This document shows positions 1 to 46,086 of a stretch of 46,086 nt of DNA, one piece after another. The position numbers and the translations under genes were made by a program. Origin of the DNA: Oscillospiraceae bacterium (lineage in GTDB: Bacteria > Bacillota > Clostridia > Oscillospirales > Oscillospiraceae); NCBI GenBank assembly GCA_017524845.1, contig JAFXUU010000049.1, forward strand, positions 1-46,086, in the 5' to 3' direction. Position 1 is the stretch's first letter, and the number at the start of each line of letters is the position of its first letter. The notes beneath the pieces were generated by a model, which was given only the letters and a program-made list of their open reading frames with translations, did not search any database and was not told the origin of the DNA.

Positions 1-40
1 AAAATAAAATAAAAATAAAAAAGAAAGGGAGAAAAGAGGC

Positions 41-2218
41 TTGAAACTGATTCTGAGATACCTGAAGCCCTTCATCCCCCTGGTTGCGCTCGCCCTGCTC
101 CTGCTGTTCGCGCAGACGATCCTGGAACTTTATCTGCCGAACTACATGAGCAGCATCGTGAACGTGGGTATCGTGCAGAGCGGCATTTCCAACGCCGCCC
201 CCGAAGCCATGGACGCGGACATGATGGACCTGACCCTCCGTTTTCTTGACGGAGCGGATCAGGCGGCGGTAAAAAGCGCGTACACCTGGGTGGATGCAGG
301 CAAAGCGGGGAGCAAAACGCTGAAGGCTTACCCCGCGCTTGCCTCCGAGGGCGCTTATGTCAGAAACGCATTGGACAAGGAGACGCTGGCGGCCCTCAAC
401 GCGGCGGTCAGCAAATCGTACTTCATCCTCAACATGAGCCTGGGCGGCGCCGACTTCGGCAAAATGACCACGGATGAAGTGCTGGCCCAGGCAGCCACGG
501 TGAGCGACGGCGCCATCGCAGGCGCCCGCGCCATGGCGGAGGAAGCGGTTCCCAGCTTCATGACCAGCGTGGCCATCACCCTCACCAAGGGTATCCACAC
601 TGCCATGGGCGGCAACGTACCCAAAACCCAGCAGGGCTACATCCTGAAGATCGGCGGCATCATGCTGCTGTTCAGCCTGATGAGCGGCCTCTGCACCGTG
701 GGCAACGGCTTCTGCGGCGCCAGGGTCAGCGCCGGCATCGGCAAGAAGCTGCGGCATGACGTTTACACCCGCGTCACCAGCTTCTCCAGCGAGGACATCG
801 ACGCTTTCAGCAGCGCCACCCTCATCACCCGAAGCACCAACGACGTGCAGCAGGTGCAGCAGGTGGCCATGATGGGCATCCGCATGGTGTTCATGGCGCC
901 CCTCTACGCCGTGGGCGGCATCATCATGGCCCTCAGGAAATGCGCCAACATGAGCTGGATCGTGGCCATCGCCGTGGTGCTGCTCCTGGCGCTGCAGGTG
1001 GTCACCTTCAAGCTGGTGGTACCCAAGTTCCAGATCATGCAGAAGCTCACGGACCGCCTGAACCTGGTGGCCCGCGAGAGCCTCACCGGCATGCTGGTCA
1101 TCCGGGCCTTCGGCAACGAAAAGCTGGAGGAGGAGCGCTTCGACATCGCCAATAAGGACATCACGGAAACCGGTCTGTACGTGCAGCGTACCATGGCCAC
1201 CCTGAACCCCATCGAGAACTTCATGCTCTCCGCAGTGACCCTGCTCATCATCTGGGTGGGCGGCCACCTGGTGGCAAGGTTCTACATGCCCGTGGGCGAT
1301 ATGATGGCCTACATGCAGTACGTTATGCAGATCATCATGGCCTTCCTGATGATCGCGCAGATGTTCATCATGCTGCCCCGCGCCCTGGTGGCGGCCGGCC
1401 GTGTGGAGGAAGTGCTGCAGCGTGAGCCCACCATCCGCAACCGGGACAGCCTCAAGAAGCTGCCCGGCCGGGCCAAGGGCCACATCGAATTCGACCACGT
1501 CTCCTTCAAGTACGGGGACGCGGAAAGCTACGTGCTGGAGGACATCAACCTGGATATCCAGCCGGGCCAGACGGTGGCCTTCATCGGCTCCACCGGCTCC
1601 GGCAAGAGCACCCTCATCAACCTGGTGCCCCGTTTCTACGAGGTGACCAAGGGCAGCATCCGGCTGGATGGGGTGGACATCCGGGATCTGGACTTCCACG
1701 AGCTGCGCAACAACATCGGCTATGTACCCCAGAAGGGCGTGCTCTTCTCCGGCGACGTGGCTACCAACATGTCCCTGGGCAAGGAGGACGGCACGGACGA
1801 AGAGATGTACCGCGCCATCCGGACGGCCCAGGCGGGCGACTTTATCAACGAGGAAAACAACGGCCTCAGCATCGCCATCGCCCAGGGCGGCGAGAACGTG
1901 TCCGGCGGGCAGAAGCAGCGCCTGAGCATCGCCCGGGCCCTCATCAAGAATCCGCCCATCTTCATCTTCGACGACAGCTTCTCCGCTCTGGACTTCCGAA
2001 CGGACGCCGCGCTCCGCAAGGCCCTGTACTCCACCACGGAGAACGCCACGGTGCTGCTGGTGGCCCAGCGGGTGAGCACCATCATGAACGCAGACCAGAT
2101 CGTCGTGCTGGAGGAAGGCAGGATCGTCGGTCACGGCACCCATCGCGAGCTTCTGGAGAGCTGCGAGGCCTACCGTGAGATCGCCGAGAGCCAGCTCTCA
2201 AAGGAGGAATTGGCATGA
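41..2218 (+). CDS. Heterodimeric ABC exporter, degenerate-site subunit
   Basis: Type I ABC exporter half-transporter of 725 aa: transmembrane domain followed by a nucleotide-binding domain. Walker A (GSTGSGKST) lies near residue 516, the signature VSGGQ near 625 and Walker B (IFIFDD) near 640. The residue after the Walker B Asp is Asp, not the catalytic Glu, which marks the degenerate half of heterodimeric exporters such as BmrC/BmrD. Residues about 36-195, between the first and second membrane spans, form an unusually long, probably extracytoplasmic insertion. The start is TTG, placed behind a purine-rich AAAGGGAG stretch. The stop overlaps the next gene (ATGA), so the two subunits are translationally coupled. 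The substrate cannot be read from sequence; drugs, lipids or peptides are all possible. Confidence 0.93.
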   Translation: MKLILRYLKPFIPLVALALLLLFAQTILELYLPNYMSSIVNVGIVQSGISNAAPEAMDADMMDLTLRFLDGADQAAVKSAYTWVDAGKAGSKTLKAYPALASEGAYVRNALDKETLAALNAAVSKSYFILNMSLGGADFGKMTTDEVLAQAATVSDGAIAGARAMAEEAVPSFMTSVAITLTKGIHTAMGGNVPKTQQGYILKIGGIMLLFSLMSGLCTVGNGFCGARVSAGIGKKLRHDVYTRVTSFSSEDIDAFSSATLITRSTNDVQQVQQVAMMGIRMVFMAPLYAVGGIIMALRKCANMSWIVAIAVVLLLALQVVTFKLVVPKFQIMQKLTDRLNLVARESLTGMLVIRAFGNEKLEEERFDIANKDITETGLYVQRTMATLNPIENFMLSAVTLLIIWVGGHLVARFYMPVGDMMAYMQYVMQIIMAFLMIAQMFIMLPRALVAAGRVEEVLQREPTIRNRDSLKKLPGRAKGHIEFDHVSFKYGDAESYVLEDINLDIQPGQTVAFIGSTGSGKSTLINLVPRFYEVTKGSIRLDGVDIRDLDFHELRNNIGYVPQKGVLFSGDVATNMSLGKEDGTDEEMYRAIRTAQAGDFINEENNGLSIAIAQGGENVSGGQKQRLSIARALIKNPPIFIFDDSFSALDFRTDAALRKALYSTTENATVLLVAQRVSTIMNADQIVVLEEGRIVGHGTHRELLESCEAYREIAESQLSKEELA

Positions 2219-4458
2219 GCGAAGAAAAGAAAAACGCCTTCCCGGCCGATTCCCAGCAGCCGATGGGCTTTGATCCCTCGAAGCTGCCCAAGGATTTCGA
2301 CCCGTCGAAGATGCCCAAGTTCGATCCGTCGAAGATGCCCAAGGACTTCGATCCGTCGAAGATGCCCGGCCCTCCGGGCGGCGGGAAGGGGAAGAAGGGC
2401 CCCGGCGGCTTCCAGCCTCCCGAGGATTTCGATCCCGAGAAGATGCGGGAAATGATCGAAAAGGGCGAGTTCCCCGAGGGGATGCCCAAGCCCAAGGGGA
2501 TCATGAAGCTCCTGATGCCCAAGATGCCCGATCCCAACGAGGTGGACAAGGCCGACCTGAACGCCTATCCTCCCGGTTACCGGCCCCTGGTGCGCCCGGA
2601 TACCAGCAAGATGAAGAACCAGCGGCGAGGAGGTCCAGGCGGACGGGGCGGCCCTCCGGGCATGCGGGGCGGCGGCGAGAAAGCCAAGGACTTCAAGGGC
2701 AGCATGAAGCAGCTCATGAAGTATATGATGGTCTACAAGTGGCTGATCCTGCTGGTGGCCGTCTGCTCCGTCTGCTCCACCCTGCTGAGCACCATCAACC
2801 CCAAGATCCTGGCAAGGATCACCAACGAGATCGTCCGGGGCGTCGCGGTGGTGACCGCCGGCGGCGCCGACGGCGTGAACTTCCAATACGTAGGCCGCGT
2901 CATCCTGATCCTGCTGGGGCTCTACGTTCTGAGCATGCTCTTTTCCTACGCGCAGGGCTTCACCCTGGCCTACGTGTCCAACAAGGTCTCCTACAACCTG
3001 CGCAACGCCATCATCCAGAAGATCAACCGCCTGCCCATCAACTTCTTCCACAAGTATTCCAACGGTGAAGTGATGAGCCGCATCACCAACGACGTGGACA
3101 CCGTGTCCCACTCCCTGAACGCCTGCATCACCCAGGTCATCCACGCGGTGGTGACTTTGGTGGGCGTGCTGTGGATGATGCTCTCCATCAGCTGGAAGCT
3201 GACCCTGGTGGCCCTCTGCATGCTCCCCGCCAGCGGCATCTTCACCGCCATCATGGTGGGCATCTCTCAGAAGCACTTCCGCAACCGGCAGAAGCTGCTG
3301 GGCACCGTCAACGGCTACGTGGAAGAAATGTACGCCGGTCAGACCCTGCTCAAGGCCTTCTGCGCCGAGGACCGGGCCGTCAACGAGTTCGACTTTGAGA
3401 ACGACCGCCTCTACTACGCGACCTGGAAGGCCGAGTTCCTCACGGGCATGATGATGCCCATCATGAACTTCATCGGCAACCTGGGCTACGTGGCCGTCTG
3501 CGTGCTGGGCGCCAGCATGTGCGCCCGGGGCACCCTGGACATCGGCTCCATCCAGGCCTTCATCACCTACGTCAAGAGCTTCAACCAGCCCATCACCCAG
3601 GTGGCCAACATCTCCAGCCAGCTCCAGTCCACCGCGGCCGCTGCGGAGCGCGTCTTCCAGTTCCTCGGCGAAGATGAGGAGCAGGACAAGGATGCCCACC
3701 TCAAGGTGGCGGATATGGACATCAAGGGCGACGTGAAGTTCGAGCACGTCCGCTTCGGCTACGAAGAGGACGAACCGGTCATCCACGACTTCTCCGCCGA
3801 CGTGAAGGCGGGCCAGAAGATCGCCATCGTCGGTCCCACCGGCGCGGGCAAGACCACCATGGTGAAGCTGCTCATGCGCTTCCACGACCTGCAGGGCGGC
3901 GCCATTTACCTGGACGGCCACGATACCCGGGAGTTCACCAGGCAGGACCTCCGCACGGAGATCGGCATGGTGCTGCAGGATACCTGGCTCTTCAACGGCA
4001 CCGTCATGGAGAACATCCGCTACGGCAAGCTGGACGCCACGGACGACCAGGTCATCGAGGCGGCCAAGGCGGCGCAGGTGGACTTCTTCATCCGCACCCA
4101 GGCCGACGGCTACGACATGATCCTCAACGAGGAGACCAGCAACATCTCCGCCGGCCAGAAGCAGCTGCTGACCATCGCCCGGGCCATCCTGGCGGACAAC
4201 CGCATCCTGGTCCTGGACGAGGCCACCTCCTCCGTGGACACCCGTACTGAGATCCTGATCCAGCGGGCCATGGACAACCTGATGAAGGGACGCACCAGCT
4301 TCATCATCGCCCACCGGCTGAGCACCATCCGCAACGCGGACCTGATCCTCTGCATGAAGGACGGCGATATCGTGGAGCAGGGCAACCACGAGGAGCTCAT
4401 GGCCATGAACGGTTTTTACGCACAGCTGTACAACAGTCAGTTCGAGCAGGTCAGCTGA
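2215..4458 (+). CDS. Heterodimeric ABC exporter, catalytic subunit with repeat-rich N terminus
   Basis: Partner half-transporter (747 aa) of the preceding gene. Walker A (GPTGAGKTT) is near residue 538 and Walker B with catalytic Glu (ILVLDEATSSVD) near 663. The signature is ISAGQ instead of LSGGQ, so the canonical ATP site should form from this Walker A/B and the VSGGQ of the partner. Before the first membrane span (about residue 170) is a hydrophilic extension with four FDPSK[ML]P repeats, then proline/glycine/lysine-rich sequence. Such an extension is not part of the usual family architecture and its role is unknown. The ATG overlaps the upstream stop. A strong terminator follows, closing a two-gene operon. 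Confidence 0.93.
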   Translation: MSEEKKNAFPADSQQPMGFDPSKLPKDFDPSKMPKFDPSKMPKDFDPSKMPGPPGGGKGKKGPGGFQPPEDFDPEKMREMIEKGEFPEGMPKPKGIMKLLMPKMPDPNEVDKADLNAYPPGYRPLVRPDTSKMKNQRRGGPGGRGGPPGMRGGGEKAKDFKGSMKQLMKYMMVYKWLILLVAVCSVCSTLLSTINPKILARITNEIVRGVAVVTAGGADGVNFQYVGRVILILLGLYVLSMLFSYAQGFTLAYVSNKVSYNLRNAIIQKINRLPINFFHKYSNGEVMSRITNDVDTVSHSLNACITQVIHAVVTLVGVLWMMLSISWKLTLVALCMLPASGIFTAIMVGISQKHFRNRQKLLGTVNGYVEEMYAGQTLLKAFCAEDRAVNEFDFENDRLYYATWKAEFLTGMMMPIMNFIGNLGYVAVCVLGASMCARGTLDIGSIQAFITYVKSFNQPITQVANISSQLQSTAAAAERVFQFLGEDEEQDKDAHLKVADMDIKGDVKFEHVRFGYEEDEPVIHDFSADVKAGQKIAIVGPTGAGKTTMVKLLMRFHDLQGGAIYLDGHDTREFTRQDLRTEIGMVLQDTWLFNGTVMENIRYGKLDATDDQVIEAAKAAQVDFFIRTQADGYDMILNEETSNISAGQKQLLTIARAILADNRILVLDEATSSVDTRTEILIQRAMDNLMKGRTSFIIAHRLSTIRNADLILCMKDGDIVEQGNHEELMAMNGFYAQLYNSQFEQVS

Positions 4459-4476
4459 AAAACGGCACTATGATTT

Positions 4477-4514
4477 CCGGGGCGGCGCAAAATGCGCCGC
4501 CCCGGTCGTTTTTG
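4477..4514 (+). terminator. Intrinsic terminator of the ABC exporter operon
   Basis: Perfect 13-bp stem (CCGGGGCGGCGCA with its complement), AAA loop, then TCGTTTTTG. It also sits at the 3' end of the converging minus-strand methyltransferase, but the U tract favours the plus strand. Confidence 0.9.
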
Positions 4515-4529
4515 TCTGATATCTGCTTC

Positions 4530-5402
4530 TCACGGCTTCACGCCCCGGAGGACCATGACGAGGGAGACGGAGGTCTCCCACTGCTTATCTCCCGCGGCGT
4601 ACTGCGCCAGACGCCGGGCGTACTTTTCCTCTATCCGGCGGCGGACGCCCTCCGCTTCCCCCCGGTCCAGCCGATCCCCCAGGGTGCGGAGGGCGGCGTC
4701 CAGAGCCTCCAGGTCGTTGTACCGGCCGGAGAGGATCATTTCCCGCGCCAGGGCGGGGGGCACGGAGGGATCGTCCGGCGTCAGATCCGCCGCGGCGTAG
4801 CCGGTGCTCACCCGGGAAAAGCCGAAGCGCTCCATGGCGGCGGGCAGCTCCGCTTCGCTCATGGGATAGCGGCAGATCCCGTACTTTTCCATGCTGTCGT
4901 CCATGGCGGACACCTTTTCCCAGAATCGGCGCTCCGCTTCGTCCCCCGCCAGGCCGGGAGCGGCAGCGTGCAGCCCCTTCCGGGAGGAGAGCACCAGGCA
5001 TACGCCTCCCGGCTTCAGCACCCGCAGCTGCTCCCCGAAGAAGGCCCCGGGTTCCACGTGCTCCTGCACGGTGTTGGAGATCACGGCGTCGAAGCTCCCC
5101 TCCGGAAAGGGCAGGGCCGCGGCGTCCCCCTCCAGGAAGACCGCCCCGGGCACGTGCTCCCGGGCGAAGTCCAGAAACGCCCGGTCCCGGTCGAGGCCGG
5201 TGATCTCCGCCTTCGGATACCAGCGGCCCAGGGCCTCCGCCAGTGCGCCGGGGCCGCAGCCCACCTCCAGGATGCGCAGGGGGCGGTCCTCCAGGCCGAA
5301 GAGGGGCAGATACCGGTCCCGGAAGCGGTCGTCAAAGCGGAGCTTCCGGGAGGAATAGAGGGTCATGCAGCCCTGGATATATTGGGACCAGACGTTGTCC
5401 AT
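4530..5402 (-). CDS. Class I SAM-dependent methyltransferase
   Basis: A 290-aa methyltransferase with a Rossmann-type SAM-binding core. Motif I is ILEVGCGPGA near residues 44-53, an acidic LDRD at the end of strand 2 should bind the SAM ribose, and FDAVISNTVQEHVEPG resembles motif IV of the UbiE/Methyltransf_11 group. The start ATG is preceded by GGAGG with good spacing. The C-terminal third is mostly helical and unassigned. No substrate is evident; small-molecule methylation is the default expectation for this group. It is separated from the upstream thioesterase gene by about 230 bp carrying a repeat, so co-transcription is uncertain. Confidence 0.85.
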   Translation of the reverse strand: MDNVWSQYIQGCMTLYSSRKLRFDDRFRDRYLPLFGLEDRPLRILEVGCGPGALAEALGRWYPKAEITGLDRDRAFLDFAREHVPGAVFLEGDAAALPFPEGSFDAVISNTVQEHVEPGAFFGEQLRVLKPGGVCLVLSSRKGLHAAAPGLAGDEAERRFWEKVSAMDDSMEKYGICRYPMSEAELPAAMERFGFSRVSTGYAAADLTPDDPSVPPALAREMILSGRYNDLEALDAALRTLGDRLDRGEAEGVRRRIEEKYARRLAQYAAGDKQWETSVSLVMVLRGVKP

Positions 5403-5520
5403 GGGGTTTCCTCCTCAAGTGCGGTATTTTTCGGGAGACGCCCCCGCGGGGGGGCGAGGGGTGTCGTGGATCATACGGCTCAAAAGCGGGGACGGGAAAA
5501 CGCCGCGGCGGGACGGGGGC

Positions 5521-5571
5521 CCCTCATCCGCCCCAGTGTGCGCACTGGGGCACCTTCCCCCAGGGGAAGGC
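5521..5571. repeat. Double-hairpin REP-like intergenic repeat
   Basis: Two adjacent hairpins: GCCCCAGTG/CACTGGGGC with a TGCG loop (5530-5551) and CCTTCCCC/GGGGAAGG with a CA loop (5553-5570), preceded by CCCTCATCC. Similar two-hairpin blocks are, from memory, common dispersed repeats in gut Clostridia. It fills most of the gap between methyltransferase and thioesterase; nothing else was recognised there. Confidence 0.6.
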
Positions 5572-5633
5572 AGGGTGCCTGCCGCTCTGTGGTCCCGTTC
5601 ATCGCGGCGCGGTCCCTCGGCCCTCGTCCTTTT

Positions 5634-6050
5634 TTACCCCTCCACGGCCTGCTTCAGCTTTGCGTAGACCTCCGGCAGGCCCTGCTCGATGTCATAGGAG
5701 CGGTTGTCCGGCCCCGTCCAGATGTGGAAGGATCGGGCCGTGCCCGCCACGGTCCCGTCGGCCCGGCGGAGCTCGTAGGTCAGGGCCAGCTTCTTCGGGG
5801 CCAGGAGCTCCGGCGTCACCCGGACGGTGACGGTCTCCGGATAGCCCAGGGCGGCCTTGTACTGCAGGTGCAGGTCCACCATGGCGGGGTTCACGTGCTT
5901 CTCCCGGCTGAGGGCAAAGGGGAAGCCCGCCTTCTCCAGCCAGTCGATCCGCGCAGCCTCGTACCAGACGGGCCATACCGCGTGGTGGACGACGCCCATG
6001 GCGTCGCAGTCCGGGTAGCGGGTCTCCACCGGATATTCCGTGATCAGCAT
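5634..6050 (-). CDS. YbgC/FadM-type acyl-CoA thioesterase (hotdog fold)
   Basis: A 138-aa single hotdog domain. The N-terminal block RYPDCDAMGVVHHAVW followed by YEAAR matches the 4-hydroxybenzoyl-CoA/acyl-CoA thioesterase family, where the Asp in the DxxG context is catalytic. The length is typical. The start overlaps the end of the upstream FAD-dependent dehydrogenase gene by 7 bp, so the two are probably co-transcribed and translationally coupled. The thioester substrate is not predictable; housekeeping acyl-CoA hydrolysis is likely. Confidence 0.88.
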   Translation of the reverse strand: MLITEYPVETRYPDCDAMGVVHHAVWPVWYEAARIDWLEKAGFPFALSREKHVNPAMVDLHLQYKAALGYPETVTVRVTPELLAPKKLALTYELRRADGTVAGTARSFHIWTGPDNRSYDIEQGLPEVYAKLKQAVEG

Positions 6051-7438
6051 TCCGACAGCCTCCTTCCCATGAGCACTCCCATGGCGGAGGCCATCATGAG
6101 CCCCCGGGTCCAGCCGCTGGAATCCCCCAGGCAGTGGAGGCGCTTCACGCTGGTATTCAGTTCCTCATCCATCTTCACCCGGTTGGAATAGAATTTCAGC
6201 TCCGGGGCGTAGAGCAGGGTCTCGTTGGCGGCGAAGCCGGGCACCACCTGATCCATGGCCTGGATGAAGCCGATGATGTTGGCCATGGCCCGGTAGGGCA
6301 TGGCGGCTGTGATGTCCCCGGCCACGGCGTCCGGGATGGTGGGGCGGACGTTAGAGCGGACAAGTTCCTTCTCCCAGGTGCGCTTCCCATCCAGGATGTC
6401 CCCGTAGCGCTGCACCAGCAGCCGTCCGTCGGCCAGCATATTGGTGAGCTCCCCCACCTTCCGGGCGTATTCGATGGGCTGGTTGAAAGGGACGCTGAAA
6501 TTGTGGGAGCAGAGGATGGCCACGTTGGTGTTTTCGGATTTCTTCACCTTGTAGCTGTGGCCGTTGACCACCGCCAGTCCCCCGTCGTAATTCTCCTGGC
6601 TGACGAAGCCGCCGGGGTTCTGGCAGAAGGTGCGCACCTTGTTTTTATAGGGCTTGGGATAGCCGATGAGCTTTCCCTCGTAGAGCACCCGGTTGATGGT
6701 CTCCATCACCTCGCTGCGCACCTCCACCCGGACGCCGATATCCACGGTTCCGGGGCTGTGGGCAATGCCGTGCTTTTCGCAGAGCTCCTCCAGCCATTCC
6801 GCACCCCGGCGGCCCGTGGCCACCACCACCTCGTCGGCAAAGACGGTCTCCTCCCGCCCGCCGACGATGATCTCGGCCCCCAGGCACACGTCGTTTTCAA
6901 TGATGAGGCTGCGGCATTCCGTCTCCAGCAGCAGCTCCACATCCCGGGCCCGCAGGTGGTTCTCGATGTCCAGATAAAGCTGCTGGGCCTTTTCCGTGCC
7001 CAGATGCCGAATGGGGCAGAGCACCAGCTTCAGCCCCGCGGAGATGGCCCGGCGGCGGATGTCCTTCACTTCCTCCGTCTCCTCCGCGCCCTCCACTCGG
7101 GTATCCGCTCCGAAATCCAGATAGATGGTGTCCGTATAGTCGATGAGGGCCTGGGCTTTATCCTCCCCGATGAGGGAGGGCAGCTCTCCCCCCACCTCGC
7201 AGCTGAGGCTCAGCTTCCCGTCGGAGAAGGCCCCGGCCCCGGAGAAGCCCGTAGTGATGCTGCAGCTGGGCTTGCAGTTCACGCATTTCAGGGTCTGCTC
7301 CTTGGGGCAGCGCCGGTCCTCCACGGCCTTTCCCTTCTCCACGACGGTGATTTTCTTCCGGCTGCCCCGGCGGCGCAGCTCGATGGCGGTGAAGATGCCG
7401 GCGGGGCCGGCACCGATGATGAGAATATCCGTTTTCAT
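6044..7438 (-). CDS. FAD-dependent dehydrogenase (COG2509-like)
   Basis: A 464-aa flavoprotein. The N-terminal dinucleotide-binding motif is IIGAGPAGI (residues 7-15), followed by VVEKG at the end of strand 2. A cysteine-containing block (CPKEQ...CVNCKPSCSITTGFSG) and a downstream VVATGRRG motif match the family of uncharacterised FAD-dependent dehydrogenases widespread in Clostridia. The start is supported by AAGGAG. A promoter (TTGACG, 17 bp, TATAAT) lies just upstream, with its -35 inside a palindromic repeat. The thioesterase gene overlaps its 3' end. No reaction has been firmly assigned to the family as far as I know. Confidence 0.85.
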   Translation of the reverse strand: MKTDILIIGAGPAGIFTAIELRRRGSRKKITVVEKGKAVEDRRCPKEQTLKCVNCKPSCSITTGFSGAGAFSDGKLSLSCEVGGELPSLIGEDKAQALIDYTDTIYLDFGADTRVEGAEETEEVKDIRRRAISAGLKLVLCPIRHLGTEKAQQLYLDIENHLRARDVELLLETECRSLIIENDVCLGAEIIVGGREETVFADEVVVATGRRGAEWLEELCEKHGIAHSPGTVDIGVRVEVRSEVMETINRVLYEGKLIGYPKPYKNKVRTFCQNPGGFVSQENYDGGLAVVNGHSYKVKKSENTNVAILCSHNFSVPFNQPIEYARKVGELTNMLADGRLLVQRYGDILDGKRTWEKELVRSNVRPTIPDAVAGDITAAMPYRAMANIIGFIQAMDQVVPGFAANETLLYAPELKFYSNRVKMDEELNTSVKRLHCLGDSSGWTRGLMMASAMGVLMGRRLSEC

Positions 7439-7498
7439 ATTGCTCCTTATGCTCCTGCCGCCCCTCCGGCGGCTGCGGTCCTGATATTCAGACAGTAT

Positions 7499-7527
7499 AT
7501 TATATATCGAAAGGGCTCCGCCGTCAA
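7499..7527 (-). promoter_or_regulatory. Sigma-A-type promoter for the FAD dehydrogenase operon
   Basis: Minus strand: TTGACG (7527-7522), exactly 17-bp spacer, TATAAT (7504-7499). The -35 hexamer is part of the palindrome GCTCCGCCGTCA/TGACGGCGGAGC at 7515-7542. Confidence 0.7.
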
Positions 7528-7787
7528 ACCTGACGGCGGAGCAAGCAGACTGTCAAAAAAGCCCCGCGCGGGTTTTTTGACAGTCTGCTTGCCGCGCATT
7601 TTTGCTTTCCGCAAAAATGCGAGTGAACTGAAAAGCCGCAGAATGCACGGCTTTTCAGCTCACGGCGGATTCCAACTCGAGGCGGGCCTTGCCCCCTCGA
7701 GCTCCCCCGCTGCTCGATCAACGGAAGCCTGCCGGCATAGTTCTTTGACACGCGCAAGCTCCGCCGTCAAACCTGACGGCGGAGCTT
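7515..7787. repeat. Six-hairpin intergenic block bounded by identical palindromes
   Basis: The gap of about 366 bp between two minus-strand genes holds six consecutive inverted repeats. H1 7515-7542 (GCTCCGCCGTCA, AACC loop); H2 7543-7590 (18-bp arms AAGCAGACTGTCAAAAAA); H3 7595-7621 (CGCATTTTTGC arms); H4 7624-7662 (15-bp arms, one mismatch); H5 7676-7701 (CTCGAGG arms); H6 7756-7787, whose core is identical to H1. H6 can serve as the terminator-proximal hairpin for the upstream gene, and H1 supplies a -35 box. No coding potential was recognised. It resembles a small non-autonomous structured element. Confidence 0.75.
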
Positions 7788-7804
7788 GTTGGACAGAGCG
7801 AATA

Positions 7805-8794
7805 TTACCCGATGGGGTGCTTCTGCGCGAACTCGCGCCCGTATTTCTCCAGCTCGTCCCGATAAAGCTCGTTGTTCCGCCGGAGGAAGCAGACGCCGTT
7901 GGGGATGGAGGGATAGAACCGGCCTCCGGGGCAATAGGTGTCGATGGCGCGGCGCACCTCGGCGCGAACGTCCTCGTCGGAGATGTTCTCCACGTCGATC
8001 TTGGGCCCGTCCACCCCGCCCACCATGGCCAGCTTCCCTTCGGTGATGCGCTGGATCTCCACGATGTCGTTCTGGGGGATGACGCCCTGCCAGATGTCGA
8101 TGCCCAACTCCACCATGTCCTTCACGATGGGCTGGCAGATACAGTCGGCATGGTGCATATAAATCATTCCGGCCTCATGGATGGCGTCGGCGATCTCCGT
8201 CTGCAGGGGCTTGATGATCTCCCGCCATACGTCGGGCGGCAGAAACACGTTCTGCTTGCTGCCCCAGTCGTCGTGGTAGAAAATGATATCCGGATGCACC
8301 TGCTTCCCCATCTCCCGGATGTAGCCGATCTTGTGGTCCGCGATGGCCCGGAGCATGCCCGCCATCTCCTCCGGGTATTCCAGATAGGCGCACAGGGCGT
8401 TCACCATCCCCATCAGGTGGTGGGAACGCTCGAAGAGGCCGCCGCTGAACATGATCCCCACCAGCTTCTCCCGGCGGTCCGTCTCGTCGGCGACTTTTTT
8501 GGCCATACTCCAATCCCACCCCTCCCAGGGGGGGACCACCAGATCCTCCTGCCAGCGCTCGATATCCTTGATGACCGCGTTTTCCTCCGTCACGTGGGGA
8601 TGCGCGCCCGGGGAGCCGGGCTTGAAAACATAGACGGTGCCCCAGAGGTCCTTGTGCTCCAGCCCGTCCTGGGGAACGCGGGACGCGGTCAGGATGGGGT
8701 CCGGCAGCAGCTGGATCGCATCCATCAGGTCGCCGTAGTAATCCGGCTGCCGGCGTTCATAGATCGCCATGGCATTTTCACGCGGTGTAAGCAT
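7805..8794 (-). CDS. Uroporphyrinogen decarboxylase-family (corrinoid methyltransferase-like) protein
   Basis: A 329-aa URO-D-superfamily protein, closer in style to the MtaA/CmuA methyltransferases than to HemE. It contains HHADCIC, compatible with the His/Cys zinc site of those methyltransferases, and a typical C-terminal GGVDGP segment. I chose the ATG at 8794 because GGGAGGAG lies just before it. The promoter at 8845-8873 puts the transcript start near a possible upstream Met at 8842, which excludes that start. It is monocistronic. Such proteins usually transfer methyl groups between a corrinoid and a thiol or demethylate a substrate; no corrinoid protein gene is adjacent, so the substrate is unknown. 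Confidence 0.82.
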
Positions 8795-8844
8795 AGCTCC
8801 TCCCACCGGCCCAGAGGCCGTTATCTGTATAGTATCCGCCAAAA

Positions 8845-8873
8845 ATTATAATGGCCGCTTTCCCCCTTGTCAA
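8845..8873 (-). promoter_or_regulatory. Promoter of the URO-D-family gene
   Basis: Minus strand TTGACA (8873-8868), 17-bp spacer, TATAAT (8850-8845): a perfect consensus promoter. Its position decides the start codon of the gene. Confidence 0.85.
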
Positions 8874-8904
8874 CTGCGGCTTTCCGGGTTCTCTCCCCGC
8901 TCTC

Positions 8905-8932
8905 TTGACAAAAGTGATACAATTATTATATC
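8905..8932 (+). promoter_or_regulatory. Promoter of the DUF5685-mntP-ytvI-like operon
   Basis: TTGACA (8905-8910), 16-bp spacer, TATATC (8927-8932), about 60 bp before the ATG at 8992. Confidence 0.65.
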
Positions 8933-8991
8933 GTCAATGTGCGGCGGTCCCCCGCGGGGAGGAAGCTGCGCGCCGCTGAGAGGCAGATCAG

Positions 8992-9813
8992 ATGTTTGGA
9001 TTCATGATCGCGGATATCCCGGCTCTGTCCGAGGAGCAGAGGAAGCGCTACCGGGGCTGCTACTGCGGCGTGTGCCGGGCCATCGGCCGCCGCTGCGGCC
9101 AGGTGTGCCGCTGCTGCCTAACCTACGATATGGCTTTCCTTACCCTGCTGCTGAACTCCCTCTACGAGCCGGAGGAAACGGCGGAGGCCCGGCCCTGTCT
9201 CATCCACCCCCTGCGGCGGCGGGAAAGCTGGCAGAGCGAAGCCAGCGCCTACGCGGCCGACCTCAACGTGCTCCTGGCCCGGCTGGACTGCCTGGACGAC
9301 TGGGAGGACGAGCGCCGTCCCCTGAAGTGGGCGGCGGCAAAGGCGCTGGAAAAGCCCGCGGCCGCAGCGGCGGAACGCAATCCCCGCCAGTGGGCCGCCA
9401 TTCGGGAGAACCTGGCTGCCCTGGGAGAGATCGAAAGGCGGCGGGAGCCCTCCCCGGACCCGGGGGCCAACGCCTTCGGCGCCATGATGGCGGAGCTCTT
9501 CGTCTGGAGGGAAGACCGTTGGGCCCCCCTGCTGCGGGCCCTGGGACTGAACCTGGGCCGCTTTATCTATCTGCTGGACGCCCTGATGGACCGGCGGAAG
9601 GACCGGCGGAAGGGCCTTTACAATCCTCTCTCCGCCATGATGGCGGAGGGCGCCACGGAGGAGGACCTGCGGGCCATCCTCCTGGACCTCATGGCGGCCT
9701 GCGCCGAAGCCTGGGAGCGGCTGCCGCTGCTGCGGGATGCGGATATCCAGCGCAGCATACTGTACGCCGGGGTGTGGAAACGCCTCCCGGTACTGGAGGG
9801 AACGAAGCATTGA
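8992..9813 (+). CDS. DUF5685 family protein
   Basis: A 273-aa protein recognised from its N-terminal pattern: MFGF, then [12 protein letters not shown] and [11 protein letters not shown], as in DUF5685 proteins of Clostridia. Seven cysteines fall within residues 22-44, suggesting metal or cofactor binding in the N-terminal third. The remainder is predicted helical, with a [18 protein letters not shown] stretch reminiscent of prenyl-transferase-like helical bundles (inference only). Its TGA overlaps the TTG start of mntP, so the genes are coupled. Function unknown. Confidence 0.8.
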
Positions 9814-10373
9814 GTCTGCCGGAGCTGTTTATCCTTGCCGTGGGCCTGAGCATGGACGCCTTTGCCGTGGCCGTATGCAAGGGGCTGGCTATGGGGAAGC
9901 TCCGCTTCCGCCAGATCCTCATCCCCGGACTGTGGTTCGGCGTTTTCCAGGCGCTCATGCCCCTCATCGGCTGGTTTCTTGGCTCCCGATTTGAAAAATA
10001 CATCGTCAGCGTGGATCACTGGATCGCCTTCGTGCTGCTGGCGGGCATCGGCCTCAACATGCTGCGGGAGGCCCGCCGGGGGGAGGAGTCCTCGGCGGAG
10101 GACGCTTCCCTCTCCCCGAAGGTCATGCTGCCCCTGGCCTTGGCCACCAGCATCGACGCCCTGGCCGTGGGCATCACCTTCGCCTTTCTTCGGGTGCGGA
10201 TCGTCCCCGCCGTCAGCTTCATCGGCTGCGTCACCTTCCTGCTGAGCATGGGGGGCGTGAAGATCGGGAGCATCTTCGGCGCGAAATACCGCAAGGGCGC
10301 GGAGATCGCCGGCGGCGTCATCCTCATCCTGCTGGGCCTGAAGATCCTTCTGGAGCATCTGGGCGTGCTCTGA
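9810..10373 (+). CDS. mntP: Manganese efflux pump MntP
   Basis: A 187-aa membrane protein with six predicted helices and the two family repeats, [14 protein letters not shown] near the N terminus and [10 protein letters not shown] in the second half. The intramembrane aspartates are those expected for Mn2+ export by MntP/YebN. The start is TTG, overlapping the upstream stop (TTGA) with GGAGGG nine bases before it. No manganese riboswitch (yybP-ykoY type) was seen upstream; expression probably follows the DUF5685 promoter. Confidence 0.92.
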
Positions 10374-10409
10374 TATCAACCCCCATTTCTTCGGAAAGGA
10401 GGCGCAGAA

Positions 10410-11594
10410 TTGAACAATACGGGCAAGCGGCGAAGATTCATCATCAACGTCGCCTACTGGGCCATCATCGCGGCCATCGCGTATTTTTTCTTTCGCTATC
10501 TGCTGAACCTGCTGCTGCCCTTTGTGATCGCGCTTCTGGTGTCCTGGCTGCTGCGGCCCCTGGGCAAGCTGTACCGCCGCAAGCTCCCCCGCCACGGGAA
10601 GCTGGTCACCGCCCTCACGGTGGCCACGGTGCTGATCTTCTATCTGCTCATCGGCGTAATAGCGATGCTGCTCCTGGTGGATCTGGTCACCAGGGCGGCG
10701 GAACGCTTCGGCCAGCTGCCCGCCCTCTATACGCAGACCCTCGAGCCGGGGCTGCGCAACCTGTATGAGGACGCCAGGAACCTGGCGGCCCGCTTCGATC
10801 CCGCTGTGGCGGACGTGGTGAACCAGGTGCTGCCCCAGGTGATCAGCTCCGTGAGCGGAGCGGTCACCAACTTCTCCGTGGGCGCCGTGGGCAAGCTCAC
10901 CGGCCTCGTCACCTCCGTCCCCTCCTTCCTGATCTCCGCCCTCATCGCCGTGATCGCCACCATTTTCACCTCCGTCTCCTACGACCGCATGAAGGAGTTT
11001 CTCCTGCGCAACCTGCCCGCCAAGTTCACCGAGACCGCGGGCTACGTGGTGTCCAGCTTCCGAAGCATCCTGGGGCAGTACGGCAAGAGCTATCTGCTGG
11101 TGATGCTCATCACCTTCGGAGAGCTGACGGCGGGCCTGCTGATCATCGGCGTGAAGCAGCCCATCCTGGCAGCGGTGCTGATCGCCATTTTCGACATCTT
11201 CCCCATCGTGGGGGCAGGCATGATCCTCCTCCCCTGGGCCCTGATCTCCCTCATCCAGAAGAAAGTGCTGCAGGCGATCGGCCTGGCGTTGCTCTACGTG
11301 GTCATCATCGTGGTGCGCCAGTTCCTGGAGCCCAAGGTGGTTGGGAAGCAGGTCGGCCTGCCGCCGCTGGTGACGCTGATCTGCATGTTCGTGGGCAGCA
11401 GCCTCTTCGGCGTCTGGGGCCTCTTCGGTCTGCCCATCGGCGCCGCCATCCTGGTGAACCTCAACGACGATCCCAACATCCCCATCAAACTCTTCACCAA
11501 CCCTCCCGACGAGGAGGCGCAGCCGCAGGGCGGAAAGATCATCTACCGCTTCCGCCGCCGGGGCGAGAAGGCCGGGAAGCAAAAAAAGTCTTGA
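10410..11594 (+). CDS. AI-2E family transporter, YtvI-like
   Basis: A 394-aa polytopic membrane protein of the AI-2E/PerM family. It has two N-terminal helices, a central amphipathic region (residues about 85-170) and a C-terminal bundle containing FDIFPIVGAGMILLPWA, a characteristic family segment. The start is TTG, 7 bases after AAAGGAGG. The clostridial sporulation protein YtvI belongs to this family and the genome is a spore former, but a sporulation role is inference. It ends just before the rplU promoter. Confidence 0.83.
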   Translation: MNNTGKRRRFIINVAYWAIIAAIAYFFFRYLLNLLLPFVIALLVSWLLRPLGKLYRRKLPRHGKLVTALTVATVLIFYLLIGVIAMLLLVDLVTRAAERFGQLPALYTQTLEPGLRNLYEDARNLAARFDPAVADVVNQVLPQVISSVSGAVTNFSVGAVGKLTGLVTSVPSFLISALIAVIATIFTSVSYDRMKEFLLRNLPAKFTETAGYVVSSFRSILGQYGKSYLLVMLITFGELTAGLLIIGVKQPILAAVLIAIFDIFPIVGAGMILLPWALISLIQKKVLQAIGLALLYVVIIVVRQFLEPKVVGKQVGLPPLVTLICMFVGSSLFGVWGLFGLPIGAAILVNLNDDPNIPIKLFTNPPDEEAQPQGGKIIYRFRRRGEKAGKQKKS

Positions 11595-11618
11595 CTTGCG
11601 GGCCATAGGATGATATAT
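11590..11618 (+). promoter_or_regulatory. Promoter of rplU-rpmA
   Basis: TTGACT (11590-11595), 17-bp spacer, TATATT (11613-11618). The -35 overlaps the end of the preceding CDS. Confidence 0.8.
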
Positions 11619-11624
11619 TTTTTA

Positions 11625-11704
11625 AGCCGCTTCGAATGGGTACCCGCAAGACGGGCTCCGCCCGCACCTACGAGAGCGAGACTTCATACGAGGAGATAAG
11701 CACC
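11625..11704 (+). ncRNA. Candidate ribosomal protein L21 leader
   Basis: The untranslated stretch between promoter and rplU holds GGGTACCC, then a CGGGC/GCCCG hairpin with a TCC loop, then GAGGAG before the start. This is the position and size of the L21 autoregulatory leader known in Firmicutes. I matched position and general structure only; an Rfam covariance search would decide. Confidence 0.45.
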
Positions 11705-12025
11705 TTGCAGCATGCAATCATCGTGACCGGCGGCAAGCAGTATCGGGTGGCGGAAGGCGACATTCTGTTCATCGAAAAGCTGCCTGCGGAGGCCGGCGAC
11801 ACCGTCACCTTTGACCAGGTCCTGGCCGTGGTGAACGACGAGGCCGATCCCATCATCGGCACCCCCACCGTGGCCGGCGCCGCGGTGACCGCCAAGGTCG
11901 TCAAGAACGGCAAGGCGAAGAAGATCCGCATTTTCAAGTACAAGGCCAAGAAGAACTACCGGCGGCGTCAGGGCCATCGTCAGCCCTACACTCAGGTGCA
12001 GATCGACGCCATCACGGTCGGCTGA
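11705..12025 (+). CDS. rplU: 50S ribosomal protein L21
   Basis: A 106-aa L21: the N-terminal [12 protein letters not shown] and the basic C-terminal segment [19 protein letters not shown] are diagnostic. The start is TTG, nine bases after GAGGAG, giving the normal L21 N terminus; an in-frame upstream ATG lies in the leader and is not used. In most Firmicutes the next gene is the L27-processing protease Prp (YsxB), but here rpmA follows after only 15 bp. Confidence 0.96.
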
Positions 12026-12040
12026 GAAGGAGGAGGAACC

Positions 12041-12310
12041 ATGGCACATAAAAAAGGTATGGGCTCCACCAAGAACGGGCGGGACAGCAAGTCCAAGCGT
12101 CTTGGCGCCAAGCGGGCCGACGGTCAGTTCGTCCTCGCCGGCAACATCCTCTATACCCAGTGCGGCACGAAGATCCATCCGGGCACCAATGTGGGGCTGG
12201 GCAGCAACTACAACCTCTTCGCCCTGAAGGACGGCATCGTGCGCTACGAGCGCCTGGGCCGGGACCGCAAGCAGGTCTCCGTGTACGAGGTCCCCGAGAT
12301 CACCGAGTGA
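12041..12310 (+). CDS. rpmA: 50S ribosomal protein L27 without N-terminal presequence
   Basis: An 89-aa L27, which lines the peptidyl-transferase centre. It begins directly with [15 protein letters not shown]. Most Firmicutes make L27 with a short N-terminal extension cleaved by Prp; here the Shine-Dalgarno AGGAGG occupies the place where the extension would be encoded, and the prp gene is missing between rplU and rpmA. Both features are consistent with loss of L27 processing. The rest is canonical ([17 protein letters not shown]). Confidence 0.96.
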
Positions 12311-12323
12311 GCCTGAAGGAAAG

Positions 12324-12356
12324 AAGGACTGTCTCCGCCGGAGACAGTCCTTTTTC
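12324..12356 (+). terminator. Terminator after rpmA
   Basis: 13-bp stem (AAGGACTGTCTCC and complement), GCC loop, T5 tract, 16 bp before obgE. It probably attenuates rather than blocks transcription into obgE, as no separate obgE promoter was seen. Confidence 0.85.
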
Positions 12357-12372
12357 ATGAAAAGGAGCAGCT

Positions 12373-13647
<1,275 letters not shown>

Positions 13648-13656
13648 GCGAATATG

Positions 13657-13700
13657 CGCCGCCCGCGGAGGAAGCTCCCTCCGCGGGCGGCGTGTTTTCT
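13657..13700 (+). terminator. Terminator after obgE
   Basis: 14-bp stem GCCGCCCGCGGAGG and its complement, AAGCTC loop, GTGTTTTCT tail; it lies between convergent genes. Confidence 0.88.
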
Positions 13701-14696
13701 CTATTCTGTTTTCGGAGGCTTCTCCCCCGCCGCTTTGGCCTCGGCGGCAGCCTTGGCCTTTTTCGCGTGCTTCTGGGCGCTGAGATAGCGCTGCAGCCGC
13801 TTCTTGTAGAAGTCCGCCGCCTCGTCGTCCGCCGCGTAGACGGTGCGCAGGACGCTGTAGGTCCCGTCGGGCCGGGGCTTCCAGTGGATGCGGCTCAGGC
13901 TCCGGTGCTTCTGGGGACAGGCGGTGAGGGCGATCTGCCGGTCCTTGTTTTGGGGCACCCACTCCCGGCTGAACAGGGCGGCCCCGCAGACGGGACAGAC
14001 GAAGCTCCGCAGCTCCCGGTTTTTCAGTATGTCGGCCTGCTCGGCGAAGCCTCCCAGACGAAGGCGCTGCAGGGGTTCCCCCGGCGCGGGGGCCGGGCCC
14101 AGCTCCTCGTATTCCGCCATGCCCCGGACCAGGTCCGTCCTGCGGCAGATGGCGGCGAGATAGCGGGCGTCGTTCAGGCTGTCGTGCTGGTCCAGCTCCA
14201 GGGTCTCCCCCAGCTCGGCGGCGGCGTCCGTGAGGGAGGTGCTCACCCCGTCCCGGCCCAGAAAGCTGTCGTAAATAAACCGGGCGTCGTAGATGTTCTC
14301 GGGCAGCCAGGACGGATTCAGGCCCCAGGCCTCCAGGTTGGCGGTGAGGATGCGCTCGTCCTCCCCGCCCCAGGCAAAGATATCGAAATCCGCGCCCGTG
14401 GACAGGAGCCATTCGCCCAGCCGCTCCGCCGCCTCCGGGAAGGGCATGCCCTGCATCATCTCCTCTTCGCTGAGCCGGGTGAGCTTCTTCACCTTCCAGT
14501 GCACCTGCCGGAAGTACCGGGGGCGGACGCTGAGGCGCAGGGAATCCACCTCCAGGCCCGCAGGGTCCAGCTTCACGGCACCGATCTGAATGATCTCGCC
14601 GGGGAGCATGGCCTTCGGCACCTGGGGATACTTCTTCCAGGGCACGGGCTGGTTCCATTCCATATCCAATGCGACGACGTATCTTCCTTCTGACAT
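13701..14696 (-). CDS. DEDD-type 3'-5' exonuclease domain protein
   Basis: A 331-aa protein whose N-terminal 200 residues form a DnaQ-like exonuclease: Exo I ALDMEWN (DxE), then EIIQIGAVKL, Exo II around FDIFAWGGEDE, and Exo III HDSLNDARYLAAI. The C-terminal part has CPVCG, with further cysteine and histidine downstream, possibly zinc binding, and ends in an Ala/Lys-rich tail. The ATG at 14696 follows the promoter at 14746-14774; a longer open frame begins upstream of that promoter and is unlikely. It resembles KapD-like exonucleases of spore formers, but the exact role is unknown. Confidence 0.8.
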   Translation of the reverse strand: MSEGRYVVALDMEWNQPVPWKKYPQVPKAMLPGEIIQIGAVKLDPAGLEVDSLRLSVRPRYFRQVHWKVKKLTRLSEEEMMQGMPFPEAAERLGEWLLSTGADFDIFAWGGEDERILTANLEAWGLNPSWLPENIYDARFIYDSFLGRDGVSTSLTDAAAELGETLELDQHDSLNDARYLAAICRRTDLVRGMAEYEELGPAPAPGEPLQRLRLGGFAEQADILKNRELRSFVCPVCGAALFSREWVPQNKDRQIALTACPQKHRSLSRIHWKPRPDGTYSVLRTVYAADDEAADFYKKRLQRYLSAQKHAKKAKAAAEAKAAGEKPPKTE

Positions 14697-14745
14697 CCCG
14701 CAGCAATTCCCTTTCCCGTACGTGATCCATCCTGTCCAATGTATT

Positions 14746-14774
14746 AGCATAGCAGAAAACGTCGGGAATTGCAA
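14746..14774 (-). promoter_or_regulatory. Promoter of the exonuclease gene
   Basis: Minus strand TTGCAA (14774-14769), 17-bp spacer, TATGCT (14751-14746). Confidence 0.65.
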
Positions 14775-14784
14775 TCTCCGTCGG

Positions 14785-14830
14785 CTGTTTTTGCCCGTTC
14801 CGTCTGTGGGTTGTTTTTGCCCGTCCCGTC
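14785..14830. repeat. Two 20-bp direct repeats upstream of the exonuclease promoter
   Basis: Copies at 14785-14804 and 14811-14830, period 26, share TGTTTTTGCCCGT and CCGTC with two mismatches. Placed upstream of the -35, they could be a regulator site; this is speculative. Confidence 0.5.
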
Positions 14831-14895
14831 CCCGCCCCGGAAACGGCAGCCCCATCCCCCCCTCCGGGGATACTCAAAATAAACGGAAAAATATG

Positions 14896-14936
14896 CAAAC
14901 AAAAGAGCCGCATTTGCCTCTCGGCAACATGCGGCC
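14896..14936 (-). terminator. Terminator of the AbrB-family gene
   Basis: Minus strand: GCCGCATGTTGCC pairs with GGCAAATGCGGC (one bulge), followed by TCTTTTGTTT. Confidence 0.75.
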
Positions 14937-14970
14937 CCTCTCCGTACGCGCCGGGAGGCGCTCCTCCTGG

Positions 14971-15219
14971 TCAGTCTTTAACTGCTTTCAGCTCCTTCAG
15001 GCAGTTGGGACAGACGTTCTTTCCCCTGAAGGTAATGATGTTTTCGGTATTCTCACAGAACACGCAGGTGGGCTCATATTTCTTCAGAATGATCTGATTG
15101 CCCTCCACGTATATCTCCAGAGAATCCTTCTGTGCGATGTCCAGCGTCCGCCGAAGTTCAATGGGCAAAACGATGCGGCCGAGGCTGTCCATTTGTCTGA
15201 CGATACCGGTAGTCTTCAC
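14971..15219 (-). CDS. AbrB/SpoVT-family transition regulator with zinc finger
   Basis: An 82-aa DNA-binding protein. Residues 1-50 form the swapped-hairpin AbrB domain (GIVRQMDSLGRIVLPIELRR), and residues 52-75 carry CVFC and CPNC, a zinc-ribbon-like tail common in clostridial AbrB proteins. The start is GTG with GGAGG upstream. A consensus promoter (15266-15294) precedes it and a terminator follows, so it is monocistronic. It probably controls growth-to-sporulation transition genes; the divergently placed spmAB makes that plausible but unproved. Confidence 0.92.
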   Translation of the reverse strand: MKTTGIVRQMDSLGRIVLPIELRRTLDIAQKDSLEIYVEGNQIILKKYEPTCVFCENTENIITFRGKNVCPNCLKELKAVKD

Positions 15220-15265
15220 CTTTCTGAGTCCTCCACGTTGTTGTACATGACGGAAAAGTTACGCT

Positions 15266-15294
15266 ATTATACCCTTAGCTATCTCTATAGTCAA
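15266..15294 (-). promoter_or_regulatory. Promoter of the AbrB-family gene
   Basis: Minus strand TTGACT (15294-15289), 17-bp spacer, TATAAT (15271-15266). Confidence 0.85.
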
Positions 15295-15392
15295 GGCAAA
15301 AAATGTGAAAATTTGCGAATATTTATCGAATTATGTCTCCGCGTTCTCACACCGGAGGGACAGGCATAGCCTGAAAACGGAGGTGGGAAAGC

Positions 15393-15959
15393 ATGATGGA
15401 CCTGATTTGGGTGGGGCTGATCCTCGTTTCCCTGGTCTTCGGGCTCCTGAACGGGCGGACGGCGGCGGTCTCCGCCGCGGCGCTGGAGGGGGCGGGAGCG
15501 GCGGCGGAGCTCTGTCTGAAGCTCTGCGGGGCGCTCTGCCTCTGGTCCGGCGTTCTGAAGCTGCTGGAAAAAGGAGGCGCGGCGGCGGTCCTGGGACGGC
15601 TGCTGCGGCCGCTGCTGCTGCGGCTCTACCCGGAGGCCCGGGAGGACCCGGCTGCCCTGGCCGCTCTGGCGGAGAACATGAGCGCCAACCTGCTGGGCCT
15701 GGGGAACGCCGCCACCCCGGCGGGCATCCGGGCGGCGAAGGCCCTGGCCCGGGGGAACACGGCTTCGGACAGTCTCTGCCGACTCACGGTGCTCAACAGC
15801 GCCTCCATCCAGCTTATCCCGGCCGCAGTCTGCGCCCTGCGGGGAGCGGCGGGGGCGGCACAGCCCTTCGATATCCTTCCGGCGGTGTGGCTCACGAGCC
15901 TCTGCTCCGCCGCGGCGGGTCTTGCGGCGGAACGGCTGCTGCGGAGGCCGGGCCGTTGA
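15393..15959 (+). CDS. spmA: Spore maturation protein A
   Basis: A 188-aa membrane protein related to one half of the nucleoside-recognition (Gate) family. The conserved segment ENMSANLLGLGNAATPAG, found in SpmA, is intact, followed by LTVLNSASIQLIP. SpmA and SpmB act together in spore core dehydration. The start ATG follows GGAGGTGGG. The stop overlaps spmB (TTGA). The sequence is strongly GC-biased, with long leucine/alanine runs. Confidence 0.9.
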   Translation: MMDLIWVGLILVSLVFGLLNGRTAAVSAAALEGAGAAAELCLKLCGALCLWSGVLKLLEKGGAAAVLGRLLRPLLLRLYPEAREDPAALAALAENMSANLLGLGNAATPAGIRAAKALARGNTASDSLCRLTVLNSASIQLIPAAVCALRGAAGAAQPFDILPAVWLTSLCSAAAGLAAERLLRRPGR

Positions 15960-16468
15960 AGGGGCTTCTCCTGCCGCTCCTGCTGCTCCTGGCTGCCCTG
16001 CCGGTGCTGCTCCGGGGAGGCGGCCTTTACGAGAGTCTGACGGAGGGCTTCCGGGAAGGGCTGGGCGTCCTGTACCGCATCTTCCCGCCCCTGGGGGCCA
16101 CCCTGACGGCGGTGTGGATGCTCCGGGCCTCCGGAGCGCTGGAGGCCTTCACGGCCCTGTTGGCCCCCCTTCTGGGGAAGCTGGGCCTGCCCCCGGAGAT
16201 CGGCGCTCTGCTGCTCCTGCGTCCCCTCAGCGGCAGCGCGGCCCTGGCTGCAGGCGCGGAGCTCATGGAGCGCTGCGGCGCGGACTCCCTCGCGGGGCGG
16301 ACGGCGGCGGTGCTTCTGGGCGGCACGGAGACCACCTTTTACGTGGTCTCCGTCTATTTCGGCGCGGCAGGCGTCCGGCGCACAAGACACGCGATCCCCG
16401 CGGCACTGGCCGCCGACCTCACGGCGTTCCTGTGCGCGGGGATCTTCACACGACTCTTCTTTTCCTGA
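15956..16468 (+). CDS. spmB: Spore maturation protein B
   Basis: A 170-aa membrane protein with the second Gate-type domain: YRIFPPLGATLTAVWMLR, LRPLSGSAALA and GGTETTFYVVSVYFGAAGVRRTRH are characteristic of SpmB. The start is TTG, overlapping the spmA stop, with GGAGG upstream. Together with spmA it forms a two-gene sporulation operon. No terminator was seen; a dispersed repeat lies between it and the convergent argS. Confidence 0.9.
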   Translation: MKGLLLPLLLLLAALPVLLRGGGLYESLTEGFREGLGVLYRIFPPLGATLTAVWMLRASGALEAFTALLAPLLGKLGLPPEIGALLLLRPLSGSAALAAGAELMERCGADSLAGRTAAVLLGGTETTFYVVSVYFGAAGVRRTRHAIPAALAADLTAFLCAGIFTRLFFS

Positions 16469-16497
16469 ATGCCGTCCCGTTGACCTTTGGATCTTAC

Positions 16498-16573
16498 GCC
16501 CGCCTGGGACGCCGGCGAAGGTCGGCGCAAATCAGGCCGCCGGGACTGTCGTTATTTTCGTGAAAGCTTCGGA
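16498..16573. repeat. Dispersed intergenic repeat, copy A (partial)
   Basis: Shares GGGACGCCGGCGAAGG, GGCGCAAA, AGGC and the GAAAGCTTCG end with copy C at 44.7 kb and, in part, copy B at 36.4 kb. It sits between spmB and argS. Confidence 0.65.
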
Positions 16574-18262
16574 TCACATTTTCTCCGGGGCGGAGACGCC
16601 GATGATGCCCAGGGCGATGGCCAGCACGGCGCGGACGCTGTCGGCCAGCTTCAGCCGCGCCTCCAGCACGCCGGGCTCCGCGCCCTTGATGCGGCAGGCG
16701 GTATAGAAGCGGTGGAAGCGTCCCGCCAGCTCCGTGAGGTAGCGATTGATGCGGCTGGGATCGTAGTTCAGGGCGGCCAGACGCACCTCCTCGGGCAGGA
16801 GGCTCAGCTGCTTGATGAGGGCCTGCTCCGTCTCTCCCTCCAGGAGGGAGAAGTCCACCGACGCGGCGGAGGGCACCGGATGCCCCTCGGCGGCCAGGGC
16901 CGCGACGAGGGAGCAGATGCGGGCGTGGGCATACTGCACGTAGTACACCGGGTTTTCGCTGTCCCTGCGGATGGCCAGGTCCATATCGAAATCCAGGTGG
17001 GTGTCCGGCTTGGCGTTGAAGAAGAAGCGGACTGCGTCCCGGGGGATCTCGTCCAGCAGGTCCGCCAGGGCGATGGCCCGGCCGGTGCGCTTGGAGATGC
17101 GCACGGTCTCCCCGTCCCGCATAAGGTTCACCAGCTGCATCAGCAGGAAGTGGAGCCTGCCGGGGTCGATACCCAGGGCGGGCAGGCTCTTGGCGAAGCG
17201 GATGGCGTGGCCGTGATGGTCCGCCCCCCAGACGTTGATGACGCTGTCGAAGCCCCGCTCGATGAACTTGTTGCGGTGGTAGGCCATGTCCACGGCGAAA
17301 TAGGTGTAAAAGCCGTTGGAACGGCGCAGGACCTCGTCCTTCTCCGCCCCCAGGTCCGTGAGCCTGAACCAGAGGGCCCCGTCCTTTTCATAGGTGTAGC
17401 CCTGCTTCTCCAGCAGATCCACGGTCTCCTTCACATAGCCGCTCTCGTGGAGGGAGGATTCCCGGAACCACTGGTCGTACACGATACCGTAGCGTTCCAG
17501 GTCCCGGCGCATCCTGGCGATGTTGTATTCGATGCCGAAGGTCTGCATCTCCTGCCGACGCTTCTCCGGTGCCTCTTCCAGCCAGCCGTCCCCATACTTC
17601 TCCCGGAACAGGCGGGCGATCTCCCGGATATCGTCTCCGTGATAGCCGTCCTCGGGGAACTCACAGGCGTCCTCCCCCCGGAGGAGCTGGATATACCGGG
17701 CCTCCACGCTGCGGGCGAAGAGCTCCACCTGATTGCCGGCGTCGTTGACGTAGAACTCCCGCCAGACGTTCCAGCCCGCTTTCTCCAGGATGGAGGCCAT
17801 GGCGTCCCCCAGCACGCCGCCCCGGGCGTTGCCGATGGTCATGGTGCCGGTGGGGTTGGCGGAGACGAACTCCACCATGATCTTCCGTCCCCGGCCTTCG
17901 GCCACGCTGCCGTAATTCGCGCCTTCGGCCTCGACGGTCTTCAGCACCTGGGCGAACCAGGCGCTGCCCAGGCGGAAATTCAGGAAGCCGGCGCCGGCCA
18001 CCTCCACGGAGGAGAACCAGCTGTCGGAAAGGTCCATCTCGGAGGCCAGGGTCTCCGCGATCTTCCTGGGCGGCATGCGCATGGCCTTGGCCGCGCTCAT
18101 GGCATAGGAACAGGCGTAGTCGCCGTGGCCGGGGTCCTTGGGGATCTCGGTGGTTCCCTTCAGCTCCGCGCCGGAGGGCAGCAGCCCCTTTTCGGCGGCG
18201 GAGGCATAGGCCCCGCGCACCAGCGCGTCGATCTGGGTCTTTGCCGCTTCGATCATGTTCAT
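16574..18262 (-). CDS. argS: Arginyl-tRNA synthetase
   Basis: A 562-aa class I synthetase charging tRNA-Arg, of normal length: N-terminal Add-1 domain (KDPGHGDYACSYAM), catalytic core, and C-terminal DALR-type helical domain. The HIGH signature reads TIGN in NPTGTMTIGNARGG, where most ArgS have LHIGN/LHMGN, so the first His is replaced by Thr. The KMSKS loop is RISKRTGRA, an accepted ArgS variant. The start overlaps the stop of the DUF1934 gene (ATGA) in a murI-DUF1934-argS operon. Confidence 0.95.
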   Translation of the reverse strand: MNMIEAAKTQIDALVRGAYASAAEKGLLPSGAELKGTTEIPKDPGHGDYACSYAMSAAKAMRMPPRKIAETLASEMDLSDSWFSSVEVAGAGFLNFRLGSAWFAQVLKTVEAEGANYGSVAEGRGRKIMVEFVSANPTGTMTIGNARGGVLGDAMASILEKAGWNVWREFYVNDAGNQVELFARSVEARYIQLLRGEDACEFPEDGYHGDDIREIARLFREKYGDGWLEEAPEKRRQEMQTFGIEYNIARMRRDLERYGIVYDQWFRESSLHESGYVKETVDLLEKQGYTYEKDGALWFRLTDLGAEKDEVLRRSNGFYTYFAVDMAYHRNKFIERGFDSVINVWGADHHGHAIRFAKSLPALGIDPGRLHFLLMQLVNLMRDGETVRISKRTGRAIALADLLDEIPRDAVRFFFNAKPDTHLDFDMDLAIRRDSENPVYYVQYAHARICSLVAALAAEGHPVPSAASVDFSLLEGETEQALIKQLSLLPEEVRLAALNYDPSRINRYLTELAGRFHRFYTACRIKGAEPGVLEARLKLADSVRAVLAIALGIIGVSAPEKM

Positions 18263-18717
18263 TGCCTGTTCTCTCCTTCTTCCCCGATTTCCTTCCAGTC
18301 GATCCGGAAGGTGTTTTTCCCCAGGGGCACGTTGTCCACGTCCACGCTGTACACGATGTCCAGCCTGCCTCCGTGCTCCCCGGTCTCGGTACGCAGCTGC
18401 TGGGTATCCACTCCCATGGTCATGGCGCCGAAGGGGGTGTCGTATAGGAATACGTGCTTGCGCCCCTTCTGAAACAGCATCTGGCTGTTGACGGCCCCCT
18501 CCCGGATGAGGGTCACCAGGCCGGGCTCCACCCGGAAGGTGGTGACGGTGCCTTCCATGCCGGTGATCTCGCTCTCCAGGTAGGTGAACCAGCTGGCGGA
18601 ATCGCCGTATTCGTAGCGCCCGTCGGTCACGAGCTCCACGGATTCGGGACCCTGATCCTCTTCCCCGGGATGGAAGGAGCGCTGCGTGCCCCGGATAGAT
18701 ATGATGACGTCTTTCAT
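18259..18717 (-). CDS. DUF1934 (YwiB-like) beta-barrel protein
   Basis: A 152-aa protein of the DUF1934/calycin-like family. The N-terminal DVIISIRGTQRS and the middle GTVTTFRVEPGLVTLIREG strands fit the family. The start ATG overlaps the murI stop and the stop overlaps the argS start, both as ATGA, so translation of the three genes is coupled. This gene order with argS is frequent in Firmicutes. The biochemical function is not established. Confidence 0.88.
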   Translation of the reverse strand: MKDVIISIRGTQRSFHPGEEDQGPESVELVTDGRYEYGDSASWFTYLESEITGMEGTVTTFRVEPGLVTLIREGAVNSQMLFQKGRKHVFLYDTPFGAMTMGVDTQQLRTETGEHGGRLDIVYSVDVDNVPLGKNTFRIDWKEIGEEGENRQ

Positions 18718-19535
18718 TCTTCGTTCTCCAGTCTTCCCGGCGGCGTATGCCGGATGCAAAGGGTCTCCGGGCCGGAAAGGAAGCGTCCGGCCAGGGCGGC
18801 GAAGCGTCCCGCGCTCCCCGTGACCCAGATATGCAGCTCGCCGGGCCGGTCTCTCCGGGCCAGAGCGTCCCGGCCGGAAAGCACAGTCGTCAGTTTTTCG
18901 GCGGCCTCCGCCGCAGCGTCCACCAGCCGGATCCCGCTCCCGAGGCAGCGCCGGATGGCCCCGGCGATCAGGGGGTAGTGGGTGCAGCCCAGGATCAGAG
19001 TATCCGCACCGAAGGCCCGTATCTCCTCCAGGGACGTTTTTACGGCCTTCGTCAGCGCCGGGTCCTCCGGCTCCGTATGCCCCGCCTCGATGAGGGGCAC
19101 CAGGAGGGGACAGGCCCTTGCCAGCACCCGGCACTCCGGGCTTCGGCTTTTCAGGAGCCGCTCGTAGGCCCCCGCCCGGATGGAGCCCTCGGTACCGATC
19201 ACGGCCACCCGGCCCTCCGTCAGCGCCAGGGCCTTCTCCACGGCGGGCTCCACCACGCCGCAAATGGGGATCCCCCGGCCCAGCAGCTTCTCCGGGGCGA
19301 TGCTGCTGATGGTGCCGCAGGCGGCCACCGCAGCCTTCACCCTCCGTTCCAGGAGGAAGCTCACGTTTTCTTCCGCAAAGCGCCGGATCGTCCCGGGGCT
19401 CCGCCCCCCGTAGGGCACCCGCCCCGTATCCCCCAGGAATACGATATCCTCCTCCGGCAGCAGCTGCCGCAGCCGCCGGACCGCCGTCAGGCCGCCCAGC
19501 CCGGAATCGAATACGCCGATCGGTCTTTGATCCAT
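18714..19535 (-). CDS. murI: Glutamate racemase
   Basis: A 273-aa Asp/Glu racemase making D-glutamate for peptidoglycan. It has the N-terminal FDSGLGGLTAV, the first catalytic-cysteine motif as AACGTISS (most MurI have ACNT) and the second as LGCTHYPL. Both cysteines are kept, but the Asn after the first is Gly. The start at 19535 follows AAGGA and a good promoter; the longer open frame upstream is not used. First gene of murI-DUF1934-argS. Confidence 0.92.
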   Translation of the reverse strand: MDQRPIGVFDSGLGGLTAVRRLRQLLPEEDIVFLGDTGRVPYGGRSPGTIRRFAEENVSFLLERRVKAAVAACGTISSIAPEKLLGRGIPICGVVEPAVEKALALTEGRVAVIGTEGSIRAGAYERLLKSRSPECRVLARACPLLVPLIEAGHTEPEDPALTKAVKTSLEEIRAFGADTLILGCTHYPLIAGAIRRCLGSGIRLVDAAAEAAEKLTTVLSGRDALARRDRPGELHIWVTGSAGRFAALAGRFLSGPETLCIRHTPPGRLENEE

Positions 19536-19569
19536 GCAGTCTGTCCTTTCCAGATCATTACGAATAAGT

Positions 19570-19598
19570 AGTATACATGAAAACGCCTTCTGCATCAA
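19570..19598 (-). promoter_or_regulatory. Promoter of murI-DUF1934-argS
   Basis: Minus strand TTGATG (19598-19593), 17-bp spacer, TATACT (19575-19570). Confidence 0.75.
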
Positions 19599-19647
19599 GA
19601 GGCAATTCACGACGGGGAAGAATGCCCGAAAACCGCCCGGAAATTCG

Positions 19648-19699
19648 TTGAAAATTCCGCGATAAAACGGTAGATATTTCGGAAACGAGAGGCTATAAT
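19648..19699 (+). promoter_or_regulatory. Candidate promoter(s) of the 136-aa protein gene
   Basis: TTGAAA (19648-19653), 17-bp spacer, TAGATA (19671-19676); a second -10-like TATAAT is at 19694-19699 without a clear -35. Confidence 0.45.
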
Positions 19700-19773
19700 A
19701 TGTCCACAAAAATCCGGGGCGTGTCCCCGCCGGGAAAAATGGGCGGGGCGGCCGGAAGGGTGGTGGCATCTGA

Positions 19774-20184
19774 ATGACGATGGAGCTTTCGGACAAGGAA
19801 TTCCGGCGGCTGCTGGATCTGGTCTACGTGGGCAACTGGGTAATGAACTCCCTGCGGGGCAGCCAGCGCATCAAGGACTACGACGACGTGGAATCCAAGT
19901 GCTTCTCCTACTGCCTGAAAACGGGGATGTATTCCCTTTTTGAAATGATGGACGGGGAGGTGATCCCCTCAGCCAGCTTTGAGGACGGCGGCATCCAGGA
20001 GGCCATCATGGATTATGAGGACGCCGTGTTCTACGATATCCTGGCGGAGGAGCTGGCCCGGCGGGACATGGACTTCGCCCCCATCGACAACACGAACGAC
20101 GGGGAGCTGAGCCGCAGGATCGACGAATATATGGAGGAGTTCGAGGAAAACGGCCTCAACAACGTCAGCGTCAATAAGGAATGA
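19774..20184 (+). CDS. Conserved-looking acidic protein of unknown function
   Basis: A 136-aa soluble, acidic protein (MTMELSDKEFRRLLDLVYVG...). I do not recognise a characterised family. It is probably mostly alpha-helical, with acidic C-terminal segments (SRRIDEYMEEFEENG). It has its own upstream promoter-like elements and is followed by a strong hairpin, so it is likely a single-gene transcript. A second in-frame ATG two codons downstream is an alternative start. Confidence 0.7.
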   Translation: MTMELSDKEFRRLLDLVYVGNWVMNSLRGSQRIKDYDDVESKCFSYCLKTGMYSLFEMMDGEVIPSASFEDGGIQEAIMDYEDAVFYDILAEELARRDMDFAPIDNTNDGELSRRIDEYMEEFEENGLNNVSVNKE

Positions 20185-20190
20185 GCCAAT

Positions 20191-20232
20191 CGCCTCCCGG
20201 ATGCGGGCAAGCATCCGGGAGGCGGTCGTTAT
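20191..20232 (+). terminator. Terminator-like hairpin after the 136-aa protein
   Basis: 14-bp perfect stem CGCCTCCCGGATGC (20191-20204) with complement at 20211-20224, then GTCGTTATATT. Almost the same stem recurs at 23635-23665. Confidence 0.75.
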
Positions 20233-20233
20233 A

Positions 20234-20262
20234 TTGAATTATCCCGCGGTCCATAGTAGACT
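20234..20262 (+). promoter_or_regulatory. Possible promoter of GNAT-GH3
   Basis: TTGAAT (20234-20239), 17-bp spacer, TAGACT (20257-20262). A weak -10; about 130 bp of leader precede the GNAT start. Confidence 0.4.
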
Positions 20263-20393
20263 ATAGCTCAGAGAGCCGAAAAGACGGAGAGGCACGGCAT
20301 TTCCTGCGGAGATGATCGTCCTGCGCAGCCCGGACTGCGGCGGGACGGTCTGCGTCCGCAGCGGCATACGCAGGGATGGAAGGAGCAAGGTCG

Positions 20394-21035
20394 ATGACTG
20401 ATTTTGAGATCGTTCCGCTGCCGAAAGCGCAGTGGGCAGGCACGGTCGTTCCCCTGGTCACCAGGAGCGACAGCTATTACGACGTGGTCATCCGTCCCCT
20501 GGACGGGGAAGGGTGTACGGTTTCCCTGGTGCGGAAGAAAGCGGAACGGGAGATCGTCCACACGCCGGAGGAATACGATTTCCCCGACGCTCTCTACCAG
20601 CCCCACTGGGAGAATGCGGAGGCCTACGGCGTCGTGGGCGGCGGCGGAGAGCTTCGCGCCTGCATCGAGGTATGCCCTGAGGAATGGTCCAACCGGCTGA
20701 TCGTGACGGAGCTGTGGGTTTCGGAGGAGCTGCGGGGCAAGGGACTGGGAAAGCGGCTGATGGACAAAGCCAAGGAGATCGCCCTGACGCAGAAGCGGCG
20801 GGCCGTGATCCTGGAAACCCAGAGCTGCAACGTCGGTGCCATCGGCTTTTATCTCCGCCAGGGCTTCGAGCTGATCGGCCTGGACACCTGCTGCTATACG
20901 AACGACGATATCGGAAGGCATGAAGTGCGCCTCGACCTCGGCTTTTTCTTTCACAGAGAAGGCCGCAGAAGACCGGGCTCAGACGGAAGCCTTGCGGAAA
21001 GGAGCGAACATGGACAGGAATTCACCTTTGTATGA
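20394..21035 (+). CDS. GNAT family N-acetyltransferase
   Basis: A 213-aa acetyltransferase. The GNAT fold occupies about residues 85-180: strand 4 VTELWVSEELRGKGLGKRLM contains the acetyl-CoA pyrophosphate loop (RGKGLG), followed by CNVGAIGFYLRQGFELIG. The N-terminal 80 residues are less conserved. I chose the ATG at 20394, which has AAGGAG eight bases upstream. The last 26 bp overlap the start of the GH3 gene, whose RBS lies inside this frame, so the two are co-expressed. Substrate unknown. Confidence 0.85.
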   Translation: MTDFEIVPLPKAQWAGTVVPLVTRSDSYYDVVIRPLDGEGCTVSLVRKKAEREIVHTPEEYDFPDALYQPHWENAEAYGVVGGGGELRACIEVCPEEWSNRLIVTELWVSEELRGKGLGKRLMDKAKEIALTQKRRAVILETQSCNVGAIGFYLRQGFELIGLDTCCYTNDDIGRHEVRLDLGFFFHREGRRRPGSDGSLAERSEHGQEFTFV

Positions 21036-23601
21036 CACGAGCCTGCCGGTGGCGGAGCGCGCGCGGTGGCTCGTCTCCCAAATGACGACGGAGGAGAAGC
21101 TGAGCTGCTTCTCCGTGGGGATCCGGAACCGGCGGCTGGGGATTGCGGCCTCCACCTGCGGCGGCGAAGGGGCCCACGGCGTGCAGGCCAGGGCCGGGCA
21201 GCGGGAAGCCTATCCCCCCACCCCCACCACCTCCTTCACCCAGCCCATCGGAATGGCCGCCACCTTTGACCGGGAACTGATCCGGAAGGCCGGGGACGTG
21301 ACCGGAAAGGAGTCCCGTGCCTTCGCAAACGCGGTGAGCAAGGGGGGCAACGGCCGCCTGGGTCCCACCGTCGATCTCTGCCGCGACCCCCGCTGGGGCC
21401 GGAATGAGGAGGGCTACGGAGAGGACCCCTACCTCACCGGGAAAATGGCCTCCCAGTTCATTCTGGGCATGCAGGACGAGCACAATTACGACGGTTCGCC
21501 TCTGGCTCCCGGAGAGCGGGGCGACCGGGTGCGCACCGCCGCGGTGCTGAAGCATTTTTACGCCAACAACCAGGAATGGCGGCGCTGCTACGACAGCTTT
21601 GACGTCAGCGACAAGGTCAAATACGACTACGAGCTGGAACCTTACCGCTACTGCGCGCAGGAGGGGCACGCGGAGGGGGTCATGACCGCATACAACGAGA
21701 TCAACCATATCCCCGCCATGCTGAACCGCGAGGTCCGGGACATCCTGAAAGACCGCTGGGGCATCCGCTACGCCATGACCGACGGCGGCGACTTCCTGCA
21801 GACCGTGAGCTTCCACCGTTACTATGAGACCCATGCCGAGACCCTGGCGGAGGCCGTGAAGGCCGGGGTGGACGCCATGCTGGACGATCCCTTCGCGGTG
21901 ACGAAGGCCGCCGGGGAGGCCCTGCAGCGCGGCCTCGTCACGGAGGAGGAGCTGGACAAGGCCATCCTCTGCACGGTGACGGAGCTGCTGCGGCAGGGCG
22001 CCTTCGACCCGGAGGACCCCTACGCGGAGCTGGACATGGCGGACGTGGGGACGGACGAAGCCAAGCGCGTATCCCTGCAGATGAGCAAGGAATCCAACGT
22101 CCTGCTGAAAAACGAAGGTGGCTTCCTCCCCTTCGGCCGGGACGACGACGTCGCCCTCATCGGCCACGTGGCGGACCGCTGGTATATGGACTGGTACGGC
22201 GGCAAGCCCACCTATCAGGTGACGCTGAAGGCCGGTCTGGAAAAGAAGCTGCGCCGGACCGTCCCCTATGACAGCGGCCTGAATCTGGTGCGCTTCAAGG
22301 TCGGGGACAAATACCTGGGGGCCAGCCGCTCTCCCATGGACGCCGAGGCGGCGGAGCTGATCACGGTGGAGCGGGCGGAAGACGCCGTCGTCTTTGAACA
22401 GACGAACTGGGGCTGCGGCAGCAACTTCCTCTATGCCCCCGCCTACCGGAAGTTCCTCACCGTGGGGGAGGACGGAACGATCTCCCTCGCCTCCGACGAT
22501 CCCTATGCCTGGTACGTCTACGACAGCTTCACCATCGGCACGGCGGACGCTGTGCGCACCCCGGAGCCCAGGAACGCGAACAGCGTGGAGCTTACGGAAT
22601 ACTGGAACGACGAGGAGGGCGGCATCAAGCTGTACTGCTTCGGCAACCGGAACGTCTATCTGGAAGACGGCAGACTGCGCACCGACCCCCTGGTCCGGCT
22701 GGAAGCCGCTTCCAACACAAAGGAGGGGGGCAACAGCGCTTCCGCCTGGGCGGGGTCCCGAAAGGAAGCCGTCACCGTCACCGCAGAAACGGTCTCCGAC
22801 GGCATCGAACGGGCCAGGGCGCTGGCGAAGAAGGCGAAAAAGGTGATCGTAGCGGTGGGCTGCAATCCCGTCGTCAACGCCAAGGAGGAGATCGACCGCA
22901 GCACCATCGAAATGATCCCCCTCCAGGAAAAGCTGGTGGAGGCCGTATATGATTCAAATCCCAACACAGTTGTTGTTCTCATTACCAATTATCCCTACGC
23001 CATCAACTGGATGCAGGAGCACGTCCCTGCTATTCTGATGAACGCCACCGGTTCCCAGGATCTGGGCAACGGCCTGGCCGCAGCCATCTTCGGCGAAGCG
23101 AATCCCGCGGGGCGGCTCCCCATGACCTGGTACAAAAGCGACGCGGACCTGCCGCCCATGGAGGATTACGATCTGATCCGGCATCCACGGACATACCGCT
23201 ATTTCTCCGGGCCGGTGCTGTATCCCTTCGGCTACGGTCTCTCCTACACGTCCTTTGAATACGGCGACCTGCGCGTCGAAAAAGGGGACGGCGGCGCGCT
23301 GAACGTGTCCGTGCTCGTTCGAAACAGCGGCAGGGCCGCGGGCGACGAGGTGGCACAGCTGTATATCCGGCGGCTCTCCCCCTCGGAGACGGTACATCCC
23401 CTTCGGCGGCTCATCGGTTTTGAGCGTCTGCACGAGCTTGCTCCGGGGGAGAGTCGAAGGGCCGAATTTTCCGTGGCGCCCGGCGACCTGGAGATCTACA
23501 TGGAAACGGCAGGAAAGAAGGTCGTCGAACCCGGCAGATATTTGGTTTACGTCGGCGGCTCCTGCCTGGACGAGCGGGTCTGCTGCGAAGTGGAGCTGTG
23601 A
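21010..23601 (+). CDS. Glycoside hydrolase family 3 protein
   Basis: An 863-aa GH3 enzyme without a signal peptide, so cytoplasmic. The (beta/alpha)8 domain spans residues 1-290 (GPTVDLCRDPRWGRNEEGYGEDP; nucleophile region YAMTDGGD). The second alpha/beta domain is interrupted at about residues 420-580 by an insertion with FKVGDKYLGAS and FLTVGEDGTISL strands, resembling a fascin/RICIN-like trefoil. The C-terminal fibronectin-III-like domain contains YPFGYGLSYTSF. The acidic nucleophile context TDGG resembles beta-xylosidase-type GH3 more than beta-glucosidase SDW. It probably degrades an imported oligosaccharide. Confidence 0.92.
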   Translation: MDRNSPLYDTSLPVAERARWLVSQMTTEEKLSCFSVGIRNRRLGIAASTCGGEGAHGVQARAGQREAYPPTPTTSFTQPIGMAATFDRELIRKAGDVTGKESRAFANAVSKGGNGRLGPTVDLCRDPRWGRNEEGYGEDPYLTGKMASQFILGMQDEHNYDGSPLAPGERGDRVRTAAVLKHFYANNQEWRRCYDSFDVSDKVKYDYELEPYRYCAQEGHAEGVMTAYNEINHIPAMLNREVRDILKDRWGIRYAMTDGGDFLQTVSFHRYYETHAETLAEAVKAGVDAMLDDPFAVTKAAGEALQRGLVTEEELDKAILCTVTELLRQGAFDPEDPYAELDMADVGTDEAKRVSLQMSKESNVLLKNEGGFLPFGRDDDVALIGHVADRWYMDWYGGKPTYQVTLKAGLEKKLRRTVPYDSGLNLVRFKVGDKYLGASRSPMDAEAAELITVERAEDAVVFEQTNWGCGSNFLYAPAYRKFLTVGEDGTISLASDDPYAWYVYDSFTIGTADAVRTPEPRNANSVELTEYWNDEEGGIKLYCFGNRNVYLEDGRLRTDPLVRLEAASNTKEGGNSASAWAGSRKEAVTVTAETVSDGIERARALAKKAKKVIVAVGCNPVVNAKEEIDRSTIEMIPLQEKLVEAVYDSNPNTVVVLITNYPYAINWMQEHVPAILMNATGSQDLGNGLAAAIFGEANPAGRLPMTWYKSDADLPPMEDYDLIRHPRTYRYFSGPVLYPFGYGLSYTSFEYGDLRVEKGDGGALNVSVLVRNSGRAAGDEVAQLYIRRLSPSETVHPLRRLIGFERLHELAPGESRRAEFSVAPGDLEIYMETAGKKVVEPGRYLVYVGGSCLDERVCCEVEL

Positions 23602-23634
23602 CCGCCTTGGTATAGATATCCAGCCGAATAGTCG

Positions 23635-23672
23635 CCTCCCGGATGCAGAACCTACATCCGGGAGGTGTTATT
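23635..23672 (+). promoter_or_regulatory. Hairpin that encloses the spoVAC ribosome-binding site
   Basis: CCTCCCGGATG (23635-23645) pairs perfectly with CATCCGGGAGG (23655-23665). The 3' arm contains GGGAGG, the Shine-Dalgarno site of spoVAC, seven bases before its TTG. The following TGTTATTTT also allows it to act as a terminator of the GH3 transcript. Confidence 0.65.
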
Positions 23673-24122
23673 TTGGTCACGATGACAAACCAGGAATACC
23701 GGGCCTACGTGCGGGAGTTCTCCCCCGCCTCGCCCCTGCTGCGGGACATGCTGCGGGCCTTCCTCTCCGGCGGACTGATCTGCCTGCTGGGCCAGCTGCT
23801 CCGCTTCCTCTGGCTGGACTTCGGCCTCACGGAGGAAGCGGCGGGGACGGCCGTCAGCGTCACACTGATCTTCCTCGGCGCCCTGCTCACGGGCCTGGGC
23901 GTCTACGACCGGCTGGCGAAGTTCGGCGGGGCGGGGACCCTGGTACCCATCACGGGCTTCTCCAACGCCGTGGCGGCGCCCGCCGTGGAGTACCGTTCGG
24001 AAGGGCTCATCACGGGGACGATGGTGAAGATGTTCACCATCGCCGGGCCGGTGATCGTCTCCGGCACCGTGGCGAGTACGCTGTACGGGCTGGTGCTGGT
24101 GCTGCTGGGGAGCGGGGGATAA
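23673..24122 (+). CDS. spoVAC: Stage V sporulation protein AC
   Basis: A 149-aa SpoVAC/SpoVAEb-family membrane protein, part of the channel moving dipicolinic acid into and out of the spore core. It has YVREFSPASPLLRDML near the N terminus, FLSGGLICLLGQ, ITGFSNAV and the last helix pair KMFTIAGPVIVSG...YGLVLVLLG. The start is TTG behind GGGAGG; an internal ATG three codons later is an alternative. No other spoVA genes are adjacent. From about residue 110 to the stop, the sequence is duplicated three times downstream, each copy with the same hairpin, as expected if mobile DNA inserts into this gene's 3' end and regenerates it. Confidence 0.9.
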   Translation: MVTMTNQEYRAYVREFSPASPLLRDMLRAFLSGGLICLLGQLLRFLWLDFGLTEEAAGTAVSVTLIFLGALLTGLGVYDRLAKFGGAGTLVPITGFSNAVAAPAVEYRSEGLITGTMVKMFTIAGPVIVSGTVASTLYGLVLVLLGSGG

Positions 24123-24162
24123 GTTTTCGGAGGCGGCCGCCCGGCCGCCTCCGATGGGTTTG
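24000..24162 (+). repeat. spoVAC 3'-end repeat R0 (within the intact gene) with hairpin
   Basis: Last ~40 codons of spoVAC plus GGAGGCGGCCG/CGGCCGCCTCC hairpin (24129-24152). Reference copy for R1-R3. It differs from all three downstream copies at GCGAGTACG, where they read GCGAGTGCG. Confidence 0.9.
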
Positions 24163-24188
24163 TGAGAAAAACGCGGCGAAGTATGTTT

Positions 24189-25103
24189 TTACTCGATTCT
24201 CAGCATTGCCGTTGTGCTGTACTCACCGGTATTCGGGTTGACATCCCAAAAGAAAACATCGAACCCGATTTCATACCAGAATCCGATATATTCCGCAGTT
24301 TGTGAGAAGTTTGTTAATTGAATCGCTCCGATCTCTTTTGCAAAGTGACAAACCTCGCATATTAGCTCTCTGCCGACTCCCTTCTTTCTGTATTCCTCCA
24401 TTACAAATACATCGACAAACAACCGTATGCTTTCCAGCGGTGCCTGCATGCTGTCGGGAAATGCGATGATTGCACCCATAATCTCCCCATGCTTCCCGCA
24501 AATTGCAAATCCGGAAAGCGTATCACCTTTGCTCATATAATAGACTTTCTTTTCTGAATCGGTCATATACTCGTCAATTAGCCTTTGGGTTTTCTCATTT
24601 GAAAGTGCCTTAACCGAGTCATTCCGCTGGCGATCCAACAGTGGTTTTCTCCTAATGCAGTGGCTGAACATATGGAAATAATTCCCGTAGAAAAGGGGCA
24701 TAGCCGGATCATCCTGCTTCCTGCCGTATGCGTTCATAGAAAACCCTTGTTTCAGCCAGAAGTAACTTGCTTCAACCGAAGCGTTTGCGGACCCATAAAT
24801 AAATATGACGCACGCTTTTTCTGCTTCTTCCATGGTTTTCAAGACAAGTGCGGTTGCGATTCCTTTTCTCCTGTGCGCCGAGCTCACAAAGAGATCGTAA
24901 ACATACCAGCGTTTTCCGTTCAGCGGTGAAGGAATGCTTCTTTCAATGATAACGATTCTTCCGACTGGCGTTCCGCAAGCATCTTCTGCAATAAAGATAA
25001 TCACATTTTCCTGCTTTTTCTTCTCGTTTAATTTGCAAAAAGCTGCAATCCCCTCAAGCTGCTTTGGATTCGCAGGTAAAACCTTATATCCTCTGTTGTT
25101 CAT
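24189..25103 (-). CDS. Tandem GNAT acetyltransferase
   Basis: A 304-aa protein with two GNAT domains. The first (residues 1-150) has VYDLFVSSAHRRKGIATAL with the RRKGIA acetyl-CoA loop; the second (180-304) has VFVMEEYRKKGVGRELICE. GGAGG lies five bases before the ATG. The coding DNA is visibly AT-rich compared with flanking housekeeping genes, which indicates recent transfer, and it forms the first cargo between spoVAC repeats R0 and R1. The acceptor substrate is unknown; antibiotic or metabolite acetylation would be typical. Confidence 0.85.
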   Translation of the reverse strand: MNNRGYKVLPANPKQLEGIAAFCKLNEKKKQENVIIFIAEDACGTPVGRIVIIERSIPSPLNGKRWYVYDLFVSSAHRRKGIATALVLKTMEEAEKACVIFIYGSANASVEASYFWLKQGFSMNAYGRKQDDPAMPLFYGNYFHMFSHCIRRKPLLDRQRNDSVKALSNEKTQRLIDEYMTDSEKKVYYMSKGDTLSGFAICGKHGEIMGAIIAFPDSMQAPLESIRLFVDVFVMEEYRKKGVGRELICEVCHFAKEIGAIQLTNFSQTAEYIGFWYEIGFDVFFWDVNPNTGEYSTTAMLRIE

Positions 25104-25157
25104 AAGAACCTCCGCAAATGAGTTTTGTTCACAATAGTATTCTGAGTCAAAACCGTT

Positions 25158-25283
25158 TTACGGGAAGTGCAAAGAGAGCTTGAATAACAAAATACCAAGA
25201 AAAACATACAGAAAGGCGCATGATTTGCGACAGCTCGTATGCTTTCTTGGTTCCTTCAAAACCGATGATGCCACTCTTTGCAC
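25158..25283 (-). CDS. Candidate 41-aa small membrane protein
   Basis: A short frame starting with GTG, four bases after AAAGGAGGA, encoding a basic N terminus (KEPRKHTSCRK) and one hydrophobic helix (AFLYVFLGILLFKLSL). No family recognised. The strong Shine-Dalgarno is the main support; it could be chance in AT-rich cargo DNA. The rest of the 341-bp gap 25104-25444 holds nothing else I can identify. Confidence 0.3.
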   Translation of the reverse strand: MQRVASSVLKEPRKHTSCRKSCAFLYVFLGILLFKLSLHFP

Positions 25284-25444
25284 AGGGTCCTCCTTTCGTG
25301 TAAAAGATAACACACCCGAATACAGCAGTCAATGGAAGCAGCCGGTTTGCGAAAAAACGGTGAAGTGTTTCAACCGGATGGCTGTTGGTCATTGACAAAA
25401 GGGGATATATCCCCTATACTGAAGAAAACAAGGAGGAATACGCT

Positions 25445-25699
25445 ATGCCGACCATCAGCTATTTCTACGGGATCATCATCGTCATGTATCTGCGTAATAA
25501 GGAACATAATCCGCCGCATATCCACGCGATCACACAGGATTTTGACGCACCGTTTCTGGTAGCAACCGGAGAATTGATGGAGGGAGAGTTCCCGCCAAAG
25601 GCCCAGGCGTTGGTGAAAGAATTTGTGATGAAATACCAGAAAGAGCTTCTGGAAATGTGGGAGACGGAGAAATATATCAAGCTGCCGCCGCTCAAGTGA
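25445..25699 (+). CDS. DUF4160 protein (putative toxin-antitoxin-like partner)
   Basis: An 84-aa DUF4160 protein: MPTISYFYGIIIVMYL followed by HNPPHIHA is diagnostic, and the tail LVKEFVMKYQKELLEMWE matches the family helix. AGGAGG precedes the chosen ATG; an upstream in-frame start is less well placed. DUF4160 genes usually sit next to a DUF2442 gene, as here, and the pair has been viewed as a possible toxin-antitoxin or regulatory module; function unproved. Confidence 0.82.
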   Translation: MPTISYFYGIIIVMYLRNKEHNPPHIHAITQDFDAPFLVATGELMEGEFPPKAQALVKEFVMKYQKELLEMWETEKYIKLPPLK

Positions 25700-25735
25700 T
25701 TTCGGGTGGTGTAGGATTCTCAGGAGGTGAACCGG

Positions 25736-26206
25736 GTGTTCCACAAAGCAATTGACCTGAAATTTCTTGATGGAACGGCGCTGGCTGTGACCTTTCAGGA
25801 CGGCAAGGTCAAACGCTATGACATGCGCTGCCTTTTTTCGAAATATCCGCAGCTGAAAGCCCTGGAGGACCGGGAGCTGTTTCTATCCGGGAAGCTGATG
25901 GGCGCCTATGGCATCGTCTGGAATGACGAGCTGGATATTGAGGCGGAAACCGTCTATGAGGACGGGGAAACGGTACGCGTGGAAACAGGCGCATACCATG
26001 GGGCTTCGGCAAAGGCGGTAGCTGCCGCACGGGCGCAGGCAGGTCTGTCCCAAAAGGAATTGGCTGAGCGGACGGGCATTGACCAGTCTGACATCTCGAA
26101 AATCGAACGGGGCGTGGCAAACCCCTCCGTCGCCACCCTGGAGCGCATCGCCGCCGCATTGGGGGGAGAGTTGTCCGTTTCCATCACAGTGCCGGTAAAT
26201 GGGTAA
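25736..26206 (+). CDS. DUF2442 protein fused to HTH_3 regulator domain
   Basis: A 156-aa two-domain protein. Residues 1-80 are DUF2442 (AIDLKFLDGTALAVTFQDGK); residues 95-150 form a Cro/CI-type helix-turn-helix (SQKELAERTGIDQSDISKIE). The start is GTG at 25736, directly after the near-perfect AGGAGGTGA; an earlier GTG lies within that Shine-Dalgarno and is excluded. With DUF4160 upstream this is a compact two-gene module in which the HTH probably autoregulates. Confidence 0.82.
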   Translation: MFHKAIDLKFLDGTALAVTFQDGKVKRYDMRCLFSKYPQLKALEDRELFLSGKLMGAYGIVWNDELDIEAETVYEDGETVRVETGAYHGASAKAVAAARAQAGLSQKELAERTGIDQSDISKIERGVANPSVATLERIAAALGGELSVSITVPVNG

Positions 26207-26231
26207 AAAATCTTTTGGTTCCCATACGAGA

Positions 26232-26280
26232 GGCAGATTTCCAGATATTGGTTCTATCTGTGTTTTCCTTGACTCAAGCA
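26232..26280 (+). repeat. Conserved cassette right end before R1
   Basis: The stretch ending TTGACTCAAGCA (26269-26280) is not spoVAC sequence but recurs before R2 (28371-28382), less exactly before R3 (30661-30672), and at the remnant 30606-30618. Similarity with the remnant's flank extends about 50 bp upstream. Confidence 0.65.
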
Positions 26281-26443
26281 GAGGGGCTGATTACCGGCAC
26301 GATGGTGAAGATGTTCACCATCGCCGGGCCGGTGATCGTCTCCGGCACCGTGGCGAGTGCGCTGTACGGGCTGGTGCTGGTGCTGCTGGGGAGCGGGGGA
26401 TAAGTTTTCGGAGGCGGCCGCCCGGCCGCCTCCGAAGGGTTTT
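26281..26443 (+). repeat. spoVAC 3'-end repeat R1 with hairpin
   Basis: Near-identical copy of the spoVAC end: GAGGGGCTGATTACC, then ATGGTGAAGATGTTCACCAT through stop TAA (26401-26403) and the GGAGGCGGCCG hairpin. The reading frame is intact, but the N-terminal two thirds of the gene are absent, so it is a displaced gene end, not a functional gene. It bounds the first cargo unit. Confidence 0.9.
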
Positions 26444-26492
26444 GGGATGTACGCCGAAAGGAATCAGCTGGAACAGTCTCCACAGGCCCAGG

Positions 26493-27113
26493 TTAGAATA
26501 GCGAGAATAACTTCTGAACAGACTGGATCTCCCAATCAGGACAATACGCATCGCTTATAGGATGTTGAACAGAATAAAGGCCCTGCTTAATACGTACGGT
26601 TTTCATTCCGGCCTTTTTCGCAGGCATAATGTCATTATCCAATCTGTCGCCGATCATTACGATTCTATCCGGTCGGCATTCCGCTTTTTGAATTGCATAG
26701 TCGAAAAACACCAAATCCGGCTTGGAGAGGTTTTCGGTTTCAGATAGCAAGCATAGCTCAAAATAATGATATATGCCGTCTCGCTTCAATCGTTCAAGTG
26801 TACTTGACGGTTGATTTGCCAATATTCCGAGTCTGTAATAGGCTGAAAGCTGTTTCAGAACAACAGCCACACCATCAAACAGAACTTCCTTCTCGCCTGA
26901 ATAAGGGTAGTTTTCCTCGATGCCGAAATGATTTCTCGCATAAGCAAAGGGCGAGGGTGCATAGACAGAAGCCCCAAGTCTCATTTGAGCAATGAAATCG
27001 GATGGATCAATGTTCTGCTTGCTTGCTTTGATCAGCGAAACTACTCTTTCATATTCAGAATGGGTTTCGTCATACAAAGTGTTGCCAAGATCAAAGAAGA
27101 GCCATTCAATCAT
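26493..27113 (-). CDS. HAD superfamily hydrolase
   Basis: A 206-aa HAD phosphatase-like protein: motif I FFDLGNTLYDE (nucleophile Asp, with Gly-Asn in place of Asp-Gly), motif II ILANQPSS, motif III Lys in LSKPDLVFFDY and motif IV MIGDRLDNDI. A GTG four codons upstream, overlapping the previous stop region, is an alternative start. AT-rich, unlike the chromosome around it. It is the last of three minus-strand genes in the second cargo unit and probably co-transcribed with the kinase-like genes upstream. Substrate unknown. Confidence 0.85.
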   Translation of the reverse strand: MIEWLFFDLGNTLYDETHSEYERVVSLIKASKQNIDPSDFIAQMRLGASVYAPSPFAYARNHFGIEENYPYSGEKEVLFDGVAVVLKQLSAYYRLGILANQPSSTLERLKRDGIYHYFELCLLSETENLSKPDLVFFDYAIQKAECRPDRIVMIGDRLDNDIMPAKKAGMKTVRIKQGLYSVQHPISDAYCPDWEIQSVQKLFSLF

Positions 27114-27117
27114 CGTT

Positions 27118-27732
27118 CTATTCACCGATCACACAGTCTGCTGATTGATCAGGTTGATATATACTGAAATAATGACGTTCTGCTGGGAAATATCTGGTTT
27201 TATACTTATCAATTATCTGCCGCTCATTGCCAATATATGTATCGCGCTGTAAAACTCTGCTCAATCTCACGTCTTCAGGAACATCAATATATACCATATA
27301 ATCAAAAATCCCCTGAAGCTCTTTCCTTTGAAGAAATATGCCTTCCACAACTACAGTCGTTTTACCTGTTATAGTATATGTTTCCGTATAATAGTTATCG
27401 TTGTCTTTGTCGTATCGTTCAACTTCAACGGAGTTATCGTAAGCCGCCTTTAGTCTTTTGACGATCTGAAGAAAATAGTCATATCTCCATTGAAGATCAT
27501 AATAACACCGCCATTCCAGGTATTCTGAATTATACCTGATTTGTCTGGTGTGAATAAAGTCATCTATATGCAGCAGTATGGTATGGATTCCGTTTCTTCT
27601 GAGCTCAGAACACACCATTTCCGAAATCGTGCTTTTCCCTGCTCCGCCCAATCCGTCAATTCCAATGATTGATATACTCTTGTTTTCAGCAATTGAGACG
27701 ATTGCGTCAATGGGGACAGTCCTCTTCAGCAT
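27118..27732 (-). CDS. Uridine kinase-like P-loop NTPase
   Basis: A 204-aa P-loop kinase. Walker A is GLGGAGKST near residues 27-35, followed by LLHIDDFIHT and YYDLQWRYD, the pattern of uridine kinase/phosphoribulokinase relatives; VVVEGIFLQR and RDTY(I)G may form the lid region. It is AT-rich and starts three bases after the zeta-like kinase stop. The usual dedicated uridine kinase (Udk) is longer and better conserved, so this is a cassette-borne relative with an unknown, probably small-molecule, substrate. Confidence 0.78.
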   Translation of the reverse strand: MLKRTVPIDAIVSIAENKSISIIGIDGLGGAGKSTISEMVCSELRRNGIHTILLHIDDFIHTRQIRYNSEYLEWRCYYDLQWRYDYFLQIVKRLKAAYDNSVEVERYDKDNDNYYTETYTITGKTTVVVEGIFLQRKELQGIFDYMVYIDVPEDVRLSRVLQRDTYIGNERQIIDKYKTRYFPAERHYFSIYQPDQSADCVIGE

Positions 27733-27735
27733 ACT

Positions 27736-28296
27736 TTACCTCCCCAGGTATTCCGCCAATTCCAGTATCCAGGCCGGACGGCGATCGCCTTTCAGGACCA
27801 GCTCGCCGTTGAGGTATTCCGCCACCTCCGCAAAGCCGTTGTCGTTATCAAAGAAGCGTGCCTCGTCACAGTAGGGCAGCACCTTTGCCAGGGCTTCCCA
27901 GCGGCCCGCGAAGCGGCGCAGTACGTCCGGCTCCGGGATGTCGTGTCCGCCGTGCCGCACCCGGTTTTCGATCCGGGCCAGACACTCCTCCGGGCTGTCC
28001 AGGCCGACATAGAACAAGCGAACGGAATAGCCCTTTTCACGGGCTTCCGCCGCTGTCTTTTCCGTCCGGTGCCCGCTGAGGGTGGTCTCCTGAGTGAAGC
28101 AGACGTTTTTATCCAGGCATTCCCGGATGCGGCGCAGGGCCTCCCGCCCACCCTCTATGGGTGTCAGGCCATATTCAGCGGTGATCTTGTCCACGTCGAT
28201 AATCCTGCCCAGGTTCTTGAGCTGCGTCCGCAGAACGCCGGTCAAACTGCTTTTTCCCGTGCCGTTGACGCCGCCGATGATCGTATAAACCTTCAT
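27736..28296 (-). CDS. Zeta-toxin-like AAA kinase
   Basis: A 186-aa P-loop protein: GGVNGTGKSS at residues 8-17, IIDVDKI, FTQETTLSGHRT and SVRLFYVGLDSPEECLARIENRVRHGGHDIP, the arrangement of zeta-toxin/YpwA-type kinases. The start ATG at 28296 follows AAGGGTGGAG. No epsilon antitoxin gene is next to it, so it may be a metabolic kinase rather than a toxin. Its DNA is GC-rich while the two downstream genes are AT-rich, so the unit is mosaic. Confidence 0.78.
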   Translation of the reverse strand: MKVYTIIGGVNGTGKSSLTGVLRTQLKNLGRIIDVDKITAEYGLTPIEGGREALRRIRECLDKNVCFTQETTLSGHRTEKTAAEAREKGYSVRLFYVGLDSPEECLARIENRVRHGGHDIPEPDVLRRFAGRWEALAKVLPYCDEARFFDNDNGFAEVAEYLNGELVLKGDRRPAWILELAEYLGR

Positions 28297-28370
28297 GCAC
28301 TGCTCCACCCTTCTTGAAAGGTCTGTAATCAGTATAACACGATCATCCACTGAAAAAAAGTGTGTCTTAT

Positions 28371-28382
28371 TTGACTCAAGCA
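28371..28382 (+). repeat. Conserved cassette right end before R2
   Basis: TTGACTCAAGCA, preceded by GTGTCTTAT, matching the sequences before R1 and R3 and not present in native spoVAC. Confidence 0.6.
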
Positions 28383-28545
28383 GAGGGGCTGATCACGGGG
28401 ACAATGGTGAAGATGTTCACCATCGCCGGGCCGGTGATCGTCTCCGGCACCGTGGCGAGTGCGCTGTACGGGCTGGTGCTGGTGCTGCTGGGGAGCGGGG
28501 GATAAGTTTTCGGAGGCGGCCGCCCGGCCGCCTCCGACAGGTTTG
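28383..28545 (+). repeat. spoVAC 3'-end repeat R2 with hairpin
   Basis: Copy of the last ~40 codons of spoVAC, stop TAA (28503-28505) and hairpin, nearly identical to R0 and R1. It ends the second cargo unit and is followed by GAGGATATATGCGGAAATG, also found after R3. Confidence 0.9.
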
Positions 28546-28563
28546 AGGATATATGCGGAAATG

Positions 28564-28590
28564 TGTCAATAAGAACCGTCCCCACTGACA
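28564..28590. repeat. REP hairpin a
   Basis: TGTCAAT, core AAGAACCGTCCCC, ACTGACA: 7-bp stem with one G-T pair. Same core as REP b and c. Confidence 0.75.
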
Positions 28591-28900
28591 TGACGATCCG
28601 GCCTCCTTCGTGGACACCTCCCTCCTGCGGGAACTGATCGGCGGCCGGGAGGCGTATTTGGCATTCCTGTCCTCAGACAGCGAGGAGACCTGTATGGAAT
28701 ATGAGCCCATCCGCCGAAACGACGATTGGGCGAAGGAAACCATGAAAAAACTGCTTGGCGTCTCCAGCGGGACGTCGCTGCAGCAAATGGACAGGGCAGA
28801 CCGCAGCGCGGCGCTAAAGGCGCTGAAAGGCGCCGGATTGACCGTGCGGCAAATCGAACGCCTCACCGGCATCAACCGGAACGTCGTTCAGAAAGCGTAA
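28589..28900 (+). pseudogene. C-terminal remnant of a RAYT (REP-associated tyrosine transposase)
   Basis: About 103 codons open from just after an in-frame TGA. FVDTSLLRELIGGREAYLAF, the middle basic stretch and the C-terminal LTVRQIERLTGI helix-turn-helix match the C-terminal third of Y1/IS200-like RAYT transposases of Clostridia. The HUH catalytic part (His-hydrophobic-His and Tyr) is missing, so it cannot transpose. It is flanked exactly by REP hairpins a and b, the expected partner repeats of RAYTs. Confidence 0.72.
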
Positions 28901-28903
28901 AGG

Positions 28904-28930
28904 AGTCAGCGAGAACCGTCCCCGCTGACT
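28904..28930. repeat. REP hairpin b
   Basis: AGTCAGCG, core AGAACCGTCC, CGCTGACT: perfect 8-bp stem. Stem bases differ from REP c by paired (compensatory) changes while the core is constant. Confidence 0.8.
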
Positions 28931-28947
28931 GGCGCGGTATTCCCTTT

Positions 28948-29005
28948 GGCATAAAACAACACCCCATTTGTTAGTAGTATACCATGCTGTCTAACAAATG
29001 GGGTG
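28948..29005 (-). terminator. Terminator of vapBC-HAD operon
   Basis: Minus strand: CACCCCATTTGTTAG pairs perfectly with CTAACAAATGGGGTG (15 bp, 16-nt loop), then TTGTTTTAT. Confidence 0.85.
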
Positions 29006-29009
29006 CTAT

Positions 29010-29837
29010 TCATTCCGCCGGAGCGAATTTGCAGTTTGCGCGAAGCCACTTTGCCACACCGTCGTCATCGTTTGAGCCGATCACCGCGGTTGCGGCTCTT
29101 TTCAATTCGGGGACGGCGTTTTCCACGGCATAGGCCTCATCCGCGATGCGGAACATATCCAGATCGTTGATGCCGTCTCCGAATACCACGAGACGATCAC
29201 AACCAAGCAATTCCTTTAACTGCAAACACGCGTTTGATTTTGACGCATTCCCGGGCATGATCTCAAGCCATTGATCTTTGGAATATACTTCGCGCTGATA
29301 AACGCAATGATGCTCCTTCGCATAGTTTTCAAAAAAGGGATACAGCTTTTCCGGGTCATCGATGCAAGTGAGGTAGAAAATCTCTCCCCGCAGCAGTTCT
29401 TCCGCGTCCGCTGCCGGGCGTTCCCGGCTGTCTCCTGTTCTGGATAAGATGAAATTCCATGTCGCTGTGTTTACCCCATCCTTGAGATAGGAGAATTTCT
29501 CTTTCCCATCCATGAAAGAGTACACGATGGGTTGAATGCCTCCGGCGATCAGCTCGCGGATCATCTTCACCGCGGAAGCCTTCTCAAAGAAGTTCTCCGC
29601 CAGCAGCTTTCCGCTGGCGTTGTCCCGAATAAACGCGCCGTTGTATACGATCAACGGAAATGCGGCGGTCAGCCCGCCCGTGACCTTATGCGCCGTATGC
29701 CAGGATCGGGCCGTCGCGTAGGAAAACAGCATGCCGTCCCTCACAAGAGCGTTGATCGTCTCGTTCGTGTATTCCGAAGTCTTCTGATCGGATCGGAGCA
29801 GAGTCCCGTCCAGGTCCGATACGTACAGGGTCTTCAT
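29010..29837 (-). CDS. Cof-type HAD hydrolase
   Basis: A 275-aa HAD-IIB (Cof/YidA-type) sugar-phosphatase-like protein: motif I VSDLDGTLL, motif II YATARS, a conserved Lys in NASKSNACL, and motif IV VFGDGINDLDMF. Its ATG overlaps the stop of the upstream PIN-toxin gene (ATGA), so it is translated from the vapBC transcript. A strong terminator closes the operon. The coupling of a housekeeping-type phosphatase to a toxin-antitoxin pair is unusual. The substrate is probably a phosphosugar or flavin-type phosphate, not determinable here. Confidence 0.9.
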   Translation of the reverse strand: MKTLYVSDLDGTLLRSDQKTSEYTNETINALVRDGMLFSYATARSWHTAHKVTGGLTAAFPLIVYNGAFIRDNASGKLLAENFFEKASAVKMIRELIAGGIQPIVYSFMDGKEKFSYLKDGVNTATWNFILSRTGDSRERPAADAEELLRGEIFYLTCIDDPEKLYPFFENYAKEHHCVYQREVYSKDQWLEIMPGNASKSNACLQLKELLGCDRLVVFGDGINDLDMFRIADEAYAVENAVPELKRAATAVIGSNDDDGVAKWLRANCKFAPAE

Positions 29838-30238
29838 ACCGCAAAAACGCAGGGCTCGTCATAGCCTGCGATCAGGGAATCGTGGGTGAGGAAGACGAGA
29901 TTATCGGCCATACATTGGCAAACCATGATGCGGTCAAAGGGATCGTGGTGAGGCGGTGCTGTTTCCGGGCGGTGAAGCGTCCGCAAAAGAAAGATATGCT
30001 CCTCCCGGACGGGCAGACGCTGAAACCCGGATTCGATGCAGAACCGGACCAGCTCCTGTGCGCCGATGGGCATTTCCTTCGGGTGGGCGCCGCGCTTGAT
30101 CTCTACCTCCCAGGGAGAAACAATGCTGTAATAGATTTCATTATCCGGATTCACGATCATTTTTCGGGCTTTGACGGGGAGACGGGGATCATCGGCCAAA
30201 GCCCACAGCAGAATGTGCGTATCCAAAAGGAGCTTCAT
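29834..30238 (-). CDS. PIN-domain ribonuclease toxin (VapC-like)
   Basis: A 134-aa PIN domain: LLLDTHILLWAL (first acidic residue), SPWEVEIKRG (second), HHDPFDRIMVCQ and LTHDSLI (remaining acidic residues). All four are present, so an active Mg2+-dependent RNase is likely. It overlaps the antitoxin gene (ATGA) upstream and the Cof-type HAD gene downstream (ATGA). Part of the third cargo unit in the spoVAC array. Confidence 0.92.
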   Translation of the reverse strand: MKLLLDTHILLWALADDPRLPVKARKMIVNPDNEIYYSIVSPWEVEIKRGAHPKEMPIGAQELVRFCIESGFQRLPVREEHIFLLRTLHRPETAPPHHDPFDRIMVCQCMADNLVFLTHDSLIAGYDEPCVFAV

Positions 30239-30477
30239 ACTTCGCCTCCGAACATGGCTTCCACTTCTTTATCCCAACGGTCAAAGTCATCGGGGACCCT
30301 GAACTTTCCTTTGGCAACGCCGATCCGTCTAGCAACGGGCACCTCCTGATGCAGCGTGATCTCCGCGACGATCTTATTGTTCCGTGCCAGATAAATCACA
30401 TCTTCTTCTCGCGTCTCCAACAAACGGACGAGTTTGGACAAATCCGTTTTTGCCTCAAACATATTGACCTGTGTCAT
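30235..30477 (-). CDS. Phd/YefM-family antitoxin
   Basis: An 80-aa antitoxin: MTQVNMFEAKTDLSKLVRL is the Phd/YefM N-terminal DNA-binding fold, and the C terminus (DDFDRWDKEVEAMFGG) should bind the toxin. The start ATG at 30477 follows AAAGGAGG; seven codons of open frame upstream contain that RBS and are excluded. The stop overlaps the toxin start. Confidence 0.9.
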   Translation of the reverse strand: MTQVNMFEAKTDLSKLVRLLETREEDVIYLARNNKIVAEITLHQEVPVARRIGVAKGKFRVPDDFDRWDKEVEAMFGGEV

Positions 30478-30524
30478 GGGGATCCCTCCTTTAGCCATCG
30501 CTATTAGCTAATCTAGCAGTTATC

Positions 30525-30554
30525 AGCTTACCACAGTATAACCGGTAGTGTCAA
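30525..30554 (-). promoter_or_regulatory. Likely promoter of the vapBC-HAD operon
   Basis: Minus strand TTGACA (30554-30549), 18-bp spacer, TAAGCT (30530-30525). The AT-rich stretch to the start contains GCTGATAACTGC and related short repeats, a plausible antitoxin operator. Confidence 0.5.
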
Positions 30555-30600
30555 GTGGTAATGACCGGGAAACGCAGATCTCAAATCCTGGTTCCTAAGA

Positions 30601-30645
30601 TTTGTCTTTGCTCAAGCAGAGGGCTGATCATGGGAATGATTGGAA
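30601..30645 (+). repeat. Remnant junction R3a
   Basis: GCTCAAGCAGAGGGCTGATCA followed by GGGAATGAT: a decayed cassette right end joined to the first ~25 bp of the spoVAC repeat, directly upstream of R3. Confidence 0.55.
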
Positions 30646-30672
30646 ATCTTTGTGTTTTACTTGCCTCAGGCA

Positions 30673-30834
30673 GAGGGGCTCATCACGGGGACGATGGTGA
30701 AGATGTTCACCATCGCGGGGCCGGTGATCGTCTCCGGCACCGTAGCGAGTGCGGTGTACGGGCTGGTGCTGGTGCTGCTGGGGTACGGGGGGTAAGTTGT
30801 TTCGTAGGTGGCCATGTGGCCGCCTCCGATGGGT
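30673..30834 (+). repeat. spoVAC 3'-end repeat R3 with degenerate hairpin
   Basis: The most distal and most diverged copy: silent and missense changes (GCGGTG for GCGCTG, TACGGG for AGCGGG) and a mutated hairpin, but the frame is still open to TAA. This fits the oldest displaced gene end. Confidence 0.85.
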
Positions 30835-30855
30835 TGTGAGGATATATGCGGAAAT

Positions 30856-30899
30856 GTGTCAATTAGAACCGTCCCCATTGACACAGTCCCCATTGACAC
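30856..30899. repeat. REP hairpin c and partial duplicate
   Basis: GTGTCAAT, core TAGAACCGTCCCC, ATTGACAC: perfect 8-bp stem, then a partial second copy (GTCCCCATTGACAC). Confidence 0.78.
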
Positions 30900-31059
30900 A
30901 GGGCCAGAGCTTTGCCCTGCGTCGGACCTTTCCACCTCCGCAATCCGGCTTCCTTCAGATTCCCCGTCGCCGGGGACACCCTTGCCTTCGGCTAACGCTT
31001 CCCACTGCCGGGCGCGTTCGGGACTTTCACCCTATAGAACGTGCGCTCGCCGGGCGCAC
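30900..31059 (-). mobile_element. Truncated group II intron, 5' end
   Basis: Read on the minus strand it starts GTGCGCCCGG, then TATAGGGTGAAAGTCCC and GGCAGTGGGAAGCG, GCCGAAGGCAAGGGTG and TCTGAAGGAAGCC: the domain I start of bacterial group II introns. It begins one base after a terminator U tract, the insertion preference of class C introns. About 160 bp remain; it is cut off at REP c, with no reverse transcriptase. Confidence 0.6.
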
Positions 31060-31060
31060 A

Positions 31061-31099
31061 ATAAAACCGGCGCGGTCCCGTTCCGTTGGACCGCGCCGG
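31061..31099 (-). terminator. Terminator of the second URO-D-family gene
   Basis: Minus strand: CCGGCGCGGTCC pairs with GGACCGCGCCGG (12 bp), loop of 9, then TTTTAT. The group II intron fragment begins immediately after. Confidence 0.9.
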
Positions 31100-31129
31100 C
31101 CTTCATTTGTGGTTCTTCGTTCGTGACGC

Positions 31130-32182
31130 TCAGACGGAGGGGATCAGATACTCCCGGTGAACCTGCCCCCACAGTCTGGCCTTGTGATAGCCGAGATTGA
31201 TGACCTCAAAGAACTTATCGACGTTTTCCAGCGGCGTGGCGGCGGGAATATCGCAGCCGGAGGAGATCATGAAGTTCTCGAAGACCATGCACTTGCGCAG
31301 GAGGGCCTGGGTGTCCAGCGCCATCTTGTCGGTGCTGTCGCACATGAAGACCGCGGAGGGGCTGATGTTGCCCATCACGATCACGTCCTTCGGCAGGGTG
31401 TTGAGCAGCTCCCACATATCGGCCTTGTCGCCGAAGTGGAACATCCTCGCCCCGGTGGCGATCACCGCGTCCACCTTCTTCTCGATGGCGTTGGAGCAGT
31501 TGTGGTAGCAGAAGACAAAATCCCTGTCCTGCAGCTCGTCGATGATCCGGCGCACGTACTTTGAGGAAAACTCCTGCATGGGGCCCGGGGACATCAGGCC
31601 CGCGAGGGGCTCCGCCATGATGACGCCGTTGGCGCCGATCAGCTTCATGGCCTTGATGTATTTCAGAAGGAACTCCGTGCATTTTTCCAGGACGGCATGG
31701 ACGAGCTCGGGCTCCTCATAGGTCAGGAGCAGGATCTCGTTCACGTCCATCAGGCGGCCCGCCATGGAGAAGGGGCCGGTGCAGTTGGCGAAGACGGGCC
31801 GGTCGGTCACCAGGGTGAGGGTCTTGCCCAGCGCACGGAGAACCTTTCCCGTGCGGCCCGCGCCCAGCTCCGGGATCTGCAGCGCCTCGGCCTCCTCCAG
31901 AGAGGAAACGAGCTGTCCCGTGATGGTGGGGATATCGTCGGCGTGGTAGGTGCAGGTCGCGCCGAATGCCTCGGCCTCCACGGACAGATCCATATAGGTG
32001 GTCGCGAAGGGCATGTTGTACCTGTCTGCGATCAGTCGGACGCCCAGGGCCATTTCACTCGAAGAATTGACGAGCTTGTCCACCGTGATGAACAGCTGCT
32101 GCACTGCCGGATAGGACAAAAGGGGCATGGCTTTTTTGTTCTGCGTTGCGATCTGCTCCCGGATCCAGAGGTCCATGTTCAT
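31130..32182 (-). CDS. Uroporphyrinogen decarboxylase-family methyltransferase-like protein
   Basis: A 350-aa URO-D-superfamily protein related to MtaA/MtbA-type methylcobamide:thiol methyltransferases. Zinc-site-like residues occur in YHNCSN, with GARMFHFGD and VMGNISPS following; the C-terminal SSGCDIPAATPLEN is also typical. GGGAG precedes the start at 32182. It has its own promoter and terminator. No corrinoid protein or other methyltransferase gene is adjacent, so the methyl donor is unknown; together with the gene at 7805 it suggests corrinoid-linked one-carbon chemistry. Confidence 0.82.
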   Translation of the reverse strand: MNMDLWIREQIATQNKKAMPLLSYPAVQQLFITVDKLVNSSSEMALGVRLIADRYNMPFATTYMDLSVEAEAFGATCTYHADDIPTITGQLVSSLEEAEALQIPELGAGRTGKVLRALGKTLTLVTDRPVFANCTGPFSMAGRLMDVNEILLLTYEEPELVHAVLEKCTEFLLKYIKAMKLIGANGVIMAEPLAGLMSPGPMQEFSSKYVRRIIDELQDRDFVFCYHNCSNAIEKKVDAVIATGARMFHFGDKADMWELLNTLPKDVIVMGNISPSAVFMCDSTDKMALDTQALLRKCMVFENFMISSGCDIPAATPLENVDKFFEVINLGYHKARLWGQVHREYLIPSV

Positions 32183-32224
32183 AATCGTCATCTCCCTGCA
32201 AAATATAGTGGTTCCTTTGTATGC

Positions 32225-32253
32225 AGTATAGCAGATGATCGGAGAAAAACCAA
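32225..32253 (-). promoter_or_regulatory. Promoter of the second URO-D-family gene
   Basis: Minus strand TTGGTT (32253-32248), 17-bp spacer, TATACT (32230-32225). Confidence 0.65.
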
Positions 32254-32368
32254 CTGTAATTTTGAAAAAATCCGGGATCGGCAGCTTCTGCAGATGGTGA
32301 TTTCGCCCTTCCTTCCTGCCCTGCGCCCGGCCCTGCTCCGCATCCTGCGGGGCGGGGCCGATATGCCC

Positions 32369-32397
32369 TTGAAAACGGGGCGGCGCACGGCTATACT
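32369..32397 (+). promoter_or_regulatory. Promoter of the metallophosphoesterase gene
   Basis: TTGAAA (32369-32374), 17-bp spacer, TATACT (32392-32397). Confidence 0.7.
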
Positions 32398-32458
32398 CAG
32401 GGTATGAGCGCGGCGGCGCACTGGGCGCGAATGAATAACATCGGAAGGTGATTGAATT

Positions 32459-33295
32459 ATGATGATGGACGACGGTTTCTTCTGGTTCCGAAGGAATCGG
32501 CTGGTGATTCCCGGGGTCCGGGGCGAGCATCTTTTCATGCACGTCACGGACACCCACGTCAACGTCTGCGACGAAGCCGGCACGGATGAAGAGCGGGAAA
32601 AGGCGGAAAAGCAGGAGGAGATGTGGAAGACCTTCAAGGAGCGCTTTGCCCGGGCCAACGGCGAGCCCTACGGCGATGAACAGCGGATCACCACCCTGGA
32701 GGCCTTTGAAAAGCAGCTCGCCCTCGCGGAGGAGCTGCGGCCGGAGGCGCTGCTGCTTTCCGGCGACAATCTGGAATACTCCCACCCGGCAGGAGAGCGG
32801 TATCTGACGAAGCGGCTGGGGGAATACGGCGGAAAGCTCCTCTGCGTTCCCGGCAACCACGAGGACCAGACCTTCGGCAGCCTCTGGACCCCCGGCGTGA
32901 AGACGCTGGATTTCGACGGCTTCCGCATCGCCGCCGTGGACGACAGCCGAAAGATGGTGTCCCGGGATGACCTCGACGCCCTTCACGACCTCTGCCGGGA
33001 GGGGATCCCCCTGATCGTGCTCTGCCACATCCCCCTGTCCACCCCCTGCTGCCGGGAGGAATGCAAGGAGAAGATGACCGGCATGAACGACTATTTCTAC
33101 ATCGACGGAGAGACGGCGGACGAGCTCGGCCGGGAGTTCGTTTCCCTCTGCGAGAAGAACGACGCGGTGAAGGCGGTGATCTGCGGCCACGTGCACGGAT
33201 ATTACGCCATGGAGCTGGCCCCCGGAAAAAAACAGATCATCGGCTCCCAGGGGATGGCCGGCGCCGTCCATCTCCTGACGGTCGCCGGAGACTGA
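32459..33295 (+). CDS. Calcineurin-like metallophosphoesterase
   Basis: A 278-aa phosphoesterase with all family blocks: DTHVN (residues about 31-35), LLSGDNLEY, VPGNHED, LCHIPLS and CGHVHGYY. These supply the Asp/His/Asn ligands of a dinuclear metal site. No signal peptide or membrane segment, so cytoplasmic. A promoter and GGAAGGTG lie upstream; three consecutive ATG codons make the exact start uncertain by two residues. Substrate unknown (nucleotide or phosphodiester). Confidence 0.88.
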   Translation: MMMDDGFFWFRRNRLVIPGVRGEHLFMHVTDTHVNVCDEAGTDEEREKAEKQEEMWKTFKERFARANGEPYGDEQRITTLEAFEKQLALAEELRPEALLLSGDNLEYSHPAGERYLTKRLGEYGGKLLCVPGNHEDQTFGSLWTPGVKTLDFDGFRIAAVDDSRKMVSRDDLDALHDLCREGIPLIVLCHIPLSTPCCREECKEKMTGMNDYFYIDGETADELGREFVSLCEKNDAVKAVICGHVHGYYAMELAPGKKQIIGSQGMAGAVHLLTVAGD

Positions 33296-33352
33296 GCGCC
33301 ACCGGGCTGCGCACGTCCTATCCGGCGGAGCCCGGAACAATGCAGGAACACG

Positions 33353-33399
33353 AACCTCCGACAGGGCGGCTGCGCGCAGCGCCGTGTCGGAGGTTTTGT
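33353..33399. terminator. Bidirectional terminator between convergent genes
   Basis: AACCTCCGACA (33353-33363) pairs with TGTCGGAGGTT (33385-33395) around an inner GCTGC/GCAGC hairpin; TTTTG follows on the plus strand. Confidence 0.7.
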
Positions 33400-33416
33400 C
33401 AGGTTCGGGGATCCCG

Positions 33417-34616
33417 TCAGTGGCCGATGATGTGGAGCAGGGTCCCGGCGACGCCGAAGGCCCAGTGGACGATCCACACGCCGTAGATGGACTGCTGCTT
33501 CTCGTAGAGGATGCCCTCCAGCCCGGCCAGCAGCGCCGCGCCCAGCATGAACATCAGGCCCAGGTGGATGTGCAGGGTGGCGAAGGACATGGAGGAGATG
33601 ACGATGGCCGCCGCAGCCGTGTGCCTGCCCACCATGATGCGCCGCAGGTTGCCCTGGATGACGCTTCGGGCCAGGAACTCCTGGATCCCGGCGGTGAAAA
33701 CGTAGATGATCTGCCGGACGCCGAAGGCGCGCAGGTCCAGGAAGGGAAATTCCGGTCCGAAGGCGTTCGGGGCGAAAAGGCGGATGACGGCCTTGGCGAT
33801 GCATAGGAAGGCCACCGCGCAGGCGGCGATCAGGATCCCCGTCCGTGCCGTCTGCCAGGGCTTCTCTGTGGTGATGCCCAGGTGCTTCCAGGTGAGGCTG
33901 GTGTGCCCCATAATGTAGAAGAACATGAGGAAGCCCAGCACCTCCACGCCGTGGGTCATCACGTCCGTGGACACCGGCTGCCCCAGATACTGCCAGAGAG
34001 CGTAGACGACCATCCAGCAGCAGTAGGCGAAAAGGAAGGCCGAAAAGGTCTTGGACGAATCCTTGATGAGCTCGGAATAGATCATGTTCGCCAGGGAGAC
34101 CGCGGTCATGGAGCCAAGGGACTGGAGGCTGAATTCGTCGTCCTCGGTGAAGGGAATGAAGTTTTCCGTTCCATCCAGCTTGTTGATGAGCTGGAGGACG
34201 CCGATGAGCTTTTCCTCCGCATCCTCCAGAGGGACCACCAGCATGGAGCCCGTCCGGTATCCGGTCATGGCGTCGTACCGCTTGGGGCCGGAAAAATCGA
34301 AGCGGTCGCTGTGGTACACGTCCGGGATATTGATGAGCTCCCGGTGGATGGCCGAGAAGGCGCAGACGTTTTCCTCCCGCAGCTCCACCGGCGGCAGGGA
34401 GATCTCCTTCCTCGTCCGCTTCACCTTCTGGGACAGGGTGATCATGATGTGGAAGGACAGCCGTCCGTGTTCATAAAGATACAGCGTCCCGGCGTCGCAG
34501 GACGAGATCTTCATCGCCTCCACCAGCAGCTTTTCCAGCAGAAGATTCTTGTCCTTCTCCGCCGTCAGCTCGCTGCCGATGGCAACGATCTCGTGCAGAT
34601 CCGAACGGTTCAGCAT
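33417..34616 (-). CDS. GAF domain fused to CPBP-family membrane protease-like domain
   Basis: A 399-aa protein. Residues 1-165 form a GAF sensor domain (DAGTLYLYEHGRL, GSMLVVPLEDAEEKLIGVLQL). Residues 190-399 form a multi-helix CPBP/Abi (Rce1-like) domain. Its motif 1 is QEFLAR where catalytic members have EExxxR, motif 2 FATLH is intact, and motif 3 reads HWAFG where an Asn usually follows. The loss of the first Glu suggests altered or absent protease activity. GAF fused to CPBP is rare in my experience. It has its own promoter; role unknown, possibly a ligand-sensing membrane regulator. Confidence 0.83.
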   Translation of the reverse strand: MLNRSDLHEIVAIGSELTAEKDKNLLLEKLLVEAMKISSCDAGTLYLYEHGRLSFHIMITLSQKVKRTRKEISLPPVELREENVCAFSAIHRELINIPDVYHSDRFDFSGPKRYDAMTGYRTGSMLVVPLEDAEEKLIGVLQLINKLDGTENFIPFTEDDEFSLQSLGSMTAVSLANMIYSELIKDSSKTFSAFLFAYCCWMVVYALWQYLGQPVSTDVMTHGVEVLGFLMFFYIMGHTSLTWKHLGITTEKPWQTARTGILIAACAVAFLCIAKAVIRLFAPNAFGPEFPFLDLRAFGVRQIIYVFTAGIQEFLARSVIQGNLRRIMVGRHTAAAAIVISSMSFATLHIHLGLMFMLGAALLAGLEGILYEKQQSIYGVWIVHWAFGVAGTLLHIIGH

Positions 34617-34696
34617 GCCTTTCCGCCACCTTTCCGGCGCAGTATCTCCCCGCTTTCGCGGGAAGCCGCCGCCCTGTTTGAAGGGTCATTTGAATA

Positions 34697-34725
34697 ATTA
34701 TACCTTCAATTCCCCGGAATGGCAA
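34697..34725 (-). promoter_or_regulatory. Promoter of the GAF-CPBP gene
   Basis: Minus strand TTGCCA (34725-34720), 17-bp spacer, TATAAT (34702-34697). Confidence 0.75.
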
Positions 34726-34755
34726 CCATTCTGAAAAATAAGGACGGCGGACCTC

Positions 34756-35571
34756 TCATTTGACGCAGCCGGAAGGCGCGTCTTCCCCGGACAGAAGGCC
34801 GCAGGCGTCCGCCCGGCAGCCGGCGCAGACGCGCATCTGCGGGAGGATGTGCTCCAACTGCTCCCGCAGGGCGGCCAGGGTCTCCGGGGAGGGCGGCGTG
34901 AGCTGCCGCAGCCGCCCCGCGGGGCGAAGAGGCATCACGTTCTGCAGCGCCGCGCCCCGGGCGCGCACGGCCCGGGCGATCTCCGGCAGCTCCTCCCCGT
35001 TGCAGCCGGGGACCAGCACGGTGTTCACCTTCACGGTCATTCCCAGGGCGCTGCAGCGCCGGATGCCCTCCAGTTGGGCGGCGATGAGGGCTTCGCCTCC
35101 CGCCGTCCCTTCGGGCCCGTCCCTCCGGGGGCTCAGCCTGGCGCTCACCTCCGGACGCAGGGTGTTGACCGTCACCGTCACGGCAGAGACGCCCACTTCC
35201 CGCAGGCGGGGGGCCGCCTCGGGCAGGAGGGAGCCGTTGGTCCCCAGGCAGAGGATCCGGTCGGGAAAGCTCCGGCGGAGGATCTCCAGCACGGAGAAGG
35301 TCTCCGGATTGTACAGCGGCTCCCCCGGCCCCGCGATCCCCAGGACGCGGATCTCCGGGCGGGCTGCCAGGCGTTCCGAAACGTAGTCCGCCGCTTCCTC
35401 CGGGCGGACGAGGCGCAGGGCCCTGCCGGGCAGCTTCTCCTCTCCCCCGTCCAGGCCCCGGCCGCAGAAGGCGCAGTCCAGGTTGCAGCGCGCCGCGCAG
35501 GGGACGTGGAGCCGTCCGAAGCGCCGGTGGGCCTCCGGCGTAAAGCAGGGATGCTCCCGCAGATCGGTCAT
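34756..35571 (-). CDS. NifB-like radical SAM protein
   Basis: A 271-aa radical SAM enzyme with NifB hallmarks: HPCFTPEAHRRFGRLHVPC at the N terminus, the SAM-cluster motif CNLDCAFC (CX3CX2C), GIAGPGEPL, and the C-terminal CAGCRADACG, which corresponds to NifB CxxCRADAxG. It lacks a NifX-like domain, as do short NifB proteins. In nitrogenase systems NifB makes the carbide-containing iron-sulfur precursor NifB-co; here it may build or modify a cluster for the neighbouring nitrogenase-like enzyme. The ATG overlaps the nifH-like stop (ATGA). Last gene of the cluster; no clear terminator seen. Confidence 0.88.
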   Translation of the reverse strand: MTDLREHPCFTPEAHRRFGRLHVPCAARCNLDCAFCGRGLDGGEEKLPGRALRLVRPEEAADYVSERLAARPEIRVLGIAGPGEPLYNPETFSVLEILRRSFPDRILCLGTNGSLLPEAAPRLREVGVSAVTVTVNTLRPEVSARLSPRRDGPEGTAGGEALIAAQLEGIRRCSALGMTVKVNTVLVPGCNGEELPEIARAVRARGAALQNVMPLRPAGRLRQLTPPSPETLAALREQLEHILPQMRVCAGCRADACGLLSGEDAPSGCVK

Positions 35572-36404
35572 AGGTTTTCCTCCCGGAAGGCCGCCTCGGC
35601 CATCCGATCCCCCAGGGACTCCAGGGCTTCCCCGTCCAGAGGCTCGGGAACGACACCTTCCTCCGCCGTCAGGAAATGCCGGGCGAGGCTGCGGAAGCTT
35701 TGGGCAGAGGGGGCCTCCGGCGCGTGCTCCAGCACGGTCATGCGCTTCAGCTCCGCCCGGGTGATGGCCCGGTCCATGGGGATGCGCCCGACGACGGAGC
35801 TCCCGATCTTCCCGGCAAACTCCGAAACGAAGGCCTCGTCCCCCGCCGCGCTGCGGGCGTTGAATATGAGGCCGCCCAGGCGGCAGCCGCCCCGCTGGGC
35901 GTATTTCCGGATACAGGCGGCGATGTTGTTGGCGGCGTAGACGGCCATGAAATCCGAGGTTGTGACGATATAAGCCGTATCCGCCGCGTTGGCCCGCAGC
36001 GGCGTGCTGAAGCCGCCGCAGACCACGTCTCCCAGCACGTCGAAGAGGATGAGGTCCGGCTGCAGGCTCTCCACGATCTCCAGATCCCGGATGTCCTGGA
36101 GGGCCAGGGCGATGCCCCGGCCGGCGCAGCCCTCACCGGCCCTGGGTCCGCCGGATTCCAGACAGGCGACTCCGAAGGCCCCCCGGTGGAGGATGGCGTC
36201 CACGGGCGGTTCCCCGCCCAGGCGGGTGTGGGCGTCCAGAATGGTCTCGATGGTGCGGTGCATCAGCACGCGGGTGGTGTCCGCCTTCGGATCGCAGCCC
36301 ACCACCAGCACCCGCTTCCCCTCCGCGGCGGCGGCCGCCGCCGTGTTGGCCACCACCGTGGATTTCCCGATGCCGCCCTTTCCGTAAATGCAGATCCTTT
36401 TCAT
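35568..36404 (-). CDS. NifH-like nitrogenase-family iron protein
   Basis: A 278-aa ATP-dependent reductase of the NifH/BchL/CfbC family. P-loop GKGGIGKS at residues 8-15; [4Fe-4S] ligands Cys93 in GEGCAGRG and Cys129 in DVLGDVVCGGF, equivalent to Cys97 and Cys132 of classical NifH; switch region LVVGCDPKADTT. GAGGAGG precedes the ATG at 36404; a longer open frame upstream lies in the dispersed repeat. It should donate low-potential electrons to the two component-1-like proteins encoded upstream. A repeat of about 118 bp separates it from them. Confidence 0.93.
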   Translation of the reverse strand: MKRICIYGKGGIGKSTVVANTAAAAAAEGKRVLVVGCDPKADTTRVLMHRTIETILDAHTRLGGEPPVDAILHRGAFGVACLESGGPRAGEGCAGRGIALALQDIRDLEIVESLQPDLILFDVLGDVVCGGFSTPLRANAADTAYIVTTSDFMAVYAANNIAACIRKYAQRGGCRLGGLIFNARSAAGDEAFVSEFAGKIGSSVVGRIPMDRAITRAELKRMTVLEHAPEAPSAQSFRSLARHFLTAEEGVVPEPLDGEALESLGDRMAEAAFREENL

Positions 36405-36419
36405 TGATTTCGCCTCCTC

Positions 36420-36537
36420 ATACGAATCTTTCGTTGAAACCAGGCAGAGAATCGCGAGAATGATTTGTGTCAGCCGGGGCGAAGGACGGCGCGAATCAGG
36501 CCGCAAGGATTGTCGTATTTGAATGGAAGATTCGTAT
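36420..36537. repeat. Dispersed intergenic repeat, copy B, with terminal inverted repeats
   Basis: Ends ATACGAATCTTTC (36420-36432) and GGAAGATTCGTAT (36525-36537) are inverted repeats with one mismatch. The interior shares TTGAAACCAGGCA-like, GTCAGCCG and GGCGAAGGAC blocks with copy C at 44.7 kb. It lies inside the nitrogenase-like cluster and its edge touches the stop codon of the upstream gene. Confidence 0.7.
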
Positions 36538-37721
36538 CAGGGCTCAAACTGGCCGCGCCGCCGGTAGGGATAGGCGAGGACGCCGTTCAGGATGTCCGAC
36601 AGGAGATAAGCCAGCCCGTCGAACCCGGCGTAGGGCTGATAGCCCAGGGCTACGGCGTCCATCACGGGATAGGCGAAGCGGATGAGGCGCAGGGGCAGCT
36701 CGTCCTCCAGCTGCCGCTCGAAGGCGGAGCCGAAGACCAGAACTGCGCCCGAATCCCGCACCGCCTCCAGCCACCGCTCCCCGTCCTCGTGGGGGTCCAG
36801 GTCGTCCCGATAAGCGGCGATGCGGAGGCCCAGCTCCTCCTGCAGGAAGCGGCGCATGGCCGAGGCGCGCATATGGTCCCCCGCCACGGCGGCCTCCGCC
36901 TGATAGAGAAGGCGCAGCGGATGGACGACCTTTTCCGCCAGGTCGGCGGCCGCCTCCGTACCCCGGCGGATCGTCTCCCCGTGGTCGGCGCCCAGGGCTT
37001 CGTCCACGGCCCGGAGGAAAACGGCGCTCCCCTCGGCGCCGTAGGGATAGTCCACAGTGATGTACGCCGTGCCGAAGCGCTGCTTCAGGGCTTCCCCCAC
37101 CGCCTCGAAGCCCCGGAAAACGATATTGAGGCCCGCTTCCCCCCAGCGGCGGATGCCCTCCTCCGTCAGCATCGGCAGAGCGGCGTTCAGCCGTGTCTCC
37201 GGCTCCAGCATTTTTCGGATGGCGGCAAGGTCGGTTTCGCCCCGGTAGTCGTCGGCGGAAATGCCGACGAGGTTCACCGCCCGGGGATCCCGTTTGCCGC
37301 CGTCCTCCAGAAGGGGGACCAGGCGGCACATGGCGGCGATATAGCCCTCCCGCATGCTGCCCCGGTACCCCGCGGTATTGAACCAGTGGACGGGGAAGGG
37401 GCAGGCGGCCTGGCGGATCACCCCCTCGATATCGTCCCGGATCATGTCGGTGGGGCAGCCGTTGAGGACGAAGACCCGCTTCGGCCGCCGGGCCTTCAGG
37501 ATCTCCAGCGCCTCCCGGAGCTTCCCCTCCCCGCCGAAGACGATCTCCCGCTCATGGACCATGGTACCCGCCTGACGTACGTCGTCCTGGCGGCCCATCT
37601 GACGCAGAGCGAGGGCTCCCCAGGAGCAGCCGGATACCGAGTGGACCAGCAGAAAAGCGTCCTTTACGCTGACAAAGGCGCGGTATGCGCCCAGATAAAA
37701 GCAGCCCTGTCCCGGCTTCAT
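36537..37721 (-). CDS. Nitrogenase component 1-like protein (three-Cys subunit)
   Basis: A 394-aa member of the NifD/K/E/N superfamily. Three cysteines sit at Cys7 (GCFYLGA), Cys32 (HSVSGCSWG) and Cys89 (LNGCPTDMIRDDIEG), with spacings 25 and 57 close to the P-cluster cysteines of NifK; IVFGGEGKLREAL is the conserved block between them. The start ATG at 37721 overlaps the upstream stop (ATGA); a longer frame exists but is not needed. It forms the catalytic heterodimer with the next upstream gene product. Too short and divergent for true NifK; it belongs among nitrogenase-like reductases of unknown substrate. Confidence 0.88.
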   Translation of the reverse strand: MKPGQGCFYLGAYRAFVSVKDAFLLVHSVSGCSWGALALRQMGRQDDVRQAGTMVHEREIVFGGEGKLREALEILKARRPKRVFVLNGCPTDMIRDDIEGVIRQAACPFPVHWFNTAGYRGSMREGYIAAMCRLVPLLEDGGKRDPRAVNLVGISADDYRGETDLAAIRKMLEPETRLNAALPMLTEEGIRRWGEAGLNIVFRGFEAVGEALKQRFGTAYITVDYPYGAEGSAVFLRAVDEALGADHGETIRRGTEAAADLAEKVVHPLRLLYQAEAAVAGDHMRASAMRRFLQEELGLRIAAYRDDLDPHEDGERWLEAVRDSGAVLVFGSAFERQLEDELPLRLIRFAYPVMDAVALGYQPYAGFDGLAYLLSDILNGVLAYPYRRRGQFEP

Positions 37722-39232
37722 GTCCCTTCCCCCCTGTTCTGCCACAGCTTTCGCCACAGCTCCCGGGCCAGAGCGTCTCCCTCGTTGTCCGTCTGGGGAT
37801 AGAGGCCCGGAGCGTAGCGCACCCGGTTGAGCAGGAGCCGGTTGCCCGTCGGCAGCTTGTTCAGCCCCGAGGCCAGGTACTCCGCGTTCCTGCACATGTT
37901 CTCCGGGTCCAGCGGGGCCACGAAGAGCAGATCGTCGGAGAGGATGGGCTTGCCGGGGCAGAGCAGTTGGGTCTCCGGATTGGCGATCATCAGGTCGGCC
38001 CCCTCGGTCAACTCCCGGAGCTGGGCTTTGTCCGGATCCACCACCAGCTCCCCGGGAACGCCGCAGAGCTCCATGGCCCGCCGGATGTTGGCCAGGATGT
38101 CTTCCACCATCTCCCCGTCCAGATCCGACTGACGCAGGGCCTCCGGGGAAATGCGGGCCACCACGTCCGTCACGGGGATGCCCGCCCCCTTCACCGCCTG
38201 CACGAGCTGATTCGGGATGGCGGAAAAGGAACGGGGCAGCAGCAGCACCCGCTTGCCCTCGTAGGCGCGGCTGCAGGCCTCGAAGCGCTCCCGGGCAGGG
38301 CGCATCCGGGCTTCAAAGATCCGGTCCACGTCCGCATGCAGCTCCAGCTTTTCCGCCACGTCCCGGTAGAAGCGGAGGATGCCCTCCAGACCCACGTAGC
38401 GGGCAAAGCCGTGGACGTGGAGATAGGGGATGCCGTAACGCTTCTGCAATGCGGCCGCCCAGCGCACCCGCCGGGCGACGTTCAGCTGGGCAGCCGGAGC
38501 CTCGGCGATCTCCCGGGCGGTGCAGGCGGGAAGGCAGGCCCGGAGCCGGAGTCCCATCTCCCGGAGCATGCCGTCCATCCCCCGGAGCAGGAGCCTCCCG
38601 CCGTAGCCCCAGGAATAGCCTTCCACGTTCACCGTGCCCGGTTCCGTCTCCCGGGGCTCCATCAGCTGCTCGGCCAGGGTGAGCATCGCCTCGGAAAAGC
38701 CGCAGCCCTTGCTGTCCGTATTCCGGGACGGCTCCGCGCTGCCCCAGCTCTTCAGGCCCTCCCGGCGGCTGCGGCGCATGACCGTCTTGTCGATGTGGGA
38801 GAAGACCTCCGAGCGCACCGCCAGCACCGGGCAGCCGGTGAGCTGCGCCGCCGTGCGGGCGACGCCGGGGAGATCGCACTGCATCACGTCGCTGGCGACC
38901 GTCGGGATCAGGACGGCGCAGCCGGGCTTCCGCTCCCGGATGAGGCGCAGGGTCAGCGCCAGCAGCTTTTCCTCTCCGCCGGCCACGACCTCGGCCTCCG
39001 TGAGATCGTCGGACTCCAGGGCGTAGGCGGGGAGCCAGCGGCGGCGGGCATAGTAGCGGTAGTGATAAGCACAGCCCTTGGGGCCGTGGAGAATGAGCAC
39101 CGCGTCGCGGATCTGGGCAAAGGCCTCCAGATTGCCGGAGACCTTCCCGTTCACCCCCTGCTGATGGTTGACGGCCGCGTTGTGCAGCCCCATGAACACG
39201 CGGTCCCGCTCGTATTCGTAAAAGGGATCCAA
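37718..39232 (-). CDS. Nitrogenase component 1-like protein (one-Cys subunit)
   Basis: A 504-aa NifD/E-like protein. HGPKGC (Cys54) matches the second P-cluster cysteine of NifD; the AEVVAGGEEKL block follows. Residues aligned with the first and third P-cluster cysteines are not Cys (Asn28 region, IPTVASDV). The start is TTG at 39232, seven bases after GGAGG, giving MDPFYEYERD. Its stop overlaps the partner gene. Paired with the three-Cys partner it could bind a 3+1 cysteine [4Fe-4S] cluster as in dark-operative protochlorophyllide/chlorophyllide reductases (inference). Confidence 0.86.
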   Translation of the reverse strand: MDPFYEYERDRVFMGLHNAAVNHQQGVNGKVSGNLEAFAQIRDAVLILHGPKGCAYHYRYYARRRWLPAYALESDDLTEAEVVAGGEEKLLALTLRLIRERKPGCAVLIPTVASDVMQCDLPGVARTAAQLTGCPVLAVRSEVFSHIDKTVMRRSRREGLKSWGSAEPSRNTDSKGCGFSEAMLTLAEQLMEPRETEPGTVNVEGYSWGYGGRLLLRGMDGMLREMGLRLRACLPACTAREIAEAPAAQLNVARRVRWAAALQKRYGIPYLHVHGFARYVGLEGILRFYRDVAEKLELHADVDRIFEARMRPARERFEACSRAYEGKRVLLLPRSFSAIPNQLVQAVKGAGIPVTDVVARISPEALRQSDLDGEMVEDILANIRRAMELCGVPGELVVDPDKAQLRELTEGADLMIANPETQLLCPGKPILSDDLLFVAPLDPENMCRNAEYLASGLNKLPTGNRLLLNRVRYAPGLYPQTDNEGDALARELWRKLWQNRGEGT

Positions 39233-39259
39233 TGCTTTCCCTCCTTCCGGGAGAACAGC

Positions 39260-39302
39260 GCATCCTTCGGCGGGCGCCGCGGAGAAGCCCGCCGAAGGAT
39301 GC
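39260..39302. other. 16-bp perfect intercistronic hairpin
   Basis: GCATCCTTCGGCGGGC (39260-39275) pairs with its exact complement (39287-39302). On the minus strand no U tract follows, so it is probably an mRNA processing/stability or attenuation element between importer and nitrogenase-like genes; on the plus strand GTCTTTTC follows. Confidence 0.65.
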
Positions 39303-39308
39303 GTCTTT

Positions 39309-40103
39309 TCAGTTTCCCGTGCTTTGCCGGAGCGCGGCGCTCAGGCAGGCCCGCCGGGACAGGGACTCGATGTCCACGATGTGGAGCTCGCTCCTGTACA
39401 GCGGGCGCAGATTTTCCTCCGTCACGATCTCCTCCGCCGGGCCTACCCGGAGGATGCCGCTGCGGTCCAGCAGCGCGGCTTTTTCCCCCAGGAGCACCGC
39501 GTGGTTGGGATCGTGGGTGGTCATGATAACGGAATAGCCCTTGGCCTGGAGCTCCCGCACCAGCTCCAGGATCAGCGTGGAGCGGCCGAAATCCAGGTGG
39601 GAGGTGGGTTCATCCAGGAGGATGGCCTTGGGCTGCTGGGTCAGGGCCCGGGCGATCAGCACCAGCTGCCGCTCGCCGCCGCTGATGGCCGTATAGGGCC
39701 TCTCGGCCAGGTGGGCGATGCCCAGGGTCTCCAGGGCCTGCATGGCGATGGCCCGGTCCTCCGCCTTGGGCCGGGAGAACACGCCCACCCTGGCGGCCCG
39801 GCCCATCATGACGAAATAGATCACGGTGTAATCGAAGACGGCGATATGCGTCTGCTGCACGTAGCCGATGAGGCCCGCCACCTCCTTCACGGAGAGCTTG
39901 TCCATGGGACTGCCCCCCAGAAGGATCTCGCCTCCCGTGGGACGGCGGATGTTGGCCAGGCAGTTGAAAAGGGTGCTCTTGCCCGCCCCGTTGGGCCCCA
40001 GGATGGTGAGCACCTCCCCTTCGTCCAGGGTAAAGGAGGCGTCGTTGATCACCTGATGGCCGTTGGGATAGGCAAAGCGCAGGCCGCGAACGTCGTAGAT
40101 CAC
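39309..40103 (-). CDS. FecE/BtuD-type ABC importer ATPase
   Basis: A 264-aa ATPase of type II importers for chelated metals or cobalamin: Walker A GPNGAGKST, Q-loop YVQQTH, signature ISGGERQLV, Walker B ILLDEPTSHLD and H-loop TTHDPNHA. The start is GTG, overlapping the permease stop (GTGA), with AAAGGAG upstream. It powers the FecCD-type permease encoded immediately before it. Confidence 0.92.
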   Translation of the reverse strand: MIYDVRGLRFAYPNGHQVINDASFTLDEGEVLTILGPNGAGKSTLFNCLANIRRPTGGEILLGGSPMDKLSVKEVAGLIGYVQQTHIAVFDYTVIYFVMMGRAARVGVFSRPKAEDRAIAMQALETLGIAHLAERPYTAISGGERQLVLIARALTQQPKAILLDEPTSHLDFGRSTLILELVRELQAKGYSVIMTTHDPNHAVLLGEKAALLDRSGILRVGPAEEIVTEENLRPLYRSELHIVDIESLSRRACLSAALRQSTGN

Positions 40104-41155
40104 TGCAGTTCTCCTTTGCGGCGGCGCATCAGGGCGATGTAGAAGGGAGCGCCGATCAGGCTCGTGAGGATGCTGATGGGCACCTCCATGCCGCTGATGT
40201 TGCGGGCGGTGGTGTCGACGACGATCATGAACACCGCGCCCAGCAGGCAGGATACCGGCATATAGCGGGTGCTGTGAGCGCCGACGAGCATGCGGGCGAA
40301 ATGGGGGATGACCAGGCCGATCCAGCCGATGGTGCCGCAGATGCAGACGGAGGAGGCCGTCAGCAGAGAGGCGCAGACGATGGCCAGGTTGCGGATGGGC
40401 TTGAATTTGGCCCCCAGGAGCTTCGCCTCCGTCTCCCCCATGGAGAGCACGTCGATCCACCAGGAGATCAGCAGCAGGACCGCCATGCTCACGATGATGG
40501 GGATCAGCACGCTGAGGATGTCCGGATAGCGGACCGAGGCGAAGGAGCCCATCTGCCAGAAGGTGATGGCCTGGAGCTGGCTCCTGGGATCGGCCACGTA
40601 TTTGATCATGCCCAGAAAGGAGCCCATGAGGCCGGAGACGATGACGCCGGAGAGCACCAGCATGATGTTGGAGGTGCTGCCCAGCAGCTTGGGGATCAGC
40701 AGCGTCAGGGCGACGGCCAGGAGTCCCGTGACGAAGGCCATGATCTGCGTGGTCACCGGGCTCCAGTTCATGAGGATGGAGAGGGCCGCGCCGACGCAGG
40801 CCCCGGAGGACACGCCCAGCAGATCGGGGGAAACCAGAGGATTGCGGAAAATGCCCTGATACACGGAGCCGGAGAGAGCCAGGGAGGCCCCCACCAGGGC
40901 CGCGGCGATGATACGGGGCAGCCGGAGGAACAGCAGCACGTTTTCCTTCATGGCCTTCCAGTCGGGCTCGACGCCCCGGAGCTTCCCGATGAGGATGTGG
41001 AAGGTCTCCGGGATGGTCATGGAGTACTGCCCCAGACAGAGACAGACGATCACCAGGACCAGCAGGAGTACGGACAGGCCGATGATCCATGCCGCGATGG
41101 GGACGCCGTTTTTCCGCTGCTCCGCCCGGAGGGTGCGTTTCTCGTCCGCCCTCAT
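40100..41155 (-). CDS. FecCD/BtuC-type ABC importer permease
   Basis: A 351-aa permease with about ten helices: LRLPRIIAAALVGASLALSG, then YQGIFRNPLVSPDLLGVSSG and CGTIGWIGLVIPHFARM, all signature segments of the FecCD/BtuC family. It starts one base after the substrate-binding-protein stop and overlaps the ATPase gene. Substrates of the family are siderophores, haem and corrinoids; the cobalamin riboswitch upstream favours a corrinoid. Confidence 0.93.
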   Translation of the reverse strand: MRADEKRTLRAEQRKNGVPIAAWIIGLSVLLLVLVIVCLCLGQYSMTIPETFHILIGKLRGVEPDWKAMKENVLLFLRLPRIIAAALVGASLALSGSVYQGIFRNPLVSPDLLGVSSGACVGAALSILMNWSPVTTQIMAFVTGLLAVALTLLIPKLLGSTSNIMLVLSGVIVSGLMGSFLGMIKYVADPRSQLQAITFWQMGSFASVRYPDILSVLIPIIVSMAVLLLISWWIDVLSMGETEAKLLGAKFKPIRNLAIVCASLLTASSVCICGTIGWIGLVIPHFARMLVGAHSTRYMPVSCLLGAVFMIVVDTTARNISGMEVPISILTSLIGAPFYIALMRRRKGELQ

Positions 41156-41156
41156 A

Positions 41157-42299
41157 TCAGAAACCGAGCTGCTCTCTTGTTAGCTCAACGCCGTAGATGG
41201 TCTTGTAGAAATCCAGGGCCACGGCTTCCAGCTCCTCGTCGCTGAAGCGCTCGGGGTACATGCAGTGGATCATCCAGAGGACGCCCAGCTTGATGCTCAG
41301 GCTCGGGAACATCCACAGGTCCATGGCGCAGGGGGATTCGTAAACGTGGCCGTTCTTCACGGCGGTGAGGTCGGCGTTGGCGGGGTCTTCGATGGTGCTC
41401 TCCAGGGTATAATCCCGGCTGGTGAGGTTGTTGGCCATGAAGATGAAATCCGGATCCCATTCCATGACGCGCTCCATGCCGCCTTGGGCCCACAGCTCGC
41501 CCCGGCCGAAATCGGCGGCGGGGTTGATGCCTCCGGCCAGCTCGATAGCCATGCCCTGCAGCATGGTGTCCGGCGCGGTGGAGCCCACGTACTGGCCAAG
41601 GAAGATGGCCGTCTTTTTCTCGCTCTCGGGGATATCCTTCGTGAGATCCTCCGCCATTTTGGTCAGAGAATCATAGTAATCCAGGATCTCCCGAGCACGC
41701 TCCTGGCGGTTGAAGGCCAGGCCGAACATCTCGATGGCGTGCTTCATCTCCGCTTCGTCCTCGATGCGCAGGGCCAGCACGGGGATGCCCACGCTCTCGA
41801 TGGTCTCGATGAGCTTGCTGTTCCACTTCATCACCACCACGTCGGGCTCCAGCTCGATGATGGCCTCGGCGCTGGTGTTGCCGTCCCGCTTCAGGGAACC
41901 GCCGTTGGCCAGCTCCGGGTTCAGCATCAGGCAGAACTTGTCGGTAATCTCATTGACCAGCAGGTCGTCGATGTCCATGCAGATATAGTTCTTGACGCCC
42001 CAGCCCGCCACGACGCGCTCTACGTTTTTGGGCACCTCGACCTCCCGGCCGATGGAGTCGATGACGGTGATGGTATCCTTCTCAGGGGCGGGCGCTTCCG
42101 TGGGGGCGGGGGCCTCCGTGACAGGCGCTTCCGTGGGGGCGGGGGCCTCCGTTGCGGGGGCCTGCGTCGCCGGGGCCTGGGCAGCGGGGGCGGAAGCGGG
42201 GGCCTGCGTCGCCGGGGCCTGTGCGGAGCCGCCGCCGGCGCAGGTGGCCAGGCCGAACAGGAGGCAGAGGGCGAGGAGGAGCGCGGTCAGTCGTTTCAT
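41157..42299 (-). CDS. Substrate-binding lipoprotein of corrinoid/iron-chelate importer
   Basis: A 380-aa lipoprotein. Signal peptide with lipobox LATC (Cys about 20 from the ATG at 42299), then an Ala/Pro/Thr-rich linker of APATQAPA and TEAPAPTEAP repeats (about residues 25-75), then a BtuF/FecB-type domain beginning TVIDSIGREVEVPKNVERVV. The ATG at 42308 is rejected because it abuts the AAAGGA Shine-Dalgarno. It captures the ligand outside the membrane for the following permease/ATPase. First gene after the cobalamin riboswitch. Confidence 0.92.
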   Translation of the reverse strand: MKRLTALLLALCLLFGLATCAGGGSAQAPATQAPASAPAAQAPATQAPATEAPAPTEAPVTEAPAPTEAPAPEKDTITVIDSIGREVEVPKNVERVVAGWGVKNYICMDIDDLLVNEITDKFCLMLNPELANGGSLKRDGNTSAEAIIELEPDVVVMKWNSKLIETIESVGIPVLALRIEDEAEMKHAIEMFGLAFNRQERAREILDYYDSLTKMAEDLTKDIPESEKKTAIFLGQYVGSTAPDTMLQGMAIELAGGINPAADFGRGELWAQGGMERVMEWDPDFIFMANNLTSRDYTLESTIEDPANADLTAVKNGHVYESPCAMDLWMFPSLSIKLGVLWMIHCMYPERFSDEELEAVALDFYKTIYGVELTREQLGF

Positions 42300-42388
42300 G
42301 GGGATCATCCTTTCTTTTCGCTGCGGCGGCGTACGATCCCGGCGCGGGATGCGCGCCGGGAACCGTATGGCGCAGCCAGATTATATCG

Positions 42389-42425
42389 CCGCAAAAAGAA
42401 AGCCGCTTTCCGGGCGGAAAGCGGC
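42389..42425 (-). terminator. Riboswitch-controlled terminator
   Basis: Minus strand: AGCCGCTTTCC pairs with GGAAAGCGGCT (11 bp, short GCCC loop), then TTCTTTTTG. It lies between the riboswitch and the lipoprotein start, fitting transcription attenuation. Confidence 0.88.
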
Positions 42426-42504
42426 TGCACCGACATGGGGAAAGAGGCCTGCGCGAGCGCAAGCCGGGTTCCTGGTCAGATGAAGTACTTTCTGCGGAAG
42501 ATAT

Positions 42505-42690
42505 TCACCGTTCCTTCCAAGCAGGTCTCCTGGCTTGCGGATCTCCGCGGCGCTGCGCCTTCTCATCCTTTGCGGACAATGGCCCTTGCAGCCCGCTCCC
42601 CGTTTACAGTGACCGGATCGCTGAGGATTTGCACCTCATTCCCTATTATCCTCCCCCGAACGGGAGGCACTCGGAAAGTGATATGAAGTT
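42505..42690 (-). ncRNA. Cobalamin riboswitch
   Basis: Minus strand shows the conserved cobalamin elements in order: GAGTGCC, ATAATAGGGAA, GAGGTGCAAATCC, GGTCACTGTAAACGGGGAGC and, at the 3' side, the B12 box AAGCCAGGAGACCTGC (around 42518-42535). Together with the following terminator this predicts shut-off of the importer (and possibly the nitrogenase-like genes) when corrinoid is plentiful. Confidence 0.93.
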
Positions 42691-42901
42691 GTGATACGGT
42701 AACGTGAGGCTGTATCAAGAATAACGGCTCACCGGCTCAATTACAATTGGCGTTAGTGTCAATAATATTAACTACAAATGGCATAAATTTGTGCTATACC
42801 TACAAATCGCGGCGATCCTCTCCAAACGGAGGCCCTCCCGGAAACCGTGGACGGAGCGAGCGGCGCCGCTGGGAATGATTAACAAAAAGTTCACAGAAAA
42901 A

Positions 42902-42943
42902 TTAGCACTCCCCTATTGACAGTGCTAATTTCGAGGCTATAAT
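42902..42943 (+). promoter_or_regulatory. CIRCE operator overlapping the hsp20 promoter
   Basis: TTAGCACTC (42902-42910), 9-bp spacer, CAGTGCTAA (42920-42928): the HrcA operator with one mismatch. TTGACA (42916-42921), 16 bp, TATAAT (42938-42943) overlaps it, so HrcA would block this promoter. The stretch 42700-42900 holds no recognised gene. Confidence 0.88.
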
Positions 42944-43038
42944 AGGAGCCGAACAAAGGAACAGAGATCGAATGAAGGACCTCCGCTCCCGATGCTCAGG
43001 TAACAAAACAGCGTGCATATCAAAAGGAGGTATGACTT

Positions 43039-43482
43039 ATGTTGCCGAGTATTTTTGGAGAGAATTTGTTTGACGACTGGTTCGACTTCCCATCCCTCAG
43101 GGAACTGCGGAACATCGACCGCAGGCTCTATGGGCGGAACGCCGCCAACGAGATGAAGACGGACGTGAAGGAGCATGAGGACCGCTACGAGGTGGACATC
43201 GACCTGCCCGGCTTCAAGAAGGAAGAGATCCAGCTGAACCTGGAGAACGGTTACCTCACCGTCACCGCCGCCAAGGGTCTGGAGAAGGAAGAGGAGAAGA
43301 AGGGCAAGCTCATCCGGCAGGAGCGCTGGGCGGGCACCCTCCAGCGCAGCTTCTACGTCGGGGAGGCCCTGGAGGAGACGGATATCGCCGCCCGCTTTGA
43401 AAACGGCGTCCTGAGCCTGCAGATCCCCAAGAAGGAAGAGAAGAAGCTGCCGGAGAAGAAGACCATCCTCATCGAAGGCTGA
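43039..43482 (+). CDS. Small heat-shock protein Hsp20
   Basis: A 147-aa alpha-crystallin-domain chaperone. The conserved domain covers residues about 37-130 (VDIDLPGFKKEEIQLNLENG; FENGVLSLQIPKK). The N-terminal aromatic-rich segment (FGENLFDDWFDF) is typical for oligomerisation. AAAGGAGG precedes the start. The CIRCE operator places it under HrcA heat-shock control; a strong terminator follows. Confidence 0.95.
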   Translation: MLPSIFGENLFDDWFDFPSLRELRNIDRRLYGRNAANEMKTDVKEHEDRYEVDIDLPGFKKEEIQLNLENGYLTVTAAKGLEKEEEKKGKLIRQERWAGTLQRSFYVGEALEETDIAARFENGVLSLQIPKKEEKKLPEKKTILIEG

Positions 43483-43511
43483 TCCCCGGACAGAAATCGG
43501 ACAAATCATCC

Positions 43512-43549
43512 CGCCCCCGCGGAGCAGAACGCTCCGCGGGGGCGTTTTC
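43512..43549 (+). terminator. Terminator of hsp20
   Basis: 14-bp stem CGCCCCCGCGGAGC with complement, AGAAC loop, TTTTCC tail. Confidence 0.9.
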
Positions 43550-43570
43550 CTTCCGCCGCGCAGGACCGGA

Positions 43571-43598
43571 TTGACAAAGGCGGGGCATATGGTACAAT
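43571..43598 (+). promoter_or_regulatory. Promoter of the esterase gene
   Basis: TTGACA (43571-43576), 16-bp spacer, TACAAT (43593-43598). Confidence 0.7.
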
Positions 43599-43630
43599 CC
43601 GGATAAGAATATAACAAGGAGGCAGCGCCC

Positions 43631-44683
43631 ATGGCCAAGAAGATCGCCTATTCCTACGTGCCGGACCGGGGCTGGACCGGCAGGGGCTTTTCCATCCCCC
43701 ACGGCCCCGTTGCCCCGGAGGACGTCCGTCTCATCCTGGCTCCCAGGGGGCGGGACCCGAAGGAGATCCCCATCCGCAGCGTTGAAGAAAAAGACGGCTG
43801 TCTGGAGATCAGCGTCGAAGAATTCGACTACCGTTCCGGCTGGACCCTTACCGTGGGCGGCGACGCCTACACCCGCCGGGATATGGACGAGGAGCGCTGC
43901 GAGGGCCTGGAGGTCTTCGCCGCCGGGCAGGAGGGGGACGTCCTTTACCGCCTCTATTCCCCCAAGGCAAGCAGCCCCCGGCCTCTCATCCTCTTCCTCC
44001 ACGGGGGCGGCAACGGGGGCACGGACAACATCACCCACGTGGCTGCGGACTACGGCTGCAGCCAGTTCGCTCAAAAATACCCGGACTTCTACGTGTTGGC
44101 GCCGCAGGCCCGGGAGGCGGATTTCCGCATGATGGTCGGCCGCATCGGAAAGATGGATTTCGCCCACAGCGACATGGACGGGGATTTCGGCTGGTCCCGG
44201 CGGTACCTGGGGGCGGTCTGCGACCTCATCCGGGGCATGATCGCCGACGGGCGCGTGGACCGGAAGCGCATCTACGTCACGGGCATGTCCATGGGCGGCG
44301 CGGGCACCCTCCGGGCCATGAGCGTGGGGGCGGACCTCTTTGCCGCGGCGGTGCCCGTCTGTCCCACCATGACGCCGGAGACCTTCGGCATCCTCAAGGG
44401 CCTGCGCCGCGGGAAGCTCTGGATCGCCACCGCCTACGTGGACCACACGATCTACCGGCACAAGTATATCGTGGACGGCATCCTGGCCCTGCGGGACGCG
44501 GGGAACCGGGACGCCCGCCTCACCCTCTACAGCCCGGAGGAGCTGCAGAAATACGGCATCGCCGCCGACCCGGACCTCCCCTATCCGGAGCTTTTCTCGC
44601 AGAACCACATGTCATGGGTGCCCACCTATCACGACGAGCACGGCATCATGAGCTGGCTCACCGAACAGGTGCGGGAGGACTGA
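43631..44683 (+). CDS. Alpha/beta-hydrolase (esterase/depolymerase-like)
   Basis: A 350-aa hydrolase. An N-terminal Ig-like region (residues about 1-100) precedes an alpha/beta-hydrolase domain: oxyanion-hole LFLHGGGNGG, nucleophile elbow GMSMGGAG, and a late DEHG His candidate near residue 336. The architecture resembles PHB-depolymerase/prolyl-oligopeptidase-like esterases. No signal peptide, so probably cytoplasmic. AAGGAGG precedes the ATG. Substrate unknown; carbohydrate or aryl ester hydrolysis is plausible. Confidence 0.85.
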   Translation: MAKKIAYSYVPDRGWTGRGFSIPHGPVAPEDVRLILAPRGRDPKEIPIRSVEEKDGCLEISVEEFDYRSGWTLTVGGDAYTRRDMDEERCEGLEVFAAGQEGDVLYRLYSPKASSPRPLILFLHGGGNGGTDNITHVAADYGCSQFAQKYPDFYVLAPQAREADFRMMVGRIGKMDFAHSDMDGDFGWSRRYLGAVCDLIRGMIADGRVDRKRIYVTGMSMGGAGTLRAMSVGADLFAAAVPVCPTMTPETFGILKGLRRGKLWIATAYVDHTIYRHKYIVDGILALRDAGNRDARLTLYSPEELQKYGIAADPDLPYPELFSQNHMSWVPTYHDEHGIMSWLTEQVRED

Positions 44684-44689
44684 TGCTGC

Positions 44690-44833
44690 TCTTCCGCTGA
44701 AACCAGACAAGGAGTTGCGGGAATGCTTTGCGTCAGCCGAGGCGAAGGACACGGGCGGGCTGTCGTCCGCCAGGGACGCCGGCGAAGGCCGGCGCAAAGA
44801 AGGCAGCAAGGATCTTAATGGAAGCTTCGTATG
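44690..44833. repeat. Dispersed intergenic repeat, copy C
   Basis: Contains GAAACCAGACAAGG, GCGTCAGCCGAGGCGAAGGA, GGGACGCCGGCGAAGG, GCGCAAA and the end ATGGAAGCTTCGTAT. The first part matches copy B, the second copy A. It occupies the gap before the aldo-keto reductase terminator. Confidence 0.68.
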
Positions 44834-44850
44834 ATATCCCGAAAGCCAAA

Positions 44851-44891
44851 GGACCCGGCGCAGTTCAGGCTGCGCCGGGTCCCGTTCTTTT
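44851..44891. terminator. Terminator hairpin between esterase and aldo-keto reductase
   Basis: 13-bp stem GGACCCGGCGCAG with complement, TTCAGG loop; TTCTTTTG follows on the plus strand, a weaker CTTTGG on the minus. Confidence 0.75.
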
Positions 44892-44899
44892 GTTCCGTA

Positions 44900-46009
44900 T
44901 CAGTCGTAGTCGGCGGCGATGGCCTTCAGGGCGTCGATGACGCCGATGTGCTGGGGGCAGGCGGACTCGCACTGGCCGCAGCCCACGCACTGGGAGGCCG
45001 GAGCGCCCTCGGACACCATCTTGTAGAAGCCCAGGGCCCCCGCCCGGTCCCCGTAGACCAGGTCCTTGTTGCGAGCCTGGAAGATATCGGGGATGGCGAT
45101 GGACATGGGACAGCCGGGAACGCAGTAGCGGCAGTTGGTGCAGGGGATGATGGGCCGGGACTTCAGCACCGCCACAGCCTTTTCGATCACGGCCTTCTCC
45201 TTCTCCGACAGGGGGCGGGCGTCCTTCAGGAAGGCGATGTTCTGCTCCATCTGCTCCAGGGTGGACATGCCGCTGAGGACGGTGATGACCCCGTCCAGAG
45301 AGGCGGCGAAGCGCAGGGCCGCTTCCACGGGGTCCAGACCCGCTTCCTCGAAGGGCTTGCGCACGTCGGGGGCCAGGTTTGCCAGGGTGCCGCCCTTCAC
45401 CGGCTCCATGATGACAACGGCCTTATTATGCTTCCGGGCCACTTCCCAGCAACCTCGGGACTGGATTCCGGGGTCCTCCCAGTCGGCATAGTTGATCTGG
45501 AGCTGGATGAAGTCCATGTCCGGATGCTCCGTCAGCACCCGGTCCAGCATTTCGGGGCTGTCGTGGAAGCTGAAACCCAGGTGCTTGATGAGGCCCTCCG
45601 CCTTCCGTTTCTTCAGGAAATCCCAGATGCCAAAATCGTCGAAGGACTTGATCCTGGGCGCGCCGATGTTGTGCAGCAGATAGAAGTCGAAATAGCCCGC
45701 GCCGGTGCGCTCCAGGCTGGTCCAGAACATCTGCTTGGCTTCCTCCGCCGTCTTGGGACCGGCCCAGGCGGGGAGCTTGGTAGCCAGGGTGAAGCTGTCC
45801 CGGGGATAGCGCTCCACCAAGGCGACCTTCGCCGCCGCTTCACTCTTGCCGTTTATATAGCCGTAGGCCGTGTCGAAATAGGTGAAGCCCGCAGCGAGGA
45901 AGGCGTCCACCATCTTCTTGAACTGCTCGATATCCACTTCGCCCTCCAGCATGGGCAGGCGCATGAGGCCGAAGCCCAGCTTGGGCACATTCTTCCAGCT
46001 GTGTTCCAT
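44900..46009 (-). CDS. Aldo-keto reductase with C-terminal ferredoxin motifs
   Basis: A 369-aa protein. Residues 1-280 form an AKR barrel with catalytic-type Asp/Tyr in FDTAYGY, Lys in LATKLP and His in LLHN. The C-terminal domain has two [4Fe-4S] motifs, CTNCRYCVPGCP and CVGCGQCESACP. This fusion is common in anaerobes and probably couples ferredoxin-type electron transfer to carbonyl reduction. The ATG at 46009 follows AGGAGG by eight bases; an earlier in-frame Met lacks an RBS. Substrate unknown. Confidence 0.92.
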   Translation of the reverse strand: MEHSWKNVPKLGFGLMRLPMLEGEVDIEQFKKMVDAFLAAGFTYFDTAYGYINGKSEAAAKVALVERYPRDSFTLATKLPAWAGPKTAEEAKQMFWTSLERTGAGYFDFYLLHNIGAPRIKSFDDFGIWDFLKKRKAEGLIKHLGFSFHDSPEMLDRVLTEHPDMDFIQLQINYADWEDPGIQSRGCWEVARKHNKAVVIMEPVKGGTLANLAPDVRKPFEEAGLDPVEAALRFAASLDGVITVLSGMSTLEQMEQNIAFLKDARPLSEKEKAVIEKAVAVLKSRPIIPCTNCRYCVPGCPMSIAIPDIFQARNKDLVYGDRAGALGFYKMVSEGAPASQCVGCGQCESACPQHIGVIDALKAIAADYD

Positions 46010-46086
46010 TGTAGTTTCCTCCTGTGATTCGTTTGATCTGATTATATAGGGTAGAAGGGAAAAAAGCAACCGCCGCAACTGCGCAC

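Follow-up and report, generated by a model that had tools for sequence, protein, structure and literature searches.

A cobalamin riboswitch at the head of importer and nitrogenase-like reductase genes in an Oscillospiraceae bacterium

The window analysed here is a stretch of 46,086 nucleotides from an Oscillospiraceae bacterium (contig JAFXUU010000049.1). In it a cobalamin riboswitch and an intrinsic terminator head a minus-strand run of genes for an ABC importer and a nitrogenase-like reductase. The latter comprises two component-1-like proteins, D and K, a NifH-like Fe protein, H, and a NifB-like radical SAM protein, B (Table 1). In a distant relative, locus L165, a riboswitch stands directly before D-K-H-B. 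The two leaders suggest a nitrogenase-like machine which is switched on when B12 is short. Our preferred explanation, to which we give slightly less than an even chance, is that the operon encodes a reductase made when B12 is scarce and that this enzyme replaces or bypasses a corrinoid-dependent step. The parts had been listed by a sequence-only reading of the same DNA, and profile searches found every one of them in its place on the minus strand.

Table 1. Leader elements and genes of the run, in window positions
Feature	Position	Strand	Support
Cobalamin riboswitch aptamer	42503..42689	-	RF00174, model positions 1-189 of 189
Intrinsic terminator of the leader	42401..42426	-	11 pairs, then T-rich tail
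Binding lipoprotein P0007	41157..42299	-	PF01497 73.8 bits
FecCD-family permease P0001	40100..41155	-	PF01032 282.5 bits
ABC ATPase P0002	39309..40103	-	PF00005 111.5 bits; GTG start at 40103
Importer-reductase gap with 17-bp hairpin, no T run	39233..39308	-	-48.1 kcal/mol
D, component-1-like protein P0003, 504 aa	37718..39232	-	PF00148 121.2 bits
K, component-1-like protein P0004, 394 aa	36537..37721	-	PF00148 198.2 bits
H, NifH-like Fe protein P0005, 278 aa	35568..36404	-	PF00142 301.8 bits
B, NifB-like radical SAM protein P0006, 271 aa	34756..35571	-	PF04055 73.3 bits; TIGR01290 227.1 bits

The riboswitch was matched by cmscan with 125.9 bits against a gathering score of 31.5 (E 2.3e-31). 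Judged by this whole-model match it is a complete cobalamin riboswitch, for which ligand binding and repression are predicted. The terminator stem is followed by TTCTTTTTGC and is included in the predicted fold of the leader. Terminator-like sites numbered 7 in 8.7 kb compared with 4.6 ± 2.2 in shuffled sequences, thus the site count is no evidence for the leader terminator. Its stem is the longest among the scanned sites and it is placed where a riboswitch terminator is expected. Binding of adenosylcobalamin to the leader RNA would let the terminator form; without ligand the operon would be read. It is well established that a B12-independent enzyme can be repressed through a riboswitch, as the account of metE in PMC9600662 has it.

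The genes had been described as mostly overlapping. This holds for permease and ATPase, where the GTG start of P0002 overlaps the permease stop, for D and K and for H and B; the genes of P0007 and P0001 are separated by 1 bp. It does not hold between ATPase and D (76 bp) or between K and H (132 bp). An inverted repeat between K and H folded no better than shuffled sequences (z 0.59). The hairpin in the ATPase-D gap is strong (z -4.9; none of 200 shuffles reached so low an energy), and in the window it could free D-K-H-B from riboswitch control. A related locus, L036 (D 66% identical), has a riboswitch at the same place (115.8 bits), also with a terminator, and its importer-D gap likewise contains a hairpin, of different sequence.

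Does the riboswitch then serve the importer alone, with the reductase as a bystander? This is argued against by L165 (genome G1125), in which D, K, H and B are 28, 35, 46 and 39% identical to those of the window. There, a cobalamin riboswitch (104.5 bits) with its own terminator immediately precedes D-K-H-B with no gene between, about 180-200 bp from the D start codon (ATG at 10543 or 10519). Therefore, D-K-H-B itself and not just an importer would belong to the B12 regulon, and the tie of riboswitch and reductase is more than neighbourhood; we regard L165 as the strongest evidence of this analysis. For the window itself an importer-only riboswitch is less safely dismissed because of the hairpin between importer and D, which also counts against a B12 stand-in. 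A cobalamin riboswitch on nitrogenase-like genes was not encountered in the literature searched by title or abstract start.

The surroundings of L165 also fit another explanation. Its D-K-H-B is flanked by an ECF-type importer, where a riboswitch was matched only in part, and by an importer of the corrinoid clade, headed by a second riboswitch of its own. Possibly the substrate of H-D-K is a corrinoid, either imported or newly made, which the enzyme would reduce, e.g. from Co(II) to Co(I) ahead of adenosylation, or strip of its upper ligand. H-D-K would then be induced at low adenosylcobalamin like other salvage genes. DPOR, which has no FeMo-type cofactor either, acts on a tetrapyrrole, and the predicted fold of D ties with DPOR chains as well as with those of NifEN, MoFe protein and MTR. 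Conversely, the importer of the window lies outside the corrinoid clade, a cobalamin riboswitch is missing at 8 of the 11 loci of the family, and we know of no need for a NifB-like protein in tetrapyrrole reduction. On balance we regard such corrinoid handling as a serious competitor of the preferred explanation, at a little under one chance in three.

Full-length D was found at 11 loci; a pattern scan of named genome contigs gave 2 loci, and tblastn against 72,556 plasmid records gave no match for D. The sequence-only reading would have been contradicted if homologous clusters were always devoid of riboswitch or importer; this is not what was observed. A type II (FecCD-type) importer adjoins D-K at all 11 loci, and a cobalamin riboswitch is present at three of these, in two lineages. 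The eight loci without riboswitch, which speak against a B12 stand-in, also lack an H and B of their own. All five genomes examined among these have nif or vnf genes; therefore, H and B seem to be needed and borrowed at these eight loci, and the nif/vnf genes could be the lenders.

The constant importer, which falls into three different permease clades at the 11 loci, would also suit metal handling. D-K would then be a maturase or a metal-chelate reductase working on the importer's cargo (Mo/W, V, Fe or cobalt complexes), and B12 control would be a link to cobalt supply. Among the NCBIfam models, NifE matched D best in the window, L164 and L165, and at L040 D-K is located inside a run of vanadium-nitrogenase type. 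However, true E/N-type proteins already exist in that run, D lacks the cofactor-precursor ligand of NifE (Cys275 place), and the position of a riboswitch immediately ahead of the reductase genes in L165 is left unexplained. We consider metal handling quite improbable.

By sequence, D and K constitute a family which is rare and clearly bounded and which falls outside all NCBIfam equivalogs. Each fell into a family clade with 100/100 support in a tree built without Isr, Mar, Cfb and Nfa sequences; Isr and Mar were compared by their published descriptions. D reached 71.6 bits with NifE (cut-off 505.1) and K 71.0 bits with BchB (cut-off 490.35); no D or K score exceeded 71.6 bits, against cut-offs of at least 324. 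All matches of the run's proteins to the DPOR, COR and CfbCD equivalogs stayed below the cut-offs, too.

K retains three P-cluster cysteines and D one of three. D Cys54 and K Cys7, Cys32 and Cys89 are invariant (11 of 11 each). At the place of Cys62 the five aligned D rows all have Gly, and at that of Cys154 Val, Val, Thr, Thr and Ser; D of L164 and L165 possess an extra Cys one column off the latter. With the one D and three K cysteines, D-K may bind an FeS cluster in the place of the P-cluster. The predicted structure of D had a mean pLDDT of 74.2, with residues 52-75, including Cys54, below 50. The cofactor ligands Cys275 and His442 are absent in all seven aligned D rows, which puts use of a NifB product in doubt and counts against the preferred explanation. 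Diazotrophy had been considered unlikely, and we reject it: besides the missing ligands, the D, K and H scores are far below the NCBIfam cut-offs and no NifE/N/V was recognised in the run.

H carries both cluster cysteines, Cys93 and Cys129, as had been noted. It scored 320.1 against the NifH equivalog (cut-off 394.35) and grouped in one clade with the H proteins of L165 and L046. B was aligned to TIGR01290 (nifB) over residues 3-264, below the cut-off of 343.65, and retains the HPCF, CNxxCxxC and CxxCRAD motifs.

A close published parallel to the gene set and cysteine pattern is the isethionate reductase Isr. IsrBHDK of Rhodobacter capsulatus is described with one P-cluster cysteine in D and three in K (PMC11423573), and it shares with our run the absence of Cys275 and His442. 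The resemblance might indicate a C-S bond reductase akin to Isr or to methylthio-alkane reductase (Mar), supplying sulfur or methanethiol for methionine without B12. According to the same description, however, Isr D has Arg at the Cys62 place, where the window has Gly, and Pro/Ser at the Cys154 place. IsrB is NifB-like in the radical SAM motif alone and closest to BciD, in contrast to window B, which is NifB-like over its core. Isr comes with SsuCAB, the window with a FecCD-type importer and a cobalamin riboswitch. MarBHDK has, as the run does, Group IV-like H, D and K and a NifB-like partner, and the predicted fold of D ties with solved MTR chains, yet MarD is reported with three P-cluster cysteines (PMC11423573). 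No sulfonate importer or sulfur gene was recognised in the run, and we consider a C-S bond reductase very improbable.

With NifHDK/NifEN the run has in common the fold, the Fe protein and the NifB-like partner, with DPOR (BchLNB) the component-1 fold and the K match; in contrast to DPOR it has a NifB-like partner and a cobalamin riboswitch.

What does the importer transport? It is a type II ABC importer behind a cobalamin riboswitch, in this respect like BtuFCD, and corrinoid acquisition had been proposed. The permease tree weakens this proposal. P0001 was placed outside the clade of corrinoid-riboswitch permeases, being 28% identical to those of the same genus and family, and within a clade (100/100) of probable Mo/W importers. 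Another permease behind a cobalamin riboswitch, L101, also lies outside the corrinoid clade. The nearest solved relatives of P0007 are 4ovk, 4hn9 and 3psa/HI_1472 (MolA-like; HI_1472 at E 1.2e-17), with no solved BtuF among its matches at E 0.001. In the clade, the permease of L198 stands behind a Moco riboswitch (69.6 bits). That of L195, closer to the window's than any other but L036, follows a PF00174 molybdopterin-domain protein and lies near XdhABC-type genes; for the binding protein of L195 there is, in addition, a weak match to solved BtuF (E about 3e-5). Such Mo/W signs concern two of nine clade members, with no direct sign in the other seven. A laxer scan near L195, L196, L197, L199 and L050, with L202 left out, gave no further Moco riboswitch at E up to 1. 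The window importer is probably not a corrinoid importer and may be one for molybdate or tungstate. MolBC-A of H. influenzae (HI1470-HI1472; PMC3928620, PMC4031551), as described there, is a type II importer as well, only distantly identical to that of the window, which differs by the riboswitch in front.

In the preferred explanation, a stand-in for a B12-dependent step, the importer would bring in molybdate or tungstate and the NifB-like protein would make a cluster required by the enzyme. An H dimer would use ATP in passing electrons to a heterotetramer of D and K, and the most likely guess is that the reductase replaces or bypasses a corrinoid-dependent reaction. The fullest version, a new functional class of NifB-dependent, ATP-driven reductases with a 1+3-cysteine cluster and a new Cys177 at the active-site face, replacing a B12-dependent reaction under B12 or cobalt shortage, is possible but rather doubtful.

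To our knowledge, the reaction has been established for only a few nitrogenase-like enzymes. For a nitrogenase relative, an immediately preceding cobalamin riboswitch is a physiological handle which most relatives lack, as it tells when the cell wants the enzyme; it makes the role of Group IV-like nitrogenase relatives testable. A stand-in for a B12-dependent step would add nitrogenase chemistry to the B12-sparing enzymes; no nitrogenase relative known before it would be a B12-independent isozyme. If corrinoids are the substrate instead, we may be dealing with an anaerobic corrinoid reductase.

Finally, the G+C content of D-K-H-B is 68.7%, whereas sampled 4.5-kb windows averaged 62.0% (sd 4.7) and reached 68.3% at most; as an argument for foreign origin this composition is not decisive.

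In the window, which is one entire contig (C104) of a draft genome (2.38 Mb, 153 contigs, 70.7% complete, 3.5% contaminated), a cobalamin riboswitch and terminator head a run of genes for an importer (binding lipoprotein, FecCD-family permease and ABC ATPase), two proteins like nitrogenase component 1 (D and K), a NifH-like protein (H) and a NifB-like radical SAM protein (B), in this order. The run probably ends with B because the next gene, for a GAF/CAAX-protease-like protein, comes with its own promoter-like site. Within the 76 bp that separate ATPase and D lies a hairpin of 17 bp, at -48.1 kcal/mol (z -4.9) and without a T run; K and H are 132 bp apart. At the close-kin locus L036, whose contig stops within K, the same ATPase-D gap also holds a hairpin, of different sequence. 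Elsewhere in the window a small heat-shock-like gene (read by eye) has in front of it a perfect sigma-70-type promoter, overlapped by a CIRCE-like inverted repeat, and a weak MtaA/CmuA-type methyltransferase match was seen (about 30 bits against cut-offs of 235 and more).

Features of the window and of the compared loci
Locus	Feature	Position	Strand	Score or size
Window	Cobalamin riboswitch, complete	42689-42503	minus	125.9 bits
Window	Terminator after riboswitch	42426-42401	minus	
Window	D		minus	504 aa
Window	K		minus	394 aa
Window	H		minus	278 aa
Window	B		minus	271 aa
Window	Promoter-like site of gene past B	34725-34697		
Window	CIRCE-like repeat	42902-42943		
Window	Small heat-shock-like gene	43039-43482		
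Window	Methyltransferase match	7805-8842	minus	
L040	Vanadium-nitrogenase-type run, D-K, importer	81-11682	minus	
L041	Fusion gene	8269-10575	minus	768 aa
L050	Importer to HydF run	137-8832	minus	
L089	Very large secreted-type protein	623-4921		
L166	Decayed D before K	9853-11303		110 codons (D)
L182	D fragment	9415-10005		
L198	RF01055-headed run	78-5527	minus	
L205	Very large secreted-type protein	703-9277		

Fourteen places were examined, and D is full-length in 11 (window, L036, L038, L039, L040, L162, L164, L165, L179, L180, L181). In all 11, D-K has a FecCD-type permease as a same-strand neighbour; L039 has three other transport genes in between, and the L040 contig stops after the ATPase. 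No importer was seen at the three incomplete loci. There, the L046 contig begins inside D, with K and H present; L166 has a decayed D before a short, late-starting K; and the likewise decayed D of L182, a fragment in which the genome search counted two stops, lies between two nitrogenase-type runs.

A cobalamin riboswitch is present at three of the 11 full-length loci, i.e. the window, L036 (115.8 bits) and L165. These represent two lineages, since L036 is closely related to the window (D 66% identical). L165, from the distant genome G1125, is the key case for a link between riboswitch and reductase. Its D is 28% identical to that of the window, and riboswitch (104.5 bits) and terminator lie immediately 5' of D-K-H-B; roughly 180-200 bp separate the riboswitch from the start codon, no importer intervenes, and tRNA genes lie upstream. 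The importer is downstream of B, led by a second riboswitch (55.9 bits), and its permease shares 52.7% identity with one from a corrinoid-riboswitch locus. On the other flank, a partial riboswitch match (47.2 bits) precedes ECF-type importer genes. At the remaining eight loci no cobalamin riboswitch was found; the L040 leader may escape detection because the sequence is cut 149 bp upstream of the first gene. All eight genomes hold 1 to 15 cobalamin riboswitches elsewhere. No published cobalamin riboswitch-reductase link was found in the open-licence literature, an absence that counts as weak evidence.

Both organisms may be corrinoid producers: in G1125 another riboswitch precedes a run resembling, by eye, importer and cobalamin-pathway genes, and one of the 11 cobalamin riboswitches in the window's genome precedes a tetrapyrrole methylase and CbiK. 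Very large secreted-type proteins follow cobalamin riboswitches in G1125 (L205) and in the window's genome (L089).

In a 27-permease tree the L165 permease forms one clade (100/100) with those of five corrinoid-riboswitch loci (L092, L094, L098, L099, L100); L101, a further cobalamin-riboswitch permease, falls outside. Window and L036 belong to a different clade (n=11, 100/100), as does L198. After L036 the permease nearest to that of the window is L195 (50.9% identical), which lies behind a molybdopterin-binding-domain protein, near XdhABC-type genes. The binding proteins of window (P0007), L195 and L198 have common best solved relatives, among them HI_1472, the MolA of a molybdate/tungstate importer (PMC3928620, PMC4031551). 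Several observations speak against a Mo/W assignment. The L038 binding protein, from a different clade, matches HI_1472 weakly as well (6.5e-9), the L195 protein weakly matches solved BtuF, too (E about 3e-5), and L101 shows that a cobalamin-riboswitch permease need not fall in the corrinoid clade. A direct Mo/W sign is present in just two (L198 and L195) of the nine clade members outside the window/L036 pair; a laxer scan of four of the nine (L195, L196, L197, L199) and of L050 gave no additional Moco riboswitch. From these comparisons the window importer is likely, though not certainly, of the Mo/W type.

A sister arrangement under a different riboswitch occurs in L198 (G693, same family): RF01055, the molybdenum/tungsten cofactor riboswitch (69.6 bits), and a terminator head a run of permease, ATPase and binding protein genes that continues with NifH-like and component-1-like ones.

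L046, L165 and the window diverge first in the K clade (supports 97/93 and 84/68). L165 and the window have their own H and B, L046 its own H. At the eight riboswitch-less loci neither H nor B adjoins D-K, except in L040, where a vanadium-nitrogenase-type run (H, which is its own NifH, plus D, G, K and a pair of E/N-like genes) stands immediately before D-K and the importer genes; VnfD exceeds its cut-off, VnfK and VnfG are slightly under theirs. The analysis covered five of these eight genomes, and all five carry nif or vnf genes; NifB or a NifB-like protein was seen in G033, G577, G1140 and G1147, not in G599. The simplest reading is that D-K would depend on a NifB product as well as an Fe protein, both borrowed where a nitrogenase is present.

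What might the reductase do? Two readings of the B12 link compete. The corrinoid-uptake setting of L165 would suit an enzyme acting on corrinoids, which is a serious rival. The window's Mo/W-type importer, its NifB-like protein and the riboswitch-less family members favour, tentatively and by a modest margin, a reductase which would replace a B12-dependent step, analogous to MetE replacing MetH; metE is subject to riboswitch repression (PMC9600662).

With a profile from five D proteins, full-length members scored 433-798 bits and one fragment 126.8, and other component-1 proteins, among those listed, at most 85.5. In a 42-protein tree 10 D and 11 K form one clade each (both 100/100), separate from NifD, NifK, NifE, VnfD, VnfK, VnfE, VnfN and seven other pairs. 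No D or K reached NCBIfam cut-offs. The tree contains no isethionate reductase (Isr), methylthio-alkane reductase (Mar) or Nfa sequences; Isr identity was rejected because neither the residue at the Cys62 place nor the B protein is of the Isr kind, although the cysteine pattern fits. Mar, DPOR, COR, Cfb and nitrogenase identities were rejected by the features tested. The D-K family is rare. Above 100 bits, the window was alone among 398 genomes in the phylum search, none of six other genomes of the genus (drafts, 71-90% complete) matched, and 9/206 did in the G1125 family, with fragments in two of the nine; the searches overlap and the counts are not additive.

The window's genome also encodes, on contig C28 (L041), a fusion of NifH-like and component-1-like parts, whose H part groups with H of L044 and L050, apart from the window's H. 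In L050 (G699, same family) a single run combines importer genes with those for NifH-like, component-1-like, binding and HydF proteins; diverging from it is an operon behind a cobalamin riboswitch, which includes a corrinoid-clade permease and a tetrapyrrole methylase.
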